The notes below the pieces were generated by a model. That model searched no databases, was not told where the DNA came from, and saw only the letters and a program-made list of their open reading frames with translations. Shown piece by piece: positions 1 through 64,000 of a DNA stretch of 64,000 nucleotides. The position numbers were made by a program, and so were the translations under genes. Every line of letters starts with the position of its first letter. The stretch's first letter is position 1. The stretch is from assembly GCA_026545225.1 (NCBI GenBank), contig CM048850.1:2914001-2978000 (forward strand), read 5' to 3'. This stretch comes from Cornus controversa. Its lineage: Eukaryota > Streptophyta > Magnoliopsida > Cornales > Cornaceae.

Positions 1-2925
1 GAGGGTATCTTTGAGATAGGGCATCCTTAAATGTTTCCATCAAAGTGGATGAGCGTTCACGACAACTTGACCAACTTATGGCAAAAGGTCAAGTCCCTTC
101 TTCTCCCCCCATTCCACATGAGATTTGTGTCATTTGCTCTAGTATCGCCCATTCTTCACTGGATTGTCCCATGGTGGGGCAATTTCCAGAGTATTGTCAA
201 GAGCAAGTGAATGTCACCTTTCCAGGCCAGTAACAATCCTTATTCAAACACGTACAATCCGGGGTGGCGAAACCACCCAAATTTCTCTCAAAGAGGTCCG
301 GCCTTAGGTCCTTCTAGTCCTTCACCACAAGGTCAACATTACTTTCCAATCTAGCAACCCTCCAAGTCATCAATCTTCTTATCCCTCATCTAATTTTCAT
401 TCCCACTCTAATTTCTCTCCTTCGCCCAATTACCATCCTCCAAGTCAATTTCCTAATTCATCCCCTCCACCTAGGATTTCGGCATTTGAGGATAAGGTGT
501 TGGCGGTACTTGGTAACCTTGAAGCTAATACACAATTGCTCCACACCCATTCCCAATCTATCTCGAAGTTAGAAACTTAACTCGGTCAACTAGCTAATGC
601 AATGAATCATAGAGAGGAAGGGAAACTTCCAAGTCAACCAGTTGCCAATCCTAAGGGACAATATATGATTGATGACACTACATCTAGTGGTAATCATCAA
701 CATGTCCAAGCCATTACAACCCTTCAGAGTGGGAAAGTGATAGACAATAAGATGGAAGAAAAGCGAGATGATAGAGTTGAATCTACTAGGGGACCTAGTG
801 CGGTTAAGGGTGAGGGGGTGAGTAAGGCGATTCCTTCTATACCTATTCATACTCTCGAGACAACTTATGAGCCCAAAGCTCCGTTTCCTCAACGTCTCAA
901 GGAGGTAGCTCCCTTTGGGAAACAAGGAGAGAAAATCCAAAATATGATGGAGGTCTTAAAGCAAGTAAAGATCAACCTCCCTCTCCTTAATGCAATTAGA
1001 CAAATCTCACCTTATGCAAATTTCTTAAGGACTTGTATACTCAAAAGCGAAAATCTAGAGGTAATGTGCCTAAGAAATTCCTTCTCACCAAGCAAGTGAG
1101 TTCAATTATTCAACATAACACTCCTCCAAAGTTTAAGGATTTCGGTGCTCCTACTATTTCTTGTGTTATTGGTGATTACGAGGTTGATAGGGCACTCCTT
1201 GACTTAGGAACTAGTGTTAATTTGTTACCTTACTCGGTGTACTTGCTACTAGGGTTGGGTGAGCTTAAAACCCACGTCGGTTGTGTTGCAACTCGCAAAT
1301 AGATCAATCAAACAACTACATTTTGGATAATTAGAAGAAGATGATAAATCTTCTAAAGAGGCCCAACGTTGGTTAAATCCCAACAAAAAGGAGGTCGCAA
1401 TGAAAAAGGTGGTAAAATTGCTTGACGAGGGTATCATTTATCCCATCTTCGATAGTAAGTGGGTGAGTCCTACCCAAGTGGTGCCCAAGAAATCAGGTAT
1501 CACGGTAGTTGAGAATTCCGAGGGATAGCATGTTCCACAACAAACCACCACAGGGTGGCGTGCGTGCATTGACTAGAAAGCTGAATTCCACCACTAGGAA
1601 GGATCATTTTCCATTGCCTTTTATTGATTAAATCCTAGAGTGTCTTGAGGGCCAAAGCTATTATTGCTTCTTAGATGGCTATTCCAGTTACAACCAAGTA
1701 GCCGTCGATCCAAATGATCAAGAAAAGACCACCTTTACATGTCCATTTGGTACTATTGCATATAGATGGATGCCTTTTGGGTTGTGTAATGCACCAACAC
1801 CCTTTCAAAGGTGTATAATGTCAATATTATCAGACATGGTAAAGAAATTTTTTGAAGTTTTCATGAATGATTTTCCGTGTTCGGTGATTCTTTTGAAAAT
1901 TGTTTACACCACTTAGCCCTTGTGCTTAAACGTTGTAGAGAAACCAATTTAGTGTTGAGTTGGGAAAAGAGCCACTTTATAGTTCAAGAGGGCATTGTAT
2001 TGGGGCATATTGTGTCCAATAGAGGTATTGAAGTCGATCGAGCCAAGGTTGAGCTCATTTCTAAACTTCCTCCACCAACCTTGGTGAGGGAAATTCATTC
2101 CTTCCTTGGGCATGCGAGCTTCTATCGTCGGTTCATCAAGGACTTTAAGTAAGATTTCTAGACCATTGTGTAACTTGCTTGCCAAAGATATTCATTTTCA
2201 CTTTGATGATGCATGTCTTGAGGCTTTTGAAAAACTTTGATTCCTTCTATCTTCTGCCCTTATCATGCAACCTCTCAATTGGGCTCTACCCTTTGAGATT
2301 ATGTGTGACGCTTCGGACTATGCCATCGGCGCCGTGCTAGGTCAACAAATGGGTAAGCTTCTTTATGTGATCTACTATGCTAGTAAAATTCCTTCTAATG
2401 CTCAATTGAATTATACTACTGCGGAAAAGGAGTTGCTAGAGGTTGTGTTTGCCTTAGATAAGTTCGGCTCATATCTTTTAGGCTCCAAGGTGATTGTATT
2501 TTCCAACCATGCCGCCTTAAGGCATTTGTTGACTAAGAAGGAGACCAAACCCCGTTTAATTCGATGGATATTCTTGCTCCAAGAGTTTGATTATGAAATC
2601 CGGGATAAAAAGGGTTTCGAGAATGTGATCGCCAACCATCTTTCTCGTATTCTCGTTGAGTCTTCATGCAATGCACTTCTGATTTGTGATTCATTTTCGA
2701 TTAAACAACTTTTTGTTGTCACTCATGAGAAAGAATCTTGGTTTGTGGACATTGTCAATTACGTAGCAATAGGAAAAATTCCTTCTCATTGGTCAAAACA
2801 AGAGAAAGACCTCTTTTTTGCTATTTTTGGGAAGACCCCCGAAATTATTGAAGTATTGCTCAGACCAAGAAATCCGTCATTGCGTTCCCGAGCATGGTTC
2901 CTTGATTCAGTCCTCCACTGAAATG
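1..2925 (+). mobile_element. Ty3/Gypsy relic, Athila-like, gag to RNase H
   Basis: Old LTR-retrotransposon fossil, broken many times and cut by the left edge of the window. Parts in order are a Gag zinc-knuckle-like stretch (about 100-230), a Gag/protease linker (about 600-1100), an aspartic protease with the Athila-style words ALLDLG and VNLLPYSVY (about 1130-1260), reverse transcriptase with MPFGLCNAP and LVLSWEKSHF (about 1560-2150), and RNase H with [13 protein letters not shown] and [12 protein letters not shown] (about 2265-2650). The word choice is that of Athila/Tat-type plant Gypsy elements, from family knowledge. No LTR or integrase is seen beside it. Age is old, judged from the number of breaks. 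Confidence 0.85.
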
Positions 2926-4250
2926 TGTGCCCTATAGGACACAATACTCAACAGCATGGTGACTTCCTCAATGCCCTCTATGCCTTCCACACCAACAATT
3001 GGGTTTCGATTCAAATGTTGTGTGAGGGCACATGAATACTGTATATAATGGCTTGATTATTGTTGATGCAAAAATTTGCTCAACATAAAGTTAAACAATT
3101 CATGCAGTAAGAACACTCAAGAAAAATAAATACAAGAATAATTGACACATAAGATTTACATGGTTCGGCACAATTCAGCCTACGTCCATGGATGAGAGGA
3201 GACTTTCTTATATTTCTTTCAAGATAGTACAAAGAGACAAATTCGTATATTTTTTTATCCCCTTTCCTATTGCCCTAAGGCTTATATTTATACACAAAGC
3301 AATCCTTCTTTCCTTTGTATTTGTCTTCCTTTGCGTATAGGACTCTACTTTCCTTTTTCTATTTGATTTCCATAAAACTCTTATTGACTTGGGAGACAAG
3401 TTGTTGAGTCTTTGCCACGTGTGCTGCCACATATGCTTCCCTTTTGCTAACTTGGACCATGTCATATAAAATATTTGACTTTTCTTCTGTACAAGTGTCC
3501 CTTTCTTATTGGTGGGAATTTTTCCCTCCACACTTAGCCCCCAATTCCCTTTAGTTGGACGTAACACCTCAATTGGAGGGAATTTATAAAAATTTGCACT
3601 TTTAATCATTAACAAAGGCAAGACAGCATTAGGTAGCTAGAGGTTCTGAACCATTTATAGTGGATTTGGTGCGAAAGTACAAAGATGGAGTTTAATACTT
3701 CTACGATAAGGAATGCCGAAGCTTTTCAATACGGATTTGAATAGGCTCTGTTTCTGGAGTCCGAATGATATAGATATAGATTGATCGGCTTTACTCGCTT
3801 AACAAAATTGAGGCCTTGGGTGAATACAATGATCAAAAGTTGCCTGAAGCTGAAGGGCTTTCATCAAAGGATGCACTACCACTGTTGGTGATTCTCTAGC
3901 TGAAGTGCCTCCTTCTAATGTTACTGTTTCAGTTCAGCCTTCTTCTGAATCCTCCTCTGCTTAGGCTTATTAGACTTAGTTTATTTTTAAACATGTAATG
4001 AAGTGACCATTTTTGGACTTCTACTTCGGATGTTAGAAGACTTGGCTTGCTAGCTTGACCTCCATGGGAATGCAATGATGTGGCCTTTTGAAGCTAATTT
4101 TTGTACCTGTTCCCTTCTAGGATGTATCAATCTTGTTTGGCTTTAGTGATTTGATGTTAATTGATGTCTTGGTGGCGTTCAACCTTCATCAGCTATTGGT
4201 CATTCAATCGATGATCAATCTTTTGTTGATTTTTGCCACTTTATTATTTT
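2926..4250. other. Unassigned intergenic DNA, LTR-like in part
   Basis: No gene seen. From 3062 a stretch starting TGTTGATGC leads into a motif at about 3146-3180 (tttacatggttcggca) that I recall from plant LTR/UTR-type repeats, then T-rich DNA to about 3640. No second LTR copy, PBS or PPT could be placed, so the assignment is tentative. The 3660-4250 part has no coherent reading frame that I recognise. Confidence 0.3.
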
Positions 4251-4484
4251 TTCTGGCATTCAGCTTTCTTTGGCTTGTTGCGATCAGCCCCCTTTGGCTT
4301 CTTGCGATCAGCCCCATTTAGCTTGTTGACACTTTTTCAACGATCGGCCTAAATGGCTTCCCCTATTTTGATTGGCGTATGGCTTTAGTTGTCTTCTATC
4401 TCTTAGATAACGGTTAGCTCATTGATGCTCTCTTGCAGATTTTTTGGCGTATGGATTAATTTTAGCCATTTGCCACTTTTTGAT

Positions 4485-5135
4485 TTTCTAGCGATCAGCA
4501 GCTTGTGCCTCAGCTTGATTTTGAGCGATCGGCAACTTATGCCTTACCACTTTTTTTTTTGGCAAGCGATTGGCACTTAGGGCCCTAGCTTTCTTGGAGC
4601 GATTGGCACTTAGGGCCTTAGCTTCTTTTTCTTTGTTAGTGAGCGGCACTTTGAAACTTAACTTTTTGTAAGTGATCGGCACTTAAGGCCTTAGCTTTTT
4701 TAGTAAGCGATCAGTACTTAGGGCCTTAGCTCTTTTTGTAAGCGATAGGCACTTAGAGCCTTAACTCTTTTTTTTTCAAGCGATCGGCACTTAGGGCCTT
4801 AGCTTTTTTTGTAAGCGATAGACACTTAAGGCCTTAGCTTGTTTTGTAAGCGATCGGCACTTTGGGCCTTAGCTTTTTTTGTAAGCGATAGGCACTTAAG
4901 GCCTTAGCTTGTTTTGTAAGCGATCGGCACTTTGGGCCTTAGCTTGTTTTTGCAAGCGATCGGCACTTAAGGCCTTAACTTTTTTTTTGTAAGCGATCGA
5001 CACTTAGGGCCTTAGCTTGTTTTGTAAGCGATCGGCACTTTGGACCTTAGCCTTTTTTTTGTAAGCTATCGGCACTTTGGGCCTTAGCCTGTTTTGTAAG
5101 CGATCGGCACTTTGGGCCTTAGCTTTACTTTTGGC
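4485..5135. repeat. Minisatellite, 33-40 bp unit built on GCGATCGGC
   Basis: About 17-18 degenerate head-to-tail units. Each reads roughly aagcgatcggcactt, then agggccttagct, then a T-run of variable length; T-run length explains most of the length variation. Scattered single units continue left to about 4270 and right to about 5990. Short ORFs across it are repeat translations, not genes. Confidence 0.9.
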
Positions 5136-5460
5136 AATTGCCATTTAACACCGCTTTCCTCTTTTTATCTTTATCGATCATCTTTGGGCGATCGGCTCCT
5201 AACACTGCTTTCCTCTTTGATTGATCACTTTATGGGCGATCAACTCTTAACACCGCTTTCCTCTTTTAATCTTTATTGATCATCTTTGGGCGATTGGCTT
5301 CTAACACCGCTTTCCTCTTTGATTGATCACTTTATGGGCGATCAGCTCTTAACACCGCTTTCCTCTTTTAATCTTTATTGATCATCATTGAGCGATCGGC
5401 TCCTAACAACGCTTTCCTCTTTAATTGATCATTTTATGGGCGATCGGTAGTTTGTGCCTT
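5136..5460. repeat. Second minisatellite, about 52 bp unit in two alternating forms
   Basis: About five to six units with the core caccgctttcctctt followed by a gatcac/gatcat and gggcgatcggct word. Two variants alternate (with and without atctttat), giving a higher-order period near 105 bp. It directly abuts the first array and shares the gcgatcggc word, so both probably grew from one seed sequence. Confidence 0.8.
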
Positions 5461-6380
5461 AGCCTAATTTTCGTCTTTTGGGGCCGTTCGGCTCTTAAGG
5501 CCTTAGCTGTTTTTGTTGTTCGACTTTTGGGGCCGCTCAACACTTTGTTAGGCGCTCAAGTTATAAAGCCACTTGCCTATTTAATTCTTCTTGCGTTCAG
5601 CCTTGCTGGCTTTCTGTCACTCAAATTTCAAAAATGAAAACATAGGATGACAAGATAGTGTTATGGTAAAATATGATTTATGCAACAGAAATTATGACAT
5701 GAAGCATATATAAAAAATTAGAAAAGATTTACTTCGACAATCGGTTTTATATTGCCTTCTGAAATTTATGATTTTTCTGGCGATCGGCATTTCTTAGCCT
5801 CTTGCCATTTATAATTTTTTGTCTGTTATGATTTTTCCTATTGGCTAAATTTGCCATCTGCCACTTTTTTAGGTGTTTGGCTATGATGCCAACTTCTTCT
5901 AACTTAGGCGTTCGACTTAAATGTCATCTGCCTCTTTCCCAAGCGATTGACATAACTATGTCACTTGTCACTTGGTCTTGACAATTGGCTTGTAGTGCCT
6001 CTTGCTACTTACACTTTTATGTATATATATATATATATTTGCCTTTCAATTTGGCATCTCGACTACTTAGTCAGATGTGGAGACAAATTCCATACTTTTT
6101 GAATGGGACATTTAAATGAGCATTCACATACATGCAGTAAGATCTTTATAACTTGGTGGACCTAAGCCATCATGAGGATTGCTTAAAGTTATTCTCCAAA
6201 TTTAATGTTATCGAGAAATGTGGCTTTTCTAATGGCTATCCATTTAGTTCATCAGTGTTGATGTCAACACAATTCTGCCATTCTAGCATTGTTTACTGGA
6301 ACAAGAAAAGAAAATTTCAAGAAGAGAAATTCGGCTTACCTCTGTCAAAGTATAAATGCTGATATCGAAACTTTAGTTCA
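5461..6380. other. Decayed repeat tail with (TA)n microsatellite
   Basis: Dispersed copies of the gcgatcggc/ccttagc words fade out to about 5990, followed by a (TA)n run at 6022-6042. The open stretch at 6153-6362 shows no recognisable motif and I do not call it a gene. Confidence 0.5.
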
Positions 6381-7761
6381 GAATTTAATTCCCCTTTCGT
6401 TGTTCAGGTGGCACGAGACCCAATTGTCCAACTTCAAAAGATGAACATCAACCAATTGAGATTGAGGCTGTTGGTATCATGAGAATTCCATCTAATTCAA
6501 AGTGGAGGAAGAGTGCTCCCAGTGGCTAGAAGGAGAGCATATCCTCTTAGCGAACAAGATTGATAAAGATGCAATCAACGGATCACAATATCCGGGTTTA
6601 CACCACCGTCTCGTGCCAAATTTTCATGCCCGATCTATGCTTAACAGATCACTGATGATGAACCTTGGTTGATTCTAAGATCAGAAGCTTCTCTCATCAT
6701 TTGAGTACCAATTGTCTCATCGTCTGAGTCTCCATTGGCTTGGCTAAGATAATTGGTGATTGCTTTGGCGATGAGATATTAAGTGCAGCAAGATAGAGCT
6801 GACATTTCCTCTCGAATTTGTCCGCAATGATGATCAATCGGAATGGCCGCGTTGCACCAGTTTCAGGTGCAGTTTCAATCTCTCTTGGTAGCCCTTGTCG
6901 TGCAATAGGTGTGCTTGATTCTATGATGACAGAGATGATTGATTAATATTTATGAAAGGGAGTTGAGCCTCACATGGCTTCATTGCTCGGTGGATGAAAT
7001 TCGGTCGCCGGACAAGGGTTTTAACCAGGCCCGACTCTTTCCACCATCAGCCAACTCAATTTGATGCTTTGATTGAACCCTATTGAAATCAAATTTTGCT
7101 TGTTCCAATAAAGCCATGCTCTGCTTACTTTTGCTGCTGTTCCTCGAATTCCTCAGCTTTGGCAATGAGAAACTGGGCACCCATTATGCTTAAGCAGTCG
7201 TAGTACGGTAGAATAGAGATTGTCGCCGTTGGCTCTCCAATCTGATAACTTTTTCATTGACACCTTGATAACATTATGTTTGAAATCAGTGGTTCAATAT
7301 TCTGTGACTTCAATTGATAGCCAAATCTTGGCTTCAAATGGTTGATGTTATGATGTTCAACCAACTGAAAAAGTTTTTTTGTTTTTGTTTTTGGCTTGAA
7401 CAGGTTGATCACTGCGTCGCACCCTAGAAGAGTTGGGTGATTTGCTCTCCTTCATTTTTGGTTGATCTCTGTGTCGCTCCCGAGGAACATCGCATTTTTC
7501 TGTTTTTGCCCAAATTCCACTAGCTCTATGGTGCCATTTGATTTCTAACTGGGGATCCATTTCTGACGCCTTATTTGAGAAGCCTCCTGATGGTGGCATC
7601 TCAAAATCACCGTTGATCAATAGACCCGACATTCACAAATGTTGATCAAATCTCCATTTTTGGCAATTATGTTTCCTAGGCTCTTCAGGATCGCTCGAGA
7701 TAGGCACCTGTCATGGCTGACTGTTATTGGCTTGATAACGAGAGGACAACATAGGATGTGC
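6381..7761 (-). other. Unrecognised coding-like relic
   Basis: The minus strand has short open pieces rich in Glu, Gln, Lys and Ser (about 6980-7180 and 7357-7632), one of them coiled-coil-like in composition. The text resembles the internal region of a non-autonomous retroelement more than a host gene, but I recognise no domain. No start, splice signals or end repeats could be tied to it. Confidence 0.25.
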
Positions 7762-8241
7762 AATTCTCAAGGCATCTTCAAGATTGGGAGGTGGAGGAAG
7801 TGATAGGGTTTTTGGAGGTGTTGTATCGCTAGATGGTAGATGGTGCGGGTGAGGATTATAGAGTTTGGGTCCCATCTTCAAAGGAGAGGTTTGACGTTCG
7901 ATCTTTTTATAGGGTCATGTTGGATGACTCGGGATCCCACTTTCGGTGGAAGGCGGTCTGGCGTACGAAAGCTCCTCTCAAAGTGGCCTTTTTTGTTCGG
8001 ACAGCGATGTTAAGCCGGATTCTTACGATTGAGAACTTAATGAGGAGGGGGTATTTGCTTGCTAATCGGTGTATTATGTGCAAAAGGGATAAGGAGTCGG
8101 TGGATCATGTTCTCCTTCATTGCTCGGTGGCTAGAGATTGCTCGGTTTTGGTTCTTGGTCTCTTTGGGATGTAGTGGGCTATGCCCTCTTCTGTTAGGAG
8201 TGCTTTGGAGGGTTGGAGGGGATGCTCGTGGAGCTCTCAAG
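7762..8241 (+). mobile_element. L1-type LINE fragment, zinc-binding RT tail (zf-RVT)
   Basis: C-terminal piece of a plant L1 ORF2 protein. One frame from 7764 shows the zf-RVT pattern: RVWVPSSKERFDVRSFYRVM, then WKAVWRTKAPLKVAFFVRTA, then LMRRGYLLANRCIMCKRDKE with SVDHVLLHC. The zinc ligands are the two Cys of CIMC, the His of DHVLLHC and its Cys. In-frame stops lie at 7830-7832 and 8172-8174, so it is dead. The endonuclease and RT core are absent, as expected of a 5'-truncated copy, and the 3' UTR is lost where the 51-bp repeat begins at 8242. Confidence 0.85.
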
Positions 8242-8292
8242 AGGAACAAAGATACTAACAACGTTGCTCTATCAGCCCAAAAAGATCTTCCT
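8242..8292. repeat. 51-bp direct repeat, copy 1
   Basis: Starts aggaacaaagatacta and ends agatcttcct. It is repeated apparently without change at 8530-8580. The two copies bracket a 237-bp TIR-like insert, which looks like a very long target duplication or a local tandem duplication. Confidence 0.85.
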
Positions 8293-8529
8293 GCTTGTTG
8301 GCTCATATAACCCCCAAATATTTGTCTCCGATGTGCAAATACTCCCCTCCTGCGAGTTTCCGTTCAAAAATGACCACTGACTGTCATGTAAATCCCAATA
8401 TTACCCTTTTCTAAAATGTAGGGGGTTAATTGAACATCAGGGGGTATTAGGGGGTATTTGCACATTCTGTATGTAGCGAGGGGGTTTTTTGCACTTAACC
8501 CTATACACAAATGATGTAATATGTCCAAA
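8293..8529. mobile_element. Small TIR-like element between 51-bp direct repeats
   Basis: Holds two modules. Module A (about 8300-8402, from gctcatataaccccc to ttaccctttt) recurs inverted at 9751-9884. Module B (about 8417-8505, ending gttttttgcacttaac) recurs in direct orientation at about 10037-10113. The g-run and 'ttgcacttaa' style matches the short inverted-repeat elements common in plant intergenic DNA. No coding capacity. Confidence 0.6.
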
Positions 8530-8580
8530 AGGAACAAAGATACTAACAACGTTGCTCTATCAGCCCAAAAAGATCTTCCT
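8530..8580. repeat. 51-bp direct repeat, copy 2
   Basis: Second copy of the 8242-8292 repeat. To its right begins coding-like DNA (about 8580-9240) that does not resemble the LINE to the left of copy 1. Confidence 0.85.
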
Positions 8581-8897
8581 TCGTCGTCTCCAAAACCAAC
8601 TCTATATCCATATACACAGTATACACAATATATATAATTATATATATATGTCTATGTTTGTCACGAGAACAACGAAGAAGACGACTCCTTCAACTCATCG
8701 ATCTCCCACTCTAATCTGCACCGCCTCCAATCCTAACTCAGTCCAATCCCGAATACCACCATGGCCCTCCTGATCAAAACCCACCAAAGATCGATGATTA
8801 ATCATTAATCTCAGCCGATCTTTCTCTAAAACCATAGTCGGCGAACCAACCAGTCACGATGTAGAGCTATATTTGTTTCAAGCTTCGATCTCTTTGC

Positions 8898-9242
8898 TTA
8901 AAATTTGTTCCTCGGTGTTCGTTGTGGTCGTAACGCTAGGACTAGTGCATCTTCATCAATGATTGGGTCTGTCCCCAATTCCTCTTCTTCATCGTCTGGT
9001 TTCTGTTCTTTCTCTTCATGATCATGATCGGCCGGTTCCTCAACTTCCATCTCCACTTCCACCATGCCCAATTCAGTACCCATGTCTTAAGATGGTTCCA
9101 CCACTGTTTCACTCTCTTCCATCTTCCATCTTTCAGTTCGATTAACCTCTCTTTGTAGGCTATTGAACTTCTGTGTGATTTGAAGATCCAACTGTGCAAA
9201 ACCCAAAGATTGTACATTGATCGAAGTGCAAAACCCAAATAT
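8898..9242 (-). pseudogene. Acidic coding-like fragment, possibly captured host exon
   Basis: A minus-strand frame runs from about 9242 to 8898 with one stop, near 9084-9086. It encodes LQREVNRTERWKMEE, then an acidic run (EEPADHDHEEKEQKPDDEEE) and a basic end (LRPQRTPRNKF) before its stop. I do not recognise the parent gene. It lies between inverted copies of module A (8300-8402 and 9751-9884), which is the layout of a transposon carrying captured host sequence. The acidic bias could also be chance translation of a CTT/TTC-rich tract, so confidence is low. Confidence 0.3.
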
Positions 9243-9750
9243 TAAGTCCCTCTCTCTCAGTTCGATTAACTCTCTCTTTTCATTGATGCTTCTTTGGTTG
9301 ATAACTTGATATGTATGCAAAATGTGGTGACATTGAAGCTGCCCACCTAGTATTTGATAAAATGGCAGTGAGATTTGGTTTCTTGGACATCAATGATATC
9401 TGGGTATGCTCACAATGGTTATAGTATAGAGACGTTGGATAAGCTTCTCTCTCTCAATATATATATTGTATCAATTTGATTTTGTTAACTCTCTATTGTT
9501 TGTAAATAGGTTTGGATTGAGACTCTGTTACGTATATATTCTATCAATTCATAATTCTCTCTCTCTCTATATATGTATATATTGTATCAATTTGATGAGT
9601 TCGCATTTCTCTCAAATGGGACTCTGTTATGTTGTTTGTAAATGGAATTTAGAGAGAGAATCAGTTGTGGAAGAGAGAGAGAGAGAGAGACTGAGTGAGA
9701 GAGAACTTCACAGAGAGATTCAACTCTTGAGAGGCATTATCGTCTATAGA
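9243..9750. other. Low-complexity DNA with CT, TA and GA runs
   Basis: Holds (TC)n/(TA)n tracts at about 9453-9475 and 9554-9580, and a (GA)n tract at 9676-9692. No gene or conserved motif seen; the open frame at 9466-9759 is low-complexity. Confidence 0.6.
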
Positions 9751-9945
9751 AAAGGGTAATATTGGGATTTCAAAAAAAAATTAAGACAAACATGACAATC
9801 AACAGTTATTTTTGAACGAAAACTTGCCGAAGAGGGATATTTGCACATTGGAGTCAAATATTTGGGGGTTATATGAGCATAGTAAACTGGAGGGGTGTTT
9901 TTTGCACAATTTTTGTATAGCAAGGGGGTTTTTTGCACTTAATCC
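9751..9945. repeat. Inverted copy of module A plus outer end
   Basis: 9751-9884 is the reverse complement of 8300-8402 with small differences (aaaagggtaatattggg at the inner side, gggggttatatgagc at the outer side). It extends outward through two gttttttgcac words to about 9941. This is the better preserved end of the TIR-like family. Confidence 0.7.
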
Positions 9946-10115
9946 ATATATATTATAACATAAGGGTATTTTTGACATTTTCTAATTCCAATACCGAAAA
10001 ATTGACGATTTTTCCTTATTTGAACAATTTGAAAATTGTAGGGGGCTAATTGAACATCAGGGGCGGTATTTGCACATTCTGTATACAGCGAGGGGGATTT
10101 TGCACTTAACCTATC
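9946..10115. repeat. Further copy of module B
   Basis: About 10037-10113 matches 8417-8505 in the same orientation (tgtagggggctaattgaac through tttgcacttaacc). It abuts the Copia leader relic on its right. Confidence 0.65.
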
Positions 10116-10454
10116 CCAGAAAATTCAGGCAATCCAGGCTGTATAATTCTTGACCAGCCAATGCTGACATCATCGTGAGAACGCTGACGTCAACCCTTTC
10201 TAATGTTCTTCAACTTGATGCAGATGGTTCTAGGCTTCAACACACTGCTCTGATACCAAGTTAAAAGATGTGTACGTGTTTTAGGGTTTGGACAAGAGAA
10301 GAAGAGAGGAAGAAGACAGAAGAAGAAGAAAAATCAGGAACGTAATCTGATGGTAGTAGGTTTTCTACACCACCTCTTCTATATACAAATTGAGATATGA
10401 AAATTACAATTATGCCCCAAAGTAAACAAGTAAAACACCAAACACTCTCTAACT
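10116..10454 (-). mobile_element. Copia relic: leader, PBS and one LTR
   Basis: 5' end of a minus-strand Copia element related to the one at 17165-22395. The LTR is about 10259-10454. The initiator-tRNA-Met PBS reads as gctctgatacca at 10247-10258. The leader runs left from there and keeps TGACATCA (10165-10172) and TGACGTCA (10185-10192), as in the young relative. Coding parts are absent. Older than its relative, because the LTR text is clearly diverged. Confidence 0.75.
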
Positions 10455-11026
10455 CTTTACAGTAACTAATATATGTTCACTCCATCTATGATCTTTGCAC
10501 TCCAAGTAATTTTTCATTTGCACACAATAATTTCTTATAAAGCTTAAAATCAAGTAAACTAACAATTTATAAAAATGCCAGCTAACAGTTTTTCTATCAT
10601 TCCTTGAACATCCTCGCCTATAACTAGAACTACATCATCAATTTTTGTTACATTCTTTAATAATATAAAGTTTCTCTATAGCTCTTCTGATACTGGTTCT
10701 ATTCTGTTCATGAGAAAAACCCAATAGATAAAAAACACAAAAGTTAGATAATTAATAAAAGTTAATCTTCTTTTCACAACAACTATTCATAGACTAATTA
10801 ACTCTGATGATAAGGCCTTCTTTCTTTTCCCAGAAAGGGAATCCATAAGCTGGCAGCACAACTGCTAGCTCATAAGGACATGGAAGTCTGGATAAAAGAC
10901 CCATAATTATTTAATATCTGCATTGCCTTGCCTATGTTTACTTTAAAAACGTTAAAGGTTATAGATATCACAGATTTTACATCAATACTCAACTTTATGT
11001 GCAAGATTTTTCATAGTGGCATGTAT
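10455..11026. other. No gene seen
   Basis: AT-rich DNA, either the distal part of intron 5 of the dehydrogenase-like gene or its broken 3' side. I looked on the minus strand for the next expected exon (a glycine-rich stretch in relatives) and found none. Confidence 0.4.
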
Positions 11027-11264
11027 TGTTCACCACCATCTATTAAGCTCATAAAGAGGGTGTAACTTAATTTTTTATATCCTTTAACATGCCCCCTCAC
11101 ATTTGGCCAGATTTTGGTCCAACACGTGCTAAAATTATAATTATTTGGGTGACAGTGGGGTTTGAATTCAGCACCTTGCCTGCTCTCGTACCATGTTAAT
11201 CACCATATACTCAAAAAGCTTAAACTGTTAAAAAGTGTCACTTAATTATTTATATCCTCTAACA
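11027..11264 (-). mobile_element. TRIM, very short non-autonomous LTR element
   Basis: Two short LTRs flank about 100 bp. The 5' LTR is 11194-11264 (71 bp, tgttaatcacc to tcctctaaca on the plus strand). The 3' LTR is 11027-11089 (63 bp, tgttcacc to tcctttaaca). Next to the 5' LTR lies a PBS-like site at 11182-11193 resembling the initiator-Met type, and next to the 3' LTR a purine tract (plus-strand gccccctcacat, 11091-11102). Flanks tgtat (11022-11026) and tgtaa (11265-11269) are a near-match target duplication. No coding capacity. Confidence 0.7.
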
Positions 11265-11974
11265 TGTAATGCAGGCTAATGCTGCATTAATATAGAGCAG
11301 AGACGTCATACAAATTCAAGGTGCTACAAGGACATGTGCAAGGACTCAAAATGCTTTTCTTCAGCATGGTTATAAAAGTTATGATGGTATATGGTCTATT
11401 GAAGGATATGGTCCATGATAGAGATGAATGGCAAATTACCCAAAACAGTGAGAATTGTAGACTCTGTTGTTGGGATAAAAAGGATGTCAAAACTTATTAT
11501 TCTTCTCATCTCAAACTTTCTATTAATTGTTGAGATAGGATAGAAGATTGTAAAATCTCAATAATTGTCCAACACTACAAAAGAACCCTTTTTTTTTTGG
11601 TGCACACTGCATCTCTGCCTATAGTACTAATGCAACTTCTTTCAAAACAAAGACAAAGTAACTTCATATAATTTAAAATTTTCTAGCTCAGTCGTTACCC
11701 CTGTACATAAGAGACTCATTACCATCAAATTATTCACGACTAAGGTTTACTAAAAATAATTGAACAGGGCAAGGAGGAAAAGATACGCAGTGTATCAGTA
11801 AATGCATAGCTCATTGAACATCTCTAGTTCACTCAAAAAGTAAAAAGGGCAAACCCAGTGCACAAGGCTCAACCTTACCTCCACATGTGGAGAGGCTGTT
11901 TCCCTCAAAAAAATAAATCTCAGCAAAAAAACAATTCTTGAAACTAGCATCATGGAGTATGGAAAGATGAATAC
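11265..11974. other. Intron 5 or 3' flank of the host gene; no exon seen
   Basis: Begins with the exon 5 donor just left of 11975 and runs to the TRIM. Short open frames at 11287-11533 on both strands show no family motif. Confidence 0.4.
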
Positions 11975-12038
11975 CTTAGCCTCTCAGGATCGCCCTTGCT
12001 TTCACTTCTTGCAGTGCGAACAAGCTCTGCTGCCATCA
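11975..12038 (-). CDS. Saccharopine dehydrogenase-like protein, exon 5
   Basis: 64 bp, read after acceptor cag at 12039-12041 and before donor gt at 11974-11973. It encodes VMAAELVRTARSESKGDPER and the split Arg that follows, where the first Val shares a base with exon 4. The MAAELV.AR helix followed by a PERLR turn is typical of this plant family after the GG.YPGVSN loop of exon 4. It ends in phase 2. No downstream exon follows within the window. Confidence 0.85.
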
Positions 12039-13795
12039 CTGTCATGACAACAGTAGGAATGATTAAAATTTGAGATCTAAAAAAACCAGAGTAGCAGATT
12101 TGAGAAGGTATACACTTTCCGGCAAAATATAACTGGCTATACTTCTGAATTCAATGAGGAATTCAAGACTGTACATGCTTGATATGTCTCCCGATTGATA
12201 TTTCATTTCTGGTCTGAATTTTAAAGAAATGACAAAGGTGTGTCAGATAGGCAATGCCATAGACCTTCCTTTTTTGTGGTAGGTTTTGGACCTACGAACA
12301 AGAATCCTCAAAATATGCCGCAAATGACGTAGGTGAAACCAAAAAAAATTAAGATATAGTACAACTGAGTGTGTATATTTGAGAAGTCTAGGACTGTAAC
12401 CCAAGGCTCTGACATAGAGTTAGCCAAAGATCCGTGATCTAAACCTAGAGGGGAGTGAACCAGTCGCGAAAGCTTGTATAACAAACTTCAACTAATTTTT
12501 AAATTTCTACCAGATTATGAATATCCTAACTTGTAGAATAATGCAATAAATCTAAATCTCCCCAATCCATTATTCAATCCACATAAAACCAATAAAGCAT
12601 GTAATATGAAAGCAATAAATAAAACAAGCACAATGGACACCAAGATTTTCCGTGAAAACCCCAGAGGAAAAAACTGAGAGACCTAATCCAACAGATCAAA
12701 TCCACTATAAGAAAGAAATTTACACTAGGTTAATAGCTCAAACCCCATAACCCTAATTACCTCTTGACACAAACTGATCCACCAAACTCCCCACTCGAGT
12801 CTTCAAGCACACAGTCTGCTCCGTCCACAGATTTTGCTCCTCGTGTAATCTACTTCTCCTCAAGTACTTTAACCTTTGATACAGTCGTCCAATCAGTTGT
12901 TTTGCAGGATTGCTCCTTGCTTGATGTTGAATCTGATTTATGCGCAGCAACTATTGATGATCAACACCGTATATGCCTACTCACCAATCTAGATGAATAA
13001 TGAATATGAAATAAACTAAAAACTCTAGCAAAAGATTGCCAGAATGCACTCAGTTTCCTCCGAGTGTGCATATAGACAATATACATATATATATATATAT
13101 ATATATTTTCCCTGAATCCTAGAGAATATATGATGCTAGGTATTCTGAGCACTAGATATATTTATAGAGAAAATAAAGTCCTAAAGACTTGAGGTTTTCA
13201 GAGTTTTAATCAGAGAAGGAAACTAAGATTCTGCACGTATTGATCGAGCAGCAAGTCAATTGGTCGACACCAGTACAAAGAGCTTCAACTGATCATTCAA
13301 ACGATAGAAGTCCTCTACATTTGTTCAACATGGAAGTTCCAAAAACACAAGATGCATATCAAATAGGATTTTCCATATTTATACATGAAATTGTAAAACC
13401 CTAATTGATGAATGCATGGACCCTAATTTGGTGAGTGCATACATGACTCTCAAATCTCAATTTATACCCTTGGCTTTGAATATCACCTTTTTGCCTCTGA
13501 ATGTAGCTTCAAAAACAATTCTGCCCTAGGATAAGAGGTAACTAACTTGACACTAACTTTCACAATTCTAACTAAAACCATAAAAAAATAAAAAAATTAT
13601 GGGCTCTAGTTTTAGACATAAAATTTGCCAACCTAGGTCCTATTACCTAACAATATTGACTGGAGCTATTACAGACTTGCATTTTTTAGTAAGGAATAGT
13701 GAATCTGAGAGATGTAGTGCATTGTTTAAAATAGTATGTGATGCATCTAAGACAATCATATAAACCAATGCCTCACGATCACATGTGAGACACAT
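12039..13795. other. Intron 4, left part: LTR-like repeat and microsatellite
   Basis: Holds LTR-like text at about 12440-13000 (ccgtgaaaaccccagagg at 12650, a style seen in plant LTRs) and a (TA)n run at about 13086-13106. The short open frame at 12764-13000 has no recognisable motif. No ends or target duplications could be defined. Confidence 0.4.
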
Positions 13796-13848
13796 TGTAA
13801 TGCCCCACCCTATCCCGACACAATATTGTCCGCTTTTGGTTCCCCCGG

Positions 13849-13924
13849 ACCAGAGACTTCCCAGGAGGTCGCCCATCCTGGTACTACTCTCAGCTAAAAA
13901 CGCTTAACTGTGGAGTTCTGATGG
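13849..13924 (-). repeat. 5S rRNA-derived segment in Cassandra 3' LTR
   Basis: On the minus strand it reads ccatcagaactccacagtta, then aagcgtttttagctgagagt, then agtaccaggatgggc, close to plant 5S rRNA positions of roughly 35-110, including its internal promoter zone. It is an LTR module, not a 5S gene. Confidence 0.85.
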
Positions 13925-14213
13925 GTTCACAACCATCACAGCTTTAAAACGGGTTGTGTCATAGAAGAGTGATTAACATACATATAATACTTCCCCATTC
14001 CACACTCAGGCGATGTGGGATTGAGCACCATGTAGCTTGCCAGTGTGGTAGCTCGCCCAGTGTCTCGCACCCGCCTACAAGGGTCACCACAATCCACCCC
14101 CCTAGGAGGCCCGACGTCCCTTTCGGCACACTTCCGGCTGGGTCAGGCTCTGATACCATTTGTAACGCCCCACCCTATCCCGACACAATATTGTCCGCTT
14201 TTGGTTCCCCCGG

Positions 14214-14290
14214 ACCAGAGACTTCCTAGGGGTCACCCATCCTGGTACTACTCCCAACTAAGCACGCTTAACTGTGGAGTTCTGGTGGGT
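14214..14290 (-). repeat. 5S rRNA-derived segment in Cassandra 5' LTR
   Basis: Second copy of the 5S-like module. It keeps taagcgtgctta and agtagtaccaggatggg, so it is closer to true 5S rRNA than the copy in the other LTR. In the 5' LTR it could in principle support polymerase III initiation; this is inferred from the family. Confidence 0.85.
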
Positions 14291-14682
14291 TCACAACCAT
14301 TACGGCTTTAAAACGCGTTGTGTCATAGAAGGGTGCTTATCATACATATAATACTTCCCCATTCCACACCCAGGCGATGTGGGATTGAACACCCTGTAGC
14401 CTGCCAGTGTGGTAGCTCGCCTAGTGTCTCGCACCCGCCCACATCACACTCGCCCTGGTCACCACACACATGGCTCAGGAGCCAGGTTTGTGAAATTAAC
14501 TATAATGTACAATCTATGGTATGGAAATAGTACTGTCAAGCAGATGGTTTCAGCAGTACGGTTATTAGGTTTTTATTTTCATTATATTTTCTTTATCTCT
14601 AGTACAATTTTTGTCTTTTATTTATGTAATAGCAAGTGTTTTAAAAGTGTAAACTAGGTAACAAGGATGTGTATAATAGCAC

Positions 14683-14809
14683 CATTGCTCACTCCCGGAT
14701 AGATTCCACCAGTTGTTAAGGCTGGAATATTTGCATCCCGTGCTTTATCCTTGTAAGATTTTGCACGCCATGCATAGCTTGTATCATCACACACATCAAC
14801 ATATGCAGT
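14683..14809 (-). CDS. Saccharopine dehydrogenase-like protein, exon 4
   Basis: 127 bp between acceptor cag (14810-14812) and donor gt (14682-14681). It encodes TAYVDVCDDTSYAWRAKSYK, then DKARDANIPALTTGGIYPGV, then SN. The YVDVCDD and TTGGIYPGVSN words are the hallmark of the plant saccharopine dehydrogenase-like family: the end of the Rossmann fold and the loop leading into the substrate domain. It opens in phase 0 and closes in phase 1. Confidence 0.93.
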
Positions 14810-14960
14810 CTGTTGGGAGACAAGAAACATTTTGTGAAACAATGTAATAATTATTATGATAAGAAAGTAGGTTGCGTAGATGCCTAGAACTTAAGAATTA
14901 TAGTAACACAAAATTCATAAAAAAGGAGTAACTCAAACTTTCTAATTACCTTTTTCTCAC

Positions 14961-15043
14961 CTTGGTCTGTATGGCTGCTTCCAGTACAGTACACTTCTCT
15001 GCCTGTTGGAATGGCCCTGCGGCATGTACGACAAGATCCACAT
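14961..15043 (-). CDS. Saccharopine dehydrogenase-like protein, exon 3
   Basis: 83 bp between acceptor cag (15044-15046) and a strong donor gtgag (14960-14956). It encodes DVDLVVHAAGPFQQAEKCTV then LEAAIQTK, with the first Asp split with exon 2. The VDLVVHAAGPF segment is the conserved Rossmann strand and glycine turn that contacts the nucleotide in this family. It closes in phase 0. Confidence 0.93.
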
Positions 15044-15388
15044 CTGCACGGGAGCTTCTACAGTGAATAAATAAAGTAAAAGAAACTTGAAGGATGCTCT
15101 TCAACATTGGAATTTCCCAAGAATATATCACTCTACATTCACCATGTTTCTATTTTACTAGGAATGCTTTGCTTCAAGAGTGTTATCAAGACATATTTGG
15201 TAATAACAAATTACCAGAATGTATCAATAAATAGGATGTTATGGAGGTATGATGTGCTTACCAAAACGAGAAAAAAGAAAAAAAAAGAGAGAGATCATCT
15301 ATGTAAGCCATTTGAAGGAATGAGGCTACATATAAAGTCACATGTAATGCGTACAGAGTTGGAGATGGAGAACAACACTTTAAATTTG
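15044..15388. other. Intron 2, start near exon 3
   Basis: AT-rich intron DNA. The open frame at 15107-15424 is translation of intron and repeat sequence and shows no motif. Nothing else seen. Confidence 0.5.
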
Positions 15389-16199
15389 TCACGCCCCAAA
15401 ACCTGTACCAGGCGCGGGACATGATATAACCAGGACTTCCGAATAATAACCAAAACATCTTCAAATAAAATTAAAGTGCATCTTCATCACTAATCTGCCA
15501 AACATCCCACAGCCATCCTTATTTACAAGCGAACTTATCCTGACTAATATTGAAAAATAAAACAAGCTAGCACAGTGCAACTCAAGTCAAACATGTCTTT
15601 AATATCAAATGATACTACAACCTTATTATATACATGAGTGCAAAGTCTTGCTTAGAGCAAAATATAGCTCACTTATAGGTGCCATGTTTCCACTACAACA
15701 CACGATAAGTCCCTTTTCCAGTTGTTAAATTCTTTACAAATTTGTTGTGTTCAATTAGAGGTTTTGTTGTTTACTCTCATTTCATTTTAAACCTCATTGT
15801 GGTACTTGTTGGATTTTCACAACTGAGCGTCATCTCACTCCTTAATATTTTCAAGTAATGTGATATTCTAAAATTTTTAGTGGGCAAATTAATTATGTTA
15901 AATGGTTTAATTTCCAATTATTTTTAAGTTAATCATTTTTTTCTTGGTCCGCCTTAGTAATTATATAAAAATGTGGGAAACTTGATAAAAAGGAGAACAA
16001 GAAATTTATGCACAGTCAAAAATAAATTAATGAAGTAGCAGACCATGTGTTATTCACATGCAACATGTCAATAGTAAATATAAATCTCTAAGGAAGTGTT
16101 TGGAAGACCCTGTTTGACCATTTTGACAAGTAGCATGTATACATCCTTTGCTTATGCACACACTTAGTCACACAAGGCTAGTTGGTCTCCCATGTGTAC

Positions 16200-16202
<3 letters not shown>

Positions 16203-16233
<31 letters not shown>
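16203..16233. repeat. (TA)n microsatellite
   Basis: About 15 uninterrupted TA units. Confidence 0.95.
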
Positions 16234-16235
<2 letters not shown>

Positions 16236-16921
16236 CACCAGGCTAGCATGCATGAATGGCTCTACAAGGTGTACTCACTGGGTGCCAAATGTGGTCTTTC
16301 AAGACCATGTGTATGAGACTCTTAAGTATATTATATTTATAATGGGGTCATGTGTCATTGATATATATATAATGACTTGTGTCCTAATAGGGAGAAAGAG
16401 AGAAGGTAAAGAGAATAGAGAGAGAGAGAAGGCAAAGAGAAAAGAGGAGCTGTCGTGAACCTAGAGAGAAGGAGAAAGGAAGAAAGAAGAAGAGAGAGAG
16501 GAGAAACCGTACGATCAACCCAAGAATTTCGTTTTAGGTAGGGATTTCTAACCTTTACTCACTTTGGGCGTATTTTTTTTATTCTTGTGAAATAGGTTGA
16601 CGATCTAAAATGCTGCAAATCATTTTGTTCTTATATCTCTAATGCCATGTCTTCATAATGAGTTTAGAGCTTGGTCTCGTTGTTGAATCTACACTTGATC
16701 GCCTTCTATTTTGAGTTGTGAAAAAGCACGATCTGTGTTTAAATTCTTATTTCTGTGTTTAGCATACTGCGAAATGAGTTTATAGCATGATGTCAATTTG
16801 AATCTACCCTTCCATGCTTTATATGAGCATGAGACATTAAGGAAACATGCTGATTCAAAGCGGGAATGGACAACATGGGTTATCTTGGAATGCCTTGAAG
16901 GAGTTTGATAAAAGGCTTCAA

Positions 16922-17070
16922 TGAAAGGGGATGATGTTGGAGGCCTATCAAATTGTTTTTACTAAGGCTCCAATGAAAGGGGATGAGATTGGAGGCCTAT
17001 CAAATTGTTTTTACTAAGGCTCCAATGAAAGGGGATGAGATTGGAGGCCATTCAAAATGTTGTGCCGGTT
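16922..17070. repeat. 52-bp tandem repeat
   Basis: Unit with core ggaggcctatcaaattgttt and ccaatgaaaggggatga. There are two full units (aggcctatca at 16941 and again 52 bp on) and partial ones to about 17090. It lies just left of the Copia insertion site. Confidence 0.85.
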
Positions 17071-17164
17071 CCAATGAAAGGGGATGTATTGGAAAACAAA
17101 CTAATGCTCTACCAGCTCACATGATACTTGTTGGTATTGGAAAACAAACTAATGTATTGGTATT

Positions 17165-17356
17165 AGTTGAGATTGATCTAATTGTGTGTTAGGGTTTATG
17201 AGAGGGGAAGAAGAAGAAAAGAAGGAGAAGAAAAGTCTTAGTATATTATTATCGTATGTATCTCATACCTAATACAAAACCTTTTATACTCTCTTCAATA
17301 ATAAAGAAAAATAGTAAGAAGACAAAAACACCCTTAGTAACCCAAACTCTCTAACA
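17165..17356 (-). repeat. 3' LTR of the young Copia
   Basis: 192 bp. On the minus strand it starts tgttagagag and ends caatctcaact, giving a non-canonical TG...CT boundary once the GTATT target duplication is respected. Confidence 0.9.
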
Positions 17357-17368
17357 CTCCCCCTCAAG
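17357..17368 (-). other. Polypurine tract of the young Copia
   Basis: Minus-strand cttgagggggag immediately upstream of the 3' LTR; primes plus-strand DNA synthesis in this family. Confidence 0.85.
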
Positions 17369-20300
17369 CTGGAGCATACAAATTGAACATGCCCAGCTTG
17401 AAACACAATCTCTGAAAGGCACTACGTGCCAATGGCTTCGTAAAAATATCCCCCAGCTGATTGTCGGAACAAATATAGAGGGTAACAATATGCTTCTGCA
17501 TCAACAAATCACGAATAAAATGACAATCAACCTCAATATGCTTAGTGTGCTCATGAAAAACAGGATTGCTAGCAATAAAAATGGCCGCTTGGTTATCACA
17601 GTGCATAGGCATAGGAGCAGGAACTGCAACACCCATCTCCCGAAGAAGAGAACGAACCCACAACATCTCAGAAGCAGTGTGAGCCATAGCACAATACTCA
17701 GCCTCAGCACTAGAACGAGCAATAACAGTTTGCTTTTTACTGCCCCAAGTAACAAGATTACCACCAACGAACGTGCAATATCCAGACATAGACCGCCTAT
17801 CAGAGTGACTACCTACCCAATCAGCATCACTAAAACCTGTCACGGAGATGGAGGAAGAGGGTTTATACAACAAACCATTCCCAGGAGCACCTTTCAGATA
17901 AAGCAAAATACGACAAAGAGCCTCGAAGTGGGGATGACGAGGAGCATGCATAAACTGACTAACCACACTAACAGCATAGGTGATATCAGGATGAGTAACA
18001 GTGAGATAAATCAATTTCCCAACCAAACGACGATAGCGTCCAATATCAGTAAATAATTCCCCATGTTCACCATCCAGTTTAACGGTAGAGTCCATAGGAG
18101 TATCAATAGGTCGAGCCCCTAACATACCAGTCTCAGATAAAAGGTCAAGTACATATTTACGTTGAGAGAGAGAGATACCTTGAGCAGAACGGGCAACTTC
18201 AATACCAAGAAAATAGCGTAAGACACCCAAGTCTTTGGTATGGAATTGTTGACCCAAATGTCGTTTCAAGGCTGCAATACCGATAGAGTCACTACCAGAG
18301 ATGATAATATCATCAACATAAACAATTAACACAATAATGGCAGCAGAAGAGAGACGAATAAAGACAGAATGGTCAGAAGTGGAATGCTGAAAACCAAAGG
18401 CAATGACCACAGCACTGAATCTATCAAACCAAGCACGTGGAGACTGCTTCAAACCATAAAGAGCCTTGCGCAGTCTACAAACAAGGTGCTCAGAACCAGC
18501 AACAACATAACCAGGAGGTTGGGCCATGTACACTTCCTCTTGGAGATCGCTATGAAGAAATGCATTCTTTATATCAAGCTGATATAAAGGCCAAGAACAA
18601 CAAACTGCGACAGAAAGAAGGACTTGGACGGAATTAAGGCGAGCAACAGGAGAGAAAGTCTCTAAGTAATCCACTCCATACGTCTGTGTATATCCTTTGG
18701 CAACCAACCGTGCCTTAAGGCGCTCAACAGAACCATCAGGAAGATATTTAACAGTATAGACCCATCGACACCCAACAATTTGTTTTCCTGAAGGAAGACC
18801 AGTAAGCTCCCAAGTCTGATTCTTGTGAAGGGCACTCATTTCCTCATCCATAGCGTGTTTCCATCCAGGCACAAAGATAGCATGCTGATAAGAGGAAGGA
18901 ACAGAAATAGAGGACAGGGTAAAAGCAAAAGTGTGCAAAGAGGAAGAAATACGATCATAGGACACAAAGTTAGAAATAGGATGCTGAGTACAAGTACGCT
19001 TACCACGACGTAGAGCAATGGGCAAATCATCAGTAGAAGAAGTGAGTAAGGGAGGATCAAGAACCTCTGGTGAAGAAGATGTGGTGTCCGGACCAAAAGA
19101 AACATCGGGCCGAAATTTAGATCGCTGATAAACCTGCAGTGGAGGATAAGAAGGCAATGAGGAATCAGAAGAGGAGGTTAAGGGTAGCGGCAAATGTGGG
19201 GAGGACAAGGAAGGCTCCCCCTGACGAGCAGAGATAAGATCAAGAGACAAACGTTGACCAGAAGATGAAAAAAACATAGTAGATTCGAAAAAAGTAACAT
19301 CGGCACTCACATAGTATCGATGAGACTCGGGACTATAACATCGATATCCCTTTTGAGTATGGGAGTATCCAAGGAAAACACATTTACGAGCACGAGGAGA
19401 CAATTTGTCACGACCAGGATCCAAAACATGAGCAAAAGCAACACAGCCAAAAACACGAGTGAGCTGAAATGGAGAGGTACTAGGATATAGAAGAGAGAAA
19501 GGAGTGTGACTACCCACAACAACAGATGGCATACGATTGATGAGATAACACGCAGTAAGAACCGCATCAGCCCAAAACTGTTTGGGTACCGACATATTAA
19601 ATAACAGTGTATGAGCAACATCAACAGATGGTGATGCTTTCGTTCAACAACACCATTCTGTTGAGAAGTATGGGCACAACTAATCTGATGAATAATATCA
19701 CGATCAACACAAAAAGAATCCATGATAGACTGCGTATATTCCAAGGCATTATCAGAGCGAAAAATTTTAATGCGCTTACCAAACTGAGTAAAAATTTCAT
19801 TATAAAATTTTGTCACAATACGAGGTAACTCAGACAGTTCTTTCATTAAAAATAACCATGTCATTCTAAAGTAATCATCAACAAAGACAACAAAATAAAG
19901 AAATTCATTCAAACTACCAGTTCTAGAAGGACCCCAGATGTCCGTATGGACTACATCAAAAGACTCAGTCTGACGACTATGACTACGACTCGAAAAAAAA
20001 CTACGGTGATGCTTGCCTAACTGACAAGCCTCACATTCTAAAACAGACACATGACTCAACCCTAGAATAGATAATCGCAGTTTTGCCAATGATGGATGGC
20101 CCAAACAAAAATGCCACTGAAGAGGAGAGACTGTAGCACTCAAGGCCGACGACTCGACCAAAGAAGGTTCATCATAATCCAAATAATACAGTCCGTTTTT
20201 CTCATGCCCCGAACCAATCATCTTCTTCATTTGGAGGTCCTGAAATACACAAGCAGTAGGAGAAAAGGTGATAGAATATTGTAAGGCTTTAGTCAATTGA

Positions 20301-22104
20301 CTCACAGAAAGCAAATTAAAAGGAAAATTAGGAACATATAGACTGGATGAAAAAGACAATGAAGTAGTGGGATGAAGGAATCCTTTCCCAAGAACGGGCC
20401 TAGAAGAACCATCAGCTAGAACAATGTGATGGTTAATCGGTTTTAAAGCAGAGAAAAGAGATGAGTTACCAGACATATGTGAGCTCGCTCCAGAATCAAT
20501 GACCCAAGAAGGGGATTGAGCCACACATGTAATATTACCTGAATTGACTAAGGTAGCAGTAGATGGAAGAGCAGTGGAGGTGGATGGAAGAGCAGTTTGT
20601 AGTTTCTGAATTAACTCGCTAAGTTGAGTAGTGAGTGCATCCCGAGAACCAGAATCAGAAGCTACATGTCCACGAGTTGTACTAGATTGCAGTGGCTGTG
20701 AAATACTCTCAGTGACCTGATGCACATAATCTGGCTTCCCATATTTCATCTAACAATAAGATTCAGTATAATTGGTACCACCACAACGATCACACTTCCG
20801 GTCACCACGTCCACTAGAACGACCACCACCACGGAAGCCACCACGAAAGCCACGACTGCCACGACCACCACAAAAGCTACCACGAGAATTACCACGACCA
20901 CCGCCGCTAGAAACTAAGGCAGACAACTCAGAAGGAGGCACAATGGAATGTTGCCCTAAGGAAGACCTCAATAAGCGAGAATATGCATTAGCAGCAGTGG
21001 GCAATTTCTCGCTAGCAAGAATCTGATCTTTAAAGCCACGAAGATCAGAGTCCAAACCAGACAACAATGAAGCAATCATAAACTCTTCCCAATGACGCTT
21101 CTGTTGTTCTAAATCAGTGGTAAACGGACTATACTGCAATAATTGATCCCACAAATTCTTAAGCATGCTGTAATACTCAGACAAAGATTTCCCAGACTGC
21201 CTAAAAGCAAAAATCTTCTCATACAACTCCTACACCCGAGAGACATTACTCTGTTGCGAAAACGATTCGGCAAGAGACTCCCAAATCTTCTTAGAGGAAT
21301 CGCAAAAAGCAACAGTAGAGGCAATATTGGATTCCATGTTGTGCCACAACCATCCCATAACAATGGAATCCTCACAAATCCAATCCTCATGTTTCTTTGT
21401 GTCTGCAGGAAGTTCTTCTGTTAAATACTTAATTTTCTTTTGCCCACAAAGGAAGACTTGCACCCACGAAGGAAGACTTGCACAGCATGAGCCCAAGCAA
21501 GGTAACTAAGACCATTCAATTTTTCTGAGGTAATTGACCGAGGCATATCATCAGTCTTGACAAGTTGTGGTTGATTATCAGCCATGATTATATGTCAGAT
21601 TCACTCAACAACTTAAGAAGAACAATTTAAATAAAGAAAACAATCCGAAAAACTGAAGTTGAACCAAAAAAATTGAGTTAAAGGAGCATATAGAAATCAG
21701 ATTTGATCAAAGAGACAAGGGATCATCTAATCTGGTCATGCCCAAGTCCCCACAACATCTGCAGCAGTCAGAACAACCATGGAACAGCAGCACACGCACG
21801 GGACAGAGGCAACACGCTACAGCCTCCATTTGGACCAAAAACACTTCAAAAACCATTAAATCAACCAACAACCACCACACGAGCCCTTGCTAGGTCCAGG
21901 AGACACCCTTTGGAGGAATCCAAACCAACAAAATCCACTGGAAATCCTTCAAATCGCAGATCGCAAAAAACGAGACCCAAAATCAGAAAAAGTTTCAAAA
22001 ATTGAAAACTCCTATCAATCTGCTTCAAATCATGAAATAAACACCACCATAATTCTTGAAAAATTCAGGCGAACCAGATTGCATGGTTCTCGACCTGTAA
22101 ATGA

Positions 22105-22143
22105 TGACGTCATCATGACGTCAGCACCTGTATGCTGACGTCA
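22105..22143. promoter_or_regulatory. Triple TGACGTCA cluster in Copia leader
   Basis: Three perfect TGACGTCA palindromes at 22105-22112, 22116-22123 and 22136-22143, in the leader about 55-90 bp from the PBS. TGACG/TGACGTCA is the classic target of plant TGA-class bZIP factors (as-1 type). The relic at 10116-10454 keeps TGACATCA and TGACGTCA at the same place. A function is inferred, not shown. Confidence 0.5.
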
Positions 22144-22196
22144 CTCATCTCTGATGTTGGCCAAGTGAATAGGAATGAATTCTAGGTCTTGATCTC

Positions 22197-22208
22197 GCTC
22201 TGATACCA
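22197..22208 (-). other. Primer-binding site of the young Copia
   Basis: gctctgatacca on the plus strand, that is TGGTATCAGAGC in element sense, complementary to the 3' end of initiator tRNA-Met. It abuts the 5' LTR. Confidence 0.92.
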
Positions 22209-22395
22209 AGTTGAGATTGATCTAATTGTGTGTTAGGGTTTATGAGAGGGGAAGAAGAAGAAGAAGAAGAAAAGTCTTAGTATATTATTATCGTATGTAT
22301 CTCATACCTAATACAAAACCTTTTATACTCTCTTCAATAATAAAGAAAAATAGTAAGAAGACAAAAACACCCTTAGTAACCCAAACTCTCTAACA
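22209..22395 (-). repeat. 5' LTR of the young Copia
   Basis: 187 bp, matching the 3' LTR apart from an AAG-tract length difference. The element promoter is expected here; no further motif was assigned. Confidence 0.9.
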
Positions 22396-22400
22396 GTATT

Positions 22401-22671
22401 TTTCTTAGCATGAAAGCACTTATATATATACATTTTGTTATGCAAATGATGTAAATTACTGAAAATCATCAACACATGTGCATAAAACCTCATTGTGGTA
22501 ATCGTTAGTTTTCTCTATTGGGCGTCGTCTCACTCCTTGACATTTTCAGGTGGTGGACGTGGTGAGCTAATAACAAGGAAAAGAGTTAATGTGAATTGAC
22601 TTGAACACGTGGTAGTTGTTATTTACTTGTGAAAGTTATTGTATTACATAGAGTCCCACTATGTAAATATT
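22401..22671 (+). repeat. Gypsy-LTR-like DNA, middle part
   Basis: Continues the host repeat of the Copia. 22489-22550 repeats the 'aacctcattgtggta ... ctcactcc' block of 15784-15850 in the same orientation. Confidence 0.5.
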
Positions 22672-23301
22672 GGAGTAAAGTGCATAAAACCCTCCTCTAG
22701 TTTCAAAAATGTGCAAAAAAACCCCTTCATGTTCACTTTGCACCCCTGTAGTTTGTATTTTATGCAAATCAACCCTTCTGAGCTAAAAACACTCTTTAAG
22801 TTCCAATTTTACCATTCTACCAAATTTCTTAATATTTCCAACAATAGCAATTTTATTCTTTTTATATACTTTTTTTAAATATTAATTTAATTATAAATTA
22901 AATATTCTTGTTTTATTATTATTTCGTGGCCGAGTCGAAAAAATAAAAAAAATCTTCAATGTTAAAAAAAAAAACATTTGGCACTGTTTAAAAAAAAGCA
23001 GCATTTTTTTTAAACAATGCCAAAAAAAAATGAAGATTTTTTTTTATTTTGGCTCGGCCACGAAATGATAATAAAACAAGAATATTTAATTAATATTTTT
23101 AAAAAAGTATATAAAAAGAATAAAATTGTTATTGTTGAAAATTTTAAGAAATTTGGTAGAAGGGTAAAATTGGAACTCAAAGAGTGTTTTTAGCTCAGAA
23201 AGGTTGATTTGCACAAAATACAAACTACAGGGGTACAAAGTGAACATAAAGGGGGGTGTGCACATTTTTAAAACTAGAGGGGGGGTTTTATGCACTTTAC
23301 C
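22672..23301. mobile_element. MITE with about 300-bp inverted arms, Mutator-like
   Basis: Near-perfect palindrome centred close to 22990-23000. The left end (g)gagtaaagtgcataaaacc pairs with the right end ggttttatgcactttacc, and the arms stay alignable to the centre. The flanks carry tgtaaatatt at 22662-22671 and 23302-23311, a 10-bp duplication (11 if one more base is counted), near the 9-bp size of Mutator-like elements. No coding capacity. It is inserted in the Gypsy-LTR-like repeat of intron 2. RNA from it would fold into a long hairpin. Confidence 0.88.
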
Positions 23302-23311
23302 TGTAAATATT

Positions 23312-23653
23312 GTAATGTTTTGACTTGGAATTTTAGTATATTTCCTCTATTGTATTGTACCTAGTGGACTTATGTATTTTATAAAACTTGAGGACATATT
23401 GATGTTGGTATTTAAAGATTCATTTGATTTCGAGTTATGACCGTTCAAAGTAGAACTCAAAGCATATTGTTTTGTACTGATATATGGATATTGGAGTCAC
23501 GTGTTTAATTTGGACTGTATGGATTTTGACCTCATGGAGACTAGGGACATTTAGACATTGTTTTGAATATTGGAGATGTTTTGCTTAATTTCAGGAATTC
23601 TGGTTGTATCACATCCTGGGCCTGGTACGGGGTTTTGGGGCATGAAAAGTTTA
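23312..23653 (+). repeat. Gypsy-LTR-like DNA, right end
   Basis: Ends gggcctggtacggggttttg gggcatga, the inverted counterpart of the start at 15389 (tgtcacgccccaaaacc...gtaccagg). It fits the short inverted ends of one LTR whose middle received the Copia and the MITE. Confidence 0.5.
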
Positions 23654-24539
23654 GAGTACATAAAGGCTTTCACTTTGTCTTATTTTCCAACTGACACTCG
23701 TGGAAAGAATGGGTATGGCAAGGATTTCCTATACTACCCGTTTATAAAACCAAAAATAAGTGTTCATGCTAGGCTAAAAGTAACAATAAAAAATGAACCT
23801 AAACCAAGAAATGCTCCTGCCAGAAAATGTGGAGAAGGGATTCATGTTCTACTTCCCAGCCCAAAAAAAATAAAAAAATAATAAAAATCATAACTACCTT
23901 TGTTCATGCGCAATTGAAATCATTAGGGTAAGCATGCACAATGCGAAGGATTTAGCAGTTTCCAAAACATGGGGCATTGGTGAAACAAATTTGAGTAGAA
24001 GTATTCAAACCATGGGATGATTGATATTTCTTTGAAATTGCCAATATCTCTTCTCACTCCTTATGAGTAATAACCAAAAAAGAAAAAGAAAAATAAAAAG
24101 GAAAGAAAAAACAGGAACATCCCCTATAAGATAGTTAAATTTGACTGGCATGAGAGAAGCATTAGATAATAAGAGCACTAAAACAAGAATACAAGGAAAA
24201 GAAGAATTTTCTAAATTATCTCAATCTAGAAAAGCAAATAAAAGGGACCGGAAAGAATGACACCACAGAATTGGGAAAAATAGGGGATCAATTGTAGCAG
24301 ATGAGCATATTATCATAATTGCTGATATGGTTATGGTGTTATGCTAATAACCGTAAAAGAAAGTCATCCTCTATAAAATAAGAGGAAGTACGAGGGAAAA
24401 GGGAAATGGGAAATATGACAACATCATGAAGATAATATATTTTAATATTATATGCAGGCAACTGAACTCCAAAGATCTACAAGTGCTACTTAAAATGATC
24501 TTCATTACTAATTCAAAATTGTAAGATTAATCCTTGCAC
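23654..24539. other. Intron 2, part next to exon 2; nothing recognised
   Basis: AT-rich intron DNA without recognisable elements. Confidence 0.5.
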
Positions 24540-24637
24540 CATTTAATGCTGCTTCTAACGACATTATATCCTCTATGTCTATTTTAGCAAACTCAGAGTT
24601 CTCCCCAAGCCTAGCAACCATAGCGGCTCCTTTTTCC
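24540..24637 (-). CDS. Saccharopine dehydrogenase-like protein, exon 2
   Basis: 98 bp between acceptor cag (24638-24640) and donor gt (24539-24538). It encodes REKGAAMVARLGENSEFAKI then DIEDIMSLEAALN, with the first Arg split with exon 1 and the last base shared with exon 3. It is the helix and strand after the dinucleotide-binding motif (GRNREKG is a frequent family word) that pass to the VDLVVHAAGPF strand of exon 3. Confidence 0.92.
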
Positions 24638-24640
24638 CTG

Positions 24641-25901
24641 TCATTGAACACAAATTAAACAGTTCAGCAGCTAAATTTGGCAAATTGTATAATTCCAGTT
24701 AGCTGATGAAATGTTAAGAACAATGCACAAAGACAGGGCATAGCACTTTTATGTATGGTACACAGAAAAATAAAAAAGAAAAATACCAGACAATTCTTAG
24801 CACACAAATAACCAGGCCAGAGATTGATTGGGCCTATTGAATGTAGGTTGGAATCTGAGTCCACAGCATTATGTTAAATATTCCTTTATAAGTGAGGGGG
24901 AGACCATGGAGGGGATATAGGGAATTTGGAATCATTGAATGTCTTTTCACTTCAGTAAAGCACCATTATACTAGAATAGACGCATAAATAGATTTACCTG
25001 TGGAATGAAAGAAGTTAAAGGATTCCAATATTGTTTTTTATTCAACTGAAAGGTATGATCACCAGAAAGTAATTACTGATAGCTGATGAATATTTCTCAT
25101 GATGAACCATTGGATCATGCAGTTCTAGTAATAATGCATATAACATCAAACTGACAAGAAGCAAGTGTGCAAATGTCCAGTCATGTGGATTTTATGTGCA
25201 CTTTACCCACAACATTCAGGATCTTGCAATCATGGTAAACAAACAAAAAATTCTCACAAGAAAGCAAAAGCACGCAAGATTTACATGGTTCTGTCATGTC
25301 TATGGGGGAGAGTATATCACCATCCACAAATCAAGAAATCAAATGGCATTTACAAGAGCACTACTCACTCAACCTAATAGTTTTAGCAACTCTACAAGGG
25401 CTGGTAGCCTGGTACTAGCCTAGTATGACTCAACCTAAACTTGCCATCGGAAGAGTCTTTACTATTACTAGCTGCTGGTGTGCCCATATATGCAGCCAGG
25501 GCGATCTAATTTGAAGCTGTCACTGGAAGGATTATTTTCAAATTTCTCATGTGCAACTTGAAGCTGACACTGGAAGGACAAGTATCAAAGCAACAATAGG
25601 ATGTAACTATCATCATTGACAAACCCAGACCAAGTCTGTCACAGAAGGATCGATGGCATATGCAAACTTACCATACACCACACAAATGGAGTATCAATGT
25701 TAATTAGCAATATATTACTCATAAATACATCCAATTCTTCATAAATCCAAAATTTCACATTTAATCATAATTATCTCATCTTTCTTTTCACATCTCTTAT
25801 TAAACAATAGAAAAAAAGCTTTAAAACATGGCAGAAAAGTAAATTACAAGAAGATTTAGACACATAATAAACTTAAATGTGAAACAAAGAAGATAGTAAG
25901 T
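24641..25901. other. Intron 1, next to exon 2; weak repeat signal only
   Basis: No gene seen. At about 25270-25300 there is a tttacatggttctg motif like that at 3146-3170, suggesting a decayed LTR-like repeat, but no ends were found. Confidence 0.4.
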
Positions 25902-26533
25902 AAAGCTAAACAAACCTCACTAAATGTCTTATATGAAAAACTAGGCACAAAAGAGAGTGAGAAAAGTATTTATAAATTAGAAAAGAATTGAGACAGATCA
26001 ACTAAAGACCTAAACCAAATTAAGTGTATTAAGGACATAGATAACACAATATTAGTCAAAGAAAGTGATATTTTAACTAGATGGAAGAATTATTTTCAAA
26101 ATCTTTTAAATGAGGAATATCCTAGAGAAGAAGTAGAAGAAAATGAACTTAACATAGGAATGGTAGATAAAGTCACCAACAAGGAAGTAAAGGACACACT
26201 TAAGAAGATGGGGAGTAATAAAGCGGTAGGCCCAGATAATATTCCCATAGAGGCGTGTCGAAGGTTAGGTAACGTAGGTGTCGAGTGGTTAACAAAGTTG
26301 CTTAACAATATCTTAAAGCAATGTATGATGACAAAAAAATGGAGAGAGACTACAATAGTACCACTTTACAAAAACAAAGGGGATTTACAAAATTGCGGCA
26401 ACTATAGAGGAATTAAATTAATAAGTTATATAATGAAAGTGTGGGAAAGGATCATAGAACAAAGACCAAGGAAGAAGTCCATGGTATTAGATAACCAATT
26501 TGGGTTCATGTCAGAAAGATCAACAATGGAAGC
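25902..26533 (+). mobile_element. RTE-type LINE fragment, reverse transcriptase start
   Basis: A single frame from 25902 reads KAKQTSLNVLYEKLGTKESE, later RWKNYFQNLLNEE, then the RT words GSNKAVGPDNIPIEACRRLG, WRETTIVPLYKNKGDLQNC, NYRGIKLISY and NQFGFMSERSTMEA. This is the fingers part of the RT of plant RTE-clade non-LTR elements. One in-frame stop lies at 25989-25991. The catalytic YADD region and the 3' end are missing because an LTR-like sequence starts at 26534. No endonuclease part is seen on the left. Confidence 0.88.
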
Positions 26534-27734
26534 TGATAAGCGTCTAATGTTTCACATTTGAGCTCCTAAAGTTGCATATAATAATTCTTTGGCAATACTT
26601 ATTTAGTGTTTTTAATGCTAGTTGCTAGTTTACTTGATTTTAACGTACTGAAGTGTAATTTTCGTTAAAATCATTGCAATTGGGTCATTGCTGACGCTTG
26701 CATAGAGAAGAGATGAAGCTTGATCCATTGGACAATTCCATGTTGAAGATTCGAAGCCAAATGGACCAAACAGGCAGCCCAAAAGCAAGGTTAATTGAAG
26801 AGAACTGACACTGGTCTGGTTTGCATTGAAGATTGGGCTAAATTGGGCCCAGCTCGCCATGTCGGGTTAAGGGCGCACGTGCGCCTTTTAAAGGCGAACG
26901 TGCGCCTTTGCACCCGAAGCCTGCTATAAATCCTACTTAGATTAGGATTTGAACCCTAATTGACATATTCTGAAGAGGCTGAGTTAAGAGCAGCTAGAGA
27001 GGCGATTTTGGAGCTATTTTTCAGAGAAGAAGAGGCATGAAGATGGTCTTTTCATCATTGCTCAAGTCTCCAATCCCAAGCATGAGCAGCTAAATCTCCT
27101 TCTAGGGAATTGATGTAACCCTAACTCTCTTCTTCAATGGTTTAATTGTAATTTGATTTAGGGATAAATTTATCTATGTATAAATTGCATGATTAGAGGA
27201 AAAATACAATAGTTGTACTGTTGTTTTGGATTTATAATATTTCCAATTCAATCGTAATGGAATTTTAATCTTGTCTTAGATAAAACTGTGTTTTGATTGA
27301 TCTTAATTCCATCTTTGTTTTCTGTGATTATAAAGAGGGAAATCATGTAATTAGGGCTTATGGATCTAAGGGAAGATGGATTATAATACGAATTAGTTAA
27401 GTTTAGTTTAGTTTAAGAGTAGTTAGGTAGATAATCTATGTCAACTGAAGATGAATTACGCTTCTAGGAAAACAACTCTTCCTCTTCTAACCGGTGCATC
27501 ATCGGGTCTATGATGAAAGTGACCATACCACCTAAGTTTACTTTCTCTAATTTTATCTTCATAAGCACTATACCTAGTGATATTCCATTTGCTATTTGAA
27601 AGGGAATTAGAACTTGTACCCAAGATCTTGTTTCTTATGATTCCTTAATCTCCATCCTATCGTGCATTTTTTTTCCTCTGTCTTCTATATCTATCCCTCA
27701 AAGTTGGACTTGGACAAAATCTCTTGGAGATCTT
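26534..27734 (+). repeat. Athila/Ogre-like LTR, probably solo or truncated
   Basis: Starts tgataagcgtctaatgttt inside the RTE relic. It has LTR features: a leader-like block at about 26930-27120 (gctataaatcctacttagat as a TATA-like site, then GA-rich DNA). Its start aligns with the minus-strand LTR at 37409-38890 (shared ...aatgtt.c.catt..agc.c words). The right limit is uncertain. A GGCGCACGTGCGCC palindrome lies at 26872-26885. Confidence 0.55.
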
Positions 27735-28552
27735 AAGTGGAAAAGGCAATTGTAGAAAAGATGATAGCTTTAGCGAAGAATAGGACATAGGAGCTCATTC
27801 CACTTTTATATGGAAAAAAAACCGTGGGATGCAAGTGGGTGTTCATTGTCAGACAGAAGGCAGATAGAACTATAGAAAAATATAAGGTGTGGTTGGTTGC
27901 CAAAGGTTTTACCCAAACATATGATGTAGATTATCATCAAATATTTGCACCAGTGGGTAAGATGAACTCCAACCGAGTGCTTTTGTCATGTATAACCAAT
28001 TTAGGGTATAGCCTTCAACAACATCTGGATGTGAAAATACATTTCTCCATGGAGATCTTGAAGAGGAAGTTTATATGGAGGTCTAACCAGGCATCTATTC
28101 TAAGACTATTGAAGAGAAGGCATGCAAATTAAAGGAGGTGTTTTATGGCTTGAAGGTCAAGCAATCTCCAAAGGCTTGGTTTGACCGATTTCACAAGGCT
28201 ATAATCAAGGTTGGGTACAAGCAAAGTAATGTTGATCATACCATGTTCAATAATCAGGCTAAGGGCAAGATCACTACCCTCGTTATATATGTAGATGACA
28301 TCGTGGTAACCAAAGATGATACTGAGGAGGTGTTAAACTTGAAAAGTCACTTAGCCTAGGAGTTTGAGATTAAAGACTTGGAAAAATTATGGTTTTTTTT
28401 TTTTTTTGTAATAGAGATTGCAAGATCAGATAAGGGTTTTTATTTCTCAAAGGAAGTACATCCTTGACATTCTAGAAGAGACACGCATGTTGGGCTTGGG
28501 CTGTAAACTGGCAAACTTACATAATGAGGTTAATCATCATCTTCGTAATGGT

Positions 28553-29565
28553 TGTTGGAACCGAACAATCAAAAGTGACAATATTCAATTATAAGATGAG
28601 ATCATCACATAAATACAAATATGGGATAAATAATAATATTCCGAAAAACATAATTAAAAAATTAAAAAAAAATTCAAATCAAGACTTAGAGGTGCGCAAT
28701 CGCTTCTTGAAGATAGTTGAAGCCTCTCCTAAGTGCAATCGGAATATCAAATGACAGCACCATCTTCAGGATTCAACTAAGCCAGATTTAACAATTTGTA
28801 CGTCCATAAAGTGGCACCCTCTCTAAACCCATGTATTCATATTCGTCTAATCATTTGTCTAAAACAAAATTTAATTTTAAAAAATTATATTGAAACACAT
28901 ATATATATATGTATATTGATCATAGAAGTTGGAAACGTTACCATAATGGAATTCCTAGAATTCCCATAATTTCGTTACCAGAAAATTAATCGGAATTCCA
29001 AAATTCCGTTGTCAAACCTCCACCGTAACCTCTCCGAAATCTTGAGTTTGACCGCCTATAACTTCATCAAAATCTCACCAGATTCTAGACTTGGTCATCA
29101 AAGACTTCAACAGAGTTACCGGAATTTCTCTGGACTTGGTAACTTCACTCACTATAAATTAGACTCATCTCAACTTCTTAATCTTAAATGTGTTCTGTAT
29201 AGGCTTACCTTAGGCCCCCTTTTATAGGCTTCATATTTATGGTCTCCATCTATGGGTGATTAAATAATGTATTTAATCAAGCATCCAAGGAATCAGGAGT
29301 TACAAATCATTTATGGGTGATTAAATATAGACATAATAATGGAAGCCCAAGAGACAGGAGTTACAATTGGTATAAATGATGGATTAATGACGGAATCCCA
29401 AGGGACGGGAGTTACAAACAACCCAAAAGTCTCCTTATTAATTGATGATTAAATGATATCATTTAATCATGTAATATGATCATTTAATTTTGTAACAAAT
29501 GAAGGGAGATAAAAATTCACAACTGAAAGTTTAAAATATATATAATTTTGAAACACGTTCCAAGA
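28553..29565 (-). repeat. 3' LTR of Copia M
   Basis: About 1,013 bp, colinear with 31966-32260 and 33760-34580. It contains a (TA)n run near 28900. Confidence 0.85.
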
Positions 29566-29884
29566 ATCCCCCACTTGTTTCAAAATTAAAAAAATAATTT
29601 ACAGACAATAGGTACAATTGTATGCACAAGTAAAGGTGTCTTTTGGACTTGAACCATTACCTAGTGAAGATATTATAGATTTATCTAGGAACTTGGTGAT
29701 CAGAGTCTTGAACCAAGAACCACGTTCACAAACCAAAAGTACGTAACACACACTTTTGTTCGGAGATGAAATACTAAAACTTGACACATTTCGGCCATAT
29801 GCCCCGAATCCATACTTCTAAAGTGTCATTAAGGATCAAGCTTGTCTAGATCCTATAGAAGCTACCCCACTTCCACACTCAAAT

Positions 29885-30385
29885 CGGTGTGTCCATCAAG
29901 AGTGATCTTGCACACTCTAACCGAATGCCAATTATGGACTCATTAAGAGAAATTAATCTCATCCTTCTCAATGCAAGATTTATCGGTGAATTCCATCAAG
30001 AGTAATTTTGCACACTCCAACCAAATACCTGTTATGGACTCATTAAGAGAACTTAATTTCAACCTCCTCAATGCAAGATTATTCGGTGAATTCCATCAAT
30101 AGTGACCTTGCACAATCCAACCAAATACCGGTTATGGAATCATTAAGAGAACTTAATCTCATCCTCCTCATTGCAAGATTAGTTGGTGAATCTATCAAGA
30201 GTGATCCTGTACACCCAATCGAAAAATCGATTTATACACTCGTTAAGAGACAAAGTATCAAACCTCCTCATTACAAGATTATTCAGTGAATCTATCAGGA
30301 ATGGTCGGAATGGTCCTGTACACTCCAATCAAAAACCAATATATAACCGATATATAATTAAGAGATCTAAGTCTCAACCTCCTAA
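29885..30385. repeat. About 100-bp tandem repeat inside Copia M
   Basis: Five degenerate units starting tccatcaagagtgatcttgc and containing tatggactcattaagaga and cctcaatgcaagatta. Unit starts are near 29893, 29995, 30095, 30190 and 30294 (periods 96-103). Lies between the RNase H relic and the polypurine tract. Confidence 0.85.
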
Positions 30386-31965
30386 CATACAGAATCGAGC
30401 ACACAAATCACACCATAGGGAAAGGAACGTTGATGTGCTCCCACAAGTTGTTATGTTACTTCTTTTCTCATTGAAACCAGGAGAAATATCGCTAAGTTGG
30501 ATTCCCATAACATTACAACATTATTGATTACAGGCTTTAATTCAATCCCTCTAGATGTCTCAGATACAAGGTCCCTTCACATGTCTTTCAACAGTGGATC
30601 TGCCTTTGGCCTCTGCACAATAAAGTGTAATCTCAGACACAAGGTCCACTCACATGCCTTTCGACAGTGGATCCACCAAATTAGATTTAGCCTTTACATA
30701 CTGAGCAGTGATAACTCCATCAGCCAAGATCCCTTTCACATGATTGTGCTTCAATCTCATATGGCTGGATTTTCTATTGTAACACTGGTTGTTACCTCAA
30801 AACATTGAGCCTTATTGCCACAATATATTGTCAAGGACATCAAGAGATTACTTAATATTGGAATATCCTCCAATATGCTCCTTAGCCACCCAGCTTCCTC
30901 ATCAGCAGAGGAAAATGATACAAATTCTGATTCCATCAAGAAATGACTTATACAATTTAGCCTCTTGATTTTCAAGAAATCACAGCTCCGCCCAAGGTGA
31001 ATAATAGATAAGGGATCATCCTTATTAGAATTCCAAGTAGCATCACTGTAGTCTCCAAGAATGATGAGTTTTTGCCATAATGCAACCCATAATTCATAGT
31101 ACCCCAAGATTCTCATAAGAAATCCAATAGTCTCTTCTTGGATAACTTATGTACTTACTCAAAGTATCCACTGTGAAGATTGTCTGTCTTGATACGGTAC
31201 ATTGCATTATGAACACCACCTATAATCCGAGACTTCAAGTTGATTCACTGCACTGCATTGATTGCAAATTACCTCCACACTAGAATCAAGAGGAATAGAG
31301 ATAAAAATTATGTATGAATTAGGAATCAACTTCACAATCGAGCCACTTGGAGTAGAAATGCATCATTTGAAAAGTGATTAAACTTTTCCAGAATGATCTC
31401 GATATAGTTGGGCTGCAAAAGTGTTAAATCATGTTTGGATCTCAAACTTTTGATTTCTAAAATCAAATTAGCCTCATGAGGATTCACTAATGGAGTGGCT
31501 TATTCTAACAAAAATCTCACTTTTGGACGACAAAGTGGTCAATTGAAAACTCACCTCAACACCATACTTAGCAAGAAGAACATTAACAATCTGAATAGAT
31601 CCTTCAAAGAAATCGCATTACCGCAAATTATGCCAGTGCCTACCACTTGAGAAGTTGAAGAGTTCTCCTCTTATATTGTCATTTGGTCCCCCACTAATTC
31701 ATAGATTTTGAATGATTTTGACTAATCGAAATGTGAAGAGATGCTCTAGTTTCAATAACAATCACATGTATCTAGCGAAAGCAATAAACTTTCTTTTGTG
31801 ATATTCTCATTGATCAGTAAGGAGGATCTGATCAGGAGGAATGTAGCTTACTAGAGCCTTAAAAATTGTCCTCACAAAAAACCATGAAATTTGGTTAGAG
31901 AAGTGTATGACATTTATCACATATAACAAAATATGAGACAAAATATGAGGCACCTATCTTCAAAT

Positions 31966-34580
31966 TATTGGAACTGGACAATCAAAAGTGGCAATATTCA
32001 ATTATAAGATGAGATCATCACATAAATACAAATATGTGATAAATAATAATATTTCGAAAAACATAATTAAGAAATTAAAAATAGTTTCAAATCAAGACTT
32101 GGAGGCACGTAATCGCTTCTTGAAGATAGTTGAAGCCAAGTGCAATTAGAATATCAAATGACAACACTATTTCCGAGATTCAACTAAGCCAGATTCAACA
32201 ATCTGCATGTCCATAGAGTGGCACCCTCTATGAACCCATGTATTCATCTTCTTACAATCATTCGGTCTTCGGGTGGGAGATGGACAGCTTTCTCGGATTT
32301 CATTGACAATGAGGGTTTGATTGACTTACCTCTTGAAGGAACTCGATTTACTTGGTCCAGTGGCAGAGAAGCTCCGATACTCTCTCGGTTGGATCGGTTT
32401 CTGTCTTTCTGATCTCGGGAGACTAGGAAGAGAGGTTCCTGGATGTGACTCAGGTGGCGATGGCAAGACTAACATCAGATCATGTCCCGTTGTTACTGGA
32501 CTGTGGGGCTTTGAGAAGGAGGAAAACACCTTTTAAGTTTGAGAATATGTGGCTCAGAGCGGAAGGATTTAAGGAGATGGTGAAATGTTGGTGGCTTGGT
32601 TATGAGATTCGGGGTAATCCCAGTTTTGTGCTTGTGGGGAAACTTTATAGATTGAAAGAGGACCTGAAGATGTGGAATAAGGAGTCATTTGGTAATCTTG
32701 AATGGAGGAAGAACAGGATTATGGGAGAGATAGCAGACTTAGATAGGAAGGAAAGCATGGAGGGTTTTGTCAATGGACAGCTCTGCTGTCCATAATTAAT
32801 CTTCTTTCCTTCTATTCTTCTTTCCTTATTTCACCTTTACTTAATTTACGTAGGCTTGTACAGTTAGCATATTAACAGAATATATAGTTTCCATATAAAA
32901 TTAGACTGCTAGAATCACTCGGCAATGGTCGCTCATGAGGAGGTAATGGTCGCTCAGTGCTATCACCTTGATGGCAGACGACTGGTTTGGGATATTCAGT
33001 TTGAGAGACGTTTGCATGATTGGAATATTGAAGAGATGACGAAGTTCTTGGCCTTTCTATACGGACAAGTCTGTCCTAGGGAGGGGCGCGATAAACTGGT
33101 TTGGACAGGCTCGAATCATGGGCGTTTCGAGGTACGGGCTTTTTACCGGAGGTTGATGGAGTCCCAAGGGTCTTCCATCCCTTGGAAAGGTATTTGGCGT
33201 TCTAGAGTTCCTTAAAGGTGGCTTTCTTTGTGTGGGTTGCATCCATAGGGAAGATCTTGACTGTCAATAACCTAAGAAAGAGAGGACACATTTTGGCGAA
33301 TTGGTGTTGTTGTGTAAAAGGGCGGAAGAATCTGTTGACCACCTTCTCCTTCATTATCCTAGAGCTAGGGAGGGATGGAATCTGCTTTATGGTATTTTTG
33401 GCGTGCAGTGGTTATGCCTAAGTCGGTGGCGAGTTGCATTTTAGCGTGGTATGGATTTCTGGTGCAGTATGATATTAGACACTCGTGGAGGGTTGCTCCT
33501 CATTGCTTCTGGTGGGCTTTATGGAATGAGAGGAACAAGAGATCCTTTGAAGATAAAGAACATCCTTGGGGAGCATTTAGATTCTCTGTTCTTAGTTCCC
33601 TATTTTTTTGGTCAGAGAGCTCTTTTTGTATATCTTCGGAGTCCCGGTTGTCTTTTGTAGATAACCTAAGGTCTTGATGTAAAGGCCTTACTTGTTTGTG
33701 TTGTTCCTTGGGATGCGTCCCCCTTTTGGGCGTTCTTCTATGATATTTTTACTTATCAAAATATATATATATGTGTATATTGACCATAGAAGTTGGAAAC
33801 GTTACAAGAATGGAATTCCTAGAATTCCTATAATTTCGTTACCAGAAAACTAATCAGAATTCCAAAATTCCGTTGCCAAACCTCTACCAAAACCTCTCCG
33901 GAATCTTGAGTTTGACCGCCTATAACTTCATCAGAATCTCGCCAGATTCTGGACTTGGTCATTGGAGACTTCAACAGAGTCACCGGAATTTCTCTAAACT
34001 TGGTAACTTCACTCACTATACATTGGACTCATCTCAACTTCTGAATCTTTTAATGTGTTCTGTATAGGCTCACCCTAGGCCCCCTTTTAGAGGCTTCACA
34101 TTTATGGTCTCCATTTATGGGTGATTAAATAATGTATCAAGCATCCCAAGAGTCAGGAGTTACAAATCATCTCAACTTCTGAATCTTTCAATGTGTTCTG
34201 TATAGGCTCACCCAAGGCCTCCTTTTATAGGCTTCATATTTATGGTCTCCATTTATGGGTGATTAAAAAATGTATTTAATCAAGCATCCCAAGAGTTAGG
34301 AGTTACAAATCATTTATAGGTGATTAAATATAGACATAATGATAGAAGTCCAAGAGACAGGAGTTACAACAAGTATAAATGATGGATTAATGACAGAATC
34401 CCAAGAGACGGGAGTTACAAGCAACCTAAAAGTCTCCTTATTAATGGATGATTAAATGATATATTTAATGTGTAATTAATCTACCAATTATGACCATTTA
34501 ATTTTGTAACTGATGAAGGGATATGAAAAGTCACAACTGAAAGTTTAAATATATATATAATTTTAAAACATGTTCCAACA
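31966..34580 (-). repeat. 5' LTR of Copia M with LINE inside
   Basis: Same LTR as 28553-29565, interrupted by an L1 at about 32262-33760. A local duplication of about 138 bp (atctcaacttctgaatctt at about 34030 and again at 34168) lies near its right end. Confidence 0.8.
32262..33760 (+). mobile_element. L1-type LINE, internally deleted
   Basis: Plant L1 copy in the LTR of Copia M. Order: the last part of the endonuclease domain (LIDLPLEGTRFTWSSG, DRFLSF, then the SDHVPLLLDCG motif) at 32270-32500 across one frameshift; the linker to RT (KTPFKFENMWL, ESFGNLEWRKN) to 32790; an unrelated AT-rich 130 bp; the zf-RVT zone (DKLVWTGSNHGRFEVRAFYR, then IPWKGIWRSRVP, LRKRGHILANWC) at 32925-33310; and the C-terminus (FWWALWNERNKRSFED) to 33677. 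The 3' UTR ends tttttacttatcaaaa, as usual for plant L1. The RT core is missing. It carries several frameshifts and is dead. No clear target duplication. Confidence 0.88.
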
Positions 34581-35234
34581 ATGGTGAGGGAGAACAAGTG
34601 GACAAGATATCAGAGATTGGATGGAAAACTTATATATCTATCTTACACTCATCCAAACATAGCATATGTGTGGGTGTTACTAACCAATATATTTAGAGAC
34701 TATTTACTTCTGGCAAAGGGATCTTATTCTCTAATCATGGACATTTGAAACTGAAGGCATTGACAGATGTAAATTGGGCAAGCTTAGTTGATGATAAACG
34801 GTCTACCTCAGGTTATTGCACCTTAATAGAAGGAAATCTGATAACTTGGAGGAGTAAGAAACAATCGGCAATGACTAGGTCCGGTGCTAAAGCCTAATAC
34901 AAGGCTATGGCCCATAGGGTATGTGAAATCATGTGAATTCAAACCTTGATGAGTGATTTAGGTATTATGGATGATGGACCTATGAGACTATTTTGTGATA
35001 ACAAAACAGCAATTACCATTGCACATAACCCAATCCAACGTAATAGAACGAAGATTATTGAGATTGACAGACACTTTGTCAAGGAGAAATTAAATAATCG
35101 AGTGATTTGCATTCCTTTCGTGAAGTCAGAGGATCAGCTAGTTGATGGTTCACTAAGGGTTTGAGTAGTAATTTCTTCTTCTATTGTAGGTAAGTTGGGT
35201 ATGAGAGATATTTATGCACCAACTTGAGGGGGAG

Positions 35235-35390
35235 TGTTGGAATATTCTTGTAATGAGCGTAATTGGCAGAAAATTACCACATTATATGTTATTGAAATTT
35301 GTTGTTAATATAAATATGTGGGTGTAGATATGTCGGAAGCATTCTACAACTTTTCTTTATTTCTTTATCATTCATTCTTTTTCAAAGCCT
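35235..35390 (+). repeat. 3' LTR of Copia P
   Basis: Begins tgttggaatattcttg right after the polypurine tract and runs to about 35390 (right limit uncertain, since the 5' LTR is not present for comparison). Confidence 0.7.
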
Positions 35391-35469
35391 AATCATCCAA
35401 AACCTTTAACACAATCAATATTGTATTTCACTGACACCTTGAATCTTATATAAATGTGTCTACTCACAA

Positions 35470-35665
35470 AAACCCCCACCCAACTTCTCAGCATCTCAAC
35501 CATAGTGTATGTTCTTCCTCTTATCACTAAATTATCAACAGTCATGATCTTCTCAAAAGTGAAAAGCTGCAACATAACATGCTTAAAAAAGTCCTCCCAG
35601 CCTTTCCTAATATTCTTCCATAGCCCCCACCTGATGAGACATCCTGACTTCCTTACACAGCCACT
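35470..35665 (-). mobile_element. L1-type LINE scrap
   Basis: The minus strand reads IRWGLWKNIRKGWEDFFKHV then EKIMTVDNLVIRGRTYT. The first word is the plant L1 text between RT and zf-RVT; the second is the KILT.DNL.KRG helix of zf-RVT. The two lie closer than in intact L1, so an internal deletion is likely. Confidence 0.6.
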
Positions 35666-36152
35666 CAATGACTCGTGCTACTATATATGCTATGTCTACC
35701 ATTGTCCTCCATAAGTTCTTCCTTCCTACAGTCTTCAAATCTCGACAAGGACCAGCTGCCCAATAACACTTCAAATTGGGAAATAAATTATTCTACGTTC
35801 TTTTTCCAAATTTTCTCAGCGACAAACGGAGGTAAAAGAACTGTTATTAGGAATCAGAACAAATCTAAATCCTCCTTTCCCAAGAAATTGGGAATTGGTG
35901 TTGAAACTAAATTCTCCAATTAACTGTCAAGAAAACGTAGTAAAAGAGAGAAAAATCTGATTCTTAAATCTCCATAATCTAGAACCTACAATATACAAAA
36001 TCTAATACAAAACTACACGATTCAGTTACAAATAACAAACTCAAAAAAGCATTATTGGACTCGTAATTATTTTTTTATTTTTTTTTTGTTAATTTATTTC
36101 ACACATTTTCTTGGCAAATAAACAGATTGAAGGAAAAGATATAAAAAATTAC
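35666..36152. other. Intron 1, next to exon 1
   Basis: Ends with the exon 1 donor (minus strand gtaatt, 36152-36147). The plus-strand open frame at 35675-35923 shows no motif. Confidence 0.5.
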
Positions 36153-36388
36153 CTGTTCCGGCCAGCGACAACGATGCGGAGTTGGGGACAGAGGTTGGAG
36201 AGGGCAATGGCAGTGGAGCCTCCGACTCTGCCAGTTCCTCCCAATATCAAAACCCTTGAATTTTTCCGAGTCTTCTCTGAAACCATTGATTTGTTATGTT
36301 CATGCTCTTTAGTAGGAGTGGGAGTAGTACAGGCCTTCGTTAGAGTTTTGATGCTGCTATTTATCAAATGCATACAAATTGGCGCCAT
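36153..36388 (-). CDS. Saccharopine dehydrogenase-like protein, exon 1 (start)
   Basis: 236 bp, 78 codons plus two bases. The ATG at 36388-36386 lies in a good context (agtaaaATGGCG); no in-frame ATG lies upstream before a stop. The first about 35 residues (MAPICMHLINSSIKTLTKAC and on) are rich in Ser, Thr and Lys and may be an organelle transit peptide (inference). MVSEKTRKNSRVLILGGTGR then VGGSTAIALSNLCPQLRIVV gives the beta-alpha-beta dinucleotide-binding unit, with glycine motif GGTGRVGG near residue 55. It ends AGRN plus a split Arg before donor gtaatt. Confidence 0.93.
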
Positions 36389-36399
36389 TTTACTCTCTC

Positions 36400-36417
36400 T
36401 CAAAGACTCCCAGCCAT
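36400..36417 (-). promoter_or_regulatory. Possible five-codon upstream ORF
   Basis: Minus-strand ATG GCT GGG AGT CTT TGA, ending 11 bases before the main ATG. If transcription starts further right, this minimal uORF could lower translation; the transcript start is not known. Confidence 0.35.
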
Positions 36418-36654
36418 CGCCTTTCTATGTATATCGCAGTTATCGTTTTAGCGTTATCCTATCGTGGATGGTTTTTGCTTGTCGATGTGGCTAATTTCCG
36501 CACCTATTGAGAAAACACAAGGCAGCGCACCTGCACCTCACATCATGTATTTTCTTTTTTTTTAATTTTTCTTTTTTTTAACGTTGGCAAAAGCTAAACA
36601 TGTATTCCAGCTAAACTGACGCCGCATACTGATTATACTAATTAGAGCAGCACA

Positions 36655-36689
<35 letters not shown>

Positions 36690-36733
36690 CTATATCTATA
36701 TCGCATACTAATTATACTAATTAGAGCAGCACA

Positions 36734-36764
<31 letters not shown>

Positions 36765-36766
36765 TA
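36418..36766 (-). promoter_or_regulatory. Short 5' flank of the host gene with duplicated TG/TA block
   Basis: Only about 350 bp separate the start codon from the edge of the Gypsy stack at 36767. The distal part is a 79-bp tandem duplication (36622-36700 and 36701-36766) of gcatactaattatactaatt followed by (TG)n(TA)n. No convincing TATA box could be assigned. The remaining promoter must lie in this strip or inside transposon DNA. Confidence 0.5.
36622..36766. repeat. 79-bp tandem duplication with (TG)n(TA)n
   Basis: Two copies of gcatact.attatactaatt agagcagcacatg followed by TG and TA microsatellite runs of different length. Confidence 0.9.
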
Positions 36767-37408
36767 CTGTCGAGTACTTTTACATGCGTGAAGCATATCC
36801 TCCAGAATCTCTAAATTACGCTCTGATTGATCATTTATTTGAGGTTGAAAGTCATACTGAAATGGAGGTCTGTATCAAGTGCAGTCTAAAAACTTTGTTA
36901 AAATGGTAAAGTAAACTTCAGATCTCTATCGGATACAATGGAAATTGACACCTTGTGCAGTCTCAAAATCTTATCAATATACAACCTACTAAGAGTACCC
37001 ACGTCATCTATCACTCAAATCGGAAGGAAATGAGTCACCTTGGTCAATCGTTCCACAATGACCCAAACTGCGACCTAGCTCTTCCTCGTCTGAGGCAACC
37101 CCATCACAAAGTCTATAATGACGTGTTCCCACTTCCACATAGCCACCAGTAATGGCTGTAATAAACCTGTCGGTCTCTGATGCTCGGCCTTCACTTGTTG
37201 ATAAGTGAGACACCTCACCACAAATTGTGCGATGTCCTTTTTCATTCCCTTCCACCAATATTGTATACGAATGTTATGGTACATTTTGGTATCACCGGGA
37301 TTCACTGTAAGTCTAGAGCTATAAAACTCTCTAAAAATCCCATCCCTACACACCAATGGAACAACCATATTACCTCTGAATCTCAAACCTCTATCTGAAT
37401 GAATAACT

Positions 37409-38890
37409 GATTGTGGCTAAGTGTATCAATTAAATTATATTATTTCACAATAGAACGAATTCTCTGCATAATAGGGTTATCGAAGGGGTGTCGATCCTCT
37501 GGGACTGTGATCTGACTGTGTTGGATATACATAATTAATTCTAATTAAATTTAAGAGAAATAGCTACTGATTTTTATTCTAAGTTAACTAATGAAAGCAA
37601 TTAAATAAATGCAAGAGAAGTAAGAAGTGTACAAAGTATGAGATAAATCTATGATTATTGACTTCACTACTGACTTCACCACTAACTTCACAATCAATGG
37701 CCAATTGTTCTAACTATGGGGAATCATACCATGCATAAGTGGTGTCGGTGGCTACAAGCTCACCTCCAATCGTCAAAAGGATAACATATGATTAAGGCTA
37801 AGTTATAGACTATCTTCGATTAGCATGAGTCATCTGCCTAACTACTCTACTCTAGGATGCAGTATGGTCCATCTTCTCTAGGCATAATTCATCAAAACTT
37901 TTAATGATATATATTCAATGATTACCATTGTGTAATAATCACTCTCATAATCAAAGAAAACAAGAGAGATTGAATTTAATAACAATAATTAAGTATCTAA
38001 GATAAGATAAGAAATCATTGAAACTGAATTTATAAGACTTTTATTATTCAATTCTATAAAAAAAATCCTCTAAATTACACAATCTATGCATGAATACAAG
38101 AATTCTAATAATTAGAACAATCAAACCATTGATGCTTAGTTAGGGATACATCAAAATCTTAGTCGATGAACTAGTCGCTTATGGTAGAAGAGACTGCTTC
38201 AACTGTTGAGAAAGAATGCGTCATCTTCATGGAATACGCGCAAGATCTTGTTCTCCAATGATTCTCCACTCCAAAAACTCTTCAAAGTTGTTGCCAAAAG
38301 TCCTTCCAACAGCCCTAATTTGTCACTTTTAATAGTCAAGAGAATATGAAGTCTCCCCACCTAATTAGGACACAATTAGGCTTTTTCCGCAAGCCCTAAT
38401 TAGGTGGATTTTTTTGCTGACTTTCGGCCCAAAGTTTGACGCCCCAGAAGTCCGATTCATAAAATTTACGTGAATTACAAAAACGTCCAAAATCGAATTT
38501 TGTTTAACTTTAAAAGGAATTGAGCCATTTTAACAGTCGAAAATAAGAGATATGAGCAGTTTACCAAAATGGGACTAAAACTGCGTTAAGTGCATAATTG
38601 GCCTTTTGCACGAAATACCCTTAAGTAATCGTAATTCTCTTGGACCTCTTCCTTGGATTATTTTGAGTTGAAATATGGAGTTGAATTGGTCCATTTGATG
38701 TAGGTCTCATATAACCCTCTTGAATGTCATATATAAAAGCCCAAAAATCAGGATTTTAACTAAAATAATCATTAAGGCCCTGAAAATATAGAAAACACTA
38801 AAACAAAATAAAATCACAAATAATCTATTACTAAGAGAATAAAACACGCAAGTTAAGAGGCTAGAATGCGTAACATTCAACGCCTATTAA
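37409..38890 (-). repeat. Solo Athila/Ogre-like LTR in Z
   Basis: About 1,480 bp with flanks taact at 37404-37408 and 38891-38895. Its minus-strand start (after ttaataggcgttgaatgtta) resembles the LTR at 26534. Minus-strand Gypsy pol text continues on both sides, so it is a solo LTR inserted in element Z. No internal region. Confidence 0.7.
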
Positions 38891-39729
38891 TAACTCAATC
38901 CCCCACCACTTCGCCATCCATAATTTGAGTGTGAACACTCTCCACCTCACCGTCGTGCCTCTGCGCCTCAACCACTCTACTCACTAAAGTCAGTTGTGAA
39001 ACAAGTGTGAACAAAGTAGCCGATTCACCACCCTCACTTGTAAGGATCGTGACCATTTTTGACCGATTTTCCTTGATTTTTGTTTAATGTCATATAAATG
39101 CTTTAAATGATTGTTTATATGTTTTAAACATAAAATACATGTTTTAGTAACTTATTTAAGGTTTGGGGAAGTTTTCGGAGCGCGGGCCCCGTGAGCCCAA
39201 AAAATTTGAAAGTATCAGAATGACTCCAAATTCGGAGGGTAGCTTAAATAAAATATTTGACACGTTATGGAATCAATTTTGTGTCAATTGAAGTTACGAA
39301 ACCCAAAAACGGAGCCCGAGAAGGTTTAGTGAAAATGTAGTGGCACTTTTGTAAATAATTGTAGGTCAAAATTCTATAAATAGCAAAGTTAAAGAATTCT
39401 CATTTCTCTCTTCATCCATCAGCCCAAAGAGAGCTTTTCTATATATATGTGTGTGTGTGTGTATATATATGTATCTATATCATCTTCTTCCTTCTCCATT
39501 AAATTAGAATACCTGGGGGTGAGAATTGGGCGACACTGAAGAAGAGAGAAACGGTCTACGTATTGAGGGCTCGAGAATGGTCCAAACAAAATCAATGTCA
39601 TGCCCCGATCCCCTGACTCCCGGGAGACTGGAGGTTAACTCGTACATTAGTCCCAATGGACACTTTTTACCCTTTATAAAGTACCATGCTCTGATACCAA
39701 TTTGTCACGCCCCGGATTTCGGACCTCCG
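38477..39729. repeat. 1,253-bp tandem duplication, copy 1
   Basis: Apparently identical to 39730-40982 over its whole length, as far as I can compare by eye. It contains the right part of the solo Athila-like LTR, the Z spacer piece, the first 557 bp of the Y LTR and the left 133 bp of the next solo LTR. The breakpoint is cctccga/caaaaacg with at most one base of overlap. Confidence 0.93.
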
Positions 39730-40982
39730 ACAAAAACGTCCAAAATCGAATTTTGTTTAACTTTAAAAGGAATTGAGCCATTTTAACAGTCGAAAATAAG
39801 AGATATGAGCAGTTTACCAAAATGGGACTAAAACTGCGTTAAGTGCATAATTGGCCTTTTGCACGAAATACCCTTAAGTAATCGTAATTCTCTTGGACCT
39901 CTTCCTTGGATTATTTTGAGTTGAAATATGGAGTTGAATTGGTCCATTTGATGTAGGTCTCATATAACCCTCTTGAATGTCATATATAAAAGCCCAAAAA
40001 TCAGGATTTTAACTAAAATAATCATTAAGGCCCTGAAAATATAGAAAACACTAAAACAAAATAAAATCACAAATAATCTATTACTAAGAGAATAAAACAC
40101 GCAAGTTAAGAGGCTAGAATGCGTAACATTCAACGCCTATTAATAACTCAATCCCCCACCACTTCGCCATCCATAATTTGAGTGTGAACACTCTCCACCT
40201 CACCGTCGTGCCTCTGCGCCTCAACCACTCTACTCACTAAAGTCAGTTGTGAAACAAGTGTGAACAAAGTAGCCGATTCACCACCCTCACTTGTAAGGAT
40301 CGTGACCATTTTTGACCGATTTTCCTTGATTTTTGTTTAATGTCATATAAATGCTTTAAATGATTGTTTATATGTTTTAAACATAAAATACATGTTTTAG
40401 TAACTTATTTAAGGTTTGGGGAAGTTTTCGGAGCGCGGGCCCCGTGAGCCCAAAAAATTTGAAAGTATCAGAATGACTCCAAATTCGGAGGGTAGCTTAA
40501 ATAAAATATTTGACACGTTATGGAATCAATTTTGTGTCAATTGAAGTTACGAAACCCAAAAACGGAGCCCGAGAAGGTTTAGTGAAAATGTAGTGGCACT
40601 TTTGTAAATAATTGTAGGTCAAAATTCTATAAATAGCAAAGTTAAAGAATTCTCATTTCTCTCTTCATCCATCAGCCCAAAGAGAGCTTTTCTATATATA
40701 TGTGTGTGTGTGTGTATATATATGTATCTATATCATCTTCTTCCTTCTCCATTAAATTAGAATACCTGGGGGTGAGAATTGGGCGACACTGAAGAAGAGA
40801 GAAACGGTCTACGTATTGAGGGCTCGAGAATGGTCCAAACAAAATCAATGTCATGCCCCGATCCCCTGACTCCCGGGAGACTGGAGGTTAACTCGTACAT
40901 TAGTCCCAATGGACACTTTTTACCCTTTATAAAGTACCATGCTCTGATACCAATTTGTCACGCCCCGGATTTCGGACCTCCG
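39730..40982. repeat. 1,253-bp tandem duplication, copy 2
   Basis: Second copy, the one that continues into the full solo LTR at 40849-43862. Because the unit crosses three nested-insertion borders, the duplication is younger than all of them, or is an assembly error. Confidence 0.93.
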
Positions 40983-41304
40983 AGACTCCCCCGGGCTACC
41001 CAATTCCCGAGTGTGAATCTATTCAGTCAACCCATGAACGAACCATTTTAACCTTTAGCTCTTGTGGAAGTTTAATCAACTATATATACGGGTGTATACA
41101 ATATATATCAATGGGCCTCTAACATATGCCCTTCAAATGTTTCCCTCACACAAGCACGGGTACATAACTCTTTGTATGCTCATCAACATAGGCTAAAAAT
41201 AAAACCATTGGAAAGAGGGTTTCAAGACACTCAATTTCAAAAAAAGAATCACTTGATTCGGGTTTGAAAGGACCAAGTTATGTCTATTTCAATATTTTGA
41301 AAAT

Positions 41305-41445
41305 CTGCATTAGTCGACTGATCAGTCGACTTATAGGGCCTCAGTCAACTTATGAAGTGCATTAGTCGACTAATTTGCTGCTCTAGAAAGCTCTAAAATA
41401 CACTGCCAATGTTAGTCGACTTATGGAAAGGAGTAAGTCGACTAA
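41305..41445. repeat. Palindrome cluster AGTCGACT in LTR 'a'
   Basis: Four perfect AGTCGACT-type words (attagtcgactgatcagtcg, attagtcgactaat, gttagtcgactt, taagtcgactaatt) and near-matches in 140 bp. Confidence 0.85.
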
Positions 41446-42304
41446 TTCAGCTTGGAACCCCATTTTTTTCACCTTTTTGACCAAAATTCACCCCAAAACT
41501 CATATCTAAACCTTCCCAACACCTAAAACTCATCCAATAGCATTCAAATAATTTAGAAATGTTATATCACCATACCCATTTATCAATTCACGCATTTGAA
41601 TCACAAGGACCTCATAATCCACATTCTTTCCCATCACCCAATCTCATCTTTATACATATAAGATTCAAATGAACAACACAAGTTACATATATGATAATGT
41701 AACTACAACATTTATATAATCCCAAAAACATTCATTGGGTTCAAAGTATACATTTCAAATCCAAATGGCTTCTAAGTTCATAGTCATTACAAGGATTTCA
41801 TGCATAAGGTCCAAAAATGCTAAAAAATTCAACCATGACTACAACTACATAGATAACGTGCCACAAGCCGGCACGGATAACCAAAAATACAATATCCCAA
41901 CATATATCAAAATGTTACAACATCCAAGAGATAGCAAAAACACTACTAGAGCTCCACTTGGACACTCACGTCCCATCCGTCATCGGCGCTTTATCTGTAA
42001 AATGTTTAGAATAAAGGAGTGAGCACCACTGCGGCTCAGTAAAGGTTCCCCAACCCTCCTAAGTGCCGACCCGACACGACCTACATGAATGCATGCCACT
42101 ACATTACATGTATCATCCAACAAAAACCATGTTCATTCCTAAGCAATGCATATATATAAGAATGCATTAAACACATAACGTGCTTCATAATTTAGAATGG
42201 AAGCATTAACCACACTCTTGTCTCTCTCTCGGACTCAACCCGAGACCCTAGCATGATTGTTGACCAACCACACGACCTGGGCCATTTCCCACACAAGTTC
42301 AGAA

Positions 42305-42600
42305 TTTTCATCACCGAAAACATCGGTCCTACCAGGTAATGAAACTGTTTCAATACGCACCACCGAGAACATCGGTCCTACCAGGTGATTAGATCATTTC
42401 AATACACACCACCGAGAACATCAGTCCCACCAGGTGATGAGATCATTTTTGGAATGCACCACTGAGAACATCAGTCCTACCAAGTGATGAGATATTTTTG
42501 GAATGCACCACTAAGAACATCGGTCCTACCAAGTGATGAGATATCTTCGGACTACACCACCGAGAACATCGATCCTACCAAGTGATGAGACCCTTACAAG
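42305..42600. repeat. About 57-bp minisatellite in LTR 'a'
   Basis: Five to six units with core caccgagaacatcggtccta then ccaggtgatgagat. Confidence 0.88.
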
Positions 42601-43862
42601 ATTTTCACCGGGAACTCCTATCTCCAAGGTGGTCTAACCACTCCAACGCACTTACCGAGTATTAACCTACTCTAGGCAATTCGACCACTTTTCCCCGTTT
42701 TCTCACAGCGGTCCCATATATGCATTTCGAACATATTGTACTCAAGCACTCACTATTCATGCTTCACAATGCATTATCTAGTTATAAAGGAATATAACAT
42801 GCATTTTATCTCCACAAAACCACATATATGTATAACACATCCATATAACCTCTTATATGCATACAACTTCAAAATTAGCATACTTTACTCATGCTACACT
42901 CAATGCATAGATTTAGCATATAGAATTAACATGCATTTATCCACCACATATTCCACATATAATCACATATATGACACAAGGTTAGGCATTTGCACATAAA
43001 CCCCAAATTGAGCACATAAAACCTATATACCCAGTTTATTCCTTTCACACACTTTAACCCATATGCTAAAACCAACACAAAGAACACCCAATGTGCAAAG
43101 ATAGGATTCAAGAGAAGGAGAAAACACAAATTTTCACACCCCTCACCATCCTAAAGCATGTGATACACAACCTACACATCTCCTCTCCACCCGAAACCCT
43201 AGAATCGACAATTAGGAGAGAAGAAGAACCCCTACCTCGAAAATGAAGGCCTTCCAAGCACTTCACCAATTTTCTAGTGGAGTCTACCTTGCCGGATCGC
43301 AACTTTGTTCGGTTCAAACCAAAGCTCTTGCCGTCCCCTACGTATCTCCCTTCTTCGGCGAAACTCGAATCGCACCCGAACAGCTCCGAAATGTAGGGAA
43401 AAGGTAGAGAGGAGAAGATGGAGAGTTTTAGAGAGAGAAGGAGGCGTGAGAAATGGCTGGGATTCTCAGCCACAAATATTTAAAATATCTAGGGCACACA
43501 AAAGACTAAAATGCCCCCAGCCACTTAACGTACCTTCCCGAGCTCCGTTTTTGATTTCAAAAACTCCTACGGTCTTGAAATCACTTCCTCTACTCTCTAA
43601 ATATTTCATCTAAGTCATTCGCAAAAATAAATATTTTTCAAAAATTTTTTGAATTTTCGGGCTCACTTAAGTTGCATCCCGGCCCCAGTTTGACCAAAAA
43701 GTCAAACTTCTCCAATTCTTCTGAAAACTTACCAAAACCCTTAAAACAATTTCTAAACATGTTCCCCACACTCAAAACATGTTAAACACCATCCAAAATG
43801 CATTTATGGCAATTAAAATGCGAAAAATACAAAATTGGCCAAAATTGGTCACGGTCTCTACA

Positions 43863-45021
43863 ATCAATTTCGGACAAGGTTGAGTTTGATGAGAATTTAG
43901 CTTGGAGTTGAGTCGTGTTCTCTCCATCTTATCATTGATTCCTTAAGAATTAATGTGATTTGAATTGGTTAGCATGATTAGAATTGCTAGTCTTACATCT
44001 TTAATTGGGTTAATTCTTTTTAATTGATAATATGGTTGAATTCATGTGTATTTGGATGTGTATCAAAGTGAATTAAGATAATAATTGTGTTTACATGCCT
44101 ATATGTTAGCAATTGTGGTTAAATTTTGCTTACTAACATGAATTGTAGTTGTGGAGACTATGTGGCACAAGATGCAATTTACATGTTTGATAAAATACAT
44201 AATAATGATCCTCTCTATAAATGTTGCATGGATATATGTATGGAAAATACATGTTTTAGCATGGGAATTAAGTGGCTTATGATGCACTTGGAATTGTATG
44301 TCTTGCCATACTTGTAACCTATGTGATTGGTTGTTGATTTTGGGAGTAGGTCAAAAATGAAAAGGGCCCCGAGCCCCGAACTTGCCCAAAGGGGTTTTGT
44401 CTAGACATTCGGGTTAGTAGCCCATGAAGTAGAATATTTGGGTTTTGTCTAGACCCTCGGGTTTTAGCCCGTGAAGTAAAATATTTGAGAAAATTGCTCG
44501 AAAAGCTTTTGACCCGTGACCTACGACTACTCCCACCCTTATGTGATTTTGAATTGAGCTCCAGAATAGTAGTTTTCACAACATGGTATGATAGTTCAAC
44601 GATGCATCGAACTAGCGATGCATCGTAACTTCAATTACGATGCATCATAAAAAGATGATGCATCAAAATGAACATTACGATGCATCGTAATAAGTAACTG
44701 AGGATATAATTCTTGTACAAATATGACCTAGTGATGGACCCACATGCATGTGATGACTTGTATAAGTATATTTATACTCTTAGATATATGATTATGATTA
44801 TACTTCTGCAATTTTGAGATTTCGAATGAATAAACGATTTAAGGGATGAATCACTTGTAATGATCACTCGTATTGATTTCGCACTCTTAACCGGGTGTTG
44901 GATTTAGGTGCATGACAACTTGGTATCGAGATATGGTATCAGATTGAGACGGTTGATGTGAGGTGATGACATGTATTATGATCACCCTCAGTTTTCGAGA
45001 GTCAAAAATCGGGTCATGACA
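43863..45021 (+). repeat. 5' LTR of Y, right part
   Basis: Continues the LTR after solo LTR 'a' (atcaatttcggacaagg onward) and ends gggtcatgaca. It includes a CGATGCATCG cluster (44596-44695) and an inner 'gcatgacaacttggtatcga' end-plus-PBS-like site (44911-44930). Confidence 0.8.
44596..44695. repeat. Palindrome cluster GATGCATC in 5' LTR of Y
   Basis: Five to six CGATGCATCG-like words (aacgatgcatcgaact, agcgatgcatcgtaac, tacgatgcatc and others) in 100 bp. Confidence 0.85.
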
Positions 45022-45261
45022 GATTGGTATTGTCACGCCCTGATTTTTGGTGCTTTCGAAAATCCGAGGGTGAACGGTGTTGTCACCTCTTTCTCTGGAT
45101 CACCAATCACCTATATAATCATAAATCTCATTACAGAAGCTTAAATCATGTGCAAGTACATACGATCGTGCATTGCAAACTCTATAAGTCCCGTTGGAGC
45201 CGATACATGATGTCGGTGCCCGTTCTAAGTCAATTATTAGGTCACAGTCTGGGAGCATTTT

Positions 45262-45440
45262 GATGGATCGAAATGCTCATTTCGATGCATCGAACATGTA
45301 TCGATGAAGTATCAACTAAAAACCACTCTTGGGACTTTTGGCTTTCCAAAAGTCCTTCAGGTTTTTCGATGCATCGATCCTGAGGTTTCGATGCATCGAT
45401 CGTGAGATGCATCGAAATATGGACTTCGATGCATCGAAGT
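45262..45440. repeat. Palindrome cluster CGATGCATCG in LTR 'b'
   Basis: Words ttcgatgcatcga recur at about 45281, 45365, 45389 and 45424, with partial words between (gagatgcatcgaaat). Confidence 0.85.
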
Positions 45441-46613
45441 CCCTCTCGACTGTTTCAATCAGCAACCTATCAAATGACCTAATGTCCATACACTTAACCA
45501 ATTTCAACCCACTAATCTCATTCACTCTTTATATATAAAAAACACATTAAGGAATGCTTAAAATCATTATAATCACAAGCTAAACATGAACTCACATCTC
45601 CAAGCATTATATCTTAGAGTTGGTACACAATAGACTTAAAACCAACGTTCTTCCATTCGAGTCCCAAAGATCATACATAATTCATATATGTTCCTTATAA
45701 GTGAGACTAATGTGCGACAACATGAAACAACCATAATTACAATACTTTCACTCTAGTCCACATGCCACAAGCAGGCATGAACATCTATCTAAATCTCAAA
45801 AAGTAAAAGAACTTCAAGGTCTATCAACCCAATTATGCTTCATCCTCCATTGGAGCCTTATCTAAAAAAGAGTTTGAAAATAAGGGGTGAGTTTATCTTC
45901 TCTCACTCAGTAGGAATGATCCACCCAACTCTACTCTAACTCAGGCAGCCATGCATGGATGTATATGAAATCACTACATGTATATATGACAAATAATCTA
46001 TGTTTTTTACCCTCAAAACAAACAAGTTTTAGAAATCATGCATGATGCTTTACATTTCAAGGCATACATATATATAAATATCAACTTAAACAAGTCACAT
46101 TTCATATATATAACTCACGCTACGTAAATTCAGAAATTAATTCAATTGAGGACTTCGCTTATCACAATCCGTAGGAAGGGTGGACCACATACTCTGCTCA
46201 CACTTTTCGGGCTATTAACCCGACGGAAGCGACACCCGCTTGGCCAAGTTTTGAATATTGCACCCTAGAGTTTGAAACCCTTATTAATTCTCATACAAGC
46301 CCCAAAAATACGCTTTTCACATAATGTATACTTATCACATAAATGCACAAAATCACACAATGCAATGCTTTTATCAAAATAATGCATTTTTTCACTTCAA
46401 CCCAAGCTTGTCACAATATCATTCAATCATCTCATGAAAAATCATAACACTTATGCATTTTGTCAAGAAAATCATATCTTTTATGCACAATTCAACATTG
46501 AAATCATATTTTTATATTTTCACCAAATGAACACAATTTTCTCAAATGCATTCATAGTTTTAACTTCACATATGCAACATATATAAGTCCTAACTGATAT
46601 GCAAGACATATAC

Positions 46614-49593
46614 TGTCACGCCCCAGAACCCGGACCGCCGGGACTCCCCCGGACCGACCCCGAATCCCGAGTGTGAACCCATTCACTTAACCCCATGAGC
46701 AATCTCAATTACACTCAATGCATTAGTATCAAGGTTTGATACCATGCTATAACACCCTGAATTCTAACTCTCGAAGAACCGGAGGTTAAACTGTCTATTT
46801 AGCCCAATAAACCCTCATTCACCGCATAAGCTTAACTCAATTCTTGCATAAGAATGCACCCAAATCTACCTTAACCAATCCCCATGGGCCCTACATCAAA
46901 TCACACACCTTAGTGAGCATTTACTTGCCCACACTTTTAAGAATCACTCACTTTCGAGCCTCAAAGCTTTCTGTGTTTAGAATATGAAACTAAGGCTTAC
47001 ACCATTAGATAGAGAATCCAAAAATACTCAAGTTAAAAAAAAACCACACTCAATTCCGATCTAAAACGAAGAAATTACGTTAAAATGAAGTTTTGGAAAA
47101 TGCTGTGAATAGTAATCTCGATTGATCGAAAATGCACTTCGATTGATCGAAATTGAATCTCGATTGATCGAAATGCTTACGAGATTTTCACCCTTTCGGG
47201 ACCCCAGACCTGCAATATCTTAATTGATCGAAATGGGGGTTTCGATTGATCGAAATTCCTCCTATCTGGACTCTAAAAATCACCATAAATCATCACCCAT
47301 TCGATCAATCGAAATAAGGGTTTCGATTGATCGAAATAGGCATTTCGATTGATCGAAATGCACCTCCCGGGACTTCCAACAACCCTATACATGATCCACA
47401 TGAAGTCCAATCAACATTCTATCATCCTAGAACCCCTCATACATGATTAAAAGCATAAATGAAAGGTTCCAACACCAATCTCACACTCAAGATTACATTC
47501 ATAATTGAATTATACACCAAAATGAATCATTTCTTTCACGAACACAACCCATTCATAATGGAAACATCATGAAATGAATTAATTGCCACCATAGGCATTA
47601 CATAAATTAAACCGTTGTCTTTCCACACCCAACAAGTTTTTGATCCAATACATACATCAAAAGTACATATGTCCAAAGTACAACCACAACTAAAAAGGAA
47701 GTCACATGCCACAAGCCGGCATGGATAGCCACAAAATGTGCAACATCCAAAAGATAGCAAAACCACTACTAGTGTTCCACTTGGACACTCATATCCCATC
47801 CGTCATCGGCGCTTTATCTGTAAAAAAGTTTATAATAAAGGGGTGAGCAACACTGCGGCTTAGTAAAGGTTCCCCAACCCTTTTAAGTGTCAACTCGACA
47901 CCGACCTACATGGAATGCATATGAATACACTACATGCCACATCCACAACCTCACAAACACTTCAATAATTGCAATTAAAGAGAGCTGCACATATTACGAA
48001 TCATGTATAACATGTTCAAACATACAAGCATTAAGAAAGGTAAACACTCTCTCTCTCGGTCCTCATCCGATACCCTACATGATTGGCCCGCTCCGAGGAT
48101 CATGTAACCTTGGACACCTCCGATAACCATCCAATGACCGGGACAACTCCGAAAGGTCATTCTACCATAGCAATATATGGGATTGCCATAGAGTGAGGGG
48201 GAAACTCCGAGGCTCACAAATCTTGGACATTCTCCAATAATTATCCTATGACTGGGACAACTCCGAGGGGTCATTAGTATTGGACATACTTCGATCCTAG
48301 GCATTAAGCCTTAGTATGGCGGGTCCACTCTGAGGGCCATACATAGTGTATAATTTTACCACATTTCACAACACGGTTGGACCACACCGAAGCCCCATGC
48401 ACCTCATTTGCATCATTTTTCCCGCAACTTCCCACATATGCAATATGAATGCATAAACACATGACATTTTATTTTCATGCTTAAATCATGCTCATTGATA
48501 CTAAAAAGAAGTAACAAGCATATTTTCCATCACCACACACCACCTATAGCACATATATGTATAACACATGCATATATCATCTCATATGCATACAACTTCA
48601 AAATTAGCATATTTTACTCATGCTACACTCAATGCATAATTTTAGTACATAGAGCTAACATGCATTCAACAACCAAATTCCCACATATAATCACATATAT
48701 GACACTTGGTACACATTTTTCACATATACACTAAATTGAGCACATAATGCCTATGTATCAATTTCTTACACTCACATACTTCAAACCCACATGCTACCAC
48801 CAACACAATATACACAATTGTGAAAAGATAGGACTCTAGAGAAGAAGAAAACACAACTTTCCACACCTCTCACCATCCTAAAGCATGTGAAACACAACCT
48901 ACACCTCTCTTCTTCACCCGAAACCCTAGAATTGATAATTAGAAGAGAAGAAGAACCCTTACCTCGAAAATGAAGACCTTCCAAGCACTTCACCAAAATT
49001 CTAGTGATGCCTATCTTGCTGAACCACCACTTTGATTGGTTCAAAGGGAAGCCCTAGCCGTCCCCTACGTATCTCCCTCCTTCGGCAAGCCTAAAATCCA
49101 AGCTGAACGGGTCCGAAATGTAGAGAGAAGGGAGAGCTATGAAGATGGATAGTCTTAGAGAGAGAAAGAGGCATGAGATATGGCTAGGAGTCTCAGCCAT
49201 TGATATTTAAAATATCTAGGGCTTGCAAAAAGACCAAAATGCCCCCGGCCACTTAACGTACCCTCCGAGCCTCCTTTTTCGATTCTGAAAACTCCTATGG
49301 TCTCGAAATTACTTCCTCTACTCTCTAAAAATTTCATCTAAGTCATTCTCAAAAATAAATATTTCTGAGAATTTTTCGGATTCTCGGGCCCACTTAAGTC
49401 GTATCTCGGACCCCGGTTTGACCAAAAAGTCAAACTTCTCCAAATCTTCTAAAAACTTACCAAAACCCTTAAAACACTTCCCAAACATGTTTTCCACACT
49501 CAAAACATGTTAAACACCACTCAAAATGCATTATTTATGACAATTATAATGCGAAAAATGCAAAATTGGCCAAAATTGGTCATGGTCTCTACA
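46614..49593 (-). repeat. Solo Gypsy LTR 'c' in LTR 'b'
   Basis: 2,980 bp, TG...CA ends, perfect target duplication TATAC (46609-46613 and 49594-49598). Minus-strand start tgtagagaccatgaccaatt. It contains an inner PBS-like site (ttgatacca region, 46733-46744), a CGATTGATCG palindrome cluster (47117-47360) and a ccgagg-rich repeat block (about 48050-48340). Non-coding; the open frames in it are LTR translations. Confidence 0.9.
47117..47360. repeat. Palindrome cluster CGATTGATCG in LTR 'c'
   Basis: About nine words of the type tttcgattgatcgaaat in 245 bp, same relative place as the clusters in the other LTRs but with a different core. Confidence 0.9.
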
Positions 49594-52500
49594 TATACAT
49601 ATGCACAATCACATATACATATACATATACATATACACAAAATTCTAAACTCAAGAAAGAAATCTCAACCTATCTTTCATGTCACAGATATGAGACCTAT
49701 AGAATTAAAGAAAAGATGAGTCTAGCACCCCTACCTCGAATCATAGGCTTTGAATCCAACTTTGAGAAATCTCAACTTTCTCAACTTCACGAAATGGAGA
49801 CTTTGATCATTTCAAACCGATGCCCTTGGTGTCCCCTACATACTTCCTTTCTTTGAGAATGTCCAAATCACAACCTAACTAGTCCAAAATCTAAAGAGAA
49901 GGGGGAGAGATGAAGTGGGAGAGGTAGAGAGAGAAGGAGATCTGTAAATATGAAATATCCTAGACCTAATTAATATTTATATCACTCCTAGGGGCGCAAA
50001 AAGACCATTTTGCCTCTAGGCCACTTAACGTACCTTCCTGACCTCCATTTTTGATTTCAAAAACTCCATTGGTCTCAAAATCACTTCTTTAACACTCTAA
50101 ATATTTCATTTAAATCATAGTTAAAAATAAAATTTTCCAAAATTTTTGGACCCACTTAACCTCATCCCGGGGCTCCCGTTGACCAAAAAGTCAAACTTTT
50201 CTAAAAGTTTTCAAAACCTTCCAAAACCCTTATACAGCTCTCCAAACATGTTTCCCACATTCAAAACATGTTAAATATTATTTAAAATACACTTAAAGCA
50301 ATAAATGATAAAAATTGAAAAATTAGCCAAAATTGGGCATGACCTCTATATCGCCTTATGGAGATCCGGTACTCTTCACTAAAAAGAATGATGGATCCTT
50401 GCGATTGTGTATTGATTACCAAAAATTAAACTGAGCAACGATCAAGAACAAGTATCCCTTACCAAGAATAAATGACTTGTTTGATCAATTAAAGGGTTTG
50501 AAATGTTTCTCAAAAATTGACTTAAGGTCGAGATATTACCAGTTGAGGGTAAAGGATGAAGATATACTGAAGATCGCTTTTTGCACTCGATATGGACACT
50601 ACGAGTTCCTAGTGATCCCATTTGGGTTGACGAATGTACCGACAACTTTCATGGACTTGATGAATCGAGTCTTTAGTGCCTACTTGGATAGATTTGTTGT
50701 GGTGTTTGTGGATGACATGCTAGTGTACTCATCATCATCGGAGGAGCATGAAGAACACCTGAGGATGGTGTTACAACTTTTGAGGAAACATCGATTGTAT
50801 GCCAAGTATGAGAAATGTGAATTTTGGCTAACGGAGGTGAAGTTCCTCAGGCATGTAGTGTCGGGAGGAGGAGTCTCCGTGGATCCTTCAAAGGTTGAGG
50901 CTATGATGAGTTGGGAAAGACCGAAGAGCGTGTTTGAGATCCGTAGTTTCTTAGATTTGGTCGGGTACTGTAGATGCTTTGTGAGGGATTTCTCATGATT
51001 AGTGGCACCTATGACACGACTTACTCAGAAGGAGGTAAAGTTTGTGTGGAGTGAGGCTTGTGAACATACATTCATGGAGCTGAATAGTAGACTGACTTCT
51101 GCTCCAATCTTGATTATTCCCGAACATGGTTTAGGGTATGTGATCTATTGTGATGCTTCACGAGACAGTTTGGGTTGTGTATTGATGCAAATCGAGAGAG
51201 TAGTGGCATATGGCTCCCGACAGTTGAAGACACACGAGCAAAATTACCCAACTCATGATTTGGAGTTAGCGGCGGTAATTTTTGCATTGAAAGTGTGGAG
51301 GCATTACCTATAGGGGAAAAAGTTTGAAGTGTTCTCCGATCACAAGAGTTTGAAGTACATTTTCTCACAAAAGAACTTGAACATGAGGTAACAGAGATGG
51401 GTGGAGTATATGGAGGATTATGACTTTGATCTACAATACCACCCGGGATAGGCAAACATTGTAGTCGATGCCTTGAGTAGAAAGTCACATGGTAGCTTGG
51501 CAAGCGTTGCAATCTGTGAGTGGAAAATGATGGAAGATATCCTAAAAATGGGGTTATATTTAAGTGATGATGGGGAGCAGCAACGTTGTTCACACTTATT
51601 GCTCAACCAACACTAGTGAGTAGGGTGATTGAGGAGCAATAGCGGGATAGTGAGATAAAAACCATTCGTACTCGGATTTTGAGCAACGAAGTGGTAGAGG
51701 GCTGGACAGTACATTCCGATGGAGGCTTGAGATTCAAAGGGAGATGGTTGTACCATTACCCTGTAGGGATGATATACTTAGAGAGTTTCATCACTCTAGA
51801 CTTGCGGTACACCCCGGTGGAATCAAAATGTACCACAATATGTGACGACAGTATTGGTGGAAAGGGATGAAGAAAGTTGTTGCTCAATTTGTGGCAAAAT
51901 GCCTTACTTGTCAGCAAGTGAAGGCAGAACATCAGAGATCGATGGGTTTGTTACAATCGTTACCAATAGCGATGTGGAAGTGGGAACATGTCACCATGGA
52001 CTTCATGACGAGACTCCCGAGGTTGAGGAAGAGCCAAGACGCTGTATGGGTTGTTGTTGACAGATTGACCAAAGTGGCTCATTTCTTTCTATTCGGGTGA
52101 CTGATGAAGTGGATGCATTGAGTCAGTTGTACATTGAGCAGATACTGAGAATTCATGGTGTATCGGTTTCTATTGTGTTAGATAGAGACCCACGGTTCAT
52201 GTCACGATTTTGGCAAAGTTTTTAGGCAGCTCTTGACACCGATCTCTATTTTAGTACAGCCTTTCACCCTCAGACAGATGGTCAGTCTGAGAGGACTATT
52301 CAGATTCTTGAGGATATGCTCCGGGCTTGTACTTTAGATTTTCATGGTAGTTGGGAAGATTACCTACCATTGGTGGATTTTTCTTACAACAATAGCTATC
52401 AAGCTTGCATCGAGATGGCACATTTTGAGACTTTGTATGGTAGACCTTGTAGGTTGCCCGTGTGTTGGACCAAAGTTGGTGAGATAGTGGCTTTGGGATC

Positions 52501-53084
52501 TGACATAGTATGAGAGAGCACAGAAAATATCAAGTTGATAAGAAAACGGTTGATTATAGCTCAAAGTTGTCAGAAGAGCTATTCTGATAAGAGGCGGCGT
52601 CCTTTGGCTTTTGAGGTGGGGGACCATGTCTTCCTAAAGGTCTCGCCACGGAAGGGATTGATGCCATTTGGGCGTAGTGGCAAGCTATTGCCACGTTTCA
52701 ATGGTTCATTTGAAATTCTAGAAAGTGTTGGTGAGGTTGCATACCGCTTGGCATTGCCACCATAAATGTCAAGTGTGCACAATGTGTTTCATGTCTCCAT
52801 GTTGAGAAAGTATGAACCGGGTCCTTCACATGTACTTGACTGGGCGAATCTTGAGGTGGGTGAAGACGTATCATATGAGGAGGGACCAGTAGAGATCATA
52901 GACTCTAGAGAGCAAATGCTTCGAGGCAAGACCATTCCATTAGTCAACGTACTTTGGAGACACCATGAAGTTGAGGAGGCTATGTGGGAGCGGGAACAAA
53001 AAGTTCACTCAAAGTATCCCGAGTTATTTGTTAATTAAGATACGTCTTAGTTTTGAGGACAAAATTCCTTGAAGGTTGGGAGGT

Positions 53085-56000
53085 TGTAAGGACCGTGACC
53101 ATTTTTGGTCGATTTTCCTTTAATTTCATTTATTGTCATAATGATGTTTTAAATAATTTTTTATCTATTTTAAATGTAAAATACATGTTTAGATAACTTA
53201 TTTAAGGATTGGAAAAATTTTCAGAGCATTTAGTAAAAGTTGACTTTTTCGGGTTCGGTTAACTCGGGCGCACGAGCCCCATTGACCCAAAAAATTCAAA
53301 AGTGTCAGAATGATTTCAAATTGTAAGGGTAGCTTAAATAAAATATTAGACATGCAACGGAATTGATTTCGTGTCAATTGGAGTTACGAAACTCCGAAAA
53401 CAAGCTGGGAAGGTTTAGGGAAAATGTCATGGCAATTTTTTGAATAAGTGTAGGTCATATTACTTTAAATAGTAAAGTTAGAGATTTTCATCTCATTCCT
53501 TCTCCTTTATCAGCCGTGAGGGTCTCAAAGTGAGAATTAGAAGAAGAGAGAAACGATCTACGTGTTGAGGGCTCAAGATTGGTCCAATCAAAATCATCTT
53601 TGGACAAAGTTGGGTTTTTAGGAGATTTTAGCTTGGAATTGAGGTAAGGGTACTCTCTCCATCTTATCATCGATTCCTTAGGAATTGATGTGAGTTGTAT
53701 TGTTTAGCATGTTTAGGATTACTAGAATGTGAGTCTTGCACTTTTAATTGGGTCAATTCATGATAATTGATGATGTTGTTGAACTCATGTGTATTAAATT
53801 GTGTTTATATGTTTAAGTGTTGTTAATGGTGGAGGAATGTTGCCTTATAACATGATTTATAATGTAGAGACCATGTTGTGTATAATGCATGTTATGTGTT
53901 TGATAATAGGCATGAACGTGATTATCTCCTTCAATGATATATTGTTAAGTACATGAAATTACATGTTTTAGCATGTGAATTAGGTGACTATGATGTACTC
54001 GAATTATGGAATTAATGAATTGTTTTATGCATGAGATTACATGTGTTAACATAGAAGTTAAGTGCCTTATGATGCACTTAAATTATAGAATTAATGCATT
54101 GCTTTATACATGAGATTACATGTGTTAGCATGGAAGTTAAGTGGCTTATGATACACTTGAATCATGGAATTGTTGCATTGTTATATGCATGAGATTATAT
54201 GTTTTAGCATAAAATTTAAGTGGCTTATAATGCGCTTGAAATTGTATGTGTTGCCATACTTGAACCTATGTGATTGGTTGTTAATTTTGGGAGGTGGTCG
54301 GAAAGTAATGAGGGCTTAGATCCTTAGGGTGCGAATCCCCAAAATTAGCCAAGGTAGTTACTCTAGACCATCGGGTTAGTAGCCCATAAAGTAAGATTTG
54401 GTTCCTTCTAAACCCTCGGTTGATTACCCATCAAAATAGATATTACGGATAATTGGCTCATTTGGCGATTATCCGGTGGTTCTACGACAACTCCCACTCT
54501 TGTATGATTTCGAAACTTATGTGGTTTGGTGCTTAAGTGTTATTGTTAAATTGTGATAATGATAATGGTATTGCGTGGCATTTTCCTTGAAAGTGAGTAA
54601 TGTTGAACATGCTTTCCATTTAAGCTTTGAATCGAAATCTTTTTGAATATGTGCCTCGAAGTATGCCATATAGTGTAGGAATGCCATGATAACTTTTCAC
54701 GTGCATTGGAAGCATGCCATATAGTATAGGGATGTCATGCTTGCATTCATGTAGGTCGCATCGAGTCGATGCATAGGTTGGTTTGGATATTTCTACTAAG
54801 CCGCCATGGTGCTCACCCCTTCCCCTAATCATTTTTACAGATAAGGCACCGGTCGTGGATGGAGCTTGAGGAGCCTGAGAGATGATATATATATTTCTTC
54901 GTTATCATTTATGCTATGTTTTCATTTGCCATGCTAGGGCATTTATCGAACCTGTAATTCAAATTATATATGTGTGAGCCATATTTGGCACTTGAAACCA
55001 ATTAAGGACAAGATATGAAATTTATGTTTAAGTTGAACCTTTTTCTTTATATAGTAGAATTTCAATTCTATAGTTTATTTCTACATGTTCAACTTGTGAG
55101 AATGGTCATGTTGATGGATTATGTTCGCATTAATGTCTAAGCATGTGTATGATTTAAAGGTTAATCATATGGAATGTATGAATGCTCCTGGACGAAAATT
55201 TAAGGCACTAGAATGGCCATTAGGGGGGGACACATGCCCAAAAGTGTCCATTTTGAATTCAAGGTATGAATGGAATTTATATGTATAGAATGAGAATTGT
55301 GTTAGCTTCAATTTGATAGGTCATGGGCCTTGTTTGTATTTAAATTGAGTAAGATATGCATGTTCTAGTATAGGAGTTCATAATCTGACCTATGACCATT
55401 GATTTGCGTGTAATCTAGGTTGTGAGTTAGATTTTTAGGTGATTAAAATTGAGTTGGAAACTAGACATGTTGAGGATGACCCATGCAAAATTTCAAGTTA
55501 AACAGACTTATAGATTGTGAGATACTCAAAATTAAAGTTAAGGTGAAGTTTTGGCTAAGTTAATGTTGCAGGATTTTGCTGGGCATTGATGGCAATCGGT
55601 CCCCATTATTTACGGTGATCAATTGCCCTTGTAAAAGGCCAAAAACCAGCCCCAGTCGGCCTTAGGCGATCAATGCCCCTTTTCACAGCATGCATTATTC
55701 AACTGTGTTTTTACCAAACTTCAAACAACATATCTTCTTCATTTCAAATCAGATTTAGATGATTCTTTTTTTGAAATTGAATATTTTTAAACTCTCTTTC
55801 CAATAGTTTCATTTTAATACATAGATTAGAAATTTATAAGAAGTTATGTACTCGCACTTGTGTGATGGAATCACTTGAAGTGTTATATGGTTGAGGCCCA
55901 TAGGGATTAGTTGATGTTGAGTTGTATCTATATATATGTGCGTGTATATATATATCTATACATGTGTATATATATTATTAAGCTTCCGTGGAAAGTAAAG

Positions 56001-56393
56001 GGTAAAATGATTCATTAGGGTTTAAATGGACGAATTCACCTCGGTTTTTGGGAGTTGGGAATCAGGGTGTGACAACTTGGTATCAGAGCACTAGGTTAGA
56101 ATACCTAGGGACGACGGGTAATGGTTAAGTCATGTGTAGAATTTAACAATCGGGTTTGAACACCTTGGACGAAGGGTTAGGGTTCGACTATATGTGTGCT
56201 AAAAAGTGTGCTTAGACTTGAGAATGCAATTTTATGTGCAATATACTAGAGTGCTTACATGATTGGTGTTACATGATAAATTGTGGAATAACTTAGCATA
56301 TCTTATCAAGAAAGTAAAGGGTAAAATGGTTCATTAGGGTTTAAATAGACGGATTCACCTCGGTTTCCAAGAGTCGGGAATCGGGATGTGACA
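53085..56393 (+). repeat. 3' LTR of X
   Basis: About 3.3 kb, tgtaaggaccgtgacc to gggatgtgaca. Near its right end it has an inner end (gtgtgaca, to 56074) followed by a perfect TGGTATCAGAGC (56078-56089), then about 300 bp and the outer end. A GATCAAT-type word cluster lies at 55584-55685. Long LTRs fit Tekay/Del-type chromoviruses (family knowledge). Confidence 0.8.
55584..55685. repeat. Word cluster GATCAAT in LTR of X
   Basis: Three to four degenerate words (ggcaatcggtcccc, ggtgatcaattgcccc, ggcgatcaatgcccc) at the position where sister LTRs carry palindromes. Confidence 0.6.
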
Positions 56394-56737
56394 ATATCGC
56401 TTGGCATTGCCACTACAAATGTCAAGTGTACATAATGTGTTTCATGTTTCCATGTTAAGGAGGTATGAACCGGATCCTTCACATGTACTTGATTGGACGA
56501 ATCTTGAGGTGGGTGAAGATGTATCATATGCGGAGGGATCGATAGAGATTATGGACTTAAGAGAACATGTGCTTCGAGGTAAGACCATTCTATTGGTCAA
56601 AGTATTTTGGAGACACCACGGAGTCAAGGAGGCTACGTGGGAGTGGGAACAAGAAGTTTGTTCAAAATATCCTTAGTTATTAGCTACTTGAGGTTCGTCT
56701 TAATTTCGAGGATGAAATTCCTTGAAGATTGGAAGGT

Positions 56738-59221
56738 TGTAAGGATCGTGACCATTTTTAATAGATTTTTCTTGATTTTTGTTTATTGTCATATAAATGC
56801 TTTAAATGATTGTTCATGTGTTTTAAACATAAAATACATATTTTAGGAACTTATTTAAGGTTTGGGGAAGTTTTTGGAGTACGGGCCCAGAAAATTCAAA
56901 AGTGTCAGAATGACTTCAAATTCAGATGATAACTTAAATAAAATATTTGCCGCGTTACGGAATCGATTTCATGTCAATTGGAGTTTCAAAACTCAAGAAC
57001 TGAGCCCGAGAAGGTTTAGTAAAAATGTAGTGGCACTTTTGTAAATTAGTGTAGGTCAAAATTCTATAAATAGCAAAGTTAGAGAATTCTCATTTCTCTC
57101 TTCATCCATCAACCGTAAGAGAGCTTATATATATATATATAACAAAGTTAGAGAATTTCATTTCTCTTTTCATCCATCAACCGTAAGAGAGCTTATATAT
57201 ACATATGTATATATATGTATGTATATATATATGTATGTATCTATATCATCTTTTTCTTTCTCTATTGAATTAGAAGACCTTGGGTTGAGAATTGGGCGAC
57301 GCCGAAGAAAAGAGAAACGGTCTACGCATTGGGGGCTCGATATTGGTCCAAACAAAATTAATTTTGGACAAGGTTGATTTTGGTGAGAATTTAGCTTGGA
57401 GTTGAGGTAGGGGTGTTTTCTCCATCTTATTATCGATTCCTTAGAAATTGATGTGATTTGAATTGGTTAGCATGATTAGAATTGCTAGTTTTGCATCTTT
57501 AGTTGGGTTAATTCTTGTTAATTGATAATATGGTTGAATTCATGTGTATTTGAATGTGTATTAGAGTGAATTAAGATAATAATTGTGTTTACATGCCTAT
57601 ATGTTAGCAATTGTGGTTAAATGTTGCTTACTAACACAAATTGTAGTTGTGGAGACTATGTGGCACAAGATGCATTTTACATGTTTGATAGAATACATAA
57701 TAATGATCCTCTCTATAAATGTTGCATGGATATATGTATGGAAAATATATGTTTTAGCATGGGAATCAAGTGGTTTATGATGCACTTGGAATTGTATGTC
57801 TCGCCATACTTGTAACCTATGTGATTGGTTGTTGATTTTAGGAGTAGGTCGGAAATGAAAAGGGCGGCTTCGAGCCCAAAACTTGCCCAAGTGGGTTTCG
57901 TCTAGACCTTCGGGTTAGTAACCCGTGAAGTAGAATATTTGGGTTTTGTCTAGACCCTCAGGTTTTAGCCCGTGCAGTAGAATATTTAGGAAAATTGCTC
58001 AAAAAGTTCTTGACTCGCGACCTACGACTACTCCCACCCTTATGTGATTTCGAAGCTTATGTGACTTTGTGTTTAAATCTTGTTGTTGTAATGTGATATT
58101 CATGTTGGTGCATACGTGACCTTCTACTTTGAATGAGTATTGTTGTACTTATAATCTATGAAGTGTTGAATGGATATTTGCTTGAATATGTGTTTTGTCA
58201 TATGTCATGTAGTGTGTAGAAATGCCATGCTAGCATATCACAAACATTGGAAGTATGTTATATAGTATAGGGATACCATGTTTATAAACCTCCCCCAAAT
58301 ATTTTTACAGATAAGGCACCGGTCGTTGATGGAGCTTGAGATGCACGGGTTGTGGGAATTACCTCTTGTTATTGTTGTTTACTTATGTTTCTGTATGCCA
58401 TGTGTTAGGCAATTCATTGGTTTTGTAATCCAATTATGAGACTTGGACCTATGTTTTCAAGGTTTTAGCTATTATGATTACAATTTAGGGATTTAGATAC
58501 CTTATGTTATTTTCTGGACTTGATACGTTATCAATGATGTAATTGAACTTCGGATATGAATTTCCATGTTTTATTCACATGTTTAGTTCACGTTGGTATA
58601 TATATATTGATGCATGTTTGAATACAAATAGAAATGGATGCCTTGGAAACAACCTGACCAAAATAGGCCACTTTAGTCGAGGCATTACGATGGTTCGTAA
58701 CCCCTGTTACGATGCATCGTAATGCTACGATGTATCGTATTGATTATGTCGATGCATCGAAATAAGTGAATGGAATTGAGCTCCAAAATAGTAGGTTTCG
58801 CAACATGTTATGATAGTTCAGCGATGCATCGAACTAGCGATGCATCGTAAAGAGACGATGCATCGAAATGAACATTACGATGCATCGTAATAAGCAACTG
58901 AGGATAGAATTCATGTACACATATGACCTTGTGATGGGCCCACATGTATGTTGTGACTTGTATAAGTATGCCTATACTCTTAGATGTATGATTATGATTA
59001 TGCTTCCGCGATTTTGATATTTCGAATGAATAAATGATTTAAGGGATGGATCACTTGTAATGATCACTCGTATCGATTCCGTACTCTTAACTGGGTGTTA
59101 GATTTGGGTGCGTGACAACTTGGTATCGAGATATGGTATCACAGTGAGATGGTCGATGTGAGGTGATGGCGTGTATCATGATCACCCTTGGTTTCTGGGA
59201 GTTGAAAATCATGTCGTGGCA
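56738..59221 (+). repeat. 3' LTR of Y
   Basis: 2,484 bp. It shares with the Y 5' LTR the gaattgagctcc.aaatagtag block and the CGATGCATCG cluster, which the LTR of X lacks; this pairs it with the LTR at 39039-45021. Inner end cgtgaca then tggtatcgagat at 59121-59132. (TA)n runs at 57128-57142 and about 57195-57245. Confidence 0.8.
58694..58885. repeat. Palindrome cluster CGATGCATCG in 3' LTR of Y
   Basis: Seven to eight words such as tacgatgcatcgtaatg, gtcgatgcatcgaaat and gacgatgcatcgaaat in 190 bp. Confidence 0.88.
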
Positions 59222-60978
59222 TCACTAAAGGATAATTCCATTTCTGAGATATCTTTCATCATTTTCCACTCACAGATTGTAATACTAGCTAAGGTACCAT
59301 GTGACTTTCTGCTCAAGGCATCGACAACCACATTGGCCTTCCCCGGGTGATACTGAAGATCAAATTGTAGTCTTCCATGTACTCCACCCACCTCCTTTGC
59401 CTCATATTCAAGTCCTTCTATGTGAAAAGGTACTTCAAGCTCTTGTGATTGAAGAAAACTTCAAACTTTTTCCCGTACAAATAATGCCTCCATATCTTTA
59501 ATGCAAAAATCACCGCTGCTAACTCCAAGTCGTGAGTGGGGTAGTTTTGCTCGTGGATCTTCAATTGTTGGGAACCGTATACAACAACCCTCTCGGTTTG
59601 CATTAGTACACATCCCAATCCATCTCATGAATTGTCACAGTAGATGACATAACCCAAACCACATTCGGGGATAATCAATATCGGAGCACTCGTCAATCTA
59701 CTTTTTAATTCCATTTAAGAATGTCCGCAATCATCATTTTACACAAACTTAACTCCTTTACAAGTAAGTTTGATTATCGGCGTTGCTAACTCTGAAAAGT
59801 CCTTTACGAAACACCGGTACTAACCCGTCAATCCCAAGAAGCTATGTATCTCAAATACGTTCTTTAGCCTCTCCCAATTCATTACTCCTTCAATCTTAGA
59901 AGGGTCTACCAAAACTCATCATTCCAACACCACGTGTCCTAGGAGCTTCAATTCTGTTAGCCAAAATTAGCACTTTTCATATTTAACATTCAAACGGTGC
60001 TCCCTCAAAATCTGTAGTACCGTCCTCAAATGAATCTCATGCTCCTCCATAGAAGAGGAGTACACAAGAATATCGTCTACAAATACCACCACAAATTTGT
60101 CCAAGTACTCACTGAAGACTCAGTTCATCAAATCCATGAACGCCACCGGTGATTTCGTCAAACCAAATGGTATCACTAGAAACTCGTAATGGCCATATCT
60201 AGTCCAAAAATTTGTCTTCGGAATCTCCTCTTCATTTACCCTCAGCTGATAATACCCTGACCTCAAGTCGATTTTCGAAAAGCAAGTTGAACCCTTAAGT
60301 TGATCAAACAAGTCATATATCCTTGGCAAAGGATACTTGTTCTTAACTGTTGCTTGGTTCAACTTTCGGTAGTCTATGCATAACCGCAAGGATCTGTCAA
60401 AATCTGTAGTACATCACCTTGGAGCTCCCCAAGGTGATGTACTAGGTCGTACATATCCCTTGTCTAACAATTCTTGCAACTGATCTTTCAACTCCGTCAA
60501 CTTTGCTGGAGCCATTCGATACGGTGCCATAGATATGGGCATGGTACCGGGAGCTAGATCAATGCTAAATACTACATCTCTCATTGGAGGTAACTCTGTC
60601 AAGTCTCCCAGAAACACATCTAAGAACTCATAAACTACCGATGGAAACCCTCCACAAGTCACAACCTCATCATCCTCTGCTAACAAGCTAGCCAGGAAAC
60701 ACCCAATCCCGTTCAGAGCACCGAAACTAAGGAAGGAATGTATAAATCATCCAACTTTCCCACGAAATAAAAGCAATCACTCTCCTACAGAGACAGTCAA
60801 TTGTGGCTCTAAATGTAGACAGCCAATCAACACCTAGAATGACATCAAAAACAGTCATACTAGTAGCACAAAGTCGAACATTAGCGAGCGTCCCGCAACC
60901 TCGATCTCGCAAGATCGACACACTCTACCCAGGGTAACTCTACCCCCAACAGGCATATCAATGGACAATAGTGACTTC

Positions 60979-63622
60979 TATCACGCCTCAAAATTCGAGA
61001 CACCGGAGACTCCATCACCGGTTTGAATCCTGAAGGTGAGCCCATGTCAACCACTCATGACTCTCATACACCATTCCCATTTTGATACGATGTTGTCACG
61101 CCCCAAAATTCCGTGCTCGTAACGGTACAAGAAACGGGGGTGAACTATTCACTTCATCCCACAAGTCATCGATAAGCTTGTTTAAAACCTATACATTTGT
61201 AATTCATAACTCTAAAACCATGCATTTCATATACATAATAAAAAAATCATACCTTGAATACATTCCTCAAGAGTGGCAACTTGTCACACATAAAACTACT
61301 CAAATCCAAAACTCAACTGGTTGTGTGATTGGAACTTGAAATGTAAATCTACACCATAGGAAAAGGGTTTAAAAAAACTCGATTTTAAAAAGAGAATCAT
61401 ATGATTCGGATTTAAGACGACAAAGTTATGCCTATTTCAAAGTATTTAAAAATCTAAAATAGTGAACAGTTTACTGTCCTGAGGGAATAGTAGACTGTTT
61501 TGACGTTCTAAAAAGCTCAAAAGTGCTCTGTTGAAAATAGTCGACTTATCTAAATAGAACAGTCGATTATTTCCACCTGGAAACCCCTTTTTAGAATTTT
61601 TTTTGTCCAAAATTTACACCAATTCTCATACACAAACATCTTCAACTACTCATCCAATCACATCCATATCATATAAACATTAATGAAAAATCATAAAAAT
61701 GCCATTTAAATGGAAACATGCTAGGTTTATATATAGTCAAGTCCAAAACCATAATTTAAAACATATGTGCTTATATACAATATTCCAAAAATGAAATGTA
61801 ATCCTCGTTACACATGTCCTAATGCACCTAGTCCACATTTTGAACGTGTATACACACAAAATAACCTAGAAGAAGTCTTCTAACTTTATATCCAACTCAC
61901 AGTTGTGCCTCATCAACCACTTCCTTGCCATGTCCTAAAAATGTTAGTGTAGGGGGATGAGCAATTTTAACGGGCTCAAGGTTAACGTAATGTGCAATCT
62001 ATTTAAGGCCACATTTCATATTCAATGCATAAAACACAACTCATGCTCGATAAATATGTGTCATGCTCCCTAGCATTCTAGTCACAAGGTTAAACGCTCA
62101 ATTCGTTCACGTCATGTAATATACATCAATTATAACTTGACAACCACATAAATGCATTTCATACACATAACACATTTACATCATATATGTAACATATGAC
62201 AATAATAAAAAACGGATAAACATCAGCACAAGTCATGTAATTCACTTAAGTTACACATAAGACACAACACACTTACTCTTTCTCGAATTTGGTTCACACT
62301 CACTCACACACAAGATACGTACCAAAGTCCCATATCTTAAGTTCATGATTATTACAAGTTACTAAACCATGCAGTTACCACCCATCTTGCGTAAGTTTGA
62401 GGTTTTTCAACCCCAGAAGATATGTTTCCCTACTACTTTCCTATAAGCCACTTCCGAGACACCCCACACTAACCCAAAATAGTTCACATTTTGCATCCAC
62501 AATCACAACTTTGATGCATTGAACCCATTTCATATCCTAGTTCACTTCTAGCATGTCAAGCAAGAATCATAAGAACATATACCTAAGCTTAACCCCAAAA
62601 GTAGGTTTTCATCATTTTTCCCCCAACATTCCCATATATGTCATACATATTTCATTTTGCACATATAAGCAATCTATGTAATATGAAGTATACATTAATC
62701 ACTTCTAGCAAGAGAAACATATATACACCATTTCCAAACATGATTTTCATCACAAAACATATATTTTCATATATCTCATAAAAGAAAACATCTATTTTAT
62801 GCTTATACATGAAATTTCACTTGAATTAAAAGACACAACACATGCCCCATACCTCAATAGCTATAGTCTGAAGTTATCCCACAGTTTCACAATTCTCAAA
62901 GTTGTTTACTAGTGACTGTATTCGATTCCAAGTGATGCCTTCGCCAAGTAGAACACACATCCCTTAGTCGGCACCTTCCTAATCAAACCCAAAGACCCTA
63001 AAAATCTAGAGAGAAGAAATAGATCATAAAATCTTCCACTGGACCAAAATGCTCTGAATTAACTTTTCAATCCATAGAGATTGTAGAGAGTGTCGAGGTG
63101 AACAACAATGATGTTCAAAACTTTTTCCAAATCTAAGCCTAGGTTAGAGGAATTCTAGAGATAAGAAGAAGAACACGAAGAAGAGAGAGAAGAGAAGTTC
63201 ACAACTATTTAGAGAGAGGAAGTAAGCTGTAAATATCTGTCTCCCAGATATTTATAAGCCTTATGGTGCAAAAAAATCAAAACGCCCCTAGTTCACTTAA
63301 CATACTTTCCCGAGCTCCATTTTTGAATCCGAAAGAAGTTATGGATTCAAAATCATTTCTATGTCTCTCAAAATATTCTAATTGGTATATAACCAGAAAT
63401 AAAATTTTTTAAAAAAATATCCAAATTTCTGGGCCCCGACCCGTTTCTCGTTGACCCAAAATTTTTAACTTCATCCAAATGTTCTGAAAACTTTCAAAAA
63501 CCTCTAAACATGTTTCCAAACATGTGTTCCACTCTCAAAAAATCCATAACAACAATTAAAAGCATTTATGATGAAAATGATAAAAATTCAAAAATTGGTC
63601 AAATTTGGTTCCGGTCCCTACA
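60979..63622 (-). repeat. Solo Gypsy LTR 'd' in Z
   Basis: About 2,644 bp. Minus-strand start tgtagggaccggaaccaaat; the other end is tatcacgcctcaaaattc. Flanks ACTTC (60974-60978) and ACTCC (63623-63627) match at four of five bases. An inner tgtcacgccccaaaattcc lies at 61094. It interrupts Z between Gag and protease. Degenerate AGTCGACT words lie at 61465-61575. Confidence 0.75.
61465..61575. repeat. Palindrome-like cluster GTCGACT/GTAGACT in LTR 'd'
   Basis: Words atagtagactgtt, atagtcgacttat and cagtcgattatt, a decayed form of the AGTCGACT cluster of LTR 'a', at the matching LTR position. Confidence 0.65.
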
Positions 63623-64000
63623 ACTCCAGTGATGACACCTCCAGCCCCAAGGCACAAGCAAATGCAGTAGATATGAATGAATGGGATGCACCCAAATCTA
63701 TCAACACCCTAACCCACGAGCTAGAAACTATGAATATACCTCTAACTACTAACGGTCCTAGTACATCCTCTACCGGAGCAAGCGTGAAAACATGGTCCTA
63801 AGTATGCTGACCACATTGGCTAGTCCCCTGAAACCCCAACTACTGACTAGAAGCAGGTGTGGAACCTCTCACTGTCTCAGAACCCTATACTGAATGTGTT
63901 GGCTAAGGCGATGGCAGTGCCCTACCGCCAGACTGAATTGTGGTAGTCAGTACGGTCCTCTGCTGAGATCCAGAACCACTGTGTGTGCCCTACCTCTGAG

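What the first reader, a model, noticed from the sequence alone, without database searches (positions are those of the whole stretch)
41305..61575. Related Gypsy LTRs carry a swap-in palindrome cassette at one fixed place
Seven LTRs in 39-64 kb share ends (tgtcacgcc.../...ggtcacggtctctaca) and general layout. At about 230-610 bp from the inner 3' LTR end each holds a 100-250 bp cluster of one short palindrome. The word differs: AGTCGACT in LTR 'a', decayed AGTCGACT in 'd', CGATGCATCG in 'b' and both LTRs of Y, CGATTGATCG in 'c', GATCAAT-type in X. Within one LTR all copies share the same core, so the words seem to change together while the surrounding LTR stays recognisable. Both LTRs of Y share the word, as expected if it is fixed at transposition. 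Inference: a fast-changing binding or structural module (dimeric factor site, RNA stem series, or a silencing escape site).
Basis: seen in the sequence. Interest (0 to 1): 0.75.

Follow-up and report, generated by a model that had tools for sequence, protein, structure and literature searches.

The report
Palindrome arrays in Gypsy retrotransposon LTRs
Related plant jumping genes each carry an evenly spaced row of one short mirror-symmetric DNA word near the end of their long repeats, with different words in different lineages, which points to a shuffled binding or RNA-pairing site like one already known in another retrotransposon group.

Summary
A blind scan found palindrome-word clusters at only 7 places in 64 kb, 5 of them in these LTRs, and none in 40 Markov windows. 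Words are segregated: AGTCGACT in a and d, CGATGCATCG in b and both Y LTRs, CGATCAATCG in c. The arrays end 230-505 bp before the LTR 3' end.

Corrections and additions. (1) The coding strand puts the arrays 1.5-2.0 kb downstream of a TATA-type box conserved in 7 of 7 U3s, so probably in the transcribed leader near the primer site. (2) The flanks are not constant: the LTRs are mosaics, and array types cut across U3 clades. (3) Copies recur every 21-22 bp in 13 of 24 spacings, across three words.

Best reading: a modular array of dyad sites for a dimeric DNA-binding factor, exchanged by recombination and resized by whole units. RNA pairing is the main rival; its covariation tests were negative or inconclusive. 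Palindromic LTR arrays are known from Sireviruses (Copia), so this is a new variant of a known kind, in a Ty3/gypsy element.

The parts
40956..43862 (-). LTR a (2907 bp), followed in coding sense by an initiator-Met-type PBS (40941-40955) and about 107 bp in all ending in an LTR-like end; TSD ATCAA 40844-40848 / 43863-43867
   Evidence: ends and flanks
41312..41443 (-). array a: AGTCGACT, 6 copies (5 exact)
45031..46613 (-). LTR b, 3' piece (coding sense); last 5 bp are the TSD of c
49594..50350 (-). LTR b, 5' piece with U3; first 5 bp are the TSD of c
45261..45436 (-). array b: CGATGCATCG, 6 copies (4 exact); one copy lies in a 22-nt perfect palindrome (45421-45442)
46614..49593 (-). solo LTR c (2980 bp), TSD TATAC, inserted in LTR b
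47119..47355 (-). array c: CGATCAATCG (coding sense), 8 copies (6 exact, 1 inverted, 1 with 2 mismatches)
40292..40848 (+). Y left LTR, 5' piece
43863..45021 (+). Y left LTR, 3' piece
44600..44687 (+). array Yl: CGATGCATCG, 5 copies (3 exact)
56738..59221 (+). Y right LTR (2484 bp)
58688..58887 (+). array Yr: CGATGCATCG, 8 copies (6 exact); differs from Yl by one exact 22-nt gap in the aligned part
53085..56074 (+). LTR X (2990 bp); PBS acttggtatcagagc follows at 56075-56089
55616..55676 (+). X candidate site: two GATCAAT-like stretches, not a clear array
61094..63622 (-). LTR d (2529 bp)
61468..61568 (-). array d: decayed AGTCGACT, 4 copies (1 exact), partly in register with copies of array a
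43477..43484 (-). TATA-type box of LTR a (TTTAAATA, LTR position 379); equivalents at 328-383 in c, d, X, Yr, b and Yl
57404..57413 (+). splice-donor-like GAGGTAGGGG in Yr; equivalents in a, b, c, d, X, not in Yl (intron guessed, not shown)
58302..58317 (+). splice-acceptor-like TTTTTACAGATAAGGC in Yr; equivalents in a, b (variant), c, X; not found in d; the region is missing in Yl

Best explanation
Each LTR (X apart) carries an array of 4 to 8 copies of a dyad-symmetric site, often set at a pitch of about two DNA turns, in the 3' quarter of a Ty3/gypsy LTR that is probably transcribed. The most likely working is at the DNA level: each palindrome is bound by a homodimeric (or symmetric) host factor, and copies one pitch apart lie on the same helix face. 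The array thus acts as an enhancer or insulator of the element from within the transcribed leader. The array evolves as a module. Whole LTR blocks with different arrays are exchanged by recombination between co-packaged RNAs, and arrays grow or shrink by one 22-nt unit. Shown by calculation: arrays, segregated words, pitch, position, mosaic LTRs, one unit-length difference. Inferred: transcription from the TATA-type box, protein binding, effect on expression, and the recombination route.
For: Adjacent spacings of 21-22 bp: 13 of 24 (a 2 of 5, b 3 of 5, Yr 3 of 7, c 5 of 7) in four LTRs bearing three words, against 1.3 expected and 0 of 20,000 random placements. Pair distances also favour a 10.5-bp phase (R 0.35, P 0.003). 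Word positions agree 0.90-0.96 between copies of one LTR, while positions 4-6 outside fall to 0.22-0.38, so the word rather than a long repeat unit is kept. Of 18 mismatches in 37 copies 9 hit the central two positions (3.9 expected, P 0.007), as for half-sites around a free centre; this weakens to 7 of 16 (P 0.04) without the inverted c copy and 4 of 9 (P 0.09) without the relatives d and Yl. In c the centre CA is not self-complementary, yet copies keep one orientation in 7 of 8; this suits half-sites better than full RNA pairing. CpG o/e is raised in the arrays of c (1.83 vs 0.58 in the rest), Yr (2.01 vs 0.72) and b (1.42 vs 0.61), less in d (0.89 vs 0.54) and a (0.88 vs 0.68), not in X (0.63 vs 0.60); Sirevirus arrays border CpG islands. 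Mosaic blocks. Unit-length difference Yl/Yr.
Against: No factor is known to bind these words, and none could be searched for here. A 22-bp pitch can also come from tandem duplication with no helical meaning; other spacings (16, 18, 19, 50, 59) are off-phase. The array starts 1.5-2.0 kb downstream of the TATA-type box, unlike Sirevirus arrays, which lie upstream of it. The copies were chosen by likeness to the word (at most 2 mismatches), which inflates word identity. The arrays are also the most strongly folding RNA of the LTR in 5 of 6 LTRs.
Confidence: 0.43

Rival explanations
1. RNA module: self-complementary words in the 5' leader near the PBS pair within and between genomic RNAs, serving dimerisation, cyclisation or packaging. 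The word is arbitrary as long as all copies in one RNA share it, which would explain why words are uniform within and differ between lineages.
For: Position between the TATA-type box and the PBS. Folding z-scores -4.3 (a), -7.8 (b), -10.0 (Yr), -6.7 (c), -3.8 (d); an array window has the lowest z of the LTR in 5 of 6 LTRs (b: 3' piece only), X rank 3. Yeast Ty3 and Ty1 RNAs use or are proposed to use short 5' palindromes for dimerisation (PMC11381356 abstract and passages; PMC5454406 one passage). A Copia element in this window has three TGACGTCA palindromes about 55-90 nt after its PBS, though its fold is only moderately better than shuffles (z -2.5, 3 of 200 as good).
Against: Palindromes give good folding by themselves. 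Complementarity across spacers is no higher than after permutation within the LTR (41 of 64 vs 40.6, P 0.49; with G-U 46 vs 46.3), and neither is symmetry of each copy's own flanks (64 of 112 vs 63.0, P 0.41). A named a-d helix shows one compensatory pair and five broken ones of 15, and the shuffle control is passed by 245 of 500. The c word has a non-complementary centre.
Confidence: 0.25
2. By-product: short palindromic units spread by slippage or template switching during reverse transcription; words differ because each lineage amplified its own unit, and there is no function.
For: Unit-length gap between the Y LTRs; local 21-22 bp tandem repeats in b and c; the window has other tandem arrays, e.g. 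at 4.5-5.4 kb.
Against: Spacers have diverged to chance while words are kept, which neutral amplification does not explain, though the copies were picked by word. Palindromic words at one place in LTRs with three words, and the same pitch, ask for a common cause.
Confidence: 0.2
3. Silencing module: the arrays fold into hairpins that feed host small-RNA pathways; word change is escape from small RNAs, on the lines of what is argued for maize Sireviruses.
For: Same kind of structure as the maize Sirevirus palindromes, which are small-RNA hotspots (passages in PMC10760457 and PMC5311732); strong folding.
Against: No small-RNA data for this plant were at hand. Such a module harms the element, so it explains an effect rather than why the arrays are kept.
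Confidence: 0.1

Closest known systems
Sirevirus (Ty1/copia) palindromic repeated motifs, RM (PMC2829016: section 9 read, passages of the rest)
   Same: Clusters of one palindromic word per element, different words in most elements, fairly homogeneous within most elements, in the LTR; RM clusters border CpG islands; words include ACAATCGATTGT (Tnd-1) and CGGTCGACCG (Vitis).
   Different: Other superfamily (Copia). Arrays start 200-400 bp from the start of the 3' LTR and are drawn upstream of the TATA box; 12 of 13 words share a CGG-CCG core. Here they lie in the last quarter of the LTR, downstream of the TATA-type box, with no CGG-CCG core. That paper calls the RM Sirevirus-specific.
Maize Sirevirus LTR palindromes as small-RNA hotspots (Bousios et al. 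2016; not held; seen only as cited)
   Same: Palindrome-rich, fast-evolving LTR region with strong predicted folding.
   Different: Small-RNA link untested here; Copia; [quoted passage not shown]
Repeated, sometimes palindromic, cis-regulatory arrays of several TE families (one passage of PMC10760457)
   Same: General design: arrays of repeats, some palindromic, as regulatory regions.
   Different: The passage only cites them; none was compared here.
Tnt1 superfamily U3 modules (PMC1838419, abstract and passages)
   Same: Regulatory LTR module that differs between subfamilies while other parts stay alike (modular evolution).
   Different: The module is U3 of a Copia element; here a and c share U3 and differ in the 3' block.
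Ty3 and Ty1 dimerisation palindromes (PMC11381356, abstract and passages; PMC5454406, one passage)
   Same: Short palindromes in the 5' part of the retrotransposon RNA.
   Different: Single short palindromes in yeast (6 nt in Ty3), not arrays of 8-10 nt words at a recurrent pitch; function here untested.
Drosophila gypsy Su(Hw) array (recalled; search listed nothing)
   Same: Array of factor sites in the transcribed leader of a Ty3/gypsy element.
   Different: Sites not palindromic as I recall; insect; factor known.

Membership tests
Plant Ty3/gypsy LTR retrotransposon | RT of the Ty3/gypsy type, RNase H, integrase, protease | tested here: met
   RVT_1 1.5e-25, RT_RNaseH_2 6.5e-27, Integrase_H2C2 1e-8 in pieces between the LTRs; RVT_1 2.5e-14 and RVP_2 1.1e-7 beside LTR d; 9 of 10 pieces matched some domain
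Plant Ty3/gypsy LTR retrotransposon | TG...CA LTRs with TSD and tRNA-type PBS | tested here: met
   TSD TATAC for c and ATCAA for a; PBS TTGGTATCAGAGC after a and X
Chromovirus, Tekay/Del lineage | Chromodomain at the end of integrase | tested here: inconclusive
   Chromo 17.9 bits, E 0.0029, below the curated 25.1, in 1 of 2 pieces
Chromovirus, Tekay/Del lineage | RT phylogeny placing it in Tekay | not tested
   no reference set used; the lineage name is from memory
Sirevirus palindromic RM | Ty1/copia Sirevirus host element | tested here: not met
   RT is RVT_1 and the flanking domains are of gypsy type; the Copia element elsewhere in the window gives RVT_2
Sirevirus palindromic RM | At least 8 copies of one palindrome in the element | tested here: inconclusive
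   4 to 8 copies per LTR; full elements not examined
Sirevirus palindromic RM | Position upstream of the TATA box in the upper half of the LTR | tested here: not met
   arrays lie downstream of the TATA-type box, in the last quarter
Sirevirus palindromic RM | CGG-CCG core (12 of 13 elements) | tested here: not met
   words are AGTCGACT, CGATGCATCG, CGATCAATCG
Retroelement RNA dimerisation site | Palindrome paired between two RNAs | not testable with these tools
   needs RNA probing; covariation negative or inconclusive

The most novel reading that the evidence does not exclude
The array is a lineage-specific RNA code. Any word will do as long as it is self-complementary and repeated, so RNAs of one subfamily pair with their own kind (dimerise, co-package, recombine) and avoid others. 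New words arise or are acquired by block exchange, creating retrotransposon 'mating types' within one genome.
Probability: 0.15. Interest if true: 0.85.

Novelty: new variant of a known kind. Interest (0 to 1): 0.5.

Why it matters
Palindromic LTR arrays were described as Sirevirus-specific (PMC2829016). Finding the same design in a Ty3/gypsy family, with another core, another place in the LTR and a shared 22-bp pitch across words, suggests convergent use of dyad-site arrays by plant retrotransposons. Because the word is uniform within and different between lineages, and U3 and array recombine, the system offers a natural set of swaps for testing whether such arrays act as DNA (factor binding) or RNA (pairing, small RNAs).

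Tried and rejected
Rejected: 'only the word changes' - the flanks change too. Rejected: chance. Not taken as support for RNA pairing: folding z-scores alone, since any palindrome array folds well; the direct tests gave no support or were inconclusive. Tried and empty: own genome (none held); relatives in viral contigs by protein (4 stretches matched a pattern, none confirmed) and by LTR-PBS pattern (0), in genome contigs (64 stretches, none confirmed); Rfam over 39-64 kb at gathering scores (0). The pairwise identities used end-free alignment and are too high for unrelated pairs (shuffled mean 70%); I rely on its z-scores and instead. The leader intron is a guess from motifs; one review passage says plant LTR retrotransposons generally lack introns, with exceptions (PMC12786077, passages).

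Rows dropped: for spacing d and Yl were left out as relatives of a and Yr, X because it has no clear array, and d's fifth weak match (61415). In one search X and that match were left out of the mismatch count; one search repeats that count without the inverted c copy and without d and Yl, which weakens it. On recount I lowered the best explanation from 0.45 to 0.43.
Full report
What is there. The window looks like plant DNA (inferred from its content; no genome is held for it). At 39-64 kb it is a nest of related LTRs with Ty3/gypsy coding remnants: RVT_1, RNase H, integrase zinc domain and Tf2-1-type SH3 domain in pieces between the LTRs, and RVT_1 and protease beside LTR d; 9 of 10 pieces matched a domain. 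A chromodomain-like match stays below its cut-off (17.9 of 25.1 bits), so 'chromovirus, Tekay/Del-like' is a lead from memory and not a shown membership. The PBS (TTGGTATCAGAGC) next to LTRs a and X fixes their coding strand, and likeness of the LTRs that of the rest: a, b, c and d read on the minus strand, X and both Y LTRs on the plus strand. Solo LTR c (TSD TATAC) sits inside LTR b, and the element holding LTR a (TSD ATCAA) sits inside the left Y LTR.

The arrays. Two blind scans find palindrome clusters far beyond chance. Copies and exact copies: a 6/5, d 4/1, b 6/4, Yl 5/3, Yr 8/6, c 8/6. Counting copies within one mismatch, no array holds a copy of another array's word. X has only two GATCAAT-like stretches with 2 mismatches and is not a clear array.

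Position. In coding sense every LTR with its 5' part (a, b, c, d, X, Yl, Yr; 7 of 7) has TATAAATA or TTTAAATA at 328-383 bp from the LTR start, in one aligned column. A donor-like GAGGTARGGG (GAGGTATGGG in d) follows at 557-768 in 6 of 7 LTRs, not in Yl. An acceptor-like TTTTTACAGATAARGC or a close variant lies 839-1243 bp before the LTR end in 5 of the 6 LTRs that keep the region, not in d. The arrays of a, b, c and Yr lie after the acceptor. All arrays start 1.5-2.0 kb downstream of the TATA-type box and end 230-505 bp before the LTR 3' end. If that box is the promoter, the arrays are in the transcribed leader, close to the PBS. The intron is a guess from motifs, and plant LTR retrotransposons generally lack introns (passage in PMC12786077).

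Pitch. Among the 24 adjacent spacings in a, b, Yr and c (d and Yl left out as relatives), 13 are 21 or 22 bp; random placement gives 1.3 on average and never 13 in 20,000 trials. The same pitch goes with three different words. In the aligned part of the arrays the two Y LTRs differ by one gap of exactly 22 nt, so arrays can change by whole units. A 10.5-bp phase is also favoured over random placement (P 0.003), but spacings of 16, 18 and 19 do not fit it.

Conservation inside arrays. Between copies of one LTR (a, b, Yr, c) the word agrees at 0.90-0.96 per position, the three flanking bases at 0.51-0.83, and bases 4-6 at 0.22-0.38, about chance. The copies were chosen by likeness to the word, so the first figure is biased upward. 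Of 18 mismatches in 37 copies, 9 lie at the two central positions against 3.9 expected (P 0.007). Without the inverted c copy it is 7 of 16 (P 0.04), and without d and Yl as well 4 of 9 (P 0.09), so this is a hint only.

Mosaic LTRs. U3: a-c 89%, a-b 76%, a-d 68%, X-Y 78%, a-X 60%, b-Y 58%. Downstream of the array: a-X 71%, a-d 63%, a-c 56%; the order of a-c and a-X is reversed in 1000 of 1000 bootstraps, while a-d over a-c has 921 of 1000. The 200 nt downstream is homologous among a, c, d and X (z 8 to 37) and shows no clear homology in the 9 pairs with b or Y (z -1.3 to 2.0). The 200 nt upstream is related for a-d and weakly for d-b only, of 15 pairs. So a and d share word and both flanks although their U3s are far apart; b and Y share the word but neither U3 clade nor flanks; a and c share U3 but not the word; a and X are closest downstream but X lacks a clear array. 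Arrays and U3s are shuffled as blocks.

RNA. Scanned in 150-nt windows, an array window is the most strongly folding one of the LTR in a, c, d, Yr and b (3' piece), and rank 3 in X. Folding of palindrome arrays is expected. A test for pair-specific complementarity across spacers was negative (41 of 64 vs 40.6 by permutation), as was one for symmetry of each copy's own flanks (64 of 112 vs 63.0). A named a-d helix showed one compensatory pair, nine invariant and five broken ones of 15 (two sequences only, inconclusive).

Reading. The pitch, the kept half-sites and the possibly freer centre fit an array of dyad sites for a symmetric DNA-binding factor, placed in the transcribed part of the LTR and exchanged by recombination. 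RNA pairing for dimerisation or packaging is the main rival because of the position near the PBS and the arbitrary but uniform words. Neither was tested by experiment.

Known background. Sireviruses (Ty1/copia) carry clusters of one palindromic word per element in the LTR, upstream of the TATA box, with different words in most elements (PMC2829016, section 9 read). In maize these are small-RNA hotspots and evolve fast (passages in PMC10760457 and PMC5311732; the original 2016 paper is not held). The first of these also cites palindromic regulatory arrays in several other TE families. Tnt1 shows modular U3 exchange (PMC1838419, abstract and passages). Ty3 and Ty1 RNA are held to dimerise through short 5' palindromes (PMC11381356, PMC5454406; abstract and passages). 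I found no description of such arrays in plant Ty3/gypsy LTRs in searches (listings, plus passages of PMC6911290, PMC8282616, PMC12786077 and PMC11302176; open-licence papers only), which is weak evidence of absence.

Verdict. A real, strongly non-random feature; a new variant of a known kind; function unproven.

Noticed in passing
22105-22143 (minus strand), in a Copia element 17165-22395: Three TGACGTCA palindromes in 39 bp in the leader about 55-90 nt after the PBS, part of a predicted 13-bp hairpin (fold z -2.5, 3 of 200 shuffles as good); one of two palindrome-word clusters outside the Gypsy LTRs in the blind scan.
   Followed up: partly
4200-5950: Tandem arrays of 35, 48-54 and 102 bp periods rich in GCGATCGGC, TAAGGCCTTA and TGATCA words; no BLAST match to the Gypsy LTRs of this family in the self-comparison.
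   Followed up: no
38477-40983: Tandem duplication of 1253 bp, 100% identical over 1254 bp, including part of the left Y LTR and the first 28 bp of LTR a: very recent or an assembly artefact.
   Followed up: no
59120-59141, 44920-44941, 46737-46745: PBS-like relics inside the LTR 3' ends of both Y LTRs (-102 and -89) and c (-132), as if the LTR end had moved into the former primer site and leader.
   Followed up: partly
42312-42590 and 44392-44487: Mid-LTR tandem repeats (49 bp in a, 48 bp in Y) inside the presumed intron region; by eye the unit could form a hairpin, not folded.
   Followed up: no
53085-56400: LTR X is preceded by a pol end and followed by a PBS, leader and a second LTR-end-like fragment at about 56338-56393: a product of unequal recombination or a nested remnant (read by eye).
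   Followed up: no
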